From assembly GCA_031763025.1 (NCBI GenBank), contig JASSKH010000038.1, positions 3,079,001-3,143,000 of the forward strand: DNA of 64,000 nt. The letters run 5' to 3'. A program made the translations under genes and the position numbers. Shown here piece after piece: positions 1 through 64,000 of the stretch. Every line of letters begins with the position of its first letter. The stretch's first letter is position 1. Under the pieces are notes generated by a model. It did no database searches, had not been told where the DNA came from, and saw nothing but the letters and a program-made list of their open reading frames with translations. Source of the DNA: Macrocystis pyrifera (Eukaryota > Sar > Phaeophyceae > Laminariales > Laminariaceae).

Positions 1-1312
1 CACCAGTAGGTACGTGATACATTCATTCCCTTTGTCACAATGTGCGGAGTAAAGGTTCTCCACCCCGTACAAATAATGATCTATAACTCGATCGCCAGCT
101 GTAACCGACCGCAAAAAAAAAAAAAAAAAAAAAACGGTGCCCTGCAGTGGTTGTCTACAAGTCTTAGATCTCTCACGTGGTGAGCGGCATGATTTTACAT
201 CACTACTGCTGCTGTCGTTGCCAACCGACGCCAACCCAACCTATGTATAATATGTACAGAGGCGGGGGGGGGGGTGGGATTGGGCGAAACGCGTCGTCTC
301 CCGCAGGACCTGCCCGCGCTCGTCGTATCGTAAAGAAAAGTACATACACATACATGCTGGTACGAGTACTTGCACCAGGTTATAACGTCCCTCGTACCAG
401 GTTTCACAGCAGGGGTACCGTCCTATATGCATGTATGAATAATACTATTAATAATATTAATAGTAATAGTACCTACGACCCTCTGTCAGTTCAGGCCCCA
501 GGCTCACTGAAAACATATTCCAATGCAAGTTTCTCACAACTACCCGATGGGCCTCTGGTAAAAACTAATCTGAATATTTACGGCATGACCAGGTCAGGTA
601 TATCAAGAGGATGGTACGGATACGAAGTATAGGTGTGCAGGACCTGGTATTTAATTCAGGAAGGACACAGCGAAGAACAGAAACAGGTAAAAAGGCGAAG
701 CAGGCATTATTTTTTGTCGACCACACTTACTTGCTGCTTGGTGTTCTTTTTTTCAAGTAAAAGTGAATAAATAAAAACACCACCTGTCGTGACAAATAGT
801 TCACGCGCTACATCGCTGTGATGATATGTTCTGCTCTTTTTACTTCTTGGAGCGATCCTGGATAGATCTGAACGACGAGATAGAAGATATATGTTGATGT
901 TGATGATCAAATACCTGGTACCTGGTGGATACGATAATAGGTAGATGCGCAGTCAAGAGTGCAGAGAGAGGTGGTATTACTGCTGTTTGTTCGTGTTGCT
1001 GTAGTTAGTTGCAGTTTACCTTACTGTTGTTGCAGTTGCTGTAGTAGCATAGCTGAGAGATGGAGCTGGAAATCAGGATACACCACATGCTACATGTATA
1101 TGTACAAAGGCAAACAGGACACTGCAGCTTTGCTGCTGCTATGAATGGAAAGAGAAGTCCACAGAGGAAATTGCTTTTTTGTTGTTGTGATGTTACAGCA
1201 GTTATTGTTTAAAAACTGTTCCTTTCGACGAGCTGGTGGTTGGTCTTTCTATCTCTCTATTATAGAGAGAGGGCGAAGAATCATCAGCACGAGAGACGAG
1301 CACTGTGGTGTA
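1..1312. other. Non-coding stretch, no gene recognised
   Basis: No exon with recognisable similarity or convincing splice sites was seen. It holds an A-run near 114-134, a G-run near 266-275, CTG/CAG-rich tracts (about 960-1210) and several copies of the short motif TACCWGGTA (for example near 912-926). The short open frames here are rich in Tyr, Cys and Ser and look like translated simple repeats. Confidence 0.6.
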
Positions 1313-1653
1313 GCCGGCGTCCCCGGTGGCTTGGTAGGTGGTCCGCGTGCCTATCAAGATCAATTTCGTGGGTTCAAATCTCACCGAGTGCATGCTCGTA
1401 GGGACTTTTTCTTGCATAAAAAAATGATAAGCGGAAAGCGCGAGAGCGTGAGTTATTAGCTACATCCGATGAAAATCGACGAGCAGTGGGAATGCTGAAC
1501 CCTATGCGCGACAAAAAATAAAGGCAAGTACCGGGGGGGAGAAGGGACGACACCTGTGACCACGGCTTGTCCAGAAGATCGTCGAGGGTAAAACCTCCTA
1601 CGAGTGGGCTGGAAAGTAAAAGTGATGATGAAAAAAAAAAAAAAAAAAAAAAA
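1313..1653 (+). mobile_element. tRNA-derived SINE, full-length copy 1
   Basis: A 341-bp unit begins with a tRNA-like head: a box-A-like TGGCTTGGTAGG near 1327 and a box-B-like GGTTCAAATCT near 1371. A shared tRNA-unrelated body follows, and it ends in an A-run (about 1631-1653). The same order recurs in three other places in the window. SINEs of this kind are transcribed by RNA polymerase III from the internal A/B boxes and moved by a partner LINE; that mode of movement is family knowledge, not shown here. Confidence 0.85.
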
Positions 1654-3265
1654 TCTGTGTTGTATCGATGGCACGCACACTCATTACGTACCACGAAAAT
1701 ACTGCTGCTGTTGTTGTGTTGTTGTGTACCTGTGGTACAGCACTCTCGTAACTAACTACTGCTGTTTACTGCAGTTTTTTTCACTGTTGTTGTTCCAGCA
1801 TCACATCATCACCTCATCATCATTGTTGCCAGGTACCAGGTACGATCGTATATGTGATGATGAAAAAAAGTGTATGTATGTGTATATGTATGATGATGGA
1901 TTGCAAGCGACGCGGGTGCATGTACACGGCTGTCCCTCCTGCTGCCTATCATGCTGCATGCTCTGCTCCCGGTTCGACCGCCGTGTACGACTACATGCAG
2001 CAATGAAAACTTGTGTTGTGTGTGACTACGGAGCGCGATCCTTTTTTCCAACGACAGCAACAACAAACTGTTGAAAAAAAAAAAATCTCGTTGCTGCTGG
2101 TGTGTGGCAGAGGGTGCGGATATCGTTGGAGATACAACTGCTGTAGAAAACAACGCGGCACATATTTTTGCTTTACACGCACACAAGCCCACACACATAC
2201 GGTACACAGCAGCAAGCAGCAGTTAAGTAGTAAATACGACCAATCCTCTCGTACGTAGCTTTTGCTAGTGTGTGTCTTATGTCGTATACATACGTGTATG
2301 AACGATATTCATACCAGCGAGGTATCACGAGGGTTGTTGGATACGTATCAAGTTTTAGTTCAAAACAAATCTTTTGTTCGGAATTATTATCCGAAATTTA
2401 CAGGAATTTTACGGGACATCACTACCACCGAGTCAAGATTTTGATGGATATGGTTTTAAAATGAATTTGAAACACATCGTACATAGTTTTACCCGTGTGC
2501 AAATTCAAAATACAAAATCGAAATGTGTGCGTTTTTGCTTTTCTAGACATCCAGCACGCCCAGTGCCCGTCCGTGCCGTGATTCTTCATGCTAGAGAGAC
2601 ACCAGCTCTGTGGCCACAAACTGCGGGGAAGCACATACTACGCATACACATGCAAACCAGATAATAAGGACAAGTTGCTCTACGCGGAAGGCAAGAGAAC
2701 GAAAGAAAAAAGCGAAAGGAAACATGTAAAAATAGAGAAACGGAAAAGAACGAAAGAAGAGAGAAATTAATTTTGGATTTTTTCTCGCCTAAAGTATCGA
2801 AAGAAAAACAATTACTAGTCTAGAGTATACAGAAGTACGACACCTCGGTGAAAAAAAGAGAACTGTTCGATTTTTCATTCTTGTTTCCAGTTGTTTCCAA
2901 CGGATTCGAAACCTCAACAGCCTGACCGAGCGTTGTTTTTCTGTCAACCCTCACGCACGAGACAATCGACAATCGAACAACAGACAACAGCACCGCTGTG
3001 CTGTCGTTGTTGTTGTTGTTGTTGTTGTCTTGTCAGCGCTCATCCAAGAAAGCCACACGAGGTACACACCGTCGCACAACAACCACACCCTTTCATTCAC
3101 ATTTTACTCACACAGCAGTACCATCATCACCACCACCCAGCATCCTCTCAGCTGTCTCGAGACTTTTTCTTTTTTTGCTTGACAGCAAACAGCAGAGAGG
3201 CTCTCATCAGCAGCAGCAGTGGCAGCACGAGACAACACCAAAGAAGATCATCATAATAAAGCAAC
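1654..3265. promoter_or_regulatory. Region upstream of the LPMO gene; probable promoter and 5' UTR near its 3' end
   Basis: No gene is recognised. The last 350 bases (about 2890-3265) change composition to CA/CT-rich sequence with GTT and CAG runs, have no upstream ATG shortly before 3266, and lead directly into the signal-peptide exon. I infer promoter plus 5' UTR here. No TATA box or mapped start site can be claimed. Confidence 0.35.
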
Positions 3266-3346
3266 ATGTCTCCAACTTCGTGGATATCGGTGGTGACACT
3301 GAGCGTTGTCGGTTTCCTGGCGCACTGCCCAACCGGCGCTGACGGC
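3266..3346 (+). other. Signal peptide of the LPMO
   Basis: Codons 1-27 hold a hydrophobic core (ISVVTLSVVGFLA) and end ADG before His. In active LPMOs the mature chain must begin with histidine, because its free amino group helps bind copper. That requirement fixes both the start codon at 3266 and the cleavage site. Confidence 0.85.
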
Positions 3347-6300
3347 CACGTGTACATGATGAAGCCGGTCTCGCGCAACCTCTTTGGCACCAGCGCCTTC
3401 GACCAATCGTGAGTTTTAATCGTCTATCTGTGTAGTCGAGGAGTGCTCGTACTTGTTGTATACTCGTATCTATACTCGTCGTACATAACAGCAAGCAGAT
3501 CTTGCCACAGTCACCGAGTAAGTCAGTCTAAGGGCCATTCCTAACGAACCGAATTAAAATCACGATTCGTGATTTTTAGGCATGCCAAAAGATCACGATC
3601 CGTGACATTTCAGTTCTAACGAAAAAAGCCGAAAAACGTCGCGTTTCGTGATATTTTCAAATAGTTGAAGTTCTGATATTTCAAACCCAACGTTTTTTGG
3701 GGGTGTGGGGCAAACTCTCGAGAGTGGGGCACGGCCAGGCCGGGCTGGGCCGTCCGCACCTGGCCCAGCCCGTGACATATTCGAATCGCGGGCCGAAGCC
3801 TGACCCAGCCTGCGAGATTCCAACTTCACCGGCCGTCGGCCAAGCTCGTTTCGCGAGATTCCATCTCGCAGGCCGTCTGCTCGGCCTGGCCTGTGACATC
3901 CCCAGGTCATTTTCGCGTTTGTCTTCCAGCAGTGGCTCCTCCTCCTGGAAATTTCGAGGCCACAACCTCCTTGTTAGCCCGGGCCCAGCAGTGTCTTTGG
4001 GTAGCCGCCCGTTGTCCACAAGCGGCGTACGAAGCAGAGTCTGCCATGCCCCTATACCGACCATCGGATACCGTTGGTGCGCGTGGGTTGAGTAGTGCCT
4101 TGATCAGGCGTATTTTGAGGCACGACAAATGTCACGAATCGTGATTTTTGTTTTTTTTTTAGGGAAAAGCTAAAAAAATTGGTGTCATGAATCGTGATTT
4201 TTTTTTTTGTCGTGATTCACGACAAAAAAATCACGATTCACGACAAAAATATCACGAATCGTGATTTTTTTTGTTCGTTAGGAGTGGCCCTAATAAGGGT
4301 GTGCCAGTTCGTCAGGTCTTTCTACGTCGTAGATACAAATACACGAGTCCGTTTTTTTTCCTAGAATAAAATAATAGGTGAAGGAAGAGAAGAAGGAGGA
4401 GGAGGAGGAGGAGGAGGAGGAGGAGGAGGAGGGAGGGGGGGGGAGGAGGAGTTGTGCATCTTGGGGCCGTATGGATATCCATGCCGCAAGGTTGTGGTTG
4501 GATAATGATCCGCAGCGGTACGGTGGTAGAGATGTGAAGTGAACAGCTTTGAAACTTCGCTTGTGCCAGGCCCGCTGTGATTCAGCCCTGTGGTTGGAAT
4601 ATGGGGTCGCTTGCTTTCCAACCGATCACATTTATTTCACGTCGATGACTTTCAGCGTATCAAGATACAGAGTTCAGCGCATCTTCAAGTCCTTTCCTAC
4701 GGTGTGATACGTACGCAATATACGTATACCTGGTACACACAGCTCGCGTGGATACGTCGATGTGGATACACATACATAACAGCTCGTGGACACGCTCCCG
4801 CGCAACAGTAGCACCAGCATCATCAGCAGCAGCAGGTCCTGGAAGAGGTAGCCGAGAAATTAAATCGATTTTTTCCTGACGCACGACGAAATTAATGATG
4901 AATATGAGAGTACAGGAGGATTCGGCGCCAGCAGAACCGTAGAAGCATTATAAAATTTGGGCAGCATCCAGGGGAGTCGCTGGCCTATATCTCTAACAAG
5001 GAATCACATATAGAATACGCGCGCTCGGTTTATCACAATACTTGTATCACGCAGCTTGCAAAGTTGAGTATCAATTATTTAATCAGTCGAACTCACAGCT
5101 GACGTATTTCAAAATTTACAAAATACTTGTAAAATTCGGTAAAAAACGGAATATAGACGAGGCGTATTACGCAGCTTGCAAAGTTGAGTATCAACTATTT
5201 AATCAGTCGAACTCACAGCTGACGTATTTCAAAAATTATAAAAAAAAAATATGTTCAGAAAAATAGGCTCAGATCGGCACAAAAAATGAGAAAAATGGCT
5301 ATTACTCTGAATACTACCTGGTATATAATAAGAGTTAAATCAAGGTCGGAAAAATAATAAAAGGCGTTGAGCCTGGACATCAAATTGACGTTCTCAACAC
5401 CGGATGCGCACTCACTGCTGTAGTACGAATAGTGTACGTAGGCGCTGAGAGATTGAGACGGCGCTTCTTCTTCTTCCCTCCGTCTTCTTCAAAACCTAAA
5501 TCCCCTCTGCTCCCTCTCTCTCTCTCACCTTTTTTATATCTCTACCATCTATCTCTCTCACAGAGATGTGGGCATCAACTACTGCCCCCACTGCTTCCAA
5601 TCCCGTGGCCCCGCCGCGGTTCGCGCTCGCGGGGGAGGAGCACCCTGGCCCCACTTCAACGGGGAACGAGCTGCCAACGGCAACTACATAGAGACCGACG
5701 AGGTCAGCAAAAGGCACGGCATCTGCGGTGACCCAGAACAGGTGAGGCTTCTTGATTCATTCCGAGGCTACACAGACTATACATGCTGGGCTTACAGACT
5801 GCGAAGGGCATTCCGCTTTTTTCCTTCGTATACAATTGATTGGTGTATGATGTGCATGTGCAACACAAAGATTGAGACCATGGCTGCGAGACGTGTTCCC
5901 AAGTGTTTCGCTTGTTGTTGGACTGGTTTTGTAGTCCGTCTCCGTCTCTGTTGCTGCGTACCAGGTATATACAAATACACGGGTGGTTCTACGGTGCCAC
6001 GTGCAACGAACGGTGCCGCGTGCGATGTCCTTGTGTCTGTGGATCTTGTCCTGTGTCTAATTCAAGATCTTGCGAATCATGCATACGAGACCGTTTTTTT
6101 TTTTTTTTTTTTCTCTCAACGCATATGTATTGCTGCTCTGGCAACAGCCAGCCTCTCAACACCGAGAGGCTGGCTTGCGTGCATGTACCAGGCGCGTCTG
6201 CTGCTGTAGGTGCCTTGCCTGTTGTGTGTGGTGGTGGTCGTGGTGCGCATGGACCTGCGATGGGTTCTTCTTTGTCGGAAATTGATGCCGTTGACTGGTT

Positions 6301-9300
6301 GATGTTGATGAGAGGATTCGACCGTTGGGTTTGTTGTGGATCCTGGCGACAGTCAGATTTCATACATTTCATACAAACAAATACCTGATGCTGTATACAT
6401 CAGTATACCAGTACATACAAGCACATTCATACATACTACAGCAGATGCACCACGCACCACGTAGCTCTTAAGCCTCTATGCCTATTAATAGGTACAAAGT
6501 ATGTAGCGTCTGTTACCTGTGGTGGAGTGCATGAGGGCCAAGGCCTCTATCTAAAGTACAGGCACAGAAAAAACGCGGGGTGTTCTTTTGCCGCTCTCTA
6601 TCGAACTGTGCTGAAAATAGACTCCTGCTCTGCCAACGCAGCATAAAAATATCAAGAACAAAAACAGAATGTACCCGGTAGGATACGCGGTTGGTACATA
6701 CCTGGTGCACAATGTACACACACTTAAAAATACACCTCCCGCGCCCTCAGTGTGTTCTGTCTTGTCTACACGTACATAGCTTGGCCTTCGAGGATCTACC
6801 TCCCCAAACCCACAGCAACATTAATTGTCTCGTCTGGTCTCGATAGCGACCGGAACAAACACGACATGCCGTACAGCAGTACTATTAATAGTACAGCAGG
6901 ATACACCCATGAAATAAACACGTTTTTTGCACCTTGTTTGCACGATTTCGGCGCCATGGCGGTGACAGTTGGGGTTGATACAGTAGTAGGATTAGTGGTA
7001 GTACTAATATTGATATAAGTAGTGTGTACGCTGAACTACATGCCGACGAAAATTCAATTGTCAACTCTTCTGTTCTGACGATACTTGCAAATAAAATATC
7101 GAACTCTAAAATTTCGGAATGCCTGAATGTATGTACAACAGTAGGAGTGGGTGCACGTTGCGACATGCATGGTAACACTTGCAGTCAGGCAGCACCAACT
7201 TGCATGCAGGCGGCACATGCAACCAGGCAGCACTAAACAGCACTAAACAAGCGCGTAAAAACATGTTTGTTTGTCTCCCCGTTTAAAGCGTTCTTTTTTG
7301 CTCAACGGCATCCACCACAAACAACTACAGCAGTAGTACTACTGTAGTAGTGTCCGTTTCTTCGTCTCAGACATATCATACCTGGTACACATTGTCAAGT
7401 TCTGTGGGCACAGACCAGACGATATACGAGCACAGACGCGGCAGAGAAAACCGCTTGATTTTTCCGTCTACCCCTTCCTCGTTTAGTTCTTCCATCTATC
7501 TGTCGTTCCGCGTAAAAACTACAAGATACAGCGTATGTTTTGCGTCACAAAATAGTTTTTGCCCTTTTTGTACGCGTGGATGGTATGACTATACTATGTA
7601 TATGAGCTGCACACTGCATTGCCAGATGGCAAGTGGAACAAAAATATCACTATTCTTCTACTTTACTACCAGGCATACTTGTGGGATGATGACTGGGTCT
7701 CTGACCCCCCCCCCCGCCCCGCGTACGCGCTTTGTTCCTCTGTCCATGATCGATCGCCTCGCATCACCTCCGCTCGGCTCCTCTCGGCATGGTCTGCACA
7801 TGTTGCGCCTATTGCACCTATTGCGCCTACTGCACCTTGAAGACGAAGGCGGAGGGGTCCAACCTTTACGGCATGGAGAACATCAACTATCCCGTGCTTG
7901 AGACTTACGCCGAAGGCGAGGTTCTCGAGATGAAGATCGTCGTCTCCACCTACCATTGGGTGAGAATCGTCTTAGTAATTACGATACTATCAACATGAAC
8001 GTAGTCATGTCAAGGGCACGCATACAGCAGTATCACTATTTACTGCTACAGGGTAACTACTCCGGGGGTACCCAGAAACGTACCTGAGTACGACGACACA
8101 ACTACAGCAGTAGGTTTGGCACCCGGGTACGCCATAACAACTCAAGCAGGTTCGGTGCCCAGGAACAAATACACGATAGTAGCTTTCGTAATCGGGTATC
8201 CATTCTCGGTACCACAGTCGGTACCTGTTTTTATAAGCAAACCCTTGAATATTTTGTTGTTTGTCCGTGGGCTGTGGCAATTTGATATGTAGGCTTCGTA
8301 CTGTAAGTATGAATATAGTATGCCAGGGACGTGCGTTTTCGACCAGGCACAATTTAATCTACCGCAGTGGTAACTCTGGTACGTTACTTTGGTTAGTACG
8401 AGAAGTGTTGCTGTTTTATCACTAACCTCGAACTATCACTACTATCATATACCGTTGTACGGCGGTAGCCTACCGCGATAAACTCCCATACTGCTCTACT
8501 ATTAATAATAATAGGTGGTGGACGTGGTGACGGTTGTACCCGATACGTTGGCGTTTCACTTCCATTAATACGCACGGTTAAACCGCGAGTTTGCGATGAT
8601 TTTTTTTTGTTCTGGGTTTCTTCGTCTCACAGCCTGTGACCACAGACTTAGTATCTCCCTATTATGTGAAGACTAAACACTCCAGGCAAAAGGCTGCAGA
8701 ACCATATTTTTTTTGTTGGTATTCAAACGGCAAACTACAGATGAACGTATAATAGCGGTATATCATACCAACAGCATTCTTACAAGACGGTGCAAGGTCA
8801 AGGTATATCATATCTCAGACTTCATCAGCATCTCACGAACAAAACGAACAACAAATGGATACAGGATGTATGAATAGTGGAGCGACTTTTTATGGCCGTA
8901 TCTTACGTGAAGCCAATGGAGCAGTGAGAGCAGTAGGATCCTGCAGTGAGTGGTTGTGACAGGCACTCCATTAATATGATGTTACGTACAAGCCTGGTGT
9001 TGCATGCCAGGTACATAATAATAGAATTCGAAGAGATCTTCAACGTACATATTACCGGCTGTGTTTGGCACTCTGTAGTTGAACATTGAAATTGCATATT
9101 ATACCGGTGAATGTGCAGGCCGTACGTAGCCCCGCTGTCGTACCACCGCTTGTCTATCAATAGCCTAAATATACACCAGGTAGGTGCTGCTGTACCTGGT
9201 ATACAACGGTACGCAGGTCGCTTTTCGAAACACTTCACCAGGTACCTATTAATAGTGCTTGTTTTGACGAAAAAAATGAAAATACACACACAAACGCGCC

Positions 9301-12300
9301 GGCGTGCACGACGCAACAACCAACTATTGTTTAATTGTTAACCGTAGTAATAGTAAGCATTACCCACCCCCACGGGACAGTGTTGCCCTCCGCTACCGGC
9401 AAGGCCAGTTACGCCTCACATGCCTCGTGCTCGCTTTATTCTCCCCTCGCCTTTCAAGATTGTTTTTACCTCAACTGAAGCGGAAGAAGCCCTTCACAAT
9501 CCCCCCCCCCCCCCCCCCCCACCATGTGTTGCTTTTCCCCACGCCACACTTCCTACCTAAGATATTAGAAGGCCGCGGCTAATTTTGCTGCTTGAATGCT
9601 GAGGTCAAAACAGAGGCCTTGACGCCCCCAAACAGACAGGGGTCTCCTATACCTGGTATACGTTAGCGTGTTTGCCTCCTACCAGCACTATAATAAGACA
9701 CCTGGTATATACGTTTGCATGTTTTACCTCCTTCCGACGCTATAAGATGACACCTGGTATACAACATCTCACGCTTGTTAGCTTTTCTCTCGCTCGTTCT
9801 TGTTTTGTTTGGGGTTTCCAGGGACACGTGGAGGCGTTTATCTGCAACGGCGACGACCTCGCTGACGGACCTGACGGCACCCTCACACAGTCCTGCTTCA
9901 ACAAGTACCCCCTAGACCGGGCGGCGGATGACGGCGATGCTGGACCCATCGACCCGAAGAACCCTGGACGCTACATCCTGGACCCTCCGTGCCGCAAGGG
10001 CGAGACCGACCAGGAGATCATGCCCGGAGCCTTCCCGGGAGACGTGGCTACCGCTCGCTTTCAGCTCCCCAGCGGGCTTACCTGCAAGCGCTGCACGGTG
10101 CAGATGGTCTACTGTGAGTTGTGTTAATTATTGATGCAATTTCTTTGTGACGTATCCCTCCAGAGAACCATGCATAGCGACACACTTAGCGATAACACCA
10201 GGGAGAAGAAAGTACGGTGTTGTGATGAGTGCGAGGGTTTTAAAAGGAGATATTTAACCCTTTTAGAGCTGCAGTCCCGTTTTGGAGAAAAACTACTCAG
10301 AATTAGAGTGGTTTGTCCCCACACCGGACTGCGGTCCTAAATGGGTTAACGGCAGAGACATGCCTGATGTGTTTAATTCATGCTTGCCGACTGCGAGCCG
10401 AATATCAGGTATTACGGGGGACCATAGTAAATGGGACCAGATATTGTTAGTAAAAATGGGGAAACATATAGGTTTTGTGTGTATCGTAGGTGCTATATAT
10501 ACTATGGTCCTCCGAAATAGTCGGTTTCGTCTAGGGACATGCTTGTCCTGGGTTGGATCTGTCCCATACAGATATTTTCGCAGCACCTCAGAACGGCGGG
10601 ATAGGATCTCGTGGATGGTGTACAGTAGATAGATAGATCATGATCTGTGCAATGTGTGGGTATATCCATGCTGTTGTACAACTCATTGCATTGGGGTCCG
10701 GGGTCCGACCATGAAATAGATCGTCATCTCGTAACCGAGCATCCCGCGTTGCTTCGTGCGGGCTGATGCTGATGCTGTCATCGTCACAATTTTTCATGTT
10801 TTGGCGCTCGAGTCCAAAAAGGTTACTACGCTTGAAAAATAACATGTTACTGTCGTGATGAGGTGAATCATACTGACTGACCCCCCCCCCCCCCCCCCCC
10901 CCCTCCCCCCGACAAACATCCACTTCCTACCTCTTTGGGGTTGCATCTCTCAGACACCGGCAACTCGTGCAAGCACCAAGGTTACGCGGAGTTCAACCCC
11001 CCTTCGTGGCCTGGCTCGTGCGCTCCCAAGAAGGCGGACTGGATCAACGAAGTGGTCGGGCAGTGCGGCGACGGTGACGCCTACCCCGAGGAGTTCTGGA
11101 ACTGCGCCGACATCGAGATCTCGTCAGGTGCGTAGTCTTCTCTCTCCCTGCCCTCTGCCCTCGCTGTACCTTATCGTACGTAACACCGCATTTGTCGTGT
11201 CCAAGTCCGAGAATGGTTTGTTCGCATCAACCAACCCACACGATTTGTGTACACGTCACGCCATGCCATACCTCACCGTAATCAATGAGCTAGAAGTCGT
11301 CGGCGACTTGTCGCTCAGTGATCATGGTGCATACCTGACAAAAATAACAAGTCGAGGTCGACCGGCCGTCGAGCACTGTATCTCAGATGTACCCCAAGGG
11401 TTGCAATCCTTTTGAATCAATCGAGCTATGTCAGAAGTCAGCGACGACTTCTAGTGGTTATGATGCGCATCTATTAATAACAATGTCATGCCTCCGTCCT
11501 TCTGCCTGTCTGTCCGTCCGTCCGTCCGTCCGTCTTTCGTCTCTTCTTATGCAGACGGAGACACGTCCCCGACCCCGACGACCACCGACGCTCCAAACAG
11601 CGCCCCTACCTCCGAGGCTCCTACCTCCGAGGCTCCTACCTCCGAGGCTCCTACCTCCGAGGCTCCTACCTCCGAGGCTCCTACCTCCGAGGCTCCTACC
11701 TCCGAGGCGCCCGTGTCGCCTGACTCTCCCGAAGCCACCAGGCTCCTGAGACACCTTCGACTGATGGCGGTGGCGGCGGGGAGACGAAGCCCGTCATGGC
11801 GACGTTCGCGCCTTCCCAGATGGCTCCGACCCCGGGGGGGGAATGCAGCGACCCCGTTATGGCGTACGGCCAGGTAAAAAACCTGAGTGTTTTAGGTATG
11901 CCATGTTACATAGTATTAATATTACGGGGGTCCATAGTAAATAGGACCTACGGCACACATAAAAACCTATATGTTTACATATTTTTACCAACAATATTTG
12001 TTCCTATTTACTATGGTCCCCCGTAATAGTTCGATACGAAAGGGAGTAAATATGATACGTAGGAGTTAACTGTCGTCGACTGCTGTGTGCGCTGGTGGAA
12101 AGCGGTAAATATGGTCGGAGGTGTTTTTTTACTGTCGTCGACAGCTGCGTACGCTGGCGGAAATCGTTAAATATTAATGGTAGGCGTGTAATACCTTTAG
12201 GATTGCGCTCCCGTTTTGGCGACAATTGGGGACAAATTACATGAAATTAGAGTTAAGATACACGTTTCTGGACAGTGCAGTACTGAAAGGGTTAGCACTA

Positions 12301-14161
12301 TACTTGAGTACGCGGGCGCATTTCTCGCTGTTCACATAGTAGTTGGAGTTGCGTAACTGTCAACAGTAACTGTCTTCGGTGGTAGAAAGGCGGTAAAAAC
12401 ACAATATCTCAATGCCGTTGTGTCTTTGTTTCGTTTTATTTTTTTCGAATCCCCACCGGAGACAAGACCTGGTGGAGCTTTTGTTGCGGGCGGTTGACGA
12501 ACAAAACGAAAACTCAACATCAATTAATTGACTTCATCTCGGCGGCGGCTGCCGTTTATGCTTCTTTCTTGATAAACTTGAGATTGTTTGGTTTCCGGTC
12601 GGTCGTACGGCGCAGATGTATCGTAGGAACCTCCGGCTTCACCCGCTGAAAAATATGGCATCTGTCGTAGGAACTCCGGCTGCACCCAGCTGAAAAATTA
12701 GGCATGGCCTATTAAGGCATGCCCTATCCCCTATCACTACGGACGGAAATATAAGGACCGTTGGATATTCATACTTATGTACAAACATTCCTTCTATTTC
12801 CTCCCTGAGTGGTATATATCTTGTATAGGCGGACGTGTAAATAAGCCCTGAATTATAAATACCGTTCGGATTAAACATTATATATCCAAATAGTTCAACA
12901 ACAGCAGTGTTTCAGGACAAGAGTGGAGTTGTACACCGTGGTATCTTGTATAGGCGGCCGTGTAAGTATTAGTATTAAGGGGGACCATAGTAAATGGGAC
13001 CAAATTTGGTTAGTAAAAATAGGGAAATATATAGTTTTTTGTGTGTACCGTAGGTGCTGTTTACTATGGTCCTCCGTAATAGAAGGTCGCGGCCGTGAAA
13101 AAAAAAAACCCTATACCTCGTAATATAAATACGGTTCGGATTAAACATTAAATATTCAAACAGTGACCATTTGTGTTTCGGGACATCATGGAGTTGTACG
13201 TCTTGTATAAGCGGCCGTGTAGATTGTTAGTTGGAGCTCGCTTCGGCCTTAATGAACGACATCTCCTTATATACATTTTGCATTGTTGCAGTATCACACA
13301 TATAACAGCTGCCGCGTTACTTCAAACTCGTGCCAGGAAGACGACTGACCGTATCGTCGCGTCGTGTGACATTTTGTGGGACTGATTAAATGGGGCTAGG
13401 GTTCCCGTGCGCCGCTGTCTGTCGCCGGACGCGCGGGGGTGGGGCTGTGGTGTCGGTCCAAGCCCCATTTTTTCCAAGACCTCTGTTGTCCCCGCGTGAC
13501 CCCACATCAACGCTCCGTATGTGTGTGCCATGATCCCATTGTCTGTTGTGCGTCTGTTGTGTCGTGCAGTGCGGAGGGGATGACTACACTGGGTCCACCT
13601 GCTGCCGCCCAGGGTTCGAGTGCGAATCGGTGGCTGACTGCTTCTCCGAGGTACGTACTACAAGTATACGTCGGCGTTTTTTTTTAGTAAACTGTTACTA
13701 TGTGCCAGGTATGCATGTGTACGTACTGGTAGTTGAACAAACACGATTACTCGAAGTAAAACTAACGCGATCACTTGAAGTGTGCACGCAACTTTTTTTC
13801 ACTCGCACGGTAATTCCACGTTTCGGACGCATTTCTGTGAGCTAACACCCCGCCCCGCCCCACCCCACCCCACGCGTATTTCTGAGCTGATATACAATCC
13901 TATTCCACCCCACCCCACACGTATTGCTAAGACACCAACCGCGTTCTACGAGCTAACATATTCCCACCACGCCCCACCCCACCCCACCTCACACCTTGTT
14001 CTGTGTGTATTTACCAGTGCCGTCCCGTGGAGAACGCCTGCTCCGAAGGCTGGGGGCAGTGCGGCGGCTCAGACTGGGACGGGCCTACCTGCTGCTGGCC
14101 CGGGGCCGAGTGCCTGGAGAGGAGCCAGTGGTACCACCAGTGCGTCCCGGAGGTGAAATAG
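3266..14161 (+). CDS. Secreted lytic polysaccharide monooxygenase with two CBM1 modules (8 exons)
   Basis: Predicted exons are 3266-3408, 5564-5741, 7843-7959, 9822-10113, 10954-11127, 11555-11873, 13570-13650 and 14018-14161, all with GT-AG introns. They give about 482 residues. Residues 1-27 are a signal peptide ending in ADG, so the mature chain starts with His28 (HVYMMKPVSRN), the first ligand of the LPMO copper histidine brace. The second is probably His145 in STYHWGH, split by intron 3. A CGDP motif (end of exon 2) and YPEEFWNCADIEI (residues 287-299, axial Phe291 likely) fit the AA15/AA10-like LPMO fold. Residues 302-395 form a Thr/Pro/Ser linker with seven PTSEA repeats. Two CBM1 modules follow (about 399-436 and 443-480, YGQCGG and WGQCGG). 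LPMOs cut cellulose or chitin oxidatively outside the cell. The linker changes frame near 11740 (see findings), so the allele may be broken or the base miscalled. The family number (AA15-like) is an inference. Confidence 0.88.
3532..4290. mobile_element. Non-autonomous PIF/Harbinger-like element in LPMO intron 1
   Basis: A 759-bp element has terminal inverted repeats starting GGGCCATTCCTAACGAAC on the left and, on the opposite strand at the right, GGGCCACTCCTAACGAAC. The repeats continue through several copies of a palindromic AATCACGATTCGTGATTT motif. The flanks are TAA (3529-3531) and TAA (4291-4293). A 3-bp TWA target duplication and GGG-type ends are typical of PIF/Harbinger elements. The interior is GC-rich, has inverted segments and encodes no transposase. 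It sits wholly inside intron 1. Confidence 0.8.
4391..4451. repeat. (GGA)n microsatellite
   Basis: A run of GGA/AGG triplets that ends in a G-run, within LPMO intron 1. Confidence 0.9.
5049..5235. repeat. Two-copy direct repeat with 120-bp period
   Basis: About 67 bases starting ACGCAGCTTGCAAAGTTGAG at 5049 recur at 5169 with only a few changes, separated by AT-rich spacer, inside LPMO intron 1. Related pieces (CGACTCACAGCT and AGCTTGCAAA) occur near 38822, 40676, 48798 and 55078, so the unit belongs to a dispersed repeat. Confidence 0.85.
10258..10345. mobile_element. piggyBac-type MITE, copy 1 (LPMO intron 4)
   Basis: An 88-bp near-palindrome begins CCCTTTTAGAGCTGCAGTCC and ends with the matching inverted sequence. 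It is bounded on both sides by TTAA (10254-10257 and 10346-10349). A TTAA duplication and CCC-starting ends are diagnostic of piggyBac-like elements. It has no coding capacity. Confidence 0.8.
10412..10517. mobile_element. TA-target MITE (Tc1/mariner-like), copy 1
   Basis: A 106-bp element with inverted ends TTACGGGGGACCATAGTAA..., flanked by TA on both sides, in LPMO intron 4. Six copies occur in this window. The TA target duplication points to the Tc1/mariner superfamily; that assignment is an inference because no transposase is present. Confidence 0.85.
11605..11709 (+). repeat. Seven 15-bp coding repeats (PTSEA) in the LPMO linker
   Basis: Seven tandem copies of CCTACCTCCGAGGCT, identical at nearly every base including third codon positions, encode Pro-Thr-Ser-Glu-Ala in exon 6. 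The uniformity shows recent expansion by slippage. Such Thr/Ser/Pro linkers are usually O-glycosylated spacers between catalytic and binding domains. Confidence 0.95.
11922..12026. mobile_element. TA-target MITE, copy 2 (LPMO intron 6)
   Basis: A 105-bp element with nearly perfect inverted ends (TTACGGGGGTCCATAGTAAATAG at the left, matched at the right) and flanking TA. It is the best-preserved copy of the family. Confidence 0.9.
12190..12295. mobile_element. Degenerate piggyBac-type MITE (LPMO intron 6)
   Basis: It keeps the order of the 10258 and 57085 copies (CTTTAG, GCGCTCCCGTTTTGG, GGGGACAAATTACATGAAATTAGAG, GTGCAGTACTGAAAGGGTTA), but the right arm is eroded and the TTAA flanks are lost. 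Confidence 0.55.
12975..13079. mobile_element. TA-target MITE, copy 3 (LPMO intron 6)
   Basis: A 105-bp copy with ends TTAAGGGGGACCATAGTAAATG and CTATGGTCCTCCGTAA, flanked by TA. The interior (GTTAGTAAAAATAGGGAAATATA) matches the other copies. Confidence 0.85.
13840..13995. repeat. CCCCAC-rich minisatellite in LPMO intron 7
   Basis: Short C-rich units (CCCCACCCCACNCGTATT) repeat imperfectly between exons 7 and 8, probably doubling as the pyrimidine tract of intron 7. Confidence 0.7.
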
Positions 14162-17100
14162 TAACTTTCACTCACCACACAGGCGTCGTGAGACGTGAAA
14201 ACAGGACGGCACCAACAACAGCAAGAACAGCCGCCACAGCAGCAGCGGCGCCAGCATCAGCAGCGGCAGCGGACAACAGCCAAAATTATGCTACGTATAC
14301 CCTGAGGAGACCGGTCCTTTTTATCTCTTGTGGGCCTCATTATACTGCTGTCAGTGTAGAGGGGGGTCAGGCCATTCAAAAGAGTATCAAAACACCGCGG
14401 TAGTCGCTATTCTACCTGGTGTAGCATTTCACCGCCTCGAATTTCTAGCACATATTTGGCAGCAACAGCGCTGTTTCAATACTATCGACAGCCCCAGCGC
14501 TTGCCGTATGAGCTTAAAGTAGCCGTCGATTTGTTTGCAAGGAGAAGAGGAGTCCCATTCATATTTTTAATATTTTTCTAGAGTTCCCGGCATGACAGGA
14601 GGAAGAAGCTTATTCTTGTTATACGTGCACACGCGCACCGAGAAATTCGATGATGCGCGCGCTATAATAATTTATTTCGCGGTTTTTTTCTTCTTTTTGG
14701 TCGTTATTCGTGAGTCAACATCGGTCGGGGGGGGGAGTGGTAGACAGGGAAAAACGAGGTGGAAGATTACAAGTACTACGTATCCTCGCGGCGGGTCATA
14801 TGCGCTTTCGCTTTTTGCATGCATGCAGACCAACATGCTTGCAGAGGCTTACGCATGCAGCAAGCGAAGAAGCACAGTGAGTGTCGTCTCATTGATGAAA
14901 ATTCGCTTGCTCCCCGCCGCCTTTCACATATTTTTAGAGGGCGGGCCAGCCTCTCTGTCTATTATATGTGTTATTATATGGTATTAGTGTGTAGTAAATG
15001 TCGAGACCTTTTTTCGTCCAGGCGTGAGCCACTTTTGTCTTGTGTAGTATGATATGTCTTGACCCTTTTTTAGAACGGCGCCCACGGGTTTGAGGGGGAA
15101 CTTACTTGGAATTAGAGCCGGGTCAGTTTTTTTTGCAGTATAATAGGACGTGGAAAGGTTGAACATCGCCTTTTTTGGGGTGCTGTGTACCTGGTAGGTA
15201 GTTTTGCGGGGGAAAAGAGTGTTTTTTTCAACATTTTTTTTATCTCGCTGTGTGTATGGAGTGGTTAGTTCCCCGCTCATCTGTGTGTCCGTGCCTAGCT
15301 TGGAATTTTCAAGTGTTAAGTTTCTTCCCGTTTGAACGGCTTGGAAGTGTCGAAGTTTCCTACCGTATCGACCCAAGTCCGTACGGTAATGTTACCGCCC
15401 GCTCCTTGCGCTGGGGTACCGCCCCAAACATAAATTAGTGACCTCCCGAGGACGCTGACAGCATTAAAATCGGAACCTCGTTTTGTGCATACGCGTACCG
15501 TACGTAAAATAGTCGTACCCGTGAAAGCGTAAGTAAGTGTATGGCGTGTTATTTCCTGTTTTGTTTTGTTTTTTTTCATTTTTTTTTTGTTTTGCCTTTT
15601 TACGTACTTGTTGTCTCAAGTACACTCGTGCGTGAACGAAAATTTCTGACCGGAATGCTTTAGACATTTTTACGTTCTAAAACGGATGAATAGCTACTGT
15701 AGTTGCTGTGCGGATGCGCGAACAGGGGCGTTTTTGAGAGGGCACGCGACGTCGGGTTTCACTTGACAGGAGATTTTCGGTACTGGTCATGTTTAGTCTT
15801 GGTGGGATGAATGGATGGCTGTCTCCCCCGTGCCAAAGGTTTTCGTAGTGATTATTGTTTTGTTGGGACGCATGCCTGCTCTCCCTTTTCGTCTGCATCT
15901 GTGTGGGTGCTGTGAGGATGATGTGTGACTTACCATATTCATATGTCATCGCCACGAAAGATGGTCGTTTCACTCGCGGGTTTTTCTAGCCAATTGAGAT
16001 TTTCCCGGTCAAATGGATTGGTGAATAAAAAAAACGGCGGGTATGAAGTAAACATCTCCGCCCTGCTGTTTTTGGACCTCGCGGACATCGCTCTCTCTTC
16101 TCGCGGCTTTTGTCGTGTTGTGAAACAAGAGGAGTCAGGTACGAGGTATTCTGGGTGGTGAGAGCTATTGCGATTTTGCCCTCACGGCTTGATCGCTATT
16201 AATAGAGGCGCATCTTACAGCAGTGGTTGTATAACGACCGTTTTACACGTAGCCAACTCGTGACGCCGAGTTTGGGGAGAGGGGAGAGTGGTGGGAGGGC
16301 GGCGTTAGGTCTGTGTGTGCACGTGGTGTCTGGTGGGCGTCCTTTGATCGAATGTGGCTGTATCCTTTTCTTGCAGCAATAGAAGAAGGTTCGTTTCGTT
16401 GATTAGTAAGCCTTTGGTTCTGTCGAGGTCGCTTCAGCTGAGCACATCATACAGCAGTGTTGCCTCACGAACGAATAAATCACTTACTACTAATAGTGTA
16501 GATTTAACTATTCTTGTTGCTGTTTATGGCCTTGTGTCGTTAAAATGCTTCGATGTCAAGTGTGGTTGATGGTGGTGTCCACGGCGCCGTACATACCTCC
16601 ACATCAAACAACAGTGAGAAAAATATCAATTGATACGTCCCACGTTTTTTTTGTTGCTAAGTCAGGTCGATTTTTCGCTGAGTATAAGGAGTATAAGGTG
16701 GGGATCGGAGTGAGTCAGGTCGAGTTTTTTTTGCCGAAGTGTGGGGACCGGAACGAGGTGGGGGTGGTATCATACATAGGTTGATAAAAAGCATCCACCC
16801 CTCCCCCCCCCCCCCCCCCCCATCCCCAAGTTGTTCGAATTTTACGGGGTGTCTCCCAAGACTCCTAGAAGTCGATGCCTTTTCTCCTACGTTGATAGCT
16901 TTCGTTTGCCATTGGGGGGGGAGGGGAAGGGTCCATGATTTCTTAAGCTTGCGTCATGATTCAGGTTTTGCTCAATACGATCAAGTCGTTGATGTCATGA
17001 GGGCAATACTCATGAATCGTCCTCGGCGAGAAGAGGAGGGCGATATATGACACACAGGGTGCTTGGTGGTTCAGGTGTTGGCTAGGCAGCTGTTTGACAT

Positions 17101-17379
17101 GGTGAGTCGTATCTCGAGAGCAGACACCTTCGTTGAAAAATCGAATAATATCACAATATACACCTTTTTTACCTGTGCATTTGTGTACAATACTTGTACG
17201 TGTAAGCATAATGTCCATTTCCGGTAAGAAATATTTATCGGCGTTGCACATACGCGCAACCGCCCGTGGTTAATATTCCCCGACAAGGAACGCGATTTCA
17301 ACCGGAAAACTGTGGTCTTTTCAGTGACGCAAAGTCATCTATGGTACGAAATTATCCGTTTTTTTTTCAGACGAGTTTT
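14162..17379. other. LPMO 3' flank and gene-free region
   Basis: No further gene is supported. It starts with the LPMO 3' UTR, including a CAG/GCC-rich stretch at 14216-14275; no poly(A) site could be fixed. A weak relic of the piggyBac-type MITE may lie at about 15055-15140 (GGGGAACTTACTTGGAATTAGAG). A 21-base C-run lies near 16802-16822. The remaining open frames are short and lack splice logic or familiar motifs. Confidence 0.5.
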
Positions 17380-18750
17380 CGAATCCCACGTGTCAGGTCA
17401 AGATTTTTAAAATCTCACGGTTCGGGTCGGGCCAAGATTTTTTCAAATCTCACGGGTCGGGTCGGGTCAAGAGATGATGAAAGCTCACGGGTAGGCGGAG
17501 CCTCCGCCGGCTTTTTCCGAAAAGTCCGAAAAGGTCGATTTTTGTGGAAAAAAGCCCCGAGTTTTTTTCCTTGAGCCAATCTTAAGGAGAGGGCCGATTT
17601 TTAGTCCTGGGGGCCGAATTCTGCTAGACAGCCGATTCTCACTCGTCTCCTACACAATAACGCCTAACGTTTGTTATTTGTAATTACAACTATTGAGAAA
17701 CAAATCAAATGGGAACTGCATTACGCGGAGTTATGACGCCTGCTGGCCGATGTGGGCAGCGCTCTGCTGATAGTGCACGCCGATGGAGCCTGCTTCCAAC
17801 ACAACTGAAGCCTATTTTCCGTGCGAACGAGCCGATTTTCAAGATTCAAAGTCGATTTTAAAAAGTTCGCGCCGAAAAGGCCCAAAAGGTGTTTTTTCGG
17901 AGCCGAACAAACCAAAAAATGTGTTTTCGGCGTCTTGTCGTTTTCATTGGTTCGAACCTACTTTAGTTGTTTCGAGCCGAAATGAGCTGTATTTTTTTTA
18001 GTTTTCGGCGAAAATCAAGAAAGCCTTTTATTTTTCAAGTTTCAAAACGCGAACAAAAAAGCGGCGGAGGCTCAGAGCCTACTCACGGGTCGGGTCAGGT
18101 CATCATCCGCGAGAAACGGCTTACTCGCGGGTCGGGCGAGCATGACCCGCGAGTTTTTTTTTTTCTGCTGACCCGCGGGTATAGGACCCGCGCATCCGGC
18201 CCGCAGGTCCGACACTTGAAAAAAATCCCTCTTCCCGAATCTATCGCACCAACACTGATTACCACTCCTGCGGTAAACTTCTCAAACAATAAAACATCGC
18301 AAAATATGTGTACGTCTGTCCGGATTCGTCCATACCCACGACAGCCAGGCCACATTTCACTGCGGGGTACAAACATGACGATTACATTTTGTTTAATAAA
18401 GTGTCGACCCACGGGTCGGATCCCAGGTCGAGACAATATATGGTCTCGCGGGTTGAGGTGACCCGACCGCGACATGACCCGTATCTCACGGGTCAATCGG
18501 AATCTGGCAGGTCGGATCGGATTGGGTCAGGAAGTGTTCAAAATCTCATGGGTCAAGTCGGATTGCGCCAAGACGTTTTCAAATCTCGCGGGTCGGTTCG
18601 GGTCGGTTAGGGTCGGGTCAGGAGCTAGGTTTTCAAACCACACGGGTCAAGTCGGGCCGGCGCAGTACACTTGAAAATCTCGCGGGTGGTGTCGGGTCGG
18701 CTGATCCGATCCGACCCGACCTGACCCGTGAGGTATGATTTAACCCGCGA
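17380..18750. repeat. Region of dispersed GGGTCGGGTC-type repeats
   Basis: Many copies of a degenerate module with the pattern AAATCTCACGGGTCGGGTCGGG, and its reverse complement near 18130-18200 and 18700-18730, are separated by variable sequence. A smaller cluster lies near 27270-27350. It looks like an expanded minisatellite or a decayed repetitive element. It carries no recognisable protein. Confidence 0.7.
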
Positions 18751-18865
18751 CCAGCCCAGAAAAAAATGTCTGGAACGAAACGTGTGTTTTGGTCAGAAGG
18801 AAAATGGTGTCGTAAGGAACCGTTTTCGAGACCCAGACCCGGCGCAGCATGGTCACGATGCTCGT

Positions 18866-19340
<475 letters not shown>

Positions 19341-19829
19341 GTTAGTATACGCTAGACGACTAAAAAGGTCTTGTTATCTACACGTTCGTACTCGTATTTA
19401 CTTTCGGTCGCGGTACATGAGTCGCAGCAGGGTTATTATTAATAGTACTGTAACAGTTGTGGGAATACTACTACTGTATGTAACCCTGTTAGGACCTCAG
19501 AGAGGAAAATTGGCAACAAAAAAATTACGGTTACAGCCAGACGCCCACACTGCGTGATTGTGAGGGATGATACAATAATGGTTGATGTCCAACTTACAAT
19601 GGTTGAATGCAAGGCGTCGCGCGGCAATGGCCCAACATGGTCCAACCCTTAATACACTGCTGGGCGCTCTCTCTGCTGCTGCTCGTACGATAGACGGTTG
19701 AGGACACCAAAGCCACCATTGATTTGTGGTCGCTATCTCGGGAGTCCCAAACTGGTTATAGGTTAAGAACAGCAGAGAGTCGAAACGATCCTCACATTTT
19801 CCAAAGTCGGAAACCGCGGTCGTGAACAC

Positions 19830-19993
<164 letters not shown>

Positions 19994-20263
19994 TGGTTTG
20001 CCATCTGACAATGTGTATAGGGTGGTGAGGCTTCATAGCCAAAAACATGATGAAATTACAGAAAATCTAGACCACCAAAATCAAAAGCGTGAAGTGATGT
20101 TGCCAGCAAACAAAAGCTACTAAAAATAGATGTACCTCCTTGTTCTCTTACACCCCCCCCCTCTCCCCGCAAGGTCATATATACATCGTGGATCTGGTAC
20201 GCACGCACCAGGTACAAAGTAGACTCATATTTACAAGCCAGTGTCGGGTATCGAACGATACTA

Positions 20264-20369
20264 TTACGAGGGTCCATAGTCAACGGGACCAAATTTTGTT
20301 AGTAAAAATAAGTAAATATATAGGTTTTTTATGTATACCATGGGTCCTATTAACTATGGACCCCCGTAA
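20264..20369. mobile_element. TA-target MITE, copy 4
   Basis: A 106-bp copy with ends TTACGAGGGTCCATAGT and ACTATGGACCCCCGTAA, flanked by TA on both sides. It sits in gene-free DNA between the trinucleotide arrays and the single-strand-binding-protein gene. Confidence 0.9.
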
Positions 20370-21138
20370 TAATGATAATTGAATTCGATACGATACCGAT
20401 AAACAACTAAGACAATCAAAACGATTTCTGCATTCGATACAGAAGTGTGAAGGTGTTACCTACTGAGCAATATAGGGGTAAAAGATCGATCGATTACCCA
20501 GCCCAGGGTAATTTTTATCAGACATAACCAGAAGCACGTTGAAGCAAGCTTTCGTTTGGCCATTGAAACCTCTTTCGTTCGGTATCAGCCGAAAACCCCC
20601 CCAAAAAAACAGGTTGGTGCCAGGGGATGGAAGTCAAAACACGTTCGATATGATATATCAAGAGAACGATATTAGCCATTTCGATATGTCGAAACCGTCG
20701 ATATGATATCCAACACAAGCACAGAAATATAGAAGCGCCCATCCACCTCCGTCGGCCGCTTTGACTTCGTTCGCGCTTTTGTCTAGGTGCCTGGGAGCGA
20801 ATTGCCGCGTTTCGTCCTTGGCGTAGCTCGTTTATCTCTACAACCAAAACATAGTTGGCACGGCGAATACGACGCGTGCTGCGATGTGTAGGGGTTGTTG
20901 GACGCGTGCTTGCTTTGTAGGGGTAGCGGCTAATGCTGTTTTTGCTTGCCTTACAGCGGCAGCGGCTAATGCTATTCTTGTCTTATACCTGGTAGGGGCA
21001 GCGGCTAAATTTTAATGCTATCTGAGGCTCCTCACTTGATTTATAGCATACCAGCAGCTCTATACCTCACCCAGAAGCTGGTTTTGAAAAGAAAAAAAGA
21101 CAAAACCGAAAAAATAAACCCGAGGCCGAGGTACAGTA

Positions 21139-21243
21139 TTACGGGGGTCCATAGTAAATAGGACCTAGTGTTTACACAAAAACCTATATATTTCACAATT
21201 TCTACCAACAATTTTTGGTCCTATTTACTATGGTCCCCCGCAA
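21139..21243. mobile_element. TA-target MITE, copy 5
   Basis: A 105-bp copy with ends TTACGGGGGTCCATAGTAAATAG and CTATTTACTATGGTCCCCCGCAA and TA flanks. One base of the right end differs from the consensus. Confidence 0.9.
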
Positions 21244-21490
21244 TAGTAAATATGACGAAAATTTCCATATACATTTCAACCCTTTTACAAGCAGTTCACT
21301 GACCGTGCATACACAAATACATAATATCTGACTCAAACTCCACGTGATTTTTCACAAAAACGGGAGTGATGTCCAAAAAATGACCTGCATTTCAACAACA
21401 TTGGGTAGTTTGAGAGTCAGTCGAGGACCCTCCGTCAGTCAGAAATAGCTTGGCCAAAACTGTGCTATGCATATCTCTACAGCACGCTTA

Positions 21491-21590
21491 GGGCTTTGAC
21501 GGCAAACTGCAGTCCCGGTTTGGGGACAAACCACTCAAATTCTGAGTAGCATATCCAAAACGGGATTGCATATTACTAAAAAAGGCTGAG
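21491..21590. mobile_element. Degenerate piggyBac-type MITE
   Basis: It holds CTGCAGTCCCGGTTTGGGGACAAACC and, inverted, CCAAAACGGGATTGCA, the core of the TTAA-flanked family. The ends have drifted and no TTAA duplication is left. Confidence 0.55.
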
Positions 21591-22462
21591 AAAACGGGAT
21601 TGAATCACTAAAAGGTTGAGAACGTCTTGTTCTTCCTGAGGCTCGCGGCTTAATGTGAAGTTAACGTTGACCGCACGCTCTAAACAAGGTACCAGTATTA
21701 TATACCAGGTAGGACTTAAAGCGGCGTTCCTCGCTGAGCACAATGCTTATCATAGCTGAAATTCCTCAATTTTTATAAAAAAAATCAAACCTGAAATTAC
21801 AAAACTCCGAAATTGTTGACACATGTCGCGTACTCTGTTTTATCGTCGCACGTCTCCGACACGGACGTGGAATGTGATGAGCTTAAGCTTTGGTACTTAT
21901 TTTACCCGTACGCCGGAAGATGAAAAAAATTGAAAAAAAGGAGAATGGTAAAGCACACCCTCCGGCTAAATGTACTTCGCACACCCGCCCCCTCGAAAAG
22001 GAAACACACACGCCTCCACGAGGATGTTACAGTTTCGCGGCTCTCTCTCTGGTACGCCGAACAGGTTTCACGCGCTGTGTGCGCGCTCCAAAGCAATATG
22101 TATATATATATATATCAAAACTGCCGACTTCCGCTGCCACGTGTCGAAAGAAAAACGAAGAAACGCCTGGGGTCGGTCGGATCTACCACCTACCGCCTAC
22201 GCCCCCCCCCCCCCCCCCCCTCCCCTCCCCCGCAGTCTCCCCTACAAAATAGTGCCATTTCCTGGCGACTACCAATCCCACCACGCCAATGGCAGCGCTC
22301 GACTAAACCTCCCCTCCCCTCCCCCCTCCCCCCTCTCCCCTCCCCTATAAAATAACGCCATTTCCTGACGACAACCTATATATCACTGCACTAATGTTCT
22401 ATTGATAATACCAGCGTCGCTCTCTCCACTCCCAGCGACAACCAACCCTGCCACACTACGAC

Positions 22463-24461
22463 CTAACCCTCAACTATCGAAGAAGGACGGGAGCGAGTCC
22501 GGTTCGATCCCCTTCGAGCCCCCCCCCCCTCCCCCATCCTCATCCCACCAGCTCGCCTCCTTCTCCCTCCCCCGCTCGCCACCGCTATCCCCCTCCGCCC
22601 CCCCCCCCCCCCCCCCGTTGTAGGCGACGCCGGTTCAGCTGACCACCAAGCATCCTCCGCTTCCTTTTTTCTAGCCTTAGCTGCGAGGTCTTCGGGGCTC
22701 TGGTAAGTCCCACTACCACCACCATCGCCGTCACTACCGATGCCGCCACCTGTCCCCTTAGTAGCACCCCCAGCTTTGAACTTTGCTGCGGCATCAGCCC
22801 TCTCCAGCCGCTCGGACTCCCACAGGTTGTCGTCTCTGTTGTCCGAACGGGAGGCCTGTTCAGCGCGGGAGTCCAGAATTTCCAGGGTTTGGACCTGGCC
22901 CATGGCATAGGATGGGATGGGGTGAGATGGGATGCGATGGGATGCGATAGGATGAGATGGGGTTAGATGGGATGATATAGGATGGGGTGGGATGGTATGG
23001 GATGAGGTGGAGCGGGATGGGGTGAGATGGGATGAAATAGGATGAGATGGGATGAAATAGGATGATATGGGGTTAGATGGGATGATATGGGATGGGGTGG
23101 GATGGTATGGGATGAGGTGGAGTGGGATGGGGTGAGATGGGATGAAATAGGATGATATGGGGTTAGATGGGATGAAATAGGATGATATGGAATGAGGTGG
23201 GGTGGGATGGGGTGGGATGGAATGGGGTGAGGTTGCAAGATATAGGATGGGGTGAGATGGGGTGGTATGGGATGAGGTGGGATGGAATAAGGTGAGAGGG
23301 GATAAGGTGGGGTGGGGTGGGATGGGAGGGGGGGGGGGGGGGGGGGGAGGGGGGAAAGCCGCCGGAGGCGGTGCACTCAACTAAAATCATAACATCTACC
23401 TGGTACTAGTAAGTGCATTCTGTCTGAGGGGATAAACAACACAAAACACGAACGTATAACATTGTAGTACGTAACACTCCCATAAAAAGAGAACGACATT
23501 TCACGATGATGGCAACTTCAGGAATTCAGACCCCCCCCCACACACGCGCTGTATGTAGATGTATGACGTATATGAAGTGCATGAAATGGATGAGCTTCAT
23601 GCATCGTCTGAGTTGCATGCATTGCGTGACGCGTAAGGACCGTCTAAACTTCATCAAGTGTATTAATTGTATGAGGTGCATGCATAGTACATATATACAT
23701 GTTTATATATGAAGTGTATGCAGTGCGTGCAATGTTTGAAATCTATGAACTACATCAAATGTGCGAATTGTATAAGGTGCATGAAGTGCATGAACTGCAC
23801 GAACTGTCACGAATTGTACGAAGTGCATGAACTGTAAGAAATGAGATAACTGTATGCGGAGTCCCAGAACGCACCAGGATCTTGATAGTGGTTCGCGGCT
23901 TCCCTTCTCGATCAGTCCAAGCGTTGAGGCTTAGAGACCCCTGCATCCCGCGACGGTTGGGCGAGATGCAGAGCGCACGATCCGAGCAGCAGTAGAAGGG
24001 TAGGCGGCGGCATTAGGAAGGTTTCACACATCGGATATATTATGTACAGACCATCCAGATCATCTACAGATTATTCCCACTTGGTGATCTACATGTCTCA
24101 AGGTAGGTATATCCCTGATCTGTGCGAGTTAGCTCATGTTGCGGGGTTGGAACCGTGCCATCTGCATGGTCGAGGACAGATTTCCTGGGTTTCGATCACT
24201 ACAATTAATAGCAGATCAAGCACAACATGTCATAACGGCACGTGAGGATCTAGATGATATATCTATAGATGATCCATCTGATCTGCAGATGATTTATCAG
24301 CGTTGTGAAAGGTTTCGATATACGCTGCAACAGGAATCGCCTCACACCACATGAGCACACTCTGGAACAGACTACAAGTCATGTCTACATAGCACACAAG
24401 GTGAGGGTATACATACAGCACTACCGGTAGTACGTCACAAAAGTTATGCGATATCAGCACG

Positions 24462-24501
<40 letters not shown>

Positions 24502-27500
24502 CAGGAGGAGCGGCGGCGGCAACAGCAAGGTCAAGCGCCCGTAACATAACAGGTCCACTACCAGAAGCCCAGCGAGCGCCCCAGCTGCTCCAGCACCGAT
24601 TACAGCAACACCCAGAAGCGTAAATCAGAAACCGAAAGAGCTTCCCCCCCTATGTAATATATGGAAAACCCGCAATCAGCGCGTAAAAAGTTGGGGAGGG
24701 GGGGGGGGGAACTCATCACCAGGCATGGCCGTAGTCGTATGACCATAGACCCTCGCATCCCTACAATGCCGGGACGGAGCACGTCGGGTTTTCACCGACA
24801 AATCAGACATTGCTTGCACCCAGCGCGAAGCGCCGTGAGGAGGTGGGGGTGCTCCGTCTCGAAAGGGATGCGTGGTCGATGGCCGCATGACTCAAGGTAA
24901 GCAACGAATAAGTGCGCCCCCCCCCCCTCCCCCACCCCTCTTGAAACAAACCAACCCCCGCTCGCACAGACTGTCTGTTTTACGGAAAGGGTCCCAACCC
25001 TCAGCGAGGGGGCGAGCGTGTGTGCATATATAAACTAGTTCCTCGAACAGATCGTCGATTCCCACTTGACGATCTAGATGTTCCAAGGCAGAATGAAGAT
25101 GCAACCAATGTGGTGAGCTTAAGCTTTATTTGCACCAATCCGCCCGAGGATTTAAAAAAAAAAAAAACAAGAGTTAAGAATAGGTGGTAAGGACTATCAA
25201 CCATTTGATCGAAGATGGGCCAAGTCGTAAACACACTCCCATCCTGAAACATATCATGCATGATCTTACTGGGAGGAGGGGAGGGTGTACTCATTATCAT
25301 GCATGGCCGTAGTCGTATGACCATAGACCCTCGCATCCCTACAATGCCGGGACGGAGCACGTCGGGTTTTCACCGACCGGGCAGACATTGCTTGCACCAA
25401 GCGCGAAGCGCCGTGAGGTGTTGGGCGAGTCGCATGAAGGGTGAGCTGCATCCTACTAAGAACCACTTTAGAGGCAGATTTTCTTGCATACGGATGACAG
25501 CATCAATGAATTGATTTAATTTCTGGCCGTAGTCGTATGACCATGGACCCTCGCATCCCTACAATGCCGGGCCGTACTTGGGGGGAGGGGGGTGTATTCA
25601 CTATCATGCATAGCCGTAGTCGTATGGCCATACATGTATCCCTAACCCTAAACGTCGAAATGAAGATTGCAATGAGTACTTACTGTAGGGTAACCTATCA
25701 CCCCTTCTATCGAAGCTGAGCCAAGCCGTAGACTCTACAGGGGGGGGAGGGTGGGGTGGGGTCGCCCAAGCCCCCCGCACGGGTCACCCACGGGTCACCC
25801 ACCCCGGCAAGACTTACCGAAACACCGATGCGGCCACCCTTCTTGCACACCGTGGCCGCATACTCCGCATCGCGGTTCCACATCTCCAGCTGGAACCAGT
25901 CCGTCTCCTCCTCTCCGTATGCAACGCCGAAGGCCTTACGCTGGGTCGATCGATTTGAAGCGAAACGCCCCGAGAAGCGAAAATCGGTTTAGAGTCAGGG
26001 TCAGGGCTATCGGTTAGGCTTGGCTCCTAAACTTACTGCAGGGTTCAGGGTCAGGGTCACACGGCACGCCTAAGCACGTGTTTGCTTTTCTGCGTGTTCT
26101 GTTTCCTTGGTTACGCTTTTTTTTCGGTCAGATGGCGTCGGCCTCGTCAGCTTTTTTTTCCCAGAACGCTCCAAGCGTCATCCTGTCATACGTCACACCT
26201 GTCAGGCATATCTAGCCAGGCGGGTAAGGCTGGAGTGATCAACGAACCGCACGTCAGGGCTAAGGCTATACTTAGGGTTAAGCTTAACACGTTCGGGTCA
26301 GGGTCAAAGAAAGGGTTCGGGTCAGGGTCAAAGAAAAGATTAGGGTCAGCGTTAGTGCCAAGCGTCAGCTTTAAAACCCTCTTTGAACTCCAGAGAGGAA
26401 AAAAAAAGACGGAAAAAAAAGTGAAAGATCATAGCAACGGCCAGTGCTTTCTGATTGGAAGATGATTCAAAAATGAGTGTCTTGAGTTAAAGTTGCAAGG
26501 AGTCGTCCGGCACAGGCACGGGCGTAAGACGATCCTACCCGATGCAGACTGCTGGGCGCTCACTCGCTCGTAGCTGGTAGACGATTGATAACACTAAAGT
26601 TATCATCGTTTTGGTCGCTTTCCCTTAAAATGGGTCCCCAAGGGATTCAGGGGTAGGGGTCGGGGGTTAAGGGGCTACACGCACGGTGGAGGGATAGGGG
26701 CTAGGGGTTCGGTTGGTGGGCTTCAGAGGTCAAGGCGTCTTCTGACCGCTTTCGCAGCTGAAGCTCCAGCGTAGAAAGCGGTGGTGGCGAGAAGAAAAAT
26801 TGCGATGTGCATGGGGATGGCTCGAGGGTGTGGGCGGCACGTATTCGCTGTGGTTGCTGTGGTTATTGTTGTTGTTGTTTGAATACTTGTAGTGTTAGTT
26901 GTGGATGTTGTTGCAATAATAGGTGAAGTTGCTGTATTAATAGTTGTGGTAGGTCTTATTGTTGTTGATTGTGTCGACGTTGAATCGTCGCCATAATTTA
27001 GTCTGCGCATGGTATGCCGCTTCCAAGCCTCCATGACAAGCAGGTAGGCAGGCAGGCAGGCAGGTTCAAACATCGAACATTGCGGAAGAAAACAGTACAG
27101 CATAACGAAAAAACAACAAGCAAATGCTTGGTATCTTAACTAATTATCAAGAGACAACACACGAACAATTCAATAACAGGAGAAAATTGCGCACTATTCT
27201 ACCGGTACCTCCTTGCTGTAGGTCCTATATAGAATATGCTATATCCGAATACACCAGGGGTATTCGAGGGTCAGGTCAAACTTAGTGGGTCGGGTCGGCT
27301 CATATTGAAAATCTCCTGACCGCGCCCGACCCTATCCAACCCATGAGGTTCAGAAGACCCCGCTCCTAACCCCGGCCCGCTATGAGCTGTGAAGAGTCCT
27401 GTACTACACTAATACACTAATGCATCACTACATCACTTTCACAGGCATGTATTACCAGGCATAGGCAACACGTTTAGCATTTTAAAGACAAAGCATCACC

Positions 27501-30500
27501 AGGTATTATGCAACACGTATGGAGTACACAAGACTGCTGCGCCCACCTCGAGCGGGTGGTATTCGCGCTTGACCGCGAGGCTGAGGTTAAGCACCACCTT
27601 CCCGCTGTCGAAATACTTCGGCTTGGGGTCCTGCCCCAGGTATCCTGTTAAAAACACAGTGTTCAGTCTTGGAACACCCTGGAAATTAAAAAAAAAACAA
27701 AAAAAGAGCGGAATCAAGCACACACGGTAGGGCGAGAGAGAGAGGGCACGTATTTCAACAGCGTCAACAGCAGGCACAGCAAGAAACATGTACGTATTGC
27801 TGCTGTACGTATGTCAGGGTACAGTATCACGTACAGCAGAGCAGGACGTGATTATTACGGGGGGCCATAGTAAATAGGACCAAATATTTGTTAGTAAAAA
27901 TGGGGAAATATATAGGTTTTTGTGTGTACCGTAGGTCCTATTAACTATGGCCCCTCCGTAATGATAACACCTGATAGTGTGTATGCTACTGACGTCTCGT
28001 GTATACGACAGTAGGTACTGCTCTATGTAGTAGGTGTCATACTGACCGCTGTAGTAGTAGGTACCAGGTATCAATGTCTAACAACGCCTTGTCCTGGTTC
28101 TCTAGAATGTGGGCGTCGGAGGTGTTGAGCGACTTCGAGCTACCAATTTATACACAGCAGCGGCGATGGGCAGCGCTACCTTCGGTGGTGGCGGTGACCT
28201 GCATCACACCGGACGCAAATGTGAGGACCTTAAAAGCACTGATATTTACATACCTGGTATTAATAGTAACGATCCTTACCGCTCCGCTCAGAGTGGAGAT
28301 TACGGCAAGTAAAAAGTCAGCCTGATATGCCGCCGGTGACGAATACCATGCTACCTTCTGCTGCCTTACGCTGATGATATCGGGGACAGCAGTAGCCATT
28401 TTTCTCAGTAAGACATACCTTAGCATCTGGTAGGTAGAGAATTCGTCGTCGACAAATGTATAAAAAAAAGATAGATCTCACAAAAAAAGTCCGAATTTGC
28501 AGACAATTCTCCAAAAATAAACCAAGTACAACTTAGGAGGTACACATTACACAGCCCGAAGCACGCTTTGATCTTAATAGTAGTGCTGGTATAATTAATA
28601 GTAGTAGTGTAGGTACTACACACAACCTGGAAATATGAGTTTCAAGCTTTTCGATCTCACAGGTTAGTTTTATTTAATTTTTTTGTAAAAAATTACAGTC
28701 CACAACTCTGGCTCGTATCCCATCGGCGACTTATGTGCGAGATGCTACTCATAGCTTCTGCCTGAAAAGCCACCGGTATCCTACACCAGGCATACAGCAA
28801 ACCACCCTCTGCCTGATACGCCATCAGTGACCAGTATACATCCCACTAGCTTCTGCCTCATGAGCTATCCGTGACCTAAACACAGCACGCCGGGTTCTTC
28901 GTACCGTGTGCCACCCACGCAGAGTATACAACTTCGGTTCGTAATATGTCACCGGTAACCCATACAGCCCACTGCAGTCTCTGTCTCACACAATATGCCA
29001 CCTGTGCCACCCCCCTACAAGCGGCCGCAATCGCTCCCAGCGAAAAGTACCACGACATTGCTCTGTCCGCACAAGCTAAAGTCGACAAGAATATGACTCC
29101 ACCACGAGAGCAACTGCGAAAACAACGAAAACACGCAGTTCCAAGGCAGACAAGAGCGCGCCAGAGGCACCCGCAACACCGACGCGAAACCCAATTTTTA
29201 TCGAAAAAGCGTAACATCAGCTAGCGCTCGACTTAAGGCCAACTATCTCGAGTTTTCAGCGGATCGCCAGCACTAAAGACAACACCACATCTCGATGCGT
29301 AGAGCAAGCAGCTCCCTCCGGCAGGATCAACAGGAAAAATGAAAATAAAAAACAGAGAAAAGGTTTCTAATTTGCCCCGTGCGCTGAAACAACACCCCAT
29401 GTACGATATTTTTAGCGACACGAAACGGCCCAAACAAGGCGGCCGCACCTCATCAAACTCATCCCAAGATGTACTTGGGGGTGTCCACGGTGGCCTGGCC
29501 TCGCCGGGGCCTGAGCTGTAACCTTCACCGCCGGGGACCTGTCGCCCTGCGTCACCAAGTCGTCGAAACATGGAAACACGAAGTCATCGAAAATCATGGA
29601 TTGGTCATATTAATGGGTTTTTCCCATGGGGAGTCGGGGGGATCATACTACATTTTTTCTTGGATCATAATATATCTATATACTTGTTCCATGGGGTCTC
29701 CCATGGGCTACCACGGGACCAGTCGTACTATTTCAATATGACGGCGGAACATACAGTAAGGTAGCAATCATACCCAAAAAAAGCTGTGTGTGAACAGAGG
29801 GGAATACATGGGTTTAGGGTCATGGGATCTGAATGCTGTGAATAACTACGTATTGCTATGCCCCCCAGAACTAGAAAATCAACTGCAGCAGAGACAGGGG
29901 GGGCTTGCATGTTAGACCTTGGCCGAGATTCGGCAAAATGGTTGAAATATAGATTTACTCTAGACCCTGTAACACCAACCCCGACCGCCAAGGAATTTTC
30001 CCAGAATGAAGATGGTTGATGTAATGAGGACCACGTGCCACGCCGCGGGGGGGGGGGGGGGGGGGGGGGGGCGTACTCATTTTTTGCTTGCCTTAGTCAT
30101 TTGACCATGGACCACGCATCCCTTTCGAGACGGAGCACCGTTCCTACTCCTAATAGACACCTTCAACAATTGGGCGCTAATTACGTTGTTTCCATATATT
30201 ACATAGACTTTTTGCTAATCTTATCCCCTTCCTGTTTGGCCTCCTGTGGCCACCATCTATTTCCTAGGGTAGCGATCGTTTTCTCGCTGCTATTCATTGT
30301 ATCAAAATTCTCCATGTCACATTCGTCTATTCCCTCATCTCTTCTAACACATCCCGTTCCTCCTTGTATATTTCACATTCTCCTACTATGTGAGTTCTAC
30401 TCTCTATTGCTTTGCCACACGGGCACATTTGTGCATCTACTTCCTCCTCCCGGCTACTGGTGTACCTCTTTCTTCTTTCTGGCAGGTCCAGGTTCCCTAC

Positions 30501-32301
30501 ACGAAAGCGCAGTTTCAGCGTTTTCGCGATGTCCATTGGGCCATGCAAATACGTTTTCATTCCTCTTCCTTCCCTCAATCCCCCGTATATCTCTAAGTGT
30601 TTTTTTTTCCGATTCCATCTTGTTTCTTAGTGCTGGCCTTTCCCTTCTTTCTATCCTTTCTTCTACTTCTGCCTTGTACCTCCCAAACTTCCCGGCGGAC
30701 ATCCTCTCTTCGGGGGGGGGGGGTGATGAACGTGGGCATCGGCTCGTCCGCAAGGTCGGCCGCCGCCCGCTCCGCACCAGTCACCTCGCGATCGTACGCC
30801 TCGATATTGGAAACGACGGCGGGGCCCTTGCGGCTCGCCGAGGCGATCTGCAGGCGAAGCTTTGCCTTGGTGGCCTCTAAAGCCACGACATGATCACTGC
30901 CGGACGCTTGCCTGGTCGTGGACACCAGCAAGACTTCTTGCGATTGGCGGCCACAGCTAGGCGCCGACGAGTCGCAAGAGGTCTTGTTCGCGGCGACGAC
31001 CAGACAAGCGTCTGGCAGTGATCATGTCACGGCTCTAGAGGCCAACAGGGCAAGGCTACGCGAGCAGCTCGCCTCGGCGGACCGCGAGGTCTCGCCGACG
31101 CCTTCGACAAACGAGATGTGCGATCGCGACGTGGCTGATGCAGAGCAGGCGGCGGCGGCCGACCTCGCGTCGAGCCGACGCCTGCGTCCATCGCGTGCCA
31201 CGCTGGGAAGCGGGGGACTGCGGTTTTGTAGTTTGGACACTTGCTGTCGTTGGTACCTGTTAACATGAACATTTCTATTCTTGCGATTCACCACTGACAG
31301 CTCAGCCCGTCCAGGCATCACTGGTGTCCAGCCTAACCAGTCAACTAAAACGACTTACAGACAGCAGCAGCTCTCGTAAAATATACCGGTATAGCTCCAT
31401 GCTACGTATCCACTGGGTTCGACTATCGATAGACCCCCACTGCTAAAAGCAGTGCTACACTGCTGTGCTGATGTCCACACTGTGATATAGTATGTGTGTG
31501 TGGCTTTTTGTACAAATCGATGATAGGTGCGCGTAGATAGGTTTGAGATCGCAATGTACCTGGCATGCTTGTATACGATTCGTCGATGCATCGACCGGTG
31601 CCACGTACTTCTTAGTACCGGTTGAGGTTGAACACGAATACAGCACATGTACCACAGCAGCAGCAGCAGTAGCTGTATCGGTACCATGTACACGAATGTG
31701 AAGTAACTGCTCTGTGCAATACGATATACGCACCAGGTATGCAACTACTGGTGTCTTGTATACCTGATAGGTTGTTGCAACACGGTCGTATGTCCGAACA
31801 ACACCGAACTCTTGTCTGCGAGGTGGGATCGGTCGATGCAACCTCCGTTGCTGCTGCTGTGTTGTTGCAATGCTTATCTAACCAGGGCGCATGTAAACGG
31901 GGTTCGACTGCTGCACTGCTGCTCGAACGCCAAAGCAAGGCCTAAAGCTGGTAGTGATTGGATGTAGACTATCGTACCAGTAGAGACGCGGAAACGAGTG
32001 GCGAAGACAAAGACGAAGACTCCATTAGTGACGCCTTCACATAGCATGTCGACCAAGCTCCAGGCTCACCAACCTCACCTTCTCCACTCCTTCCGTCACC
32101 AGGGCTACTCTGCATCTTCAGAAGCACCTCCTTCGAGGCGCAGGGGCCTTCTGGTTTGGCCCTGATTGAAGCCGTCCCTGGTATCATCCTGAACGGGGTC
32201 GTGGAGACGCACAGGCGGCTAGAAGGAAGGAAACAGAACGAGCTCGCCGCTGGAAGCGCGACCAGAGCAAAAGCAGCGACATCTTGAAAGCGCCAGCGCA
32301 T
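22463..32301 (-). CDS. ssb: Organellar (probably plastid) single-stranded DNA-binding protein, 5 exons
   Basis: Minus-strand exons are 32301-31978, 27678-27547, 25940-25818, 23940-23875 and 22894-22463, giving about 358 residues. All four introns are phase 0 with GT-AG ends. Exon 1 (108 codons) encodes a presequence with hydrophobic VAAFALVALPAASSF; Phe after a small-residue run resembles the ASAFAP motif of red-lineage complex plastids. Exons 2-4 give a bacterial-type OB fold: LNTVFLTGYLGQDPK, a FDSGKVVLNLSLAVKREYHPL strand pair (read it at 27644-27550), EETDWFQLEMWNRDAEYAATVCKKG and GSLSLNAWTDREGKPRTT. SSB proteins coat single-stranded DNA during replication and repair. Exon 5 is a low-complexity tail that crosses a 22-base C-run. 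The usual acidic DDDIPF-like tip is not visible, so the true C-terminus may lie in an unseen exon. Intron 1 (4.3 kb) holds a LINE relic and a gene-fragment palindrome. Confidence 0.82.
22914..23347. repeat. GATGG minisatellite ending in a G-run (SSB intron 4)
   Basis: Five-base units GGGAT/GATGG and variants (GATGAAATAG, GATGATATGG) are repeated for about 410 bp with higher-order blocks of about 100 bp, followed by 15-20 G. The whole array lies just upstream (in gene direction) of SSB exon 5 and forms its intron polypyrimidine region on the minus strand. Confidence 0.95.
23550..23860. repeat. Degenerate ATGAANTGCATGAA repeat
   Basis: Loose 9-10-base units (GTGCATGAA, GTATGAAGT, CTGCACGAA) run across about 300 bp beside SSB exon 4. 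Confidence 0.65.
24719..24893 (+). repeat. Dispersed repeat D, copy 1
   Basis: This block (CATGGCCGTAGTCGTATGAC..., CCCTCGCATCCCTACAATGC..., GCACGTCGGGTTTTCACCGA..., AGCGCGAAGCGCCGTGAGG) recurs at 25302-25467, truncated at 25526-25576, and inverted at 46736-46916. It is often preceded by a G-run and a GTATGACCAT palindrome. It encodes no known protein. Its class is unknown; a short non-autonomous element is likely. Confidence 0.75.
25302..25467 (+). repeat. Dispersed repeat D, copy 2
   Basis: Nearly identical to the copy at 24719 over the first 130 bases, then continuing into GTGAGCTGCATCCTACTAAGA, which is also shared with the inverted copy at 46736-46916. Confidence 0.8.
25526..25640 (+). 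repeat. Dispersed repeat D, truncated copies
   Basis: Two partial starts of the same unit (GGCCGTAGTCGTATGACCATGG near 25526 and AGCCGTAGTCGTATGGCCAT near 25611) flank a G-run. They suggest repeated insertion or slippage at the same end of the element. Confidence 0.65.
27855..27961. mobile_element. TA-target MITE, copy 6 (SSB intron 1)
   Basis: A 107-bp copy with ends TTACGGGGGGCCATAGTAAATAG and ACTATGGCCCCTCCGTAA. TA is kept on the left; the right flank now reads TG. Confidence 0.87.
28310..29010. repeat. Degenerate 50-60-bp tandem units in SSB intron 1
   Basis: A loose unit around CTTCTGCCTGATACGCCATCAGTGACC recurs about 28310-28390, 28720-28780, 28805-28870 and 28930-29010. Similarity is modest, so the limits are approximate. 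Confidence 0.45.
30170..30710 (-). pseudogene. LINE relic: C-terminal end of a non-LTR reverse transcriptase ORF
   Basis: On the minus strand the frame 30578-30327 contains CPCGKAIESRTHIVGEC followed by a Tyr/Arg-rich helix. That Cys-Cys-His-Cys cluster is typical of the C-terminal zinc-binding region downstream of LINE reverse transcriptases. After a frame change near 30330 the protein continues as LGNRWWPQEAKQEGDKISKK and then stops. At least two frame breaks mark it as dead. It lies in SSB intron 1 and abuts the palindrome at 30.7 kb. Confidence 0.75.
30715..30945 (-). pseudogene. Palindrome I, left arm: coiled-coil gene fragment
   Basis: The minus strand reads TTRQASGSDHVVALEATKAK and onward through an Ala/Glu/Arg-rich helix (RAAADLADE). 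The same fragment, diverged, is on the plus strand immediately to the right. There is no start codon context or full gene. The source gene is not in the window, though its composition resembles the N-terminal region of the kinase gene at 42-53 kb. Confidence 0.7.
30965..31195 (+). pseudogene. Palindrome I, right arm: coiled-coil gene fragment
   Basis: The plus strand reads TTRQASGSDHVTALEANRAR and continues QAAAADLASS, aligning over about 65 residues with the minus-strand left arm. The short spacer (about 30945-30965) is itself partly palindromic (CTTCTTGCGA against TCGCAAGAGG). A single-stranded copy would fold into a hairpin with arms of about 230 bases. Confidence 0.7.
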
Positions 32302-33573
32302 GATCCTCGGTGGTTGGATGCCACGGTATTGTCCGCCGGGAGTTGTTCTTGACTTGTTGAGCTGTCGCGCTGACACACCACAGCGACCGCTTGTGGTCCA
32401 CTCTACAAGATAGGTACACCCGAATGAAAAACGTTCAGTTTTAGATGTGGAAACCCGTGCAGTATCTAGTACCTGGTATCTAGTATCTCTGTATCTCCGA
32501 GGGTAGCCAGCAACGGGAATCCCCATTGGTAGCCAGCAATGGGAATAACTACAAGCCCCTGTACCCGATTAGTCGCACCGCATCAGAGGTCAGAGGAGTA
32601 TTGAGCAAAGAAGGCCCGATCGATACCATCAATACCACCTCTTCCTGTATGCCAAGATGCACACGTCCGATAGATCATCATCTGCTGCTGTATCAGCGAG
32701 CGGCAGATCACCAGATGGAGACTAAATAACCTGCCGTTCTCAGGAGTTGACAATGCACATGACATATGTGCAGAATCTGTGCAAAAGAGTAACTGCTGTA
32801 GTACGCAGATCCAACCCAGGAAGCATGTGCGTGCTGTATACGACGTGTAGTTGTAAGTAGATAATGCAGCTTATACGGCTTCCACTCGTCGACACGAGCT
32901 AGATCATTCTACGCAGGAATGTGCACATGTGCCCTGGAAGATCTACAATAATAATAATAATAATTTAATAGATCAGCTTGTTGTGCGGATTGGTGATCTG
33001 CCCGATGCCGGCAGTTGGCAGTTTTGGCCGTCGCCAAATATAAATAGTAACTATTAATAGAACAATTATTATACTAAAAGTCTAGGCTGCCGCTGTCCGC
33101 CGCAGGCCTACACTGCTGCCTCCTGATACACTCGCCTGTGTGTGTTCTCGTGAGATTTACAGACGCTGCAAGCCGTTGCGTTAGACTCCCTCCGCCCCGT
33201 TGAAAAACACAAGGGAGATATATACCAAACTGAGCAAACTCAAAACATATAGTACGCAAGAGGAGCACCAGAGAGGGGTGAGACACGGCCAACAGCCGAG
33301 ATAAACACACAAGAAAAAAAAACGCGCCGGGACGAGCAAAAACACGAGGGTAAAACACACACAACAAAATAATAAAAACAAAGGGTTTAATCCAAAATCA
33401 GGTAGGTATATAATACATGAATACCTGGCCACTTTTTGGCAAAAAAAAAACAATTACATACGACTGTTAATAAGAACAAGTACAAATCACACCCCAGGAG
33501 CCCTGCTATTGGTCAGACTGACATCGTAACTGATTTTGGCTCGAATTGGTCAGGGTATACCTGATTTTGTCTT
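32302..33573. other. SSB 5' flank and gene-free region
   Basis: No gene is recognised. It should include the SSB promoter and 5' UTR just above 32301 (minus strand). It contains several TACCTGGTA-like motifs (near 32471) and an (AAT)n run near 32949. Confidence 0.45.
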
Positions 33574-33912
33574 CTTTTTTTTTTTTTTTTTTCTTTTTTT
33601 TTATCCATCACTTTTACTTCCCAGCCCACTCGTAGGAGGTTTACCCTCGACGATCTTCTGGACAAGCCGTGGTCACAGGTGTCGTCCCTTCTCCCCCCCG
33701 GTACGTGCCTTTATTTTTTGTCGCGCATAGGGTTCAGCATTCCCACTGCTCGTCGATTTTCATCGAATGTAGCCAACTCACGCTTTTGCGCTTTCCGCTT
33801 ATCAATTTTTTATGCAAGAAAAAGTCCCTATGAGCATGCACTCGGTGGGACTTGAACCCACGAAATTGATCTTGACAGGCACGCGGACCACCTACCAAGC
33901 CACCGGGGACGC
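33574..33912 (-). mobile_element. tRNA-derived SINE, full-length copy 2
   Basis: Minus-strand copy: the tRNA-like head is at 33912 downwards (GTCCCCGGTGGCTTGGTAGG, then GGTTCAAGTCCCACC), and the body and A-tail (T-run on the plus strand) end near 33574. Confidence 0.87.
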
Positions 33913-33917
33913 AGCAT

Positions 33918-33919
<2 letters not shown>

Positions 33920-33955
<36 letters not shown>

Positions 33956-34233
33956 CATCACTTTCACTTTCCAGCCTAATTCGTAAGAGGTGTTACCCTC
34001 GACGACCTTCTGGACAAGCCGTGGTCACAGGTGTCTTCCCTTCTCCCCCCCGGTACGTGCCTTTATTTTTTATCGCGCATAGGGTTCAGCATTCCCACTG
34101 CTCGTCGATTTTCATCGAATGTAGCTAACTCACGCTCTCGCGCTTTCCGCTAATCAATCTCTTTAATGCAAGAAACAGCCCCTACGAGCATGCACTCGGT
34201 GAGACTCGAACCCACGAAATTGATCTTGACAGG
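33920..34233 (-). mobile_element. tRNA-derived SINE, 5'-truncated copy 3
   Basis: Minus-strand copy whose head starts at the GCCTGTCAAGATC segment, so box A is missing; box B (GGTTCGAGTCTCACC) is kept. It lies directly behind copy 2, separated only by GCAGCATTC and a long T-run, which suggests insertion into or next to an A-tail. Confidence 0.85.
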
Positions 34234-34556
34234 CATACTGTACTCTGTCTAGCTTTCAAGTTTCAACTGATTTTAGTCAATTTTGAACCAATCAGAAAGG
34301 CCACACGTACACTGTTTTTCCTCTGCGTATGCGTCTGCGGTCCCCCCGTTGCACAATTCTTGTGTATTCTTGTGGTACCTGGTATAAGTTGTAAACTCTG
34401 TACTTTTACGGACGTGGGCCTTTATGCATACGTACGTACGGTCCGTACTTGTACGTGATACGTACGTATATATTTATGCATACATACGTACGGTGATTTC
34501 ACTTTTTTTTCGTCTTTGGGGTGTACGACAAAGATATCAAAAGACAGCATTTTCAC

Positions 34557-34639
34557 TCCTTGACAGACAGCAACTTCGCCTCGACATGCCTCGACTGACA
34601 TCAAACTACTAGGTTTTAGTCTGGAACACTTGGCCCTAA
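34557..34639. repeat. Dispersed repeat (TTGACAGACAGCAACTT family)
   Basis: About 80 bases from CCTTGACAGACAGCAACTTCG to GGAACACTTGGCCCTAAG recur at 57697-57775 with small changes. A related piece (CCTTGACAGCGCACGTTTTGCCTTG) is at 35627 and again near 57778. Confidence 0.75.
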
Positions 34640-34972
34640 GCCGGCGTCCCCGGTGGCTTGGTAGGTGGTCCGCGTGCCTGTCAAGATCAATTTCGTGGGT
34701 TCGAGTCTCACCGAGTGCATGCTCGTAGGGGCTGTTTCTTGCATTAAAGAGATTGATTAGCGGAAAGCGCGAGAGCGTGAGTTAGCTACATTCGATGAAA
34801 ATCGACGAGCAGTGGGAATGCTGAACCCTATGCGCGATAAAAAATAAAGGCACGTACCGGGGGGGAGAAGGGAAGACACCTGTGACCACGGCTTGTCCAG
34901 AAGGTCGTCGAGGGTAACACCTCTTACGAACTAGGCTGGAAAGTGAAGGTGATGAGAAAAAAAAAAAAAAAA
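34640..34972 (+). mobile_element. tRNA-derived SINE, full-length copy 4
   Basis: Plus-strand copy with both A-box-like and B-box-like blocks (GGTTCGAGTCTCACC near 34698) and an 18-base A-tail. It is nearly identical in the body to copies 2 and 3, so activity was recent. Confidence 0.88.
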
Positions 34973-34979
34973 CCCGGTA

Positions 34980-35625
34980 GAAGAGAGTAGCAGAGAGACC
35001 GCAGATAGGGTAGCAAGGTACCAGGCCGACTAATAGGTTGGACTTTTCTTTGCTACTCGTACCGCCAACTGCTGCGGCCGTTCGGTATGTATTTTGATTT
35101 TTTTCCCTTCTTATCCTTATGAAAGAAGTACTACATAGTGGGTGGGTGACGAGCGTATTTTGGCCCACTCATTATTGCTCTTTTTACTCAGTTAAGTGTT
35201 CACCGGGATGCATAGTCCCCTTTTTCCTTCTCGTATCTTTCCCCTTGCACGTCCCTTTTGGCTCATGCTCGGGGTAGGTATGTATGTGTCTGAGCTTTGG
35301 CTTCCCATTTTATTTATTTTTTGGGGATTCTTCTCCTTTACTTTTTCTTTTTCTTGTTTTTTTTCGGTTTGGTTTCTTCGTTGCTTCTCTTTCTTTATGG
35401 TGTATTTTGGTTGCTGGCGTATGTATGTATGTTGTGTCGGCCGCACCTAGTGCAAAGGCATGGTATTGCGTAGGCTATTAATGCATTACGGTGTGTTATC
35501 TCTGTGTCGTAGTCTGTGACCACAGAGCTCGTATCTTTCTAGGGTGAAGAATCAGCACGGACACTCGGCTTGCTGGATGTCGACGAGTAGAAGAACGATT
35601 TAATGTGAAGAATACACACACACAC
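34980..35625 (+). repeat. Interspersed repeat E, copy 1 (about 650 bp)
   Basis: Landmarks in order: a G/A-rich head, CTACTCGTACCGCCAACTGC, TTATCCTTATGAAAG, a T-rich middle, GTCGTAGTCTGTGACCACAG, CACTCGGCTTGCTGGATGTC, GACGAGTAGAAG, AATGTGAAGAATACACACAC. The same order appears at 59090-59835, with partial copies at 56668-56815 and, inverted, 58246-58320. It encodes nothing recognisable. It could be a long SINE, a non-autonomous LINE or a DNA transposon. Confidence 0.65.
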
Positions 35626-35789
35626 CCTTGACAGCGCACGTTTTGCCTTGCGTGACATGTCTCCTGATATCTTTGGTGTACTATGTACTTTTTCAGTAGC
35701 TTAAGATGTGTACTCTGTTGTTTTCTATGGCCTATGAAGAATACAAAACAATTCAGACTCTGGAGGCCAAACGCTACGCACGTTCAGGC

Positions 35790-38400
35790 GCGGTTTCTTT
35801 GAATTAATTTCCATGATCAAACCTTCGTTTTCGTCGCCCGCAACGGTGGCAACGCCACGTCCGTTGTCCGAACAAAATATTTTTTTAACGCACTATTCTC
35901 GAGTCAAGCCGAGCACTTTTCCCTAGCGAGGAACGGAAAAAAAAAATCGACGTCAGTGCCCTCTTCGTGATTTCATGATGTTATGATACTGCTTTGTATG
36001 AGGTTGAAAGCCCGGTAACTACCTGGGTTCAGTCACTGGGATCGTGTTTGTAGTACTTGGAAGGCGTATCTTAGATGGAAAACCAGGGGTTTTCCAGAGG
36101 CGCACGAGCTTGGTCTCAGTCTCCGCGTGCACGAAAGGAATAAAACTGCTCTTCTTCCATAGCTAAGCAAACAACACATGTGAGTACAATGTTTACCGAC
36201 TTAAAAGGCAGACCTGTCCAGGGATACAAAGTGTCCCGCAAGCGTTGATCTTAACAAGTGGCGTCGCCGGCGTTCAAGAGGGGTCGAGTGGGTTTTGAGG
36301 AGCCGCATCTTCGACTCATGTTCTAGTTCGTGGAATCGGGGTTTCCACGAATTTCCCATAATTCCGCATATACGGCTCATCAGCGTGGGCTAGTGTTATA
36401 ATACTGCTTTGTATGAGGTTGAAAGCCCGGTAACTACCTGGGTTCAGTCACTGGGATCGTATTTGTAGTACTTGGAAGGCGTATCTTAGATGGAAAACCA
36501 GGTGTTTTCCAGAGGCGCACGAGCTTGGTCTCAGTCTCCGCGTGCACGAAAGGAATAAAACTGCTCTTCTTCTATAGCTAAGCAAACAACACATGTGAGT
36601 ACAATGTTTACCGACTTGAAAGGCAGACCTGTCCAGGGATACAAAGTGTCCCGCAAGCGTTGATCTTAATAATGACTCGTGAACTGTGACGACGACACCC
36701 AATCCGATCGGCGAGTAATTGAATCTTGTTACCCAGAATAGCGACGGGCTCACGTCTATGTGACAGGCTCTCAAATGTGGTGGTAACACTACTGTATTCC
36801 CGAATAGAACCGATTACTTTGCCCAACGAGGAATGTCAACAAGCGACGTAGACGCCGGCCTCGTGAACTCCTGCCTGTTAAAGCGTAACGACGACGGTAA
36901 TTCGATCGAGCAGCCCTTTATTCTCGTAGCTCGGGACGGTGGAAACCTCCCGTCTGCGTTTGTTTTTAAACACACCAATGTGTTGATGCACTATTTTCTC
37001 TTTTCCCGACGAGGAGCGTAAAACGACGACGTAATCGCACGCGTCGTGATCTTCTGACTGTCGAAGTGTAACGACGACCCCAATTTGATCGAGGAGCCTT
37101 TTATTCGCGTCATCCAGGACTATGGCAACCTCAGGTCCACATTCAAATCACAAAAATGTGTTGACACACTCTTTCCGAGTCAAACCGAGCACTTTTCCCG
37201 ACGAGGAAAGTCAATAAAGGACGTTATCGCCCGTCCCGTTGCCTTCTGACTGTTGGAGTGTATCGACGACCCCAATTTGATCCATGGGCACTTCCGGTTC
37301 ATCGCCCAGAACGGTGGTGACCTTATGCCCACGTTCCAAACACACAATTTGCGTTAATACATAATTTCCGAGTCAAACCGACCGCTTTCCCTGACGAGAA
37401 ACGTAAAAAAACGACGCAATCGCCGGCCTCGTGATTGTCTGACTGTTGAAGTATAACGACGACCCCAACTCAATTGGTGAGCCCTTTCTTCTCGTCGCCC
37501 TGAACTGTGATGGCAGTCACTCCCACGTTCCAAGCACAAACATGCGATAATACGCTATTTCCGAGTCAAACCGAGCGCGTCACTGACAAGGAACGTCCAA
37601 AAGCGACGACAGCGCCGGCCTCGTGATTGATGAACTGTTGAAGTGTAACGACGACCCTAATTCGATCGATGAGTCCGGCGGTTTCGTCGCTCAGGTCGGT
37701 GGTGACCGTATGTCCATGTTCCAAACGCACCAAAACGTGATAATACACTATTTCCGAGTCAAACCGAGCACGTTACCGACGAGGAACGTCAAATTTCGCC
37801 TCAAGCGTCCGCGTCGTGATCTTCTGTCGTTTGGAGTGTAACGACGGCCCCAATTCGATCGATGAGTCCTTCGGTTTCTTCGCCCGGGACGATGACACGA
37901 CCTCACGTCCAAGTTACGAGTCACACAAAATTGCGCTAAGACACAATTCCCGAGTCAAACCGAGCACGTTTCCTGACGAGGTGCGCCAAACTCCGCTGCA
38001 CGCTCCCGCGTGGTGATTGTCTGACTGTATATGTAGGAGTGTAACGACGACCTAGACTCTCGATGGATGCACCCTTCGGGTTCGTCGCCCACAACGATAG
38101 TAGTGACCGTACGTCCACGTTCCAAGCACACAAGTAAGTGTGCTATCGCACTACTTCCGAGTCAAACGGAGCACTTTCCCGGACGAGGACCGTCAAAAAG
38201 CGGCTTCAACACCGCCTTCGTGATTGTCCGACCGTGGAAGTGCAAAGATGCCCCCCGCTTCGATCGATGAGTCCTTCGGGTTTGTCTCCCTGAACGGTGA
38301 TGACCGTACGTCTACTCTCCAAACCCACTAATGTATTAACACACTTTTTCCGAGTCAAACCGAGCACTTTTCCCGACGGGGAACGTCCAAAAGCGACAGA
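35790..38400. repeat. Satellite-like array, about 190-200-bp unit
   Basis: The anchor CCGAGTCAAACCGAGCAC returns near 37175, 37365, 37560, 37755, 37952, 38158 and 38350, with degenerate units to the left (about 35900, 36800 and 36990). Each unit also has CGTGATTGTCTGACTGTTG, GTGTAACGACGACCCCAATT and TTCGTCGCCC. Units differ by 15-30 percent, so the array is old. Part of each unit can be read as a short open frame, but frames do not persist between units. Confidence 0.88.
35979..36671 (+). mobile_element. TRIM-like element (miniature LTR retrotransposon)
   Basis: Two 278-bp direct repeats (35979-36256 and 36394-36671) differ at only a handful of positions. They start TGTTAT and end TTAACA (TTAATA in the second), the TG...CA form of LTRs. 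The flanks ATGA (35975-35978) and ATGA (36672-36675) look like a 4-bp target duplication. TGGCGTCGCCGGCG, two bases after the first repeat, could be a tRNA primer-binding site. The 137-bp interior has no coding capacity. It interrupts one unit of the satellite array. Confidence 0.78.
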
Positions 38401-38602
38401 GAGCAGTGGGTGTAAACGCCCAAGCAACGCAATACTTGATATTTTCAGATCAAACAGAACACCACCAGACAGAAAAGCGATGTGCGGGTAGCATACCAGG
38501 TGAATATTATCTCAAGAGGTTTCTCCGACGCTGCAGACAGCAGTGGTGTGCTTTGGAGACAAACAGGATAGGCTTCACCATCTGTTCCTCCTTCTCCTCT
38601 TT

Positions 38603-38640
38603 CTTCCTCCCCTCCTCCTCCTCCTCCTCCTCCTCCTCGC
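38603..38640. repeat. (CTC)n microsatellite
   Basis: A pure CTC triplet run beside the right end of the satellite array. Confidence 0.9.
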
Positions 38641-39616
38641 CACGGTTCGGGTCAGAGAGTAGACCCTACCGTAATCACAGCTCATGTGTTTTTCGAACAT
38701 ATATGCACAACCCCTGGGTTTCACAGCCGCCGGATTTTGTTCCTCTGAGTAAGGGATTATATATGTACCCTTCATAATAATACATGAAATCCGTAGTACG
38801 CGCGATCGAAGTATCACACACGCAGCTTGCAAAAATGAGTTTCGATGACATCCTCGATCTCACATCTACCTGATGTTTTTCTTGTACTTACGCGTATATT
38901 AATGTATTTATTTTCGTCACCTATACGTTGCAGCGTACGTGTGTACTGTTGGTTCACAATCATGCACACGACATAGTACACACATACATCTTCCCAAGGG
39001 CCCTTACTATAAAAAGCACACCCACCATCTCACTTACTACGTGCACTTCGTTCCGGTGAGCGGTTCGCGTATTCGGAGCTGCGCACTTGTACGCCCGATG
39101 GTACAGTGCAGATGGCTGGATCGCCGCTGATCAGCAATAACGGTCTATTCGCACATGGACATCGCGTCACTACGCACAAACACGCAATCGATGTCTTCTT
39201 GGTAAAGCACAGCAAAATGTTTTTAAACGCTGTAAAACGCTTGCAAGTCACTCCAAAACGCTACGTGACGCTATTTTCGGACTGAACGGTATCATACTAC
39301 GACCCCCCCCCCCCCCCCCGCCCCGCCCCCACCCTTGGCTCCCCGGGCCCCGCCCCCAGTGCCCCTCGTTACCCTGGCACCAGCACGTCGAACCGGGGAG
39401 ACCCTCGTCGCACAAAATTGGGCGGGAAACTGATTGCTATCCCGACCCCGGCTGACTCTACTTGCCGCATATAGTCAGCCTTTCTACCCGTTTCAGTCAC
39501 CATTACCACACTTTCTTATGTACGTATACACCTAAGTACTGCTATGCATGCGTGTATGCGTGTATGGCTGCGTGTCTTTTTCATGCCTGTATTTATCGTA
39601 TACCACGACTCAAGAT

Positions 39617-39691
39617 ATGTCAGGTGGTCTGTGTTACGGCGAGCCATGGGAGGCAGAAAGCGACCACATAGAAGCAGCAGGTGCTTTTAAG
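39617..39691 (+). CDS. Possible isolated first exon (25 codons), product unknown
   Basis: ATG at 39617 opens a coding-like stretch (MSGGLCYGEPWEAESDH...) that ends exactly at AAG followed by GTATGT, a good donor. No matching second exon was found downstream before the kinase gene on the other strand, and no family is recognised. It may be chance. Confidence 0.15.
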
Positions 39692-42407
39692 GTATGTAGG
39701 CCAGCGAGTTTGATAGCCCCCATCCCACCTCAACCCCTCCCACCCGAATGATTTTTCTAGTTGTTGTTGCCACTTACGATGCGAGTATGAGCTTGCCCAA
39801 CCCTGGCTCGGCTACGTATATATAGGAAAAGTGAAAGAGCGCAAAGTTCACGGGGGAACGCAGGCACAAGGTACACGAACTCCAACTCTAATCCCTCCCC
39901 AGGACCCGTTGACAGCCCTATATCTATGCTAACTTTGGAGTGTAAACAGCACACCACACTCTTATGCTTGTTGGTGACAGAACAAGAAGATGGGCGAGAT
40001 AAAGCAGCCGTGTCTCCCATTTTCATGATCACAGCAGCTTACTAGTAAATCAGAAACTTTGTCCAGTGACATCACAGCGTTCTGGGCTTTGGAACTCATT
40101 CGTGTTTCTACACCTGGTACCTCTTAACCCTACGTACCTGGTATGTTGACCCTAGTAGGTTGTAGGCCAGCACACTGACAATATCAATAAATATAATATA
40201 CCCCGTGCGTATCCCAAACCAATAATAACGACAGCAACCAAACGCTGCAGTGCTGTACGACGGTACGAGCACGAGCAATAATATAATATCGCTAGTCATC
40301 AGCGCCTCCCAACGAAGCAAATGCGTACACACCGTAGTGGTTACTTGCATCACAACTCTACCGGTACAATATTTTAAGAAAGCTTCCGCTAGAGTTCCAC
40401 ATGCCCATAGCGCTTCTGTACTTACACGGGAACAAAACTGATTCACTGATTCACGCTTACTCCTGGAATTCAATCCACTCGTTCGTTGTACAGGCAGCAG
40501 CAGCAGCAGTGGTGGTATCGGAGTAGGTTTTCCGCCTGGGAAATGTCACACCATTTGATTTGAGTGAGTAAAATGCGCATACCCACGCATTAAACCAAAC
40601 GTCACCTTTCGCGCACATCTTGAGAACCAATCGCAGGGCCCAAGAGCGAATAAAACAGAGGCCTTATCCCCCGCCCGACTCACAGCTGACGTATTTTTAG
40701 TAAGTTTATAAAACCACGACACAGCCAACACAGGATTCCCGGCGCAAAACATTAGCGGTATGCACTAAGTCTAACCAACAGTGCACCCGGTAGGAAAACA
40801 GGCAGAATGGGGGAGGGGGAGGGGCTGCTGTACCACAATCGGCAGTCGAGCACTGACGACCGTGGGTGTACAATACGACCACTGCTGCTGTAGTTCGCCG
40901 TCAGCCACCATCACGATACCCTAGAACACAGCTTAGAGTGCCCCAATCTCGTGCCACGTACCCCGTTCTCGACGCGACACTAGCACTACCGCTGTTTCGG
41001 CAACAGGTCTCATCCAACAAGAGAAGGGGGGGGGGGGGGGGCGTATAGCCATCCAACACCGCCAAACCGCGGCCCTTTTCTACACCCAGCACCAATCCCC
41101 ACCATCCCGCTCTCTTCAAGGAGCAGCACAGCAGGGCAAAATCACAAGTAATCACCACCGCCAAAACACTCTGTCCACCCATCTCAACCTCCTCTCCCAC
41201 CTGTGTAATTTTTTTTGCCTATCCCATCCACCCACCATGCCACACTCCACACCTTCATCCCCCCCGCTCATTTCCAACAACCCTGCCGTTTTCAAGGAAC
41301 AGCACGCCAGGGAAAAAAAAGAAACCAAAGACCATATTCACCACCACAATCCCAAAACACTCCTTCAATCTCCCCCGCTATGAAAATCCTTCACGCCCCC
41401 CCCCCCCCGCGTCACCCCATAAGAGAACACGGTGCACGCCTTGTCTCTTGCGCTTTACACTGCACCGCAGCGGGCATGTAGTGGCTATCAAAACCGGTCT
41501 ATTCGGCTCGCCTAGCGTACCCAGTTTGGCCGCCGCACCAAGCGTGCACACGGTACCCAGCGTGCCTGCAGTAGTAACCCGCCCCACCCACCGCCGTCGC
41601 CTGATACGCGAAGGGCCTATATGCGGCAACAGGCCATTGAGGAGGAGTGCCCGACGCACACCCACCGTAGTTGCCGTACGGAGCGGGTCCGGCGGCGCAG
41701 GGCGGTGCCGGGAAGTAACCGATACCCCCGCGCCAACCGCTGCGACCGCCGTCGCCACCACCACCACCGAAACGTGTAACAGGCCCCAATCCGCCCATCG
41801 CAGCCACCACGCCTCCTTGGCGCACGGGTCGGCGAGCGGGGCTCGTCTCCTGAAATCCAGGGTGACGGTGGTGGCGGCTGACGCCCCTGCTCTCGCTCTC
41901 TTCCCTCGAGCGCGGGGGAAGGGTTCCGCGAGCCCGCCGTTTTTTTTTTTCCGCTGATGGAACGCGGCGACCCCACCGTTGTGCCCGCTTCCGCCAGAGT
42001 CACTACCGCTACCGCGGCTGCTGGTACCACGGCTTCCGCGTCCACTGCTGCTGCCGCCGCCGCCGCCCTCGGCCGTCCTCCACTGGTGCTGGTGTTGGTG
42101 GCGGTGGTGGTGGCCGGGGGAGGCGGCGGTGATGGGGGCGGCTGCTCTCGTGTCACGGCGACTGGAACCCGCCCCTCTTCCCTCTCTTCCCCCCCTCCTC
42201 CTCTTCCTCCTTCTCTCCATCCACCTCCTCCTAGTCTGTCTCCCGATGCTCCTCCTCCTCCTCCTCCTCCATCTCGTCCGCCCCAATACCGTTGCGGAGG
42301 GGACACCACCACCGTGGTACCGTACCTCCTGCCTCCGGTACCGCTGAAGCCCGCTTGTTGAGGAGAATAACGCAGATGCACACCTTCCCATGCAGCGATA
42401 GGGGGAT

Positions 42408-45400
42408 TCACATACCCTCCTGTACCTTCTCTGTGACCACCGCCGTGGCCACCTTGGGTGTCGCCGCAGGCATCGTTGCCACGGCCGCCGCGCTCCTCCG
42501 GAAATGGGCGTAACGCCCAGCCTGCATGGGTTGAGGAACGGCATCCGCCACGTTAACGTGGGCCGCCTGCGCGTGCCTCAGGAAAGGGCGGTGGCATGTT
42601 GGCGCTCCGGCAGCAGTCCTCTTACCGTCCAAAAAGGGATCCCTGCCGACGGGCAAACCCTCGTCGACCCATGCCGCGGCGGGCGTTTGCGCCGGTCGCT
42701 GAATGGCGTAACCGCCACCGTACCGTCCTCCACCGTGGCCGCCGCCGGCATCGTGGCCACCATTGATGCGTGTTCTGACGTTACCGACGGCACCACTCGT
42801 GCTCATCGACGTCGCAAAGTTACTCTCCGGAAGGGAGTAGTGCACCGCGCCCGCCTCTCTAGCGACGGGAGTAGTTGCAGCTGTGGTGGCCACAGCGGCA
42901 GCGTCCCCGATGCCGGTGGTGTTGACGATCTTGACGGGGGTGACAGCGCGGGGGGTGGGGAGCACATTTCCGCCACTGCCCACGACGAAGAGACCCGGAG
43001 GTAGTCTCTGGACTCTCTTAGGTCCTTCCGGTGCTGCTGCCGGTCTCGTAACGGCGGGCGTGGGGGGAAGACCCCTTGCAGCCCCACCACCACCACCACA
43101 GAGCATCACGCCAACAGCAGCAGCAGCAGCAGGAGCAGGAGCAGCAGCAGGAGCACGGGTAGCACCGTGGCCGTCGACGGGGACTCCCGGCAAGTGAACG
43201 GTGTCCTCCGCAGTAAGCCTCACCAACGCAGGAAGGGGAGCAGCAACAGCGGCCACGGCCACGTTGCCGGATGCCGGGTAAACAGCCGAGGAAAGGACCC
43301 TCTCTTTATGCGACACATGGTTGCTCAGGCTCATGATGGCCTTGGCAAGCTCCGTCAGAGGCTGTCGCTGGGTAGGATCGGGCGATGTCGACCGATCAGC
43401 TATCTCCAGGACCTAGAAAAGATGCGGTAAGTATTTTTACGAGGCATGGAGAACGGGGAGGGGGTAGGGGTGGGGCTAAAATACGGGTACGAACAGGACA
43501 TAGGGTGGAGGCCGCCGTAGGAGCGGTAGAGGCGGCGAAGCAGAGGGAGAGGGCAGCAGTCAGGTGAGAGGGCGATATGGAGGGGGGCGGGGAAGGGGTG
43601 GATACTCGGACGGAAAGGCCGACCGGTGGGAAGAACACGACAGATCGTTAAAATCACTCGGGGAAAGCGTATGCAAAGGTCAACTCCGGTAACTGCATCG
43701 CAGATCATCCGAGTAGGGCACAAACCTCATCTGATATCAGCAACCATGAAGGGGACAGACGGGACTTCGTTCGTACACAGTTAGCCAGCATGGGGGCGGG
43801 GAAGCAGGGATTTCTTGTTTAAGCAACTACATACTTCTATTGTTTGTTGAACCATTTTTTGCAAGTACAGCCAGCTGGTGTATTTTCAGCATATCTGATC
43901 CAGTCTCGACGTTGTTTCATAGTCCACCGCCCTTGTGTATGTACAGTATGAGCGTGGTCGATATTATCAGCAACACAAAAAAAAAACTTACCTCTTGGAA
44001 CACGTTGCTAAGCTCGGGGCGTAGGTTCTCTTTGTTGATGACTTTACGCCGGCACGAAGGTTCGGTCATGTTCCGGTGGGTAATATTCTCCTGCGCGTGG
44101 CGTCGGGTGGGAACCAGGTGAGAAAGCGAAGGCTCGATACTGTATTAAGGTCAACGTCACGATCACGGTCACGGTCAAATTCAACGTCAACTTCAATATC
44201 AAGGTGAAGGTCAATATCAAGGTCAACGTCTATGTCAAGGTCAACGTCCTTGCCAAGGTCAAGGCCAGCGTCAAGATTAGTATCAAGGTCAAGGTTGAGG
44301 GCGAAGCTGAGGTCAAGGATTTACGAACGGAAATAATGAAAGAACCAAGAGAGGGACGACGAAAAGCGAAAAAAGGGCTGCGGTCACGAGAGATTTCAGA
44401 GTGCCAGCGTTTACATACGTACTACAGTAGTACACAGTAGAGCAGTAGAGGGGGTGGGTGTCTGCCAATCTGGCACCAACACGGACTGACTGACCATGCA
44501 CACCATCTGGTCCGCAACGCCTCTTGTTTGCAGTTCCCTCTTATCCTCCGCAGTTATTGCAGCCTAATGTTGTCAGCAACGCGGTACAAAGAATGGGTCG
44601 CCGGCGGCAGGGGGAGGGGGGGGGTATTTTGAGGCCGCGCCGACAACAGAATTTATGCGGCAACAAGTAAGCTTACAGTATTGTATTGGTAGGGTGACTG
44701 CCGGTAATTACATCAAAATGCTGGGGAGGGTATGGAGGTCGACTTCAAGTCTACCTACCGAGGGTTCCCCACACAAATGTTGTGTTTGTGATTCTACTGA
44801 CCTCTTTCGCTACATACGGTCCTCACATGACTCTCCTCTGTCCTGTTCTATCGCAAAGCGCGGGACCGTTCTTCGAACCATCCCCAAACCACCCCCCCCC
44901 ACCCACCGCCCCGGCCCGGGGGAGTGACTTTCACGTTCCCGCCAAACCATCACCCAACCCACCATGCCCAGAACCATATCGTGAGCCATTAGTTCGTTCT
45001 TAGAAAGTACAAGCAGGAAACATCTCAGGGCGAAGAGATGCTTACTCTCCTCCTGCTTATCGTCTGAAAGAAATAACTCAAGAGCCACCACACGTTCGTG
45101 AGCAAGGTGGGTGATGTGATGGTTTGGCGTGAACTTGGAAGTCCGGAACACAGCGCACTCGTCATCTGCCCAACGTTACCTCCGGCGGCTTACTCGCTAT
45201 CCTTGCCCCAGCTCTCCCAACCCACCTTGAACCCTACCCCTACCCCTACCCCTACCCCTACCCCTACCACTACCCCTACCGCCTACTTCGTCCCCGGCCG
45301 GTCGACTATTAATACCAGTTTCACGCCAACCCATCACACCACCCACCTCGATAGCGAACATGTTATGCCGCTTGACGGAAGGCTTAGACACCACCAGCAA

Positions 45401-48400
45401 AAACAGGTGCCCAAGACCGAACGCGTCTTGATCGGGAGTGCAGGGCACGAGTCGGCCCTGCATGGCCTCGGGAGGTTTGCTCCCGAGAGTTCCCTGGCCG
45501 TACCGAATGTCTCCTACAGCTGTTGTTTTTTGTTTGCACGTCGCGTCGGTGAGGAGTGATGGTGGCGGGCAAGAAACGGGGGGGGGTGGCGGGGCGAGCG
45601 TGTTGCCCGCGGCCGACATATTCGTCGGTGGCGATGGTGGGTGGTGGCGGCGGTGGTAGCGGCGGTGGTAGCGGCGATGGCGGTAGCCGCGGCGGCAGCG
45701 CAAGTGGTAGCGGTAGCGATGGCGGTAGTAGTGCCGGCGAGAGAAACGGCGGTTGTGGCGGAAGAACAACGAGGAGCGAGGAAGGTCATGGTTCAAGAAG
45801 AGAACGCACGGAAATGTCAAGGGCAGCAAGCAAATGACAGTACGAAAGCACAACATCGCAACAAGACAAATAGTCGAAACATATTACACCGTACCTTAGG
45901 GGCGACCTTTACATCCAAGCGAGGACGACACGACGAAACAACGCCACTTTATATCTCGTGCACCGCTCCTACACCTTCCCCCCTCCCTCTTTTCCCTCCC
46001 ACCCACCCCACCTTCCGCTCGCGTCCTCTCGTACCCCGCGCGAAACCCGTCCAGAACGCAAAGGCATAAATGACACAGCACAGTATAGATCGATCGCTCA
46101 CCAGCCGCTAGGCCAAAGTCTGTTAGCTTCGCTGTCGGGCTCGTGCCGGGCCCGTCGGAGAACACAAGAACGTTAGCGGCCTTTACATCGTTATGGACGA
46201 GGTTAGACTTGTGAAGATGCGCCAGAGCCATGGCGACCTCGGCCACGAGACTGCAAAGGTTGATGGCCGTAGACGGAGACGAGGGAACCAAAACACGATA
46301 ATGTTTCGGCGGTTTACATGTGTAAGACAGGGAGGGCGGGAACGGGCGGGCAAATAAAAAATATTAACGCTACGTTGGGGTTATCCCCCCCCTCCCCTTA
46401 TATACTATATATATGTTGGGCTGGCGTCGGTTGGCAACGACACTGTAAAACACGCCGCTCACTACGTGAGCTAGACAGCCAGGGTACCGATTTTTTTCGT
46501 TTATTTGTTCGGCGGTCGGTCACAGCTAGTTGTCGAGTTAGATAATTTGTGCGAGGTGAACATCCTTTACTCCGCACAAGTGGGAATGATCGTATCACGT
46601 AGTGGTAGTGTTTATGGTAGGGCACCCGCGAGGCAGTTACATAGTACCCCCATTGCTGTCTCTGGAAGACGTCATGCCGGAAAATATTCAAACTCATTGA
46701 AGCTATCATTCATATGCAAGACCGCCTCACAAGCGGTTCTTAGTAGGATGCAGGTCACCCTTCATGCCACTCGCCAAACACCTCACGGCGCTTCGCGCTT
46801 GGTGCAAGCAATGTCTGCCTGGTCGGTGAAAACCAGACGTGCTCCGTCCCGGCATTGTAGGGATGCGAGGGTCTATAGTCATGCATGCGACTACGGCCAT
46901 GCATGATATCGAGTACACCCCTTCCCCCCGCCCGTTCCCGCCCTCCCCGTCTTACACATGTAATCCGCCGAAACATTCTCGTAGTTCCTTCGTCTCCGTT
47001 TACCGCCACCAACCTTTGCAGTCTCGTGGGCGAGGTTGCCACCGCTCTAGCGCACCTGAACCAGTGTGGCCTAGTCCACAATGACGTTTGCCGCCTTCAT
47101 ATGATGCGAAGGCGGCCCGACTTCATTATGGACTAAATCAGACTGGTGCATGTGCGGTAGAGCTGTGGCGACCTCGGCGACGGAACTGCAATGGTTGGTG
47201 GCGGTAAACGGAGACGAGAAAACCAAAACACGGGAACGCTTGTAGGAGGATTACATGTGTGAGACAGGGAGAGCGGGAACGGGCGGGGGAGAAAACGTAC
47301 AAAATAACTGTGCGGCGAGTTGTATGTAAGGACTTGGTCGAAATCGTTTTGTTTTACGAACCGTCCTTAACTACTCGCCATCCTCGTAAGAAATCAATGG
47401 TGCCCCGGGGTCTGTTTTATTGCTTAATTTAACTCTGAAGCCCTATACACGGTGTCAACTCGAATTGCACACATGGGCCGGGAGAATAAAAGCTGGCGAC
47501 AACCGCCTGATTATCTCCGCCAGACAGACAGGCTCATTCATTTGGGCAAAGATGAAATAGAGATTTCTTCCTGGAAGGCACTGGAGCAGAAAAATACTGA
47601 CTTTAGTTAGAACTCAATCTCACCGTAACACAACGCTCAGACTCATTGATGTGAGACCCCAAGCGGCATCCTCCAGGTCACTCTCTCCCAGCTCAAAAAT
47701 GATCCTCATGTGGCTGAGGGACCTGTCATCCATCGCGACCGGAGCGCAAATATGCGGATGCGCCGGCACCCTAAAACAAGCAAACACATGTAAGTACGGG
47801 GGAATAGGGGATAGCAGAGGGTGAGCGGGGAATCTATTGGCGTGATGCTAGGGATTACATGCGGGGGAATAGCTAGTACCTTGGCGGGTTACTGAGAAGT
47901 ACATGCGGGACAATAGGAATTCTATTAGCTGAGTAATAGGGAATTTATTGGCGGGGCACTAGGGAATAGATGCGGGCCAACATCCGTGCGTGAGCAGGGT
48001 CGGGTGAACATCCTCGAGAGAATAGGGGCGGGAGGGGAGGGGAGGGTAGCAAGGCTGTGGTACCGCCGTACACCAAGCGCCGCACAGCAAGGCACAGCAC
48101 AATTCAGCACAACACAACACATTCGAGTACATCAGGCGTGCATACAGCGAGTGGACGTGGGTGTGGAGTCCTCAAGACGGACATGCCAGGGAACACAGAC
48201 AAGGCGAAGTCAACGATGGTTTATACTTAGTATGGCGCAAGCGGCGCGACACAAACAGGTGACTCGTTTTGTTGGTTGGTGTTGTTGTATCGCTGCGTTG
48301 TGGTCAGTCAGATGATGCTGCGGCGAGTGGTACAAAGGGAGACAGGGCTACAAACCGAAAAAAAGTGCAGTAGAGACAAAGCGCTGCACACGTCCTCACT

Positions 48401-51400
48401 GGAGAAGTACAGCCATTTCTGTGACAAAGGTCATCCGGGCAGTCCTCGCGTTCGCGCCGTCGCACCCATCGCCCTCTCCGTTCTTTGGCTGCCGGGGTTG
48501 GGATGAGCACACGCACAGTCACATGCAAGGGGGAGAAGGGTAAGGGTGCACAGCACCAAAGAGGGAAGGGGGGGGGATAAGTGAACTGTCGGCGGCTAGG
48601 AAGGCAGGGAAGACAGAAGGAAGGTAGAAAAAATCAAAGGAAGAAAGCAAACAATGCCTGCGGCCGCGAGCGGGCACACCCGCAAGAGGCAACAAAACAA
48701 AACAAACGAAAATAATGCACACGACACACGCATATATGATGCAGCACACAGCGTGAAAAGCCAAGCATCGTATCATCAAACAAAAATAAAAATGGCCCGA
48801 CTCACAGCTATAAGAGCCCACAGAAAAACAAGAACTGATGCCAGTGGTAGAAACAGTACGCCAAACCGAACGAAACAAGAATCTCACCGCGGTAAAGCTC
48901 TTTACAGCGAGTGCAATTCCGAGAGTCGGCACCTCCACCGCGGAAACGGAGCCGAAGGCGCCCTCCCCCAGCTCCCTGGCTGCCACCATCCAGGTTTTGT
49001 CATGCGAGAGCATGCGCCCCGCCATGAATTCGGCTTCCGTTTCGTCCGTTTCGCCCGTGCCGTTCGAGGATCGCGCGCGATCCACGAAGGCGTTGTACAT
49101 CTCCCCTCGTTTCCAGTTCCCCACTGTGGTGTAGAGGCTGTTGGGCGGCAGAGAAGGCCTTGCCTCTACAGCAGCCACTGCTACCGCCGCGGGTGCATCA
49201 TGCTGCGCGGAGGGGACCCGAGCGTAGATGAGATGAGATGATGTTGCATGAGCGGGGGGGGGGGGAAGGGAGTTATGTGGGGTTAGGAGGGTGGGGTGGG
49301 AAGTGGGGAGGTTTGGAGGAAGAGGGGGGTGATGGGAGAGGAGAGGAAGAAGGGGCAGTGGCTCCTTCAGCGCGGGTTACCACGGCAGTGGATGAGGCAG
49401 CGCAATACGTAGCACAGAACCCATCAAAGGTGGAACCCGGCAAAAGTAAATTACGCGCGAGACGTCGTCCATTCAGCTCGCGGGTGTTACCATACACGAC
49501 GCAGAGCAATAGCCGCAGCTCAAAGGCAATCAGCCGCGACCAAAACGACGAGCGGGTGGTGCATGCATCCAGCCTCCTTGCAGCAGCACAAAAGCGGATG
49601 TTATTACTTCCAGCAGCCGCATGCAAAATTCAGAAACAGAACTCGTCCTATCCCCCCCCCCCCCCGCCGCCGCCTGGGATCCTTTGTAATATTTTCAGGC
49701 TACTATTCACGTCCACGGGTTTGACCACGAGGCAAGACCGAACCGACATATGGCTGTTTGCTCGTGCCATACCCCCCTACCCGACTCTCCATTCGATGTT
49801 AGGCTCTTTCCAGCCTCGCTCTGATACACCCTCCCCTACTAGACATCAATATGTACTTCACAGATGAGACCAGTACATTAATTTGATAAAAACGTCTACC
49901 TGGTATACTATTGGGGAAAACTCATGTTTGTTGGCTCAGAGCTGATCGTCTCCTAATAAAAACAAAAAACCATCAACTACAGTAATTCATCTACCTGGTC
50001 GTATTTACCAGGTATTTGGTATCGTACTATCGTGTATACATGTCTTCCACAGTAGTAGTTTTAAAATACGAATTCAACTATTATCTCGATCGTATACAGA
50101 ATAAATGGGGTGTGGGTGGGCGCCTCGGAGGTAGGGATACATGATTTCACATTAAACCCAAGTAATTGACTAATTAATGAACGAATGAATAAATTCATTT
50201 GACTCGCTGTTACCCTCTCGTACGTGTACATATATGTATGTACTTCGTGTGCAGATACCGTGTCTCTCGTCGAACAAAATTCAATAAATTGCTTGTTCCA
50301 CCAGTCATCGTCTCCGGTTTAAAAGACACAGGAAAAAGTCAATTCACCCCTCAACAACCCCAACAATAAACTTGTTTCCACCTATCAGCAGTTTACTGTT
50401 AATAACTGTGCTGAGACACTAACATAACAACCGCACCATGCCCAACACCACCACCAACAATCACACAGACAGCCGTGACGTGCATGTGCATGCATGCGGC
50501 AAGCATACCTCTTGTGTGTTTGTCATCTTGATTTGCATTTTGGGCCGTTTCATCAGTGCATGGTCTTCTAGAGCGACAGCCAAGGCCCTCGCTCTAGCCA
50601 AGGAGAGGCGCCACAACCTCAGCACGTCGGCGCGGGCTTCTGCAACGGCTTCACTCAGAATATGCTCTCGGGCCTGGCGATTAAAATAACAGTCATTCGG
50701 ATCGACACAGTGAGACGGGGAGGTGAGTAAATGCTTCAGATCTAAGCACGTGTCGAAGAAGGGGGTAGGGGAAGGGGGCAAGCCCTGTGCTAATAGAAAC
50801 ATGACAATGCTTATACTGTATAGATAAAAGCGAAACAGCGGTCAAAACGACTCCTTCGACCGACTGTAACTTGTCACGTTCATACCAAAACAACATTCAC
50901 TGTGCCAATAACACACCGTAGTATCCCTCTGTCAACGCCGCTGTCCATTTTTTTGTCCCCCCTCTCCCCCTTACCAAATGGCCGAAACGGTGGTAAAAAC
51001 GTTGGGTTGTCCCCGTGAAATTAGTTTCTCGCTCCCTGTTTTTTTTTTACAAAATCCCCTCCACCCCTTTGGTATCCCATAAGAAGCACGAAAAAACGTT
51101 GGAACAAAAACCGCCAGAACAATGCACAATGTGGGGGCATTGGTGAGGGATTGGGGGGTGCAGAATCAACGCCGTTCCCACCTTCTTCACCTGATACATG
51201 TCCAGCCGACGAATCTCGTGCACGCAACCAATATCAACATACATGCAAGTATTGGAGTACGAAACATAGGTATGACTCACGTTGATGACCCCAAGCATGT
51301 CCTGCAGGCGGCGGAGTATGCGGTCCACCTCAGCCTGCCGGCGGTGGGTGAAACCTTCCCGGTCCTCGGCGGGCATGCTGTTGATTTTTCCCATTGTATC

Positions 51401-53578
51401 GTTGGTGCTTGAGAACACCATCCTGTTGTGGTTGTTCTCCAGATCGCGGCGGCGGGTGCGCGCCTCATAGTTTTGCTGCCAGGCGGCCGTCGCCTCTATT
51501 TCGGCGAAGCTGCGTGAAGGGCTTGGTCCCGCCGCTGCCAACCGGGCCTCGAGGAGGCCCACGTCGGCTTTGTAGGGCGCGTCCGTCCCCCTCGTGCCAC
51601 CACCACCACCACCACCACCACGATTACCGCCATCGCCACCGTGGCCACCATCACCTGCTAGCTGAACCAACTGTCCACGAGCGGCAACGCGGCGGGGTCG
51701 AAAAGAGCACCTTTGTTACTGGTCTCTCTTTCAATGATTTCAGAAGCTTATCTGCTCTAGGTACAGATCATAATCCTCCTGTGCCACGCGTATTGGAGCG
51801 ACGCGGCAATTTAAAGAGCAGAACGCGCGGGTAGGACGATCATCCTATACCGACATTGGACTAACACTAGCTCTAACCGTAAGTACTGAAGCGAATAATA
51901 GCTCCCTCATGGTCACCTACCTCTTGCTCTTCCACTTCGGCTTGAGCTCGTAGCCTGAGCCCCTCGCCGGTCGTTTTCGTCCACGTAGCGACGCCATCTC
52001 TTTCCTCATCCTGGTATAATCGATCAATAAACCGATCAGGCAATCAATCAGGCAATCAATCAAACCTTCAGTCAACCAGTCAAAATCAATCGATTGATCT
52101 ATTGACTAATCAATGAACTAATCAACGAATCAGTCAACCAAGCAAGCCATCAGTGTACTACTCGACCAGTCAATCAATCAACCAACCAATCAGTCAGCGA
52201 AGACAGTCGTTGTCGATAAACTGCTCAGACACGCTTGATAAGTCTATCGTATAAAACGCGCTACTTTATGTGTTGTCAGCTGTCGTCACGATAGGCACTT
52301 CCCTCAAAGAGATACATCAGTGTTATTCGATCGATAGTGGATTGAAAAACATGTTGTGGACTGTCTGGACAACTACCGAATGACAACCGAAACAACCAAT
52401 GTCCATACTGTGTGTATCGAGCATATATATAGTCACAGTATATGGCATATAAATATCACCACGTATGAACACATAATGCGTACTCGGTACGGACCCAGGC
52501 TGCAGAAAGGTCGTTGGGTTGCCAGGGACGCACCACGCGGATGCACCACACCTTCAAGTTTAACCCCATTAGGACTGCACTCCCAATTAGGGTACAAACT
52601 ACCTGTATTTAGACTGAAATACGCGCTTGTGTGTACTGCACTACTGATAGCAAAAGGGGGACTTTAGAGTAATTTTGCGCTCATTCACACTTCCGCGCAC
52701 ACCTCATCTACATGGGCATCCTGCCACACAGTTATTCTGCGCGTTTTCTCAATTGCAGGCTACGATCCACGGTAGGATCATCTGCAGTAGATAGATAGAT
52801 ATATAGATCGTGATATGTCCTACGCGTGAAACATTCACACAATCTGCACCGTTACCTTACCGGCATACCAGGCCTCTGACAACACCATGAATAGGAAGAC
52901 AATTATATTTGGGAAGAAAAAATACTACAAACGTCAGCTGTGCGATCGAGGACTTCGTCGAATCTCATCTTTGCAAGCTGAAATTTACATTGTAAGAAAA
53001 ACACGAGTTACTGTCACTTGCTTGGAAAACGAAAATATAGGAAGCAAGCCCCTCTCGCCACACATCCTCTCACCAGTTGCCTGCGGATCGCCTTCGCCCA
53101 CAGCTCACAGTTTTCCTCCTTGATAGTCACCCCCTCGACCGCCGCGGCTAGTTGTGCGGCGGCTGTCTGTGCTTCAGTCTCCCCCTATGGAAATAGAGCA
53201 GTATAATAGAGATAGAGGCGATAACGGCGGCGGTGGTGCGTTTGGTGGCGCTTTTAGCCCCCGTGCAAGCGACCGGCGACTCCAAGCCCCGCGACGGGGC
53301 AACGCGTTTGGTTATGGCTTTGGTGATTACTAATAGGGCTGTGAATCGGCACGACCCAACTCACCGACTATCAATACTAGTTATTTCTGTAGTCCGACTA
53401 ATAGTGAGTCGATTCCCGGAGGTGCCAACTACCCGACGTTTCGGGTTTCCATACTTACAGGGAGGATCGTTGCCACCGGGACACCCCCGCCTCCCACCGG
53501 GTTGGGCCCACCCGCTCGGCCTGAGTGGGGTGGCTTGGCTCGCTTCGATGCCGTGGCCTGAGATCGGTTGGTTATCAG
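42408..53578 (-). CDS. Protein kinase with N-terminal helical region and long low-complexity tail (12 exons seen, first exon missing)
   Basis: Minus-strand exons, highest first: 53578-53459 (tentative), 53184-53074, 52010-51921, about 51670-51281, 50673-50509, 49202-48888, 48488-48400, 47770-47624, 46250-46102, 45519-45347, 44090-43992, 43412-42408. All splice phases match. The first five give an Ala/Glu/Arg-rich, probably coiled-coil region. The kinase domain shows a Gly-loop (ELGEGAFGSVSAVEV), VAIK-type lysine (ALAVKSF), an alpha-C Glu (TFVTEMAVLLQ), HPHICAPVAMDD, catalytic loop LVHNDVKAANVLV, DFGLA, a PPEA motif and DQDAFGLG. Asp, Lys and Asn of the loop are kept, but HRD is HND (a non-RD kinase). 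It is probably cytoplasmic and Ser/Thr-specific, though that is an inference. The last exon ends at TGA 42408; a GTATGT just before that stop could instead splice onto Gly/Tyr-rich sequence at 41.5-42.4 kb. Palindromic copies of three of its exons lie in or near it. Confidence 0.8.
44145..44325. repeat. (AAGGTC)n-type hexamer minisatellite in kinase intron
   Basis: About thirty loose copies of AAGGTCAACGTC/AAGGTCAATATC lie immediately 5' (in gene direction) of the 44090-43992 exon, so they are close to its acceptor. Confidence 0.85.
44925..45030 (-). pseudogene. Palindrome II, left arm: kinase activation-segment exon fragment
   Basis: On the minus strand the residues FLLVLSKNELMAHDMVLG run into intron-like GTGGGTTGGGTGATGGTTTGGCG. 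This aligns with the functional exon end (FLLVVSKPSVKRHNMFAIE, then GTGGGTGGTGTGATGGGTTGGCG). The splice donor is displaced. It lies inside the kinase intron between exons 45519-45347 and 44090-43992. Confidence 0.7.
45035..45140 (+). pseudogene. Palindrome II, right arm: inverted kinase exon fragment
   Basis: The plus strand reads MLTLLLLIV, two stop codons, then LKSHHTFVSK followed by GTGGGTGATGTGATGGTTTGGCG, again matching the functional exon-intron boundary. The stops show that it is not coding. Confidence 0.7.
45228..45290. repeat. (CCCCTA)n microsatellite
   Basis: About ten CCCCTA hexamers. It lies inside a kinase intron, is short and internal, and there is no reason to call it telomeric. 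Confidence 0.85.
45590..45760. repeat. (GGCGGTAGC)n-rich minisatellite in kinase intron
   Basis: GGT/GGC/AGC triplets run with imperfect 9-12-base order just upstream of the activation-segment exon (minus strand). Frames through it give only Gly/Ser or His/Arg/Tyr runs. Confidence 0.7.
46736..46916 (-). repeat. Dispersed repeat D, inverted copy
   Basis: The reverse complement matches 25302-25467: CATGGCCGTAGTCGCATGCA, GACCCTCGCATCCCTACAATG, CGAAGCGCCGTGAGGTGTTTGG and CTGCATCCTACTAAGAACCG. It abuts the left end of palindrome III. Confidence 0.8.
46921..47098 (+). pseudogene. Palindrome III, left arm: inverted kinase catalytic-loop exon fragment
   Basis: The plus strand carries the intron end (CATGTAATCCGCCGAAACATTC, then CAACCTTTGCAG) and the exon start, translating VATALAHLNQCGLVHNDV. 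The match to the functional exon 46250-46102 and its upstream intron is high, but orientation is reversed and the copy stops soon after the catalytic Asp. Confidence 0.8.
47120..47298 (-). pseudogene. Palindrome III, right arm: kinase catalytic-loop exon fragment
   Basis: The minus strand repeats the same intron-exon piece and translates VATALPHMHQSDLVHNEV, so the catalytic Asp is Glu here. The spacer between the arms is about 20 bases with its own CGCCTTCATATGATGCGAAG palindrome. Both arms lie in the kinase intron 47623-46251. Confidence 0.8.
52018..52200. repeat. (CAAT)n-like degenerate repeat
   Basis: CAATCAATCAGG/CCAGTCAA units run just upstream (minus strand) of the 52010-51921 exon of the kinase gene. 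Confidence 0.8.
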
Positions 53579-55077
53579 CTGAATTCGCCAGCCGATTTAC
53601 CCATTAAAGTCCGTTAATTGGACAACAACGGCACCTCGTAGTGATCACGTTATTTGTGTCGGTGACGGCACGTTTATGGACGCGTTCGGTGATTATGCAG
53701 TCGGTTGCCATGAGAGTGCTTGGGAGGGGGAGGGGGGTGAAGCCACCGCCGCGCTCTTCGAAGGATACCTAAAATATAGCAGTACCATAATGTTATGGAC
53801 TCAGGACATACGAACAAATAAACTAGACTACAAGGTATACTATTAGACACATACCAGGCATAATATATCATGAAGTGCGTCGTAAAATAAGGTCGTATAA
53901 TAGCAAAAGGGCGACAGGTAGAGGAGGAGGTCGCTCTCGGGGTGGGGGCAGGTAGCGAATTGAGTTGTTAAAGCGGTAGGTTAGAACGGTTCATAAGGTT
54001 CGATGTTGCAGTGGACCTGGCACTGATTTAGAGAGGGTGCATCTTAAAATATAAGATAAAATTAGGTACAGAAGAGAGGTATTAAAAGTCTTAGTGCATA
54101 GGGCTCTTTTCGTTTCCATGTTTTCCTTCTGTCGGGGTGTTTATGAGTAATCAACGTTGAAGCCCATGCTATGTACACATTGCCGGATGGGAAGAACAAT
54201 AATACGCAGTCATAATAGGTTGGCGAATCGATGTACTCTCCTCTCCCGAAGTAAGGTCAACGAAACAAGTGCGGGAGAGAAAAATGACGAACTGGCTTGG
54301 TATGGTCGTTTTTTTTTACCGCCAGAACGCTTTCCGCCAAACGTTCACCGCCAGAACTATTGCCGTTCCATTTTTTTTACCGTTTACAGGTTGAAATGTA
54401 TTGCCGGACTGACTTGATTTATTGGATTACACCTATACTATTAAGACTGGCTCGTTAACATCTATCTAAAGCTATTGATATCTCTGTTACCCGAGGATCA
54501 GGGCTGGAAATAGGCGCAGAATTGTTGAATGTTGCGCTGTCGCACCCGTTTCTTCATAATTGGGCGTTAGCGCACCGACCGCGAGGTGGAGGGCTCGGTT
54601 CTGCCTATTTTCCACCGTATGTAGGGCGAAAAAATCAACTTGGGTCTATTTCGCCGCAGGAGAGCAAAGCGATACCGGGAAGGTTTTTGTTTTTAGTCGC
54701 AGGAAAAAACAGTTTTCATGTCTTCAGTGAGTCGTTTTCGCATCACGTATACACGGCAATTGATCTTTTTCTTCTCTTTTTTCTCCTTTCGCCGCATTTA
54801 TTTGGAAAAAAAGCGTTTACGCACGTATCTGATAAGTTTTTGTTACTCCTTCTTTTTCAGGCACATTTTGTCATGTTTACTTACCTGTTCACTAGGCAAC
54901 TGGCCGGGGATACTACTGCTGCCGTGTCCCCATTGCAAGCACCTTACAGATCCTACCTACGAAAGAGAGAAACCAAAATACACCAATAAAAGCAACAAGA
55001 AAACAAATCGCAAGAGAAAAGGGAAAGAAAAAACTGCCGTGCCAGAAGAGAAACTGAAAAAACTGACATATTTCAGT

Positions 55078-55460
55078 CCGACTCACAGCTATAATAGCCT
55101 ACAAAAAAAAACTGACGCCAATGGTAGAAAGAGTACCCTAAAACAAAAACGAAAGCAAGAATCTCACCGCGGTAACCGTCTCCATGGCTACCATGACGCG
55201 AGGGTCCGCACCTCCACCGCCGAAACGGAGCCGAAGGCGCCCTGTCCCAGCTGCCTGGTTTCCACGACCCAGTTTTCCTCCTTCTCCGTCGGATTCAGCA
55301 TTCGCCCCGCCATGAACTCAGGGTTCGTGCCTTCCGTGCAGTTTGAAAGCCGTGCGCGCTCCACGGAGGCGTTGAACATCTCACGTCGTGTCCATTTCTC
55401 CAATTTTAGGTACATGCCATTGGGCGGCGGAAGAGGCCTTGCCTCCACAGCAGCCACTGC
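55078..55460 (-). pseudogene. Palindrome IV, left arm: kinase N-lobe exon plus intron
   Basis: The minus strand translates MFNASVERARLSNCTEGTNP, then LGQGAFGSVSAVEVRTL, and breaks at a frameshift to ASW-stop before the VAIK lysine. Downstream it keeps the functional gene's donor (GCGGTGAGATTCTTG) and about 80 bases of its intron as far as GCTGTGAGTCGG. Because intron sequence is included, this is a DNA-level duplicate of 49190-48795, not a retrocopy. Confidence 0.85.
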
Positions 55461-55469
55461 CACAGGGAG

Positions 55470-55790
55470 GTGGTAGTGGGTGCTGTAGAGGCAAGGCCTC
55501 CCCTGCCACCCAACAGCATGTACACCAAAAGTGGAGAAATGGACACGGGGGAGATGTTCAACGCCTCCGTAGAGCGCGCGCAACCCCCGAGCGGCACGGA
55601 CGGCACGGGCGCTGAGTTCATGGTGGGGCACATGTTAAATCCGACAGAGAAGGAGATAACCTGGATGGTGGCAACCAGGCAGCTGGGACAGGGCGCCTTC
55701 CGCTCCGTTTCGGCGGTGGAGGTGCGGACCCTCGGTGTCACGCTAGCCATGAGGACCTTTACCGCGGTTAGATTTTTGTGCACTGCCTCC
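55470..55790 (+). pseudogene. Palindrome IV, right arm: inverted kinase N-lobe exon
   Basis: The plus strand translates MFNASVERAQPPSGTDGTGA, then LGQGAFRSVSAVEVRTLGVT and LAMRTFTA. The Gly-loop has Arg in place of a Gly and the VAIK lysine is Arg, so it could not encode an active kinase. The donor is GTTAGA instead of GTGAGA. The spacer to the left arm is about 10 bases. Confidence 0.85.
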
Positions 55791-55879
55791 ACAGTCACAC
55801 GGGCATCAAGCCTCGGGCTCGATAGGGAGGAAACCTTGCGCGGTCTGGCCAGTGGCATGCCCACTTCAAAAACCGCATG

Positions 55880-56480
55880 GGGTGGTGGGGATGTTTTTTC
55901 TTCTTAACCCCGACGCCAAGGAGCCCTGAGGCGGGGCGGGTACATAACCACCGCAGAGAGCGCTACATGGTGTGGAGGCCGGCCACAGCGTGGGTACGCA
56001 TGCACGAGAGGACGGGTGGGAGTGTCGGCGTTGGCTGGGACGGCTGCAGCCAGTCGACGGAAACCAAGGCGCGAACCGGGCTACGAAGCGGAGAGCCACT
56101 TTCGTCACAGAGAAAGAAAATGAAACAAATGAAGATAAAAATGAGGCGGGGACGAGCCTCACGTCGGCTGGCAAAGAAAGCAGCGCTTGAGGCTCGTCAG
56201 AGACGGAAGGAGGTTCTTGTGACGGTGGCGACCTAAAATGTGCGCACCCTGGCTGTAAAGGGGAAGAACGGGTACGGACATTACAAGCGTGCACTGGCGA
56301 AGGGCCAGCAACCCGGCTGTGACTCATTGGCCTCCAGGAAACTCCGAGGTCGGGCACCAGGACGTTCCTTGCGGCAGACTATTGCATTTTTTTGTTTAGG
56401 TCAGGAAAAAACAGCTGCCAGGCAAGGCTGTACAGAGTAGGTCTAGCTGTCAAGGATTTGTTATGCAGTAAGTCTCACGA
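55880..56480 (+). pseudogene. LINE relic: N-terminal endonuclease of a non-LTR retrotransposon
   Basis: An Arg/Lys-rich leader ends VLVTVAT, then a TAA, then NVRTLAVKGKNGYGHYKRAL and, after a frame change near 56322, LIGLQETPRSGTRTF, with a later VGLAVKDLL. The ATxNVRTL and GLQETR-like blocks are the Asn and Glu motifs of the exonuclease-endonuclease-phosphatase domain of LINEs. A stop and a frameshift make it inactive. The rest of the element is absent. Confidence 0.75.
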
Positions 56481-56667
56481 ACGGCATATATCTATGCTGG
56501 TACATCCCCTGCGTGGGGGAAAGACAGTTTTTTCTTTTCTTTGATGTGTTTTTTTTTTTCCCTTCTTTCAAACAATGGGTATCTCATGCCTGTCGTATCC
56601 AGTAAGATGGCATGGCATTGCATTGTCAACTCTGCTTGCTGCATAACAATACGTACCGATGGTATCT

Positions 56668-56815
56668 CGGTGGCGTAGTTTTGTAACCACATGACTTGTA
56701 TCTCTCTTCTCTCTACATATCATTGAAGAATCGGCCCGGACACTGGGTGTGCTGGCTGGATGTCGACGGGTAGAAGTGTAACGGATTAATGTGAAGAACA
56801 CACACACATATCGAA
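56668..56815 (+). repeat. Interspersed repeat E, partial copy
   Basis: The 3' part of the family: GGCGTAGTTTTGTAACCACATG, GAATCGGCCCGGACACTG, GCTGGATGTCGACGGGTAG and AATGTGAAGAACACACACAC. Confidence 0.7.
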
Positions 56816-56929
56816 TATCGGCCTCCGGGGTAGGCCGGCTTTCAGGCATACGGAGATAGGCACGCCGCAGGCGAAACAATTGTGATTCACAAAAAGCTAG
56901 GCTGACGTGCCTTAAACGGGCCGATATAT

Positions 56930-57490
56930 TTAGTAAGGCATTTGCTTTTTAAAATGCCTGAGACCGCCTGAAACCTTGTCGGCGCCCCAAGACAAACCCT
57001 ATACTAATTTCGAGCAGTTTTGTGTGAAAAAATAGAGATAGGCAAAAAGATAGGCATATGTGACGTACCTTCATTCGTCTTTAACCCTTTTAGTACCGCA
57101 GTCCTTTTTTGGGGACAAATCACTTGGAATTAAACTGGTTTGTCCCCAAATCGGGACTGCGGTACTAAAGCAGTTAACGTGCCTATCTATTTAAGGCATT
57201 TGCCTTAAAAAATGCCTGAGACGTGCCCGAAAACTTTTCGGCGCATCAAGACAAACCCAATACTAACTTCAAGTGGTTTTGTGTTAATGGGCAAAATGCC
57301 TGGAAAATGCCTGAAACTCGTTCAGCGCCCGACGCCAATCTTAGACTAAGTTCAAGTAGTTTGGTTTGCAAGTGGTAAAAGGCCTGAAAAAATGCCTGAA
57401 AACTAATCACCGTCGTAAGGAAAAATCCCATACAGAAATCAAATAGTTTGTTTGCAAGCGGTAAAATGCCTGAAAGAATGCATGTAAACG
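56930..57490. repeat. TGCCTGAAA-containing degenerate repeats
   Basis: AAAATGCCTGAAA/AATGCCTGAGA recurs about ten times between 56930 and 57490, and again near 57930-58060, in otherwise unrelated AT-rich sequence. One piggyBac-type MITE has landed inside the block. Confidence 0.6.
57085..57173. mobile_element. piggyBac-type MITE, copy 2
   Basis: An 89-bp near-perfect palindrome (CCCTTTTAGTACCGCAGTCC ... GGACTGCGGTACTAAAGCAG) flanked by TTAA at 57081-57084 and 57174-57177. It matches the copy at 10258 throughout. Confidence 0.85.
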
Positions 57491-57696
57491 TACGTACGAG
57501 GGTACTTGGCTGGGTTGTCATAACGTAGATGACATAATAATGCGTCGTTACGTAGTTACACTATATATATATATTATGACGACACAACTTGTAGTATACA
57601 GCCAACGCCATAGAGAAATCTACGTTGCTCAAGGGGGGGCTGTGAGCACGAACAAGCAAATACCTGGTATGTCGGGAGACAGCATTTTCACCCCTT

Positions 57697-57832
57697 GACA
57701 GACAGCAACTTTTGCCTTGGCAAGCCTCGACTGACACCCAACTACTAGGTTTTAGTGTGGAACACTCGGTCTTATTCCCTTGACAGCGCAAGTTTTGCCT
57801 TGCTTGATGTGTCTCCCGACATCTTTGCGAAC
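57697..57832. repeat. Dispersed repeat (TTGACAGACAGCAACTT family), copy 2
   Basis: Matches 34557-34639 and then 35627-35680 in one continuous stretch, showing that those two pieces belong to the same original unit. Confidence 0.75.
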
Positions 57833-58245
57833 AAGCGCTGTGTGGTCGCTACGGGCTGCGGGGACCCTACAAAAAATGTAACCCCTTTCCCCTGATTATG
57901 GGAGTTCCAGACTAACGGCATCACGTTTTTATGCCTTAAATGGCTGAAAGCGTGCCTGACGCGTGCCTGGCAAAATATAGGCAAGATGGACACGAAAACA
58001 GTAGTTCAGGCACGCCTGTTTCACAAACAGTAGTTCAGGCATTTTTTCAGGCATGCCTCAAAGGCTAGTAGGGTCTAATCCGGGGGCCCAGCACACCACG
58101 ATCATGCCGCTTATTTCTTATTTCTTGTTTCTGGCCTTGCTATTAATATATACCAACACTCTTGGGCCAGGCGCCTACAATACCAATACCAATACCAATA
58201 TCAAATAGACTTTCACTCTCTGCACTGCTATATATTTGCAATGCG

Positions 58246-58320
58246 TGTGTGTTCTTCACATTGAACCGTCTTTGCTTTCTGCCCGTCGACATCCAGCCAA
58301 CACACCCAGTGCCCGTGCCG
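58246..58320 (-). repeat. Interspersed repeat E, inverted 3' fragment
   Basis: On the minus strand: GGCACGGGCACTGGGTGTGTT, GGCTGGATGTCGACGGGCAG and TTCAATGTGAAGAACACAC, the same tail as the copies at 35.6, 56.8 and 59.8 kb. Confidence 0.7.
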
Positions 58321-59089
58321 TAAAATACGTATATACCGGTGTATAATACGTATATACCGGTGAAATATGATTCAGAAAACGTGCAACACCTCGATTAATT
58401 GTTAAATGGTTGTTGACTAAGCCTGGTGTGGTGAAAAACATCATCCATCCGAACGCGTTCATTCCTGCCTAGTATATGGTATAAAGCCTACTACTCTACA
58501 GCAGCAGTACTATTACTAGCTACCAGGTATCTTCATCGAGTGAGGTATGCGGCCGTGTAGCGTATGCATAGTACGCAAGATGTAACACCCACCCTCCTGG
58601 GACGATTTGATTTGAAGAGGCGAGTTTCTCCGTAACTATTATACTACTATTAATATTATTATAATAGGGCGGCACACACAACGAAAATGGCGGGGTTGGG
58701 AGTTGGGTGGTGGGACTACATCGTCGAGATCGTTCAAGGCGAGGTTGGAAAGTGGGACGATATACTGTAGACATGCATCCCTCGGCGTTGAGAGTTTGTA
58801 CCCTTCCTTCCCGTTATCCAGGAAATCAGCGTGGAAATTAGAAACCACTCCGAGGGGGTGTGTGATTTGATCAGACGTGGTACACGGCGGTATATACCCC
58901 GCATGCAGCTAGCGATGCGCTATCCATTTTCGCAGTCGTTGGTTGACTGATTCGAGACAGAGATTCACAGTTATTTTTTCTATTCCCACTCATTATCTTC
59001 GCCCTTTTTTCCTCCTTCCTCCCTACCTCCTACCTGGTATATATTAATACAGTAGTAGTGGTAACTCAGATCCGGGGTCACAGCAGGCG

Positions 59090-59835
59090 CGTCCAAGGGA
59101 ATGGGGAGGACAGGGGGAGGACGGGGGGTAGGGAAACCACGGTTGATTGAAGCAGGAAGGAGACGGTGGACAGGGTAACAAGTTTACGTACCAGACCGAG
59201 TATAAGTAGCAGGTGTTCGTAATCTGTTTATATGCTGTACTCGTACCACAGACTGCTGCGGTTGCCTCGGTTTCCCTGCCCCCCCTTACTTGATTCCGTT
59301 CTTTTTCTTCTTCTTCTTACTCGTATGAAAGCAAGCAGTCTTGCATGGTTGTCTCCGAGGCTGGTGATGTGGTGATCCTCTCCTGGCGGTGTTTTCTATT
59401 GATTTAGTTTTGTTTCATTGTTTTGTTTTGAATTGCCTGTTTTCCCCTCAGGGGGGGCACGACCTTGGTTTCTTCTTCATTGGTTTGAAGTTTTCCTCAT
59501 ATTGCTGTCTTTTGTTTTTTTCTCTCTCAACGTGTCTGGATGTCTGGATTGTTGTCGTGTGTATGTTGTATGTTGTGCTTTTCGAATCCAGCTCGATGAG
59601 ATGGCACTTCGCGTTGCCTACTCGTACCCTCCTTGTTGCATTGCAATGCAGTGAATTTCTCTTTGTGTCGTGGTTTTGTGGCCACAGAGCTTCTTTCTTT
59701 CTGATATTATTCCATTAGTGAACAGGATGGAGAATCGGCACGGTCACTTATTACTTGGTGTGCTGAATGTCGACGGGTATCTACCACAATACGTAGAAAG
59801 AAAGGTTTGATGTGAAGAGCACACACACGTACACA
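59090..59835 (+). repeat. Interspersed repeat E, copy 2 (about 745 bp)
   Basis: Same landmark order as 34980-35625, including GTACTCGTACCACAGACTGC, CTCGTATGAAAGCAAGC, GTCGTGGTTTTGTGGCCACAG, GAATGTCGACGGGTA and GATGTGAAGAGCACACACAC. Confidence 0.65.
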
Positions 59836-60611
59836 CTACCGTAGGTGCCCTAATTTTTATCGCGATCAGACTCAAGCCCTTCTTATTTTTGCTCTTGTCG
59901 GCTCGGGTCGAATTGCGCCGACCCACGCTACGCGCTCTCAGCAGTCAATTCCTCCATACTTCGGCAGCAAATTCAACAATGTCACCAGACGGTGGGATCC
60001 GCACTCTCACGAAATGAACAAGATCAATAATCAATATTAATGGCAGCATTCGAGGGTATCACACAGACCACCGGGGCGACCGGCTGAGACTCGCGGAATT
60101 AATGTTATTGTTGGTGTACCACTAACCCCCCCCCTTTGTCCGGACACACACACATAGCGCTTTGATGTTCCTGTTACTGATTAATGATCAAACGGTCCTT
60201 ACAAATCGTACAGTGTCTTGAGGCCCTTCTTCTTCGGAGGCTCCGTGAAGCTCTACTACTCTATTGGGCATTCCCGTGATCGATTGATTGTGTTTTACGG
60301 GCACTGGCAGTGGCACTGTTGCCTCTCACCGGAGAGTATGGCCTCGCCGCTGGTGGAAGTCGTGGAGTAGAGACTGCGTGTAGCAATCAGAAAAGTGCTG
60401 CGGACAGGGCCTCGGGCCTGTTCTTTGGCTGGCGCGTTGGGCGATGCTGCCAGAGCTCCGAGTGACGGAAGTACTGGGCGTGGTACATACCGCTACAGAA
60501 TACATCTCGCAGTATTGTGCCAGGGGTATCGGATCCGAAGAAAAACGACGTGATCGTCCCTCGAGGCGCGGCAGCAGCAGGTGCCGGTGGGGTCGGGGCT
60601 GTAGACTCGTT

Positions 60612-60830
60612 CGGTCCACTCTGTGATGGGGCGCAGCATATACTACTGTTTGCGGTTGCCCCCATGCTGGTGCCCATACCGGTCCGTGTTGTCGGTCTCA
60701 TCAATGGTGTCCACCAGACTACCAGAAGGTGCAACAATTTTGGAGTTTGAAACTGGCTTGAGGCGTACCTCCGTAGGGAGTTTGATATCCAACCAACCCC
60801 CTCTGCATAATGCAATGGGTGACGACCTGA
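60612..60830 (-). other. Coding-like open stretch of unknown identity
   Basis: The minus strand gives WLDIKLPTEVRLKPVSNSK and onward through IVAPSGSLVDTIDETDNTD before a stop. The amino-acid make-up looks like a real exon, and a possible donor (CGGTATGGG) lies near 60680. No family is recognised and no partner exon was found. It could be an exon of an unseen gene or chance. Confidence 0.25.
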
Positions 60831-61721
60831 ACGGAAAAGTGACCCCCCATCCCCCATTGCCCCCGTACCTCTGTGGGGTGGTGTGGTAGTGAATATTGCC
60901 TATATTGCCGCCTGCCGGCGATACGATATGCCATCCATTTTGGTATTGGTTGGTTGGTTTATTCGAGGGAGATTCACGTAAATATTATATTATGTTCTGG
61001 TTTCTGGTTGGTAATGCCACTCTCCCTGTGTCCGGAAAAATAATAAACGTTTTAAAGTTTATATTAATGACTAAACAATCTCTTACTTTTACGGACAGAG
61101 TGTAATATGTGTCAACCGAATATGCTTGCCTTCTGCATCCGAACGATGGATATATTGTTCGTATGTGCTGCTGCTTCTGCTGTTACATTTAAACTGACTG
61201 TTGTTGCTTTTCTGGAGTTGCGTTGTCTTCACCTGCGAAGACTTCTGCTGCGGCTGCGGCTCGTACTCCTCCCGTTGCTGTTTCTCCTGCTGCTGTTTCT
61301 GGTTGCCGCCCGAGGGCGATGCGCCATCGAATTGTCTCTGAGTGCGAAATTGCTCAAGGCAAGAGACACATGCATGCTTACAAGTACTGTAGTAATGCAC
61401 ATTATTGTTATACGACGTACATACATCCCAGGTTATAAAGGGGTACATGTATGTGCATGTTTCGGCCGGTTGGCATGCTGTAATCATTACTAATGATACC
61501 TGTGGGTTAATTTGCTATTAATACTACTACAGTATACTGTTGCGACAGCCTTCAGGACTACTTCCATTGCATCAATCCACAGTAGTAGTATTTAATATTG
61601 ATAGCGAAGAAGCAGGGTGTTCATGCGGCCATTTGTCATCAGCGTTGATTTTGTTTCCGGACTAATAAGGGGGGAGTAGCAGAGGAGGAAGAGCAAAGTG
61701 CGGGAGGAGTGAAAAGGGGCA

Positions 61722-62330
61722 TCCTCCATCACCTCATCACAACGAACGAGGGGCTGCCCTCGAATGTGCGGGGGGTACACACACACCCTTGGCGGAAAAA
61801 AAGAGGCACCAAGGCGAGGGGACTGCTGCTGCTGCTGTTGATGATGGTGAAAATGCAGTCGGACGGTCACACCGCGCACGCATGATGCATGCATGCGATC
61901 TAAAAAACAATTCGAAAAATATATAAGAAGTCCTGCACAAGCATGCATGCATACATACCTGGGTACAGTATACGCACACCGACCGAAAACAAAAAAAAAT
62001 GGTCTCAGCGGACTTTCACTTGTGCGTAGATCTTGGAACATGAGAGACAACCGACAACGCGAGGAAGACGACGAGATGGAGGGAGAGGGCAGGAGTAAAG
62101 GAGAGCCCATCCATCACCACGACGAACCAGGGTTTGCCCTCGAACGTGTGCTATGTACGGGGGAGAGACACACCCCTCCCTCCCGCGGGAAGCGAAAATC
62201 GAGGCAAGGATACCCGTAGGTAGGGTGAAATAAAAGTAATTAGGTGAGGACCGCAGAGGCTCCCTCGGGTGCGTGTTGCCGGTTGCTGTCATGGTGATGA
62301 AACGCAATCTGAATGTGAAGGAGACCATGG
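61722..62330. repeat. Diverged direct duplication, offset about 385 bp
   Basis: Blocks in 61722-61870 (CATCACCTCATCACAACGAAC, GGGGCTGCCCTCGAATGTG, TACACACACACCC, GATGATGGTGAAAATGCAGTC) return in the same order in 62102-62320 (CATCACCACGACGAACCAGG, GTTTGCCCTCGAACGTGTG, GACACACCCC, GGTGATGAAACGCAATC). Confidence 0.6.
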
Positions 62331-62454
62331 ATGGTCGGATGGGTTAGACTGTATTTGCACCGCTGTTGCAACAAGTTTCACTTTGACTTCTGCTGCCGTT
62401 TGATTTTCGGGGGAACCCACAGGCAGCACAAAGGTTCCCGCTTCTGCGCCTCTC

Positions 62455-62690
62455 ACCTGCTCCTCCTGATGATGGCAATGATGACGAGGGTGGTGGCGCC
62501 GGTTGCCTTCGCCGCCGGCATGGCTCGCTACCCGTTCGCTGACGCCGTGGAGATCTTGACTGGTTGAACAAGGAGGAAGCAGATGAGGGGGAGGCCGGGG
62601 CGGACGGCCATTCTCGCCCGCGCGCAACGGCATCGCCATGCTGCCCTCGCCTTGTTCTGCCTCCAGGTTCGGGCGTGCACTGAATTCCGA
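62455..62690 (-). other. Possible exon with donor, unknown product
   Basis: A GC-rich minus-strand stretch ends GAGGAGCAG followed by GTGAGA, a good donor near 62456. Two frames are open across it (one Ser/Pro/Arg-rich, one His/Gln-rich) and none matches a family that I know. Confidence 0.2.
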
Positions 62691-63254
62691 CAAAAGGGCA
62701 CGACTTGAAAAGGTGAAGCCGCGCGGACACAACCGGGCCCGCCAGCTGATTGATTGATGAAGCGCTCCACTTGCGCTGATGCTGTGGTGCGGCGTCGCCT
62801 ATTAATAGCTGCAAGCTGAACCTCTCGCCTTTGCGCGCCACACGCTGGTAAGGCACGAGAGGAGGGGAGGGGTGTGTGTTCTTGTGACTTATGTGGTTGC
62901 GCGGGAGATCCTCGTGAATTTCAAATAAATCCGCACCGATCTTGCACCGGCGACCGCCGATGTTTTTCGGTTTTTCGTACATTTTTGAAACAAAAAATCA
63001 CGGCACCTTCGGCACCTTTCAAAAGTTCAAAGTTCAAAAGTCAAAATTGTGCCATTTCCGCATTTCCGGTTGGAAATTAAAATCACTGCTGTTGTTGTAC
63101 CTGTATGTACCTGAATCAATTCATTACTACCTTAAAGTACGTATACGACGAGGCATACGTACATACGAGGACGCTGCTGTTGCTCTGTTGTTGTCGCCGG
63201 ATTTTCACACTGCATGTGGGCAAAAACATGAACAAGAACAGGCATACCTATACT

Positions 63255-63257
63255 GAA

Positions 63258-63293
<36 letters not shown>

Positions 63294-63405
63294 CCGGCGA
63301 CTATCATTGCAAACCTGATGCAAACCATCGTCATCCTCGCGGCGGTGGCGACGGTCGAGGAGGAGGAGAAGGAGGAGGAGGAGGAGGAGGAGGAGGAAGA
63401 GGGGT
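63255..63405. repeat. (CAG)n and (GGA)n microsatellites
   Basis: An AGC/CAG run at about 63258-63291 and a GGA run at about 63357-63402, 65 bases apart. Confidence 0.9.
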
Positions 63406-64000
63406 GGCTAGGCAGTGGGCACGATGGTGTGATGACGAGATGATGAGGAGGTGAGAGCGAGCTCTTCTTCCGCCTTGGCTGCTGATCACAATGTTCTCTG
63501 GTCTGCTCCCAGCATAATAGTCCCGCAAAGGAACATCATCATCTGATTCAGCACGATGTCATCGTCAACATCAACATCAACAACAACTCTGCCACTACTG
63601 CCGTGTGCGGTGATATCATCATACCTGGTACAGCACTAGAGCAGCAGCAGTTCCGCTGTGGCACAGGTACGTAATGCCACAGCAGTCTCATGTCCCTCTC
63701 ATCTCGTATGACAATGTTGAACTTAATTCGCTAAATGTTTGAGTGCACTATGTATTATTCCATATATATATATATATGAAGCGTTACGCGCGTATAGACT
63801 TCCTGCCCCTGCGGGCGCTTGGTGTGAGTAAAAGAAACGTGCAACTTTCCACACACACTAATAATAAATATCACAAGATCGCGATCAGATCATCTACTGA
63901 AATCATGTACTACTACTACGGCTGTTACAGTAGATCATCCATGTAAAATAGATCCTATTAATAACTGGGACATAACTTGGCACCAGGTACCGGTACAGTA

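What the first reader, a model, noticed from the sequence alone, without database searches (positions are those of the whole stretch)
55078..55790. Palindrome IV: two inactive kinase N-lobe exons head to head with almost no spacer
Each arm is about 300 bp of the kinase exon found intact at 49202-48888. The minus arm also carries about 80 bp of that gene's intron, so the copies arose from genomic DNA. The minus arm has a frameshift before the VAIK lysine. The plus arm has Arg at the lysine and a damaged Gly-loop. The spacer is about 10 bases, so a transcript from either strand would fold into a hairpin with arms near 300 nt.
Basis: partly seen in the sequence, partly recalled or inferred. Interest (0 to 1): 0.85.

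Follow-up and report, generated by a model that had tools for sequence, protein, structure and literature searches.

The report
Decayed head-to-head kinase exon pair
Two broken copies of one kinase exon lie back to back as a mirror image, a decaying DNA-level duplication that could fold into double-stranded RNA if transcribed; what stands out is that the same gene has given rise to at least two more such mirror pairs nearby.

Summary
The palindrome is real: 55156-55778 matches its own reverse complement at 82% over 626 columns, with 6 nt between the innermost arms. 0 of 20 shuffled windows had any such match. Both arms are broken copies of the exon at 49202-48888; the left arm carries about 90 bp of its intron.

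The arms share in-frame indels against that exon, so their common ancestor differed from it as it stands. Palindromes at 46925-47289 and 44926-45143 are built from other exon-intron junctions of the same gene: three of five self-palindromes found come from one kinase gene, two of them inside its introns.

Arm-private changes fall evenly on codon positions (13/17/15), and G:U pairs are not favoured. Either strand could still fold strongly, and some 21-mers match the exon closely enough for silencing. No RNA data were available; the own-genome search did not complete.

Best reading: a neutral relic of local fold-back or template-switch duplication. An RNAi source is possible but unshown.

The parts
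55156..55463 (-). left arm of palindrome IV: broken kinase N-lobe exon copy (1-nt deletion and stop before the lysine position) plus the first 12 nt or so of intron
55078..55167 (-). intron-derived end of the left arm, about 90 bp, homologous to 48797-48887; 55078-55155 has no partner in the right arm
55464..55469 (.). 6-nt centre (loop) of palindrome IV
55470..55778 (+). right arm of palindrome IV: broken exon copy, Arg at the lysine position, Gly-loop GQGAFRSV
48888..49202 (-). intact relative in the window: exon with GEGAFGSV and ALAVK, donor-like GTGAGA just after it
46925..47289 (.). palindrome III: inverted pair of intron plus catalytic-exon copies, inside an intron of the kinase gene
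46102..46350 (-). catalytic exon (46250-46102; VHNDVKAANVL...DFG) with the end of the intron before it, related to palindrome III
44926..45143 (.). palindrome II: inverted pair related to an exon-intron donor region of the kinase gene, inside a later intron
45315..45375 (-). exon end and intron start related to palindrome II

Best explanation
Palindrome IV is a neutral, decaying relic. A stretch of kinase-gene DNA (one exon with its flanking intron, from the local gene or a close paralogue) was copied and joined to an inverted copy of itself with almost no spacer, most likely by fold-back or template switching during replication or break repair. Shown: the inverted pair, intron included, the common ancestry of the arms apart from the window exon, damage to both, an even codon-position spectrum of arm-private changes, and two further palindromes from the same gene. 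Inferred: the fold-back or template-switch step, and the absence of present function. Any double-stranded RNA would be a by-product of read-through transcription.
For: Arm-private substitutions by codon position 13/17/15 (plus 2 all-different columns at position 3), so no third-position excess (chi-square p 0.77). Both copies damaged. G:U versus A:C mismatches in the plus-strand hairpin 12 vs 20, no significant bias (p 0.22). Intron sequence in the left arm: 88 of 111 compared columns equal the window gene's intron (that class includes 10 exon columns). Palindromes II and III show the same design from other junctions of the gene, which fits a recurrent mutational process.
Against: One 60-column block over the Gly-loop has only 1 arm-arm difference (5 of 3000 permutations; p 0.005). 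Other widths are weaker: 40, 50 and 70 columns gave 409, 61 and 46 of 3000, 30 and 45 gave p 0.20 and 0.10. Palindromes I-III show no such block. Three palindromes from one gene may be more than an undirected process would leave, but the genome-wide rate is unknown.
Confidence: 0.62

Rival explanations
1. A hairpin-RNA locus or young MIR-like gene: a transcript of the palindrome folds, is diced to about 21-nt RNAs, and these silence the kinase gene or its paralogues.
For: Foldback z-scores -45.5 and -36.9. Antisense 21-mers that pass simple target rules against the window exon and its flanks: left arm 83 of 387 (10 with 5'U), right arm 62 of 304 (11 with 5'U). The Gly-loop block is conserved between the arms. 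If the organism is a brown alga: Ectocarpus has one Argonaute, mostly 21-nt 5'U small RNAs, and RISC-bound RNAs enriched for introns and miRNAs (PMC12867755 section 9).
Against: No RNA data. No significant wobble bias. Arms already differ at 49 of 307 columns. Only 2 of 387 left-arm and 0 of 314 right-arm 21-mers match the window exon region exactly. The organism is not established by any search.
Confidence: 0.25
2. A transposable or foldback element captured the exon and moved it as a palindrome.
For: A LINE-like reading-frame piece lies just to the right (about 56.17-56.54 kb, by eye). A dispersed repeat abuts palindrome III.
Against: No other copy of palindrome IV in the window beyond the exon itself. 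Each kinase palindrome holds a different junction of one gene, not a shared element. Pfam does not confirm the LINE piece. Target-site duplications and terminal repeats were not tested.
Confidence: 0.1
3. Assembly or read artefact (false inverted join).
For: Fold-back chimeras occur in long reads (recalled).
Against: The arms differ at 49 of 307 aligned columns and the left arm has about 78 bp of intron with no partner in the right arm.
Confidence: 0.03

Closest known systems
MIR genes born by inverted duplication of a target gene (plant model 1; PMC10004981, passages; Allen 2004 seen only in reference lists)
   Same: both arms are related to a protein-coding gene well beyond any 21-nt stretch; long imperfect foldback
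   Different: no small RNA shown; one arm spans an exon-intron junction; several palindromes from one gene
Endogenous siRNAs from long inverted repeats and two pseudogenes in Trypanosoma brucei (PMC3447711, passages)
   Same: inverted repeats and some pseudogenes as dsRNA sources
   Different: those inverted repeats are 99-100% identical and have reads; here the arms are 82% alike and no reads were available
Fold-back inverted duplications of human chromosomes (PMC3907307, passages)
   Same: inverted copy next to an unduplicated spacer, thought to begin from intrastrand fold-back
   Different: far larger, with spacers from 766 bp to 70 kb; here a small palindrome with 6 nt between the arms and a related exon still in place
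[quoted passage not shown]
   Same: exon-level change and pseudogenes in a signalling gene family
   Different: the words 'inverted' and 'orientation' occur 0 times in that text; I saw passages only

Membership tests
long inverted repeat / hairpin-RNA locus | near-complementary arms with a short loop, folding far better than shuffles | tested here: met
long inverted repeat / hairpin-RNA locus | transcribed and diced into small RNAs | not testable with these tools
   no RNA reads available
long inverted repeat / hairpin-RNA locus | complementarity to a target good enough for silencing | tested here: inconclusive
   83 of 387 and 62 of 304 21-mers pass loose rules against the window exon region, no random control run; paralogues not searchable
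MIR gene from inverted duplication | both arms homologous to the target gene | tested here: met
   (the window gene or a paralogue of it)
MIR gene from inverted duplication | one precise miRNA/miRNA* duplex, maintained while the rest decays | tested here: inconclusive
   a 60-column low-difference block exists, but the longest identical run is not unusual (354 of 5000 permutations); no reads
processed (mRNA-derived) pseudogene | introns absent | tested here: not met
   left arm carries the gene's intron
MITE or foldback transposon | dispersed copies with common ends | tested here: inconclusive
   no further copy in the 64-kb window; the genome could not be searched
MITE or foldback transposon | target-site duplication | not tested
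   outer ends are uneven; not examined systematically
protein kinase N-lobe (for the exon) | statistically supported kinase-domain match | tested here: inconclusive
   exon alone none in Pfam; calcium-dependent kinase in register at E 1.2; joined exons give Pkinase 5e-17 over profile 72-258, which leaves out the N-lobe exon
known Rfam family | gathering-level match | tested here: not met
   0 matches in the window

The most novel reading that the evidence does not exclude
One kinase gene carries a set of self-derived hairpins, two in its own introns and one outside its mapped kinase exons, each copied from a different exon-intron junction. Each time the gene is transcribed it would make its own double-stranded RNA, giving small RNAs that hold back the gene or its paralogues: an auto-regulatory set of hairpins renewed by recurrent inverted duplication.
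Probability: 0.1. Interest if true: 0.75.

Novelty: new member of a known kind. Interest (0 to 1): 0.42.

Why it matters
Inverted gene-fragment pairs are the proposed raw material of new microRNA and siRNA genes. A gene accompanied by three such pairs of different sequence is a direct place to ask whether such pairs are made often and mostly decay, or are kept because they silence their source. If the organism is a brown alga, this meets a question left open in print: where its many intron-derived Argonaute-bound RNAs come from (PMC12867755 section 9).

Tried and rejected
Relatives elsewhere: the N-lobe exon, its two-sequence alignment and the catalytic exon found no relative in viral contigs (14, 67 and 41 pattern matches, none confirmed), and the alignment found none in genome contigs (101, none confirmed). 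Neither collection is built for eukaryotes, so this says little.

Hairpin maintenance by wobble pairs: G:U vs A:C in plus transcripts was 14/14, 2/7, 7/10 and 12/20 for palindromes I, II, III and IV; only IV was tested (p 0.22). No support.

Right-arm intron: the palindrome itself runs about 12 nt past the donor in both arms. Beyond 55778 there is only a weak 11-column match to the intron (32 of 500 shuffles as good), so no more intron is claimed for the right arm.

A first comparison for palindrome II used the wrong orientation and gave nothing (70 of 300 and 25 of 300 shuffles as good). The corrected one is (right arm 70, best of 500 shuffles 36; left arm 51, best 41).

In one search the exon end was set at 48898 rather than 48888, so the 'intron' class holds 10 exon columns and the codon counts omit them. 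One search counted down to 48889 and gave 30 left-private, 17 right-private and 40 arms-shared changes.

The promoter and terminator scan is for bacterial signals and is uninformative here. The LINE-like pieces at 55.83-56.54 kb got no Pfam match.

Full report
Observation. The window contains a closely spaced inverted repeat at 55156-55778. Self-blastn aligns it to its own reverse complement over 626 columns at 82.4%. The exact-seed tool splits it into three arm pairs with the innermost 6 nt apart. In 20 block-shuffled versions of the window no self-palindrome of 80 nt or more appeared; the real window has five. The arms differ at 49 of 307 aligned columns and their outer ends are uneven, so a simple fold-back artefact of reads or assembly is unlikely (inference).

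Content. Both arms are relatives of the exon at 49202-48888 on the minus strand (left 74.8%, right 76.5%). The left arm continues into that gene's intron for about 90 bp, the last 78 or so without a partner in the right arm. The left arm has a 1-nt deletion and stop before the lysine position. The right arm keeps an open frame with Arg at the lysine position and GQGAFRSV for GEGAFGSV; this frame owes something to a compensating 1-nt gain and loss. The kinase N-lobe label is motif-based: the exon alone has no Pfam match and only a weak, in-register match to a solved kinase (E 1.2). The gene itself is a kinase: its catalytic exon hits Pkinase at 3.9e-10. Joining the translated exons raises this to 5e-17 across profile positions 72-258, which supports one gene from about 47.8 to 43.3 kb. 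That match does not reach the N-lobe exon at 49 kb, so its place in the gene rests on strand, order and motifs.

History. The arms share a 9-nt gain and a 9-nt loss relative to the window exon, both in frame. Among comparable exon columns 40 separate the window exon from both arms, 28 are private to the left arm and 17 to the right, with 2 all different. The arms therefore had a common ancestor distinct from the window exon as it is now. Either the source was a paralogue, or a copy diverged before it was inverted, or the window exon changed; no outgroup was available to decide. Arm-private changes fall evenly on codon positions (13, 17, 15; chi-square p 0.77), as expected of non-coding sequence. 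Changes between the window exon and the arms are 12, 10, 18, a third-position lean that is not significant (p 0.27).

Wider pattern. Palindrome III (46925-47289) is an inverted pair of copies of the catalytic exon's start and the intron before it. The exon itself stands at 46250-46102; the homologous stretch runs to 46350, about 600 bp away, and is 80-83% alike. Unlike palindrome IV, the arms of III are no closer to each other (78%) than to the exon. Palindrome II (44926-45143) is an inverted pair related to the donor region of another exon at 45375-45315 (right arm score 70 against a best of 36 in 500 shuffles, left arm 51 against 41). II and III lie between exons of the gene, so they would be in its primary transcript. 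Palindrome I (30725-31192) has no source in the window; the fifth, at 57081-57177, was not pursued. Three of five self-palindromes thus derive from three different junctions of one gene.

RNA potential. Folded as RNA, palindrome IV gives -520.3 kcal/mol on the plus strand and -528.2 on the minus strand, against shuffle means of -243.5 and -254.5, each with 0 of 20 shuffles as good. Palindrome III on the minus (gene) strand gives -271.6 against -131.9, with 0 of 100 as good. Mismatches in IV do not lean significantly towards G:U (12 G:U, 20 A:C in the plus transcript, the reverse in the minus). One 60-column block over the Gly-loop has a single arm-arm difference (5 of 3000 permutations). Six widths were tried over and most were weaker; palindromes I-III show no such block. 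Coding constraint before the copies died, gene conversion between the arms, hairpin function or chance could each explain it. Exact matches to the window exon reach 22 nt (left) and 19 nt (right). Under loose plant-like rules, 83 of 387 left-arm and 62 of 304 right-arm antisense 21-mers could address the exon region (no random control). This is capacity, not evidence of use.

Mechanism. The intron content speaks against retroposition of a spliced mRNA. A tiny spacer and copies beside a persisting relative fit fold-back or template switching in replication or break repair; inverted duplications by fold-back, with 2-8 bp of inverted microhomology at 13 of 21 sequenced junctions, are described in human chromosomes (PMC3907307, passages). 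I take the palindrome as a neutral relic (0.62), with a hairpin-RNA source as the main rival (0.25).

Context in print. Seven papers were seen, all as passages (PMC4513859, PMC12867755, PMC12477816, PMC3447711, PMC11378527, PMC3907307, PMC10004981), and one section of PMC12867755 in full. In Ectocarpus, small RNAs are mostly 20-22 nt with 21 nt predominant and 5'U-biased, there is one Argonaute, and the RISC-bound pool is enriched for introns and miRNAs. Its authors also used palindromes to find putative miRNA genes, taking 70 bp to each side of the centre (passage). Ten literature searches listed no paper whose title or opening abstract lines describe exon palindromes of a brown algal kinase; several lists were capped and most listed papers were not read. 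That this window is brown algal is my recall from its look, not a result.

Limits. The own-genome search did not complete (13 requests), so paralogues, genome-wide palindrome rates and organism remain open. No expression data were available.

Noticed in passing
46925-47289: Palindrome III: inverted copies of the kinase catalytic exon's start plus upstream intron, inside an intron of the same gene; tight foldback (-271.6 kcal/mol).
   Followed up: yes
44926-45143: Palindrome II: diverged inverted pair related to the exon-intron donor region at 45315-45375 of the same gene.
   Followed up: partly
30725-31192: Palindrome I: each arm has an open, coiled-coil-looking frame; no source in the window.
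   Followed up: partly
24694-24847, 25271-25512, 46691-46933: Dispersed repeat of up to about 245 bp (the first copy is partial) with a G-rich end; one copy abuts palindrome III.
   Followed up: partly
1312-1653, 33572-33912, 33922-34235, 34639-34972: A 300-bp repeat in four copies, 91-99% alike, two of them a 99% inverted pair 439 nt apart.
   Followed up: no
10409-10520, 11913-12030, 12969-13082, 20259-20377, 21134-21249, 27853-27970: A 110-bp repeat family in six copies on both strands, 80-89% alike.
   Followed up: no
56170-56541: Reading-frame pieces that look like the start of a LINE endonuclease, next to palindrome IV; by eye only, no Pfam match.
   Followed up: partly
36796-38397: Tandem-like repeats offset by about 190 bp, roughly 68-71% alike.
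   Followed up: no
57081-57177: A short fifth self-palindrome (97 columns, 78%), A+T-rich by eye; also related to 10253-10351.
   Followed up: no
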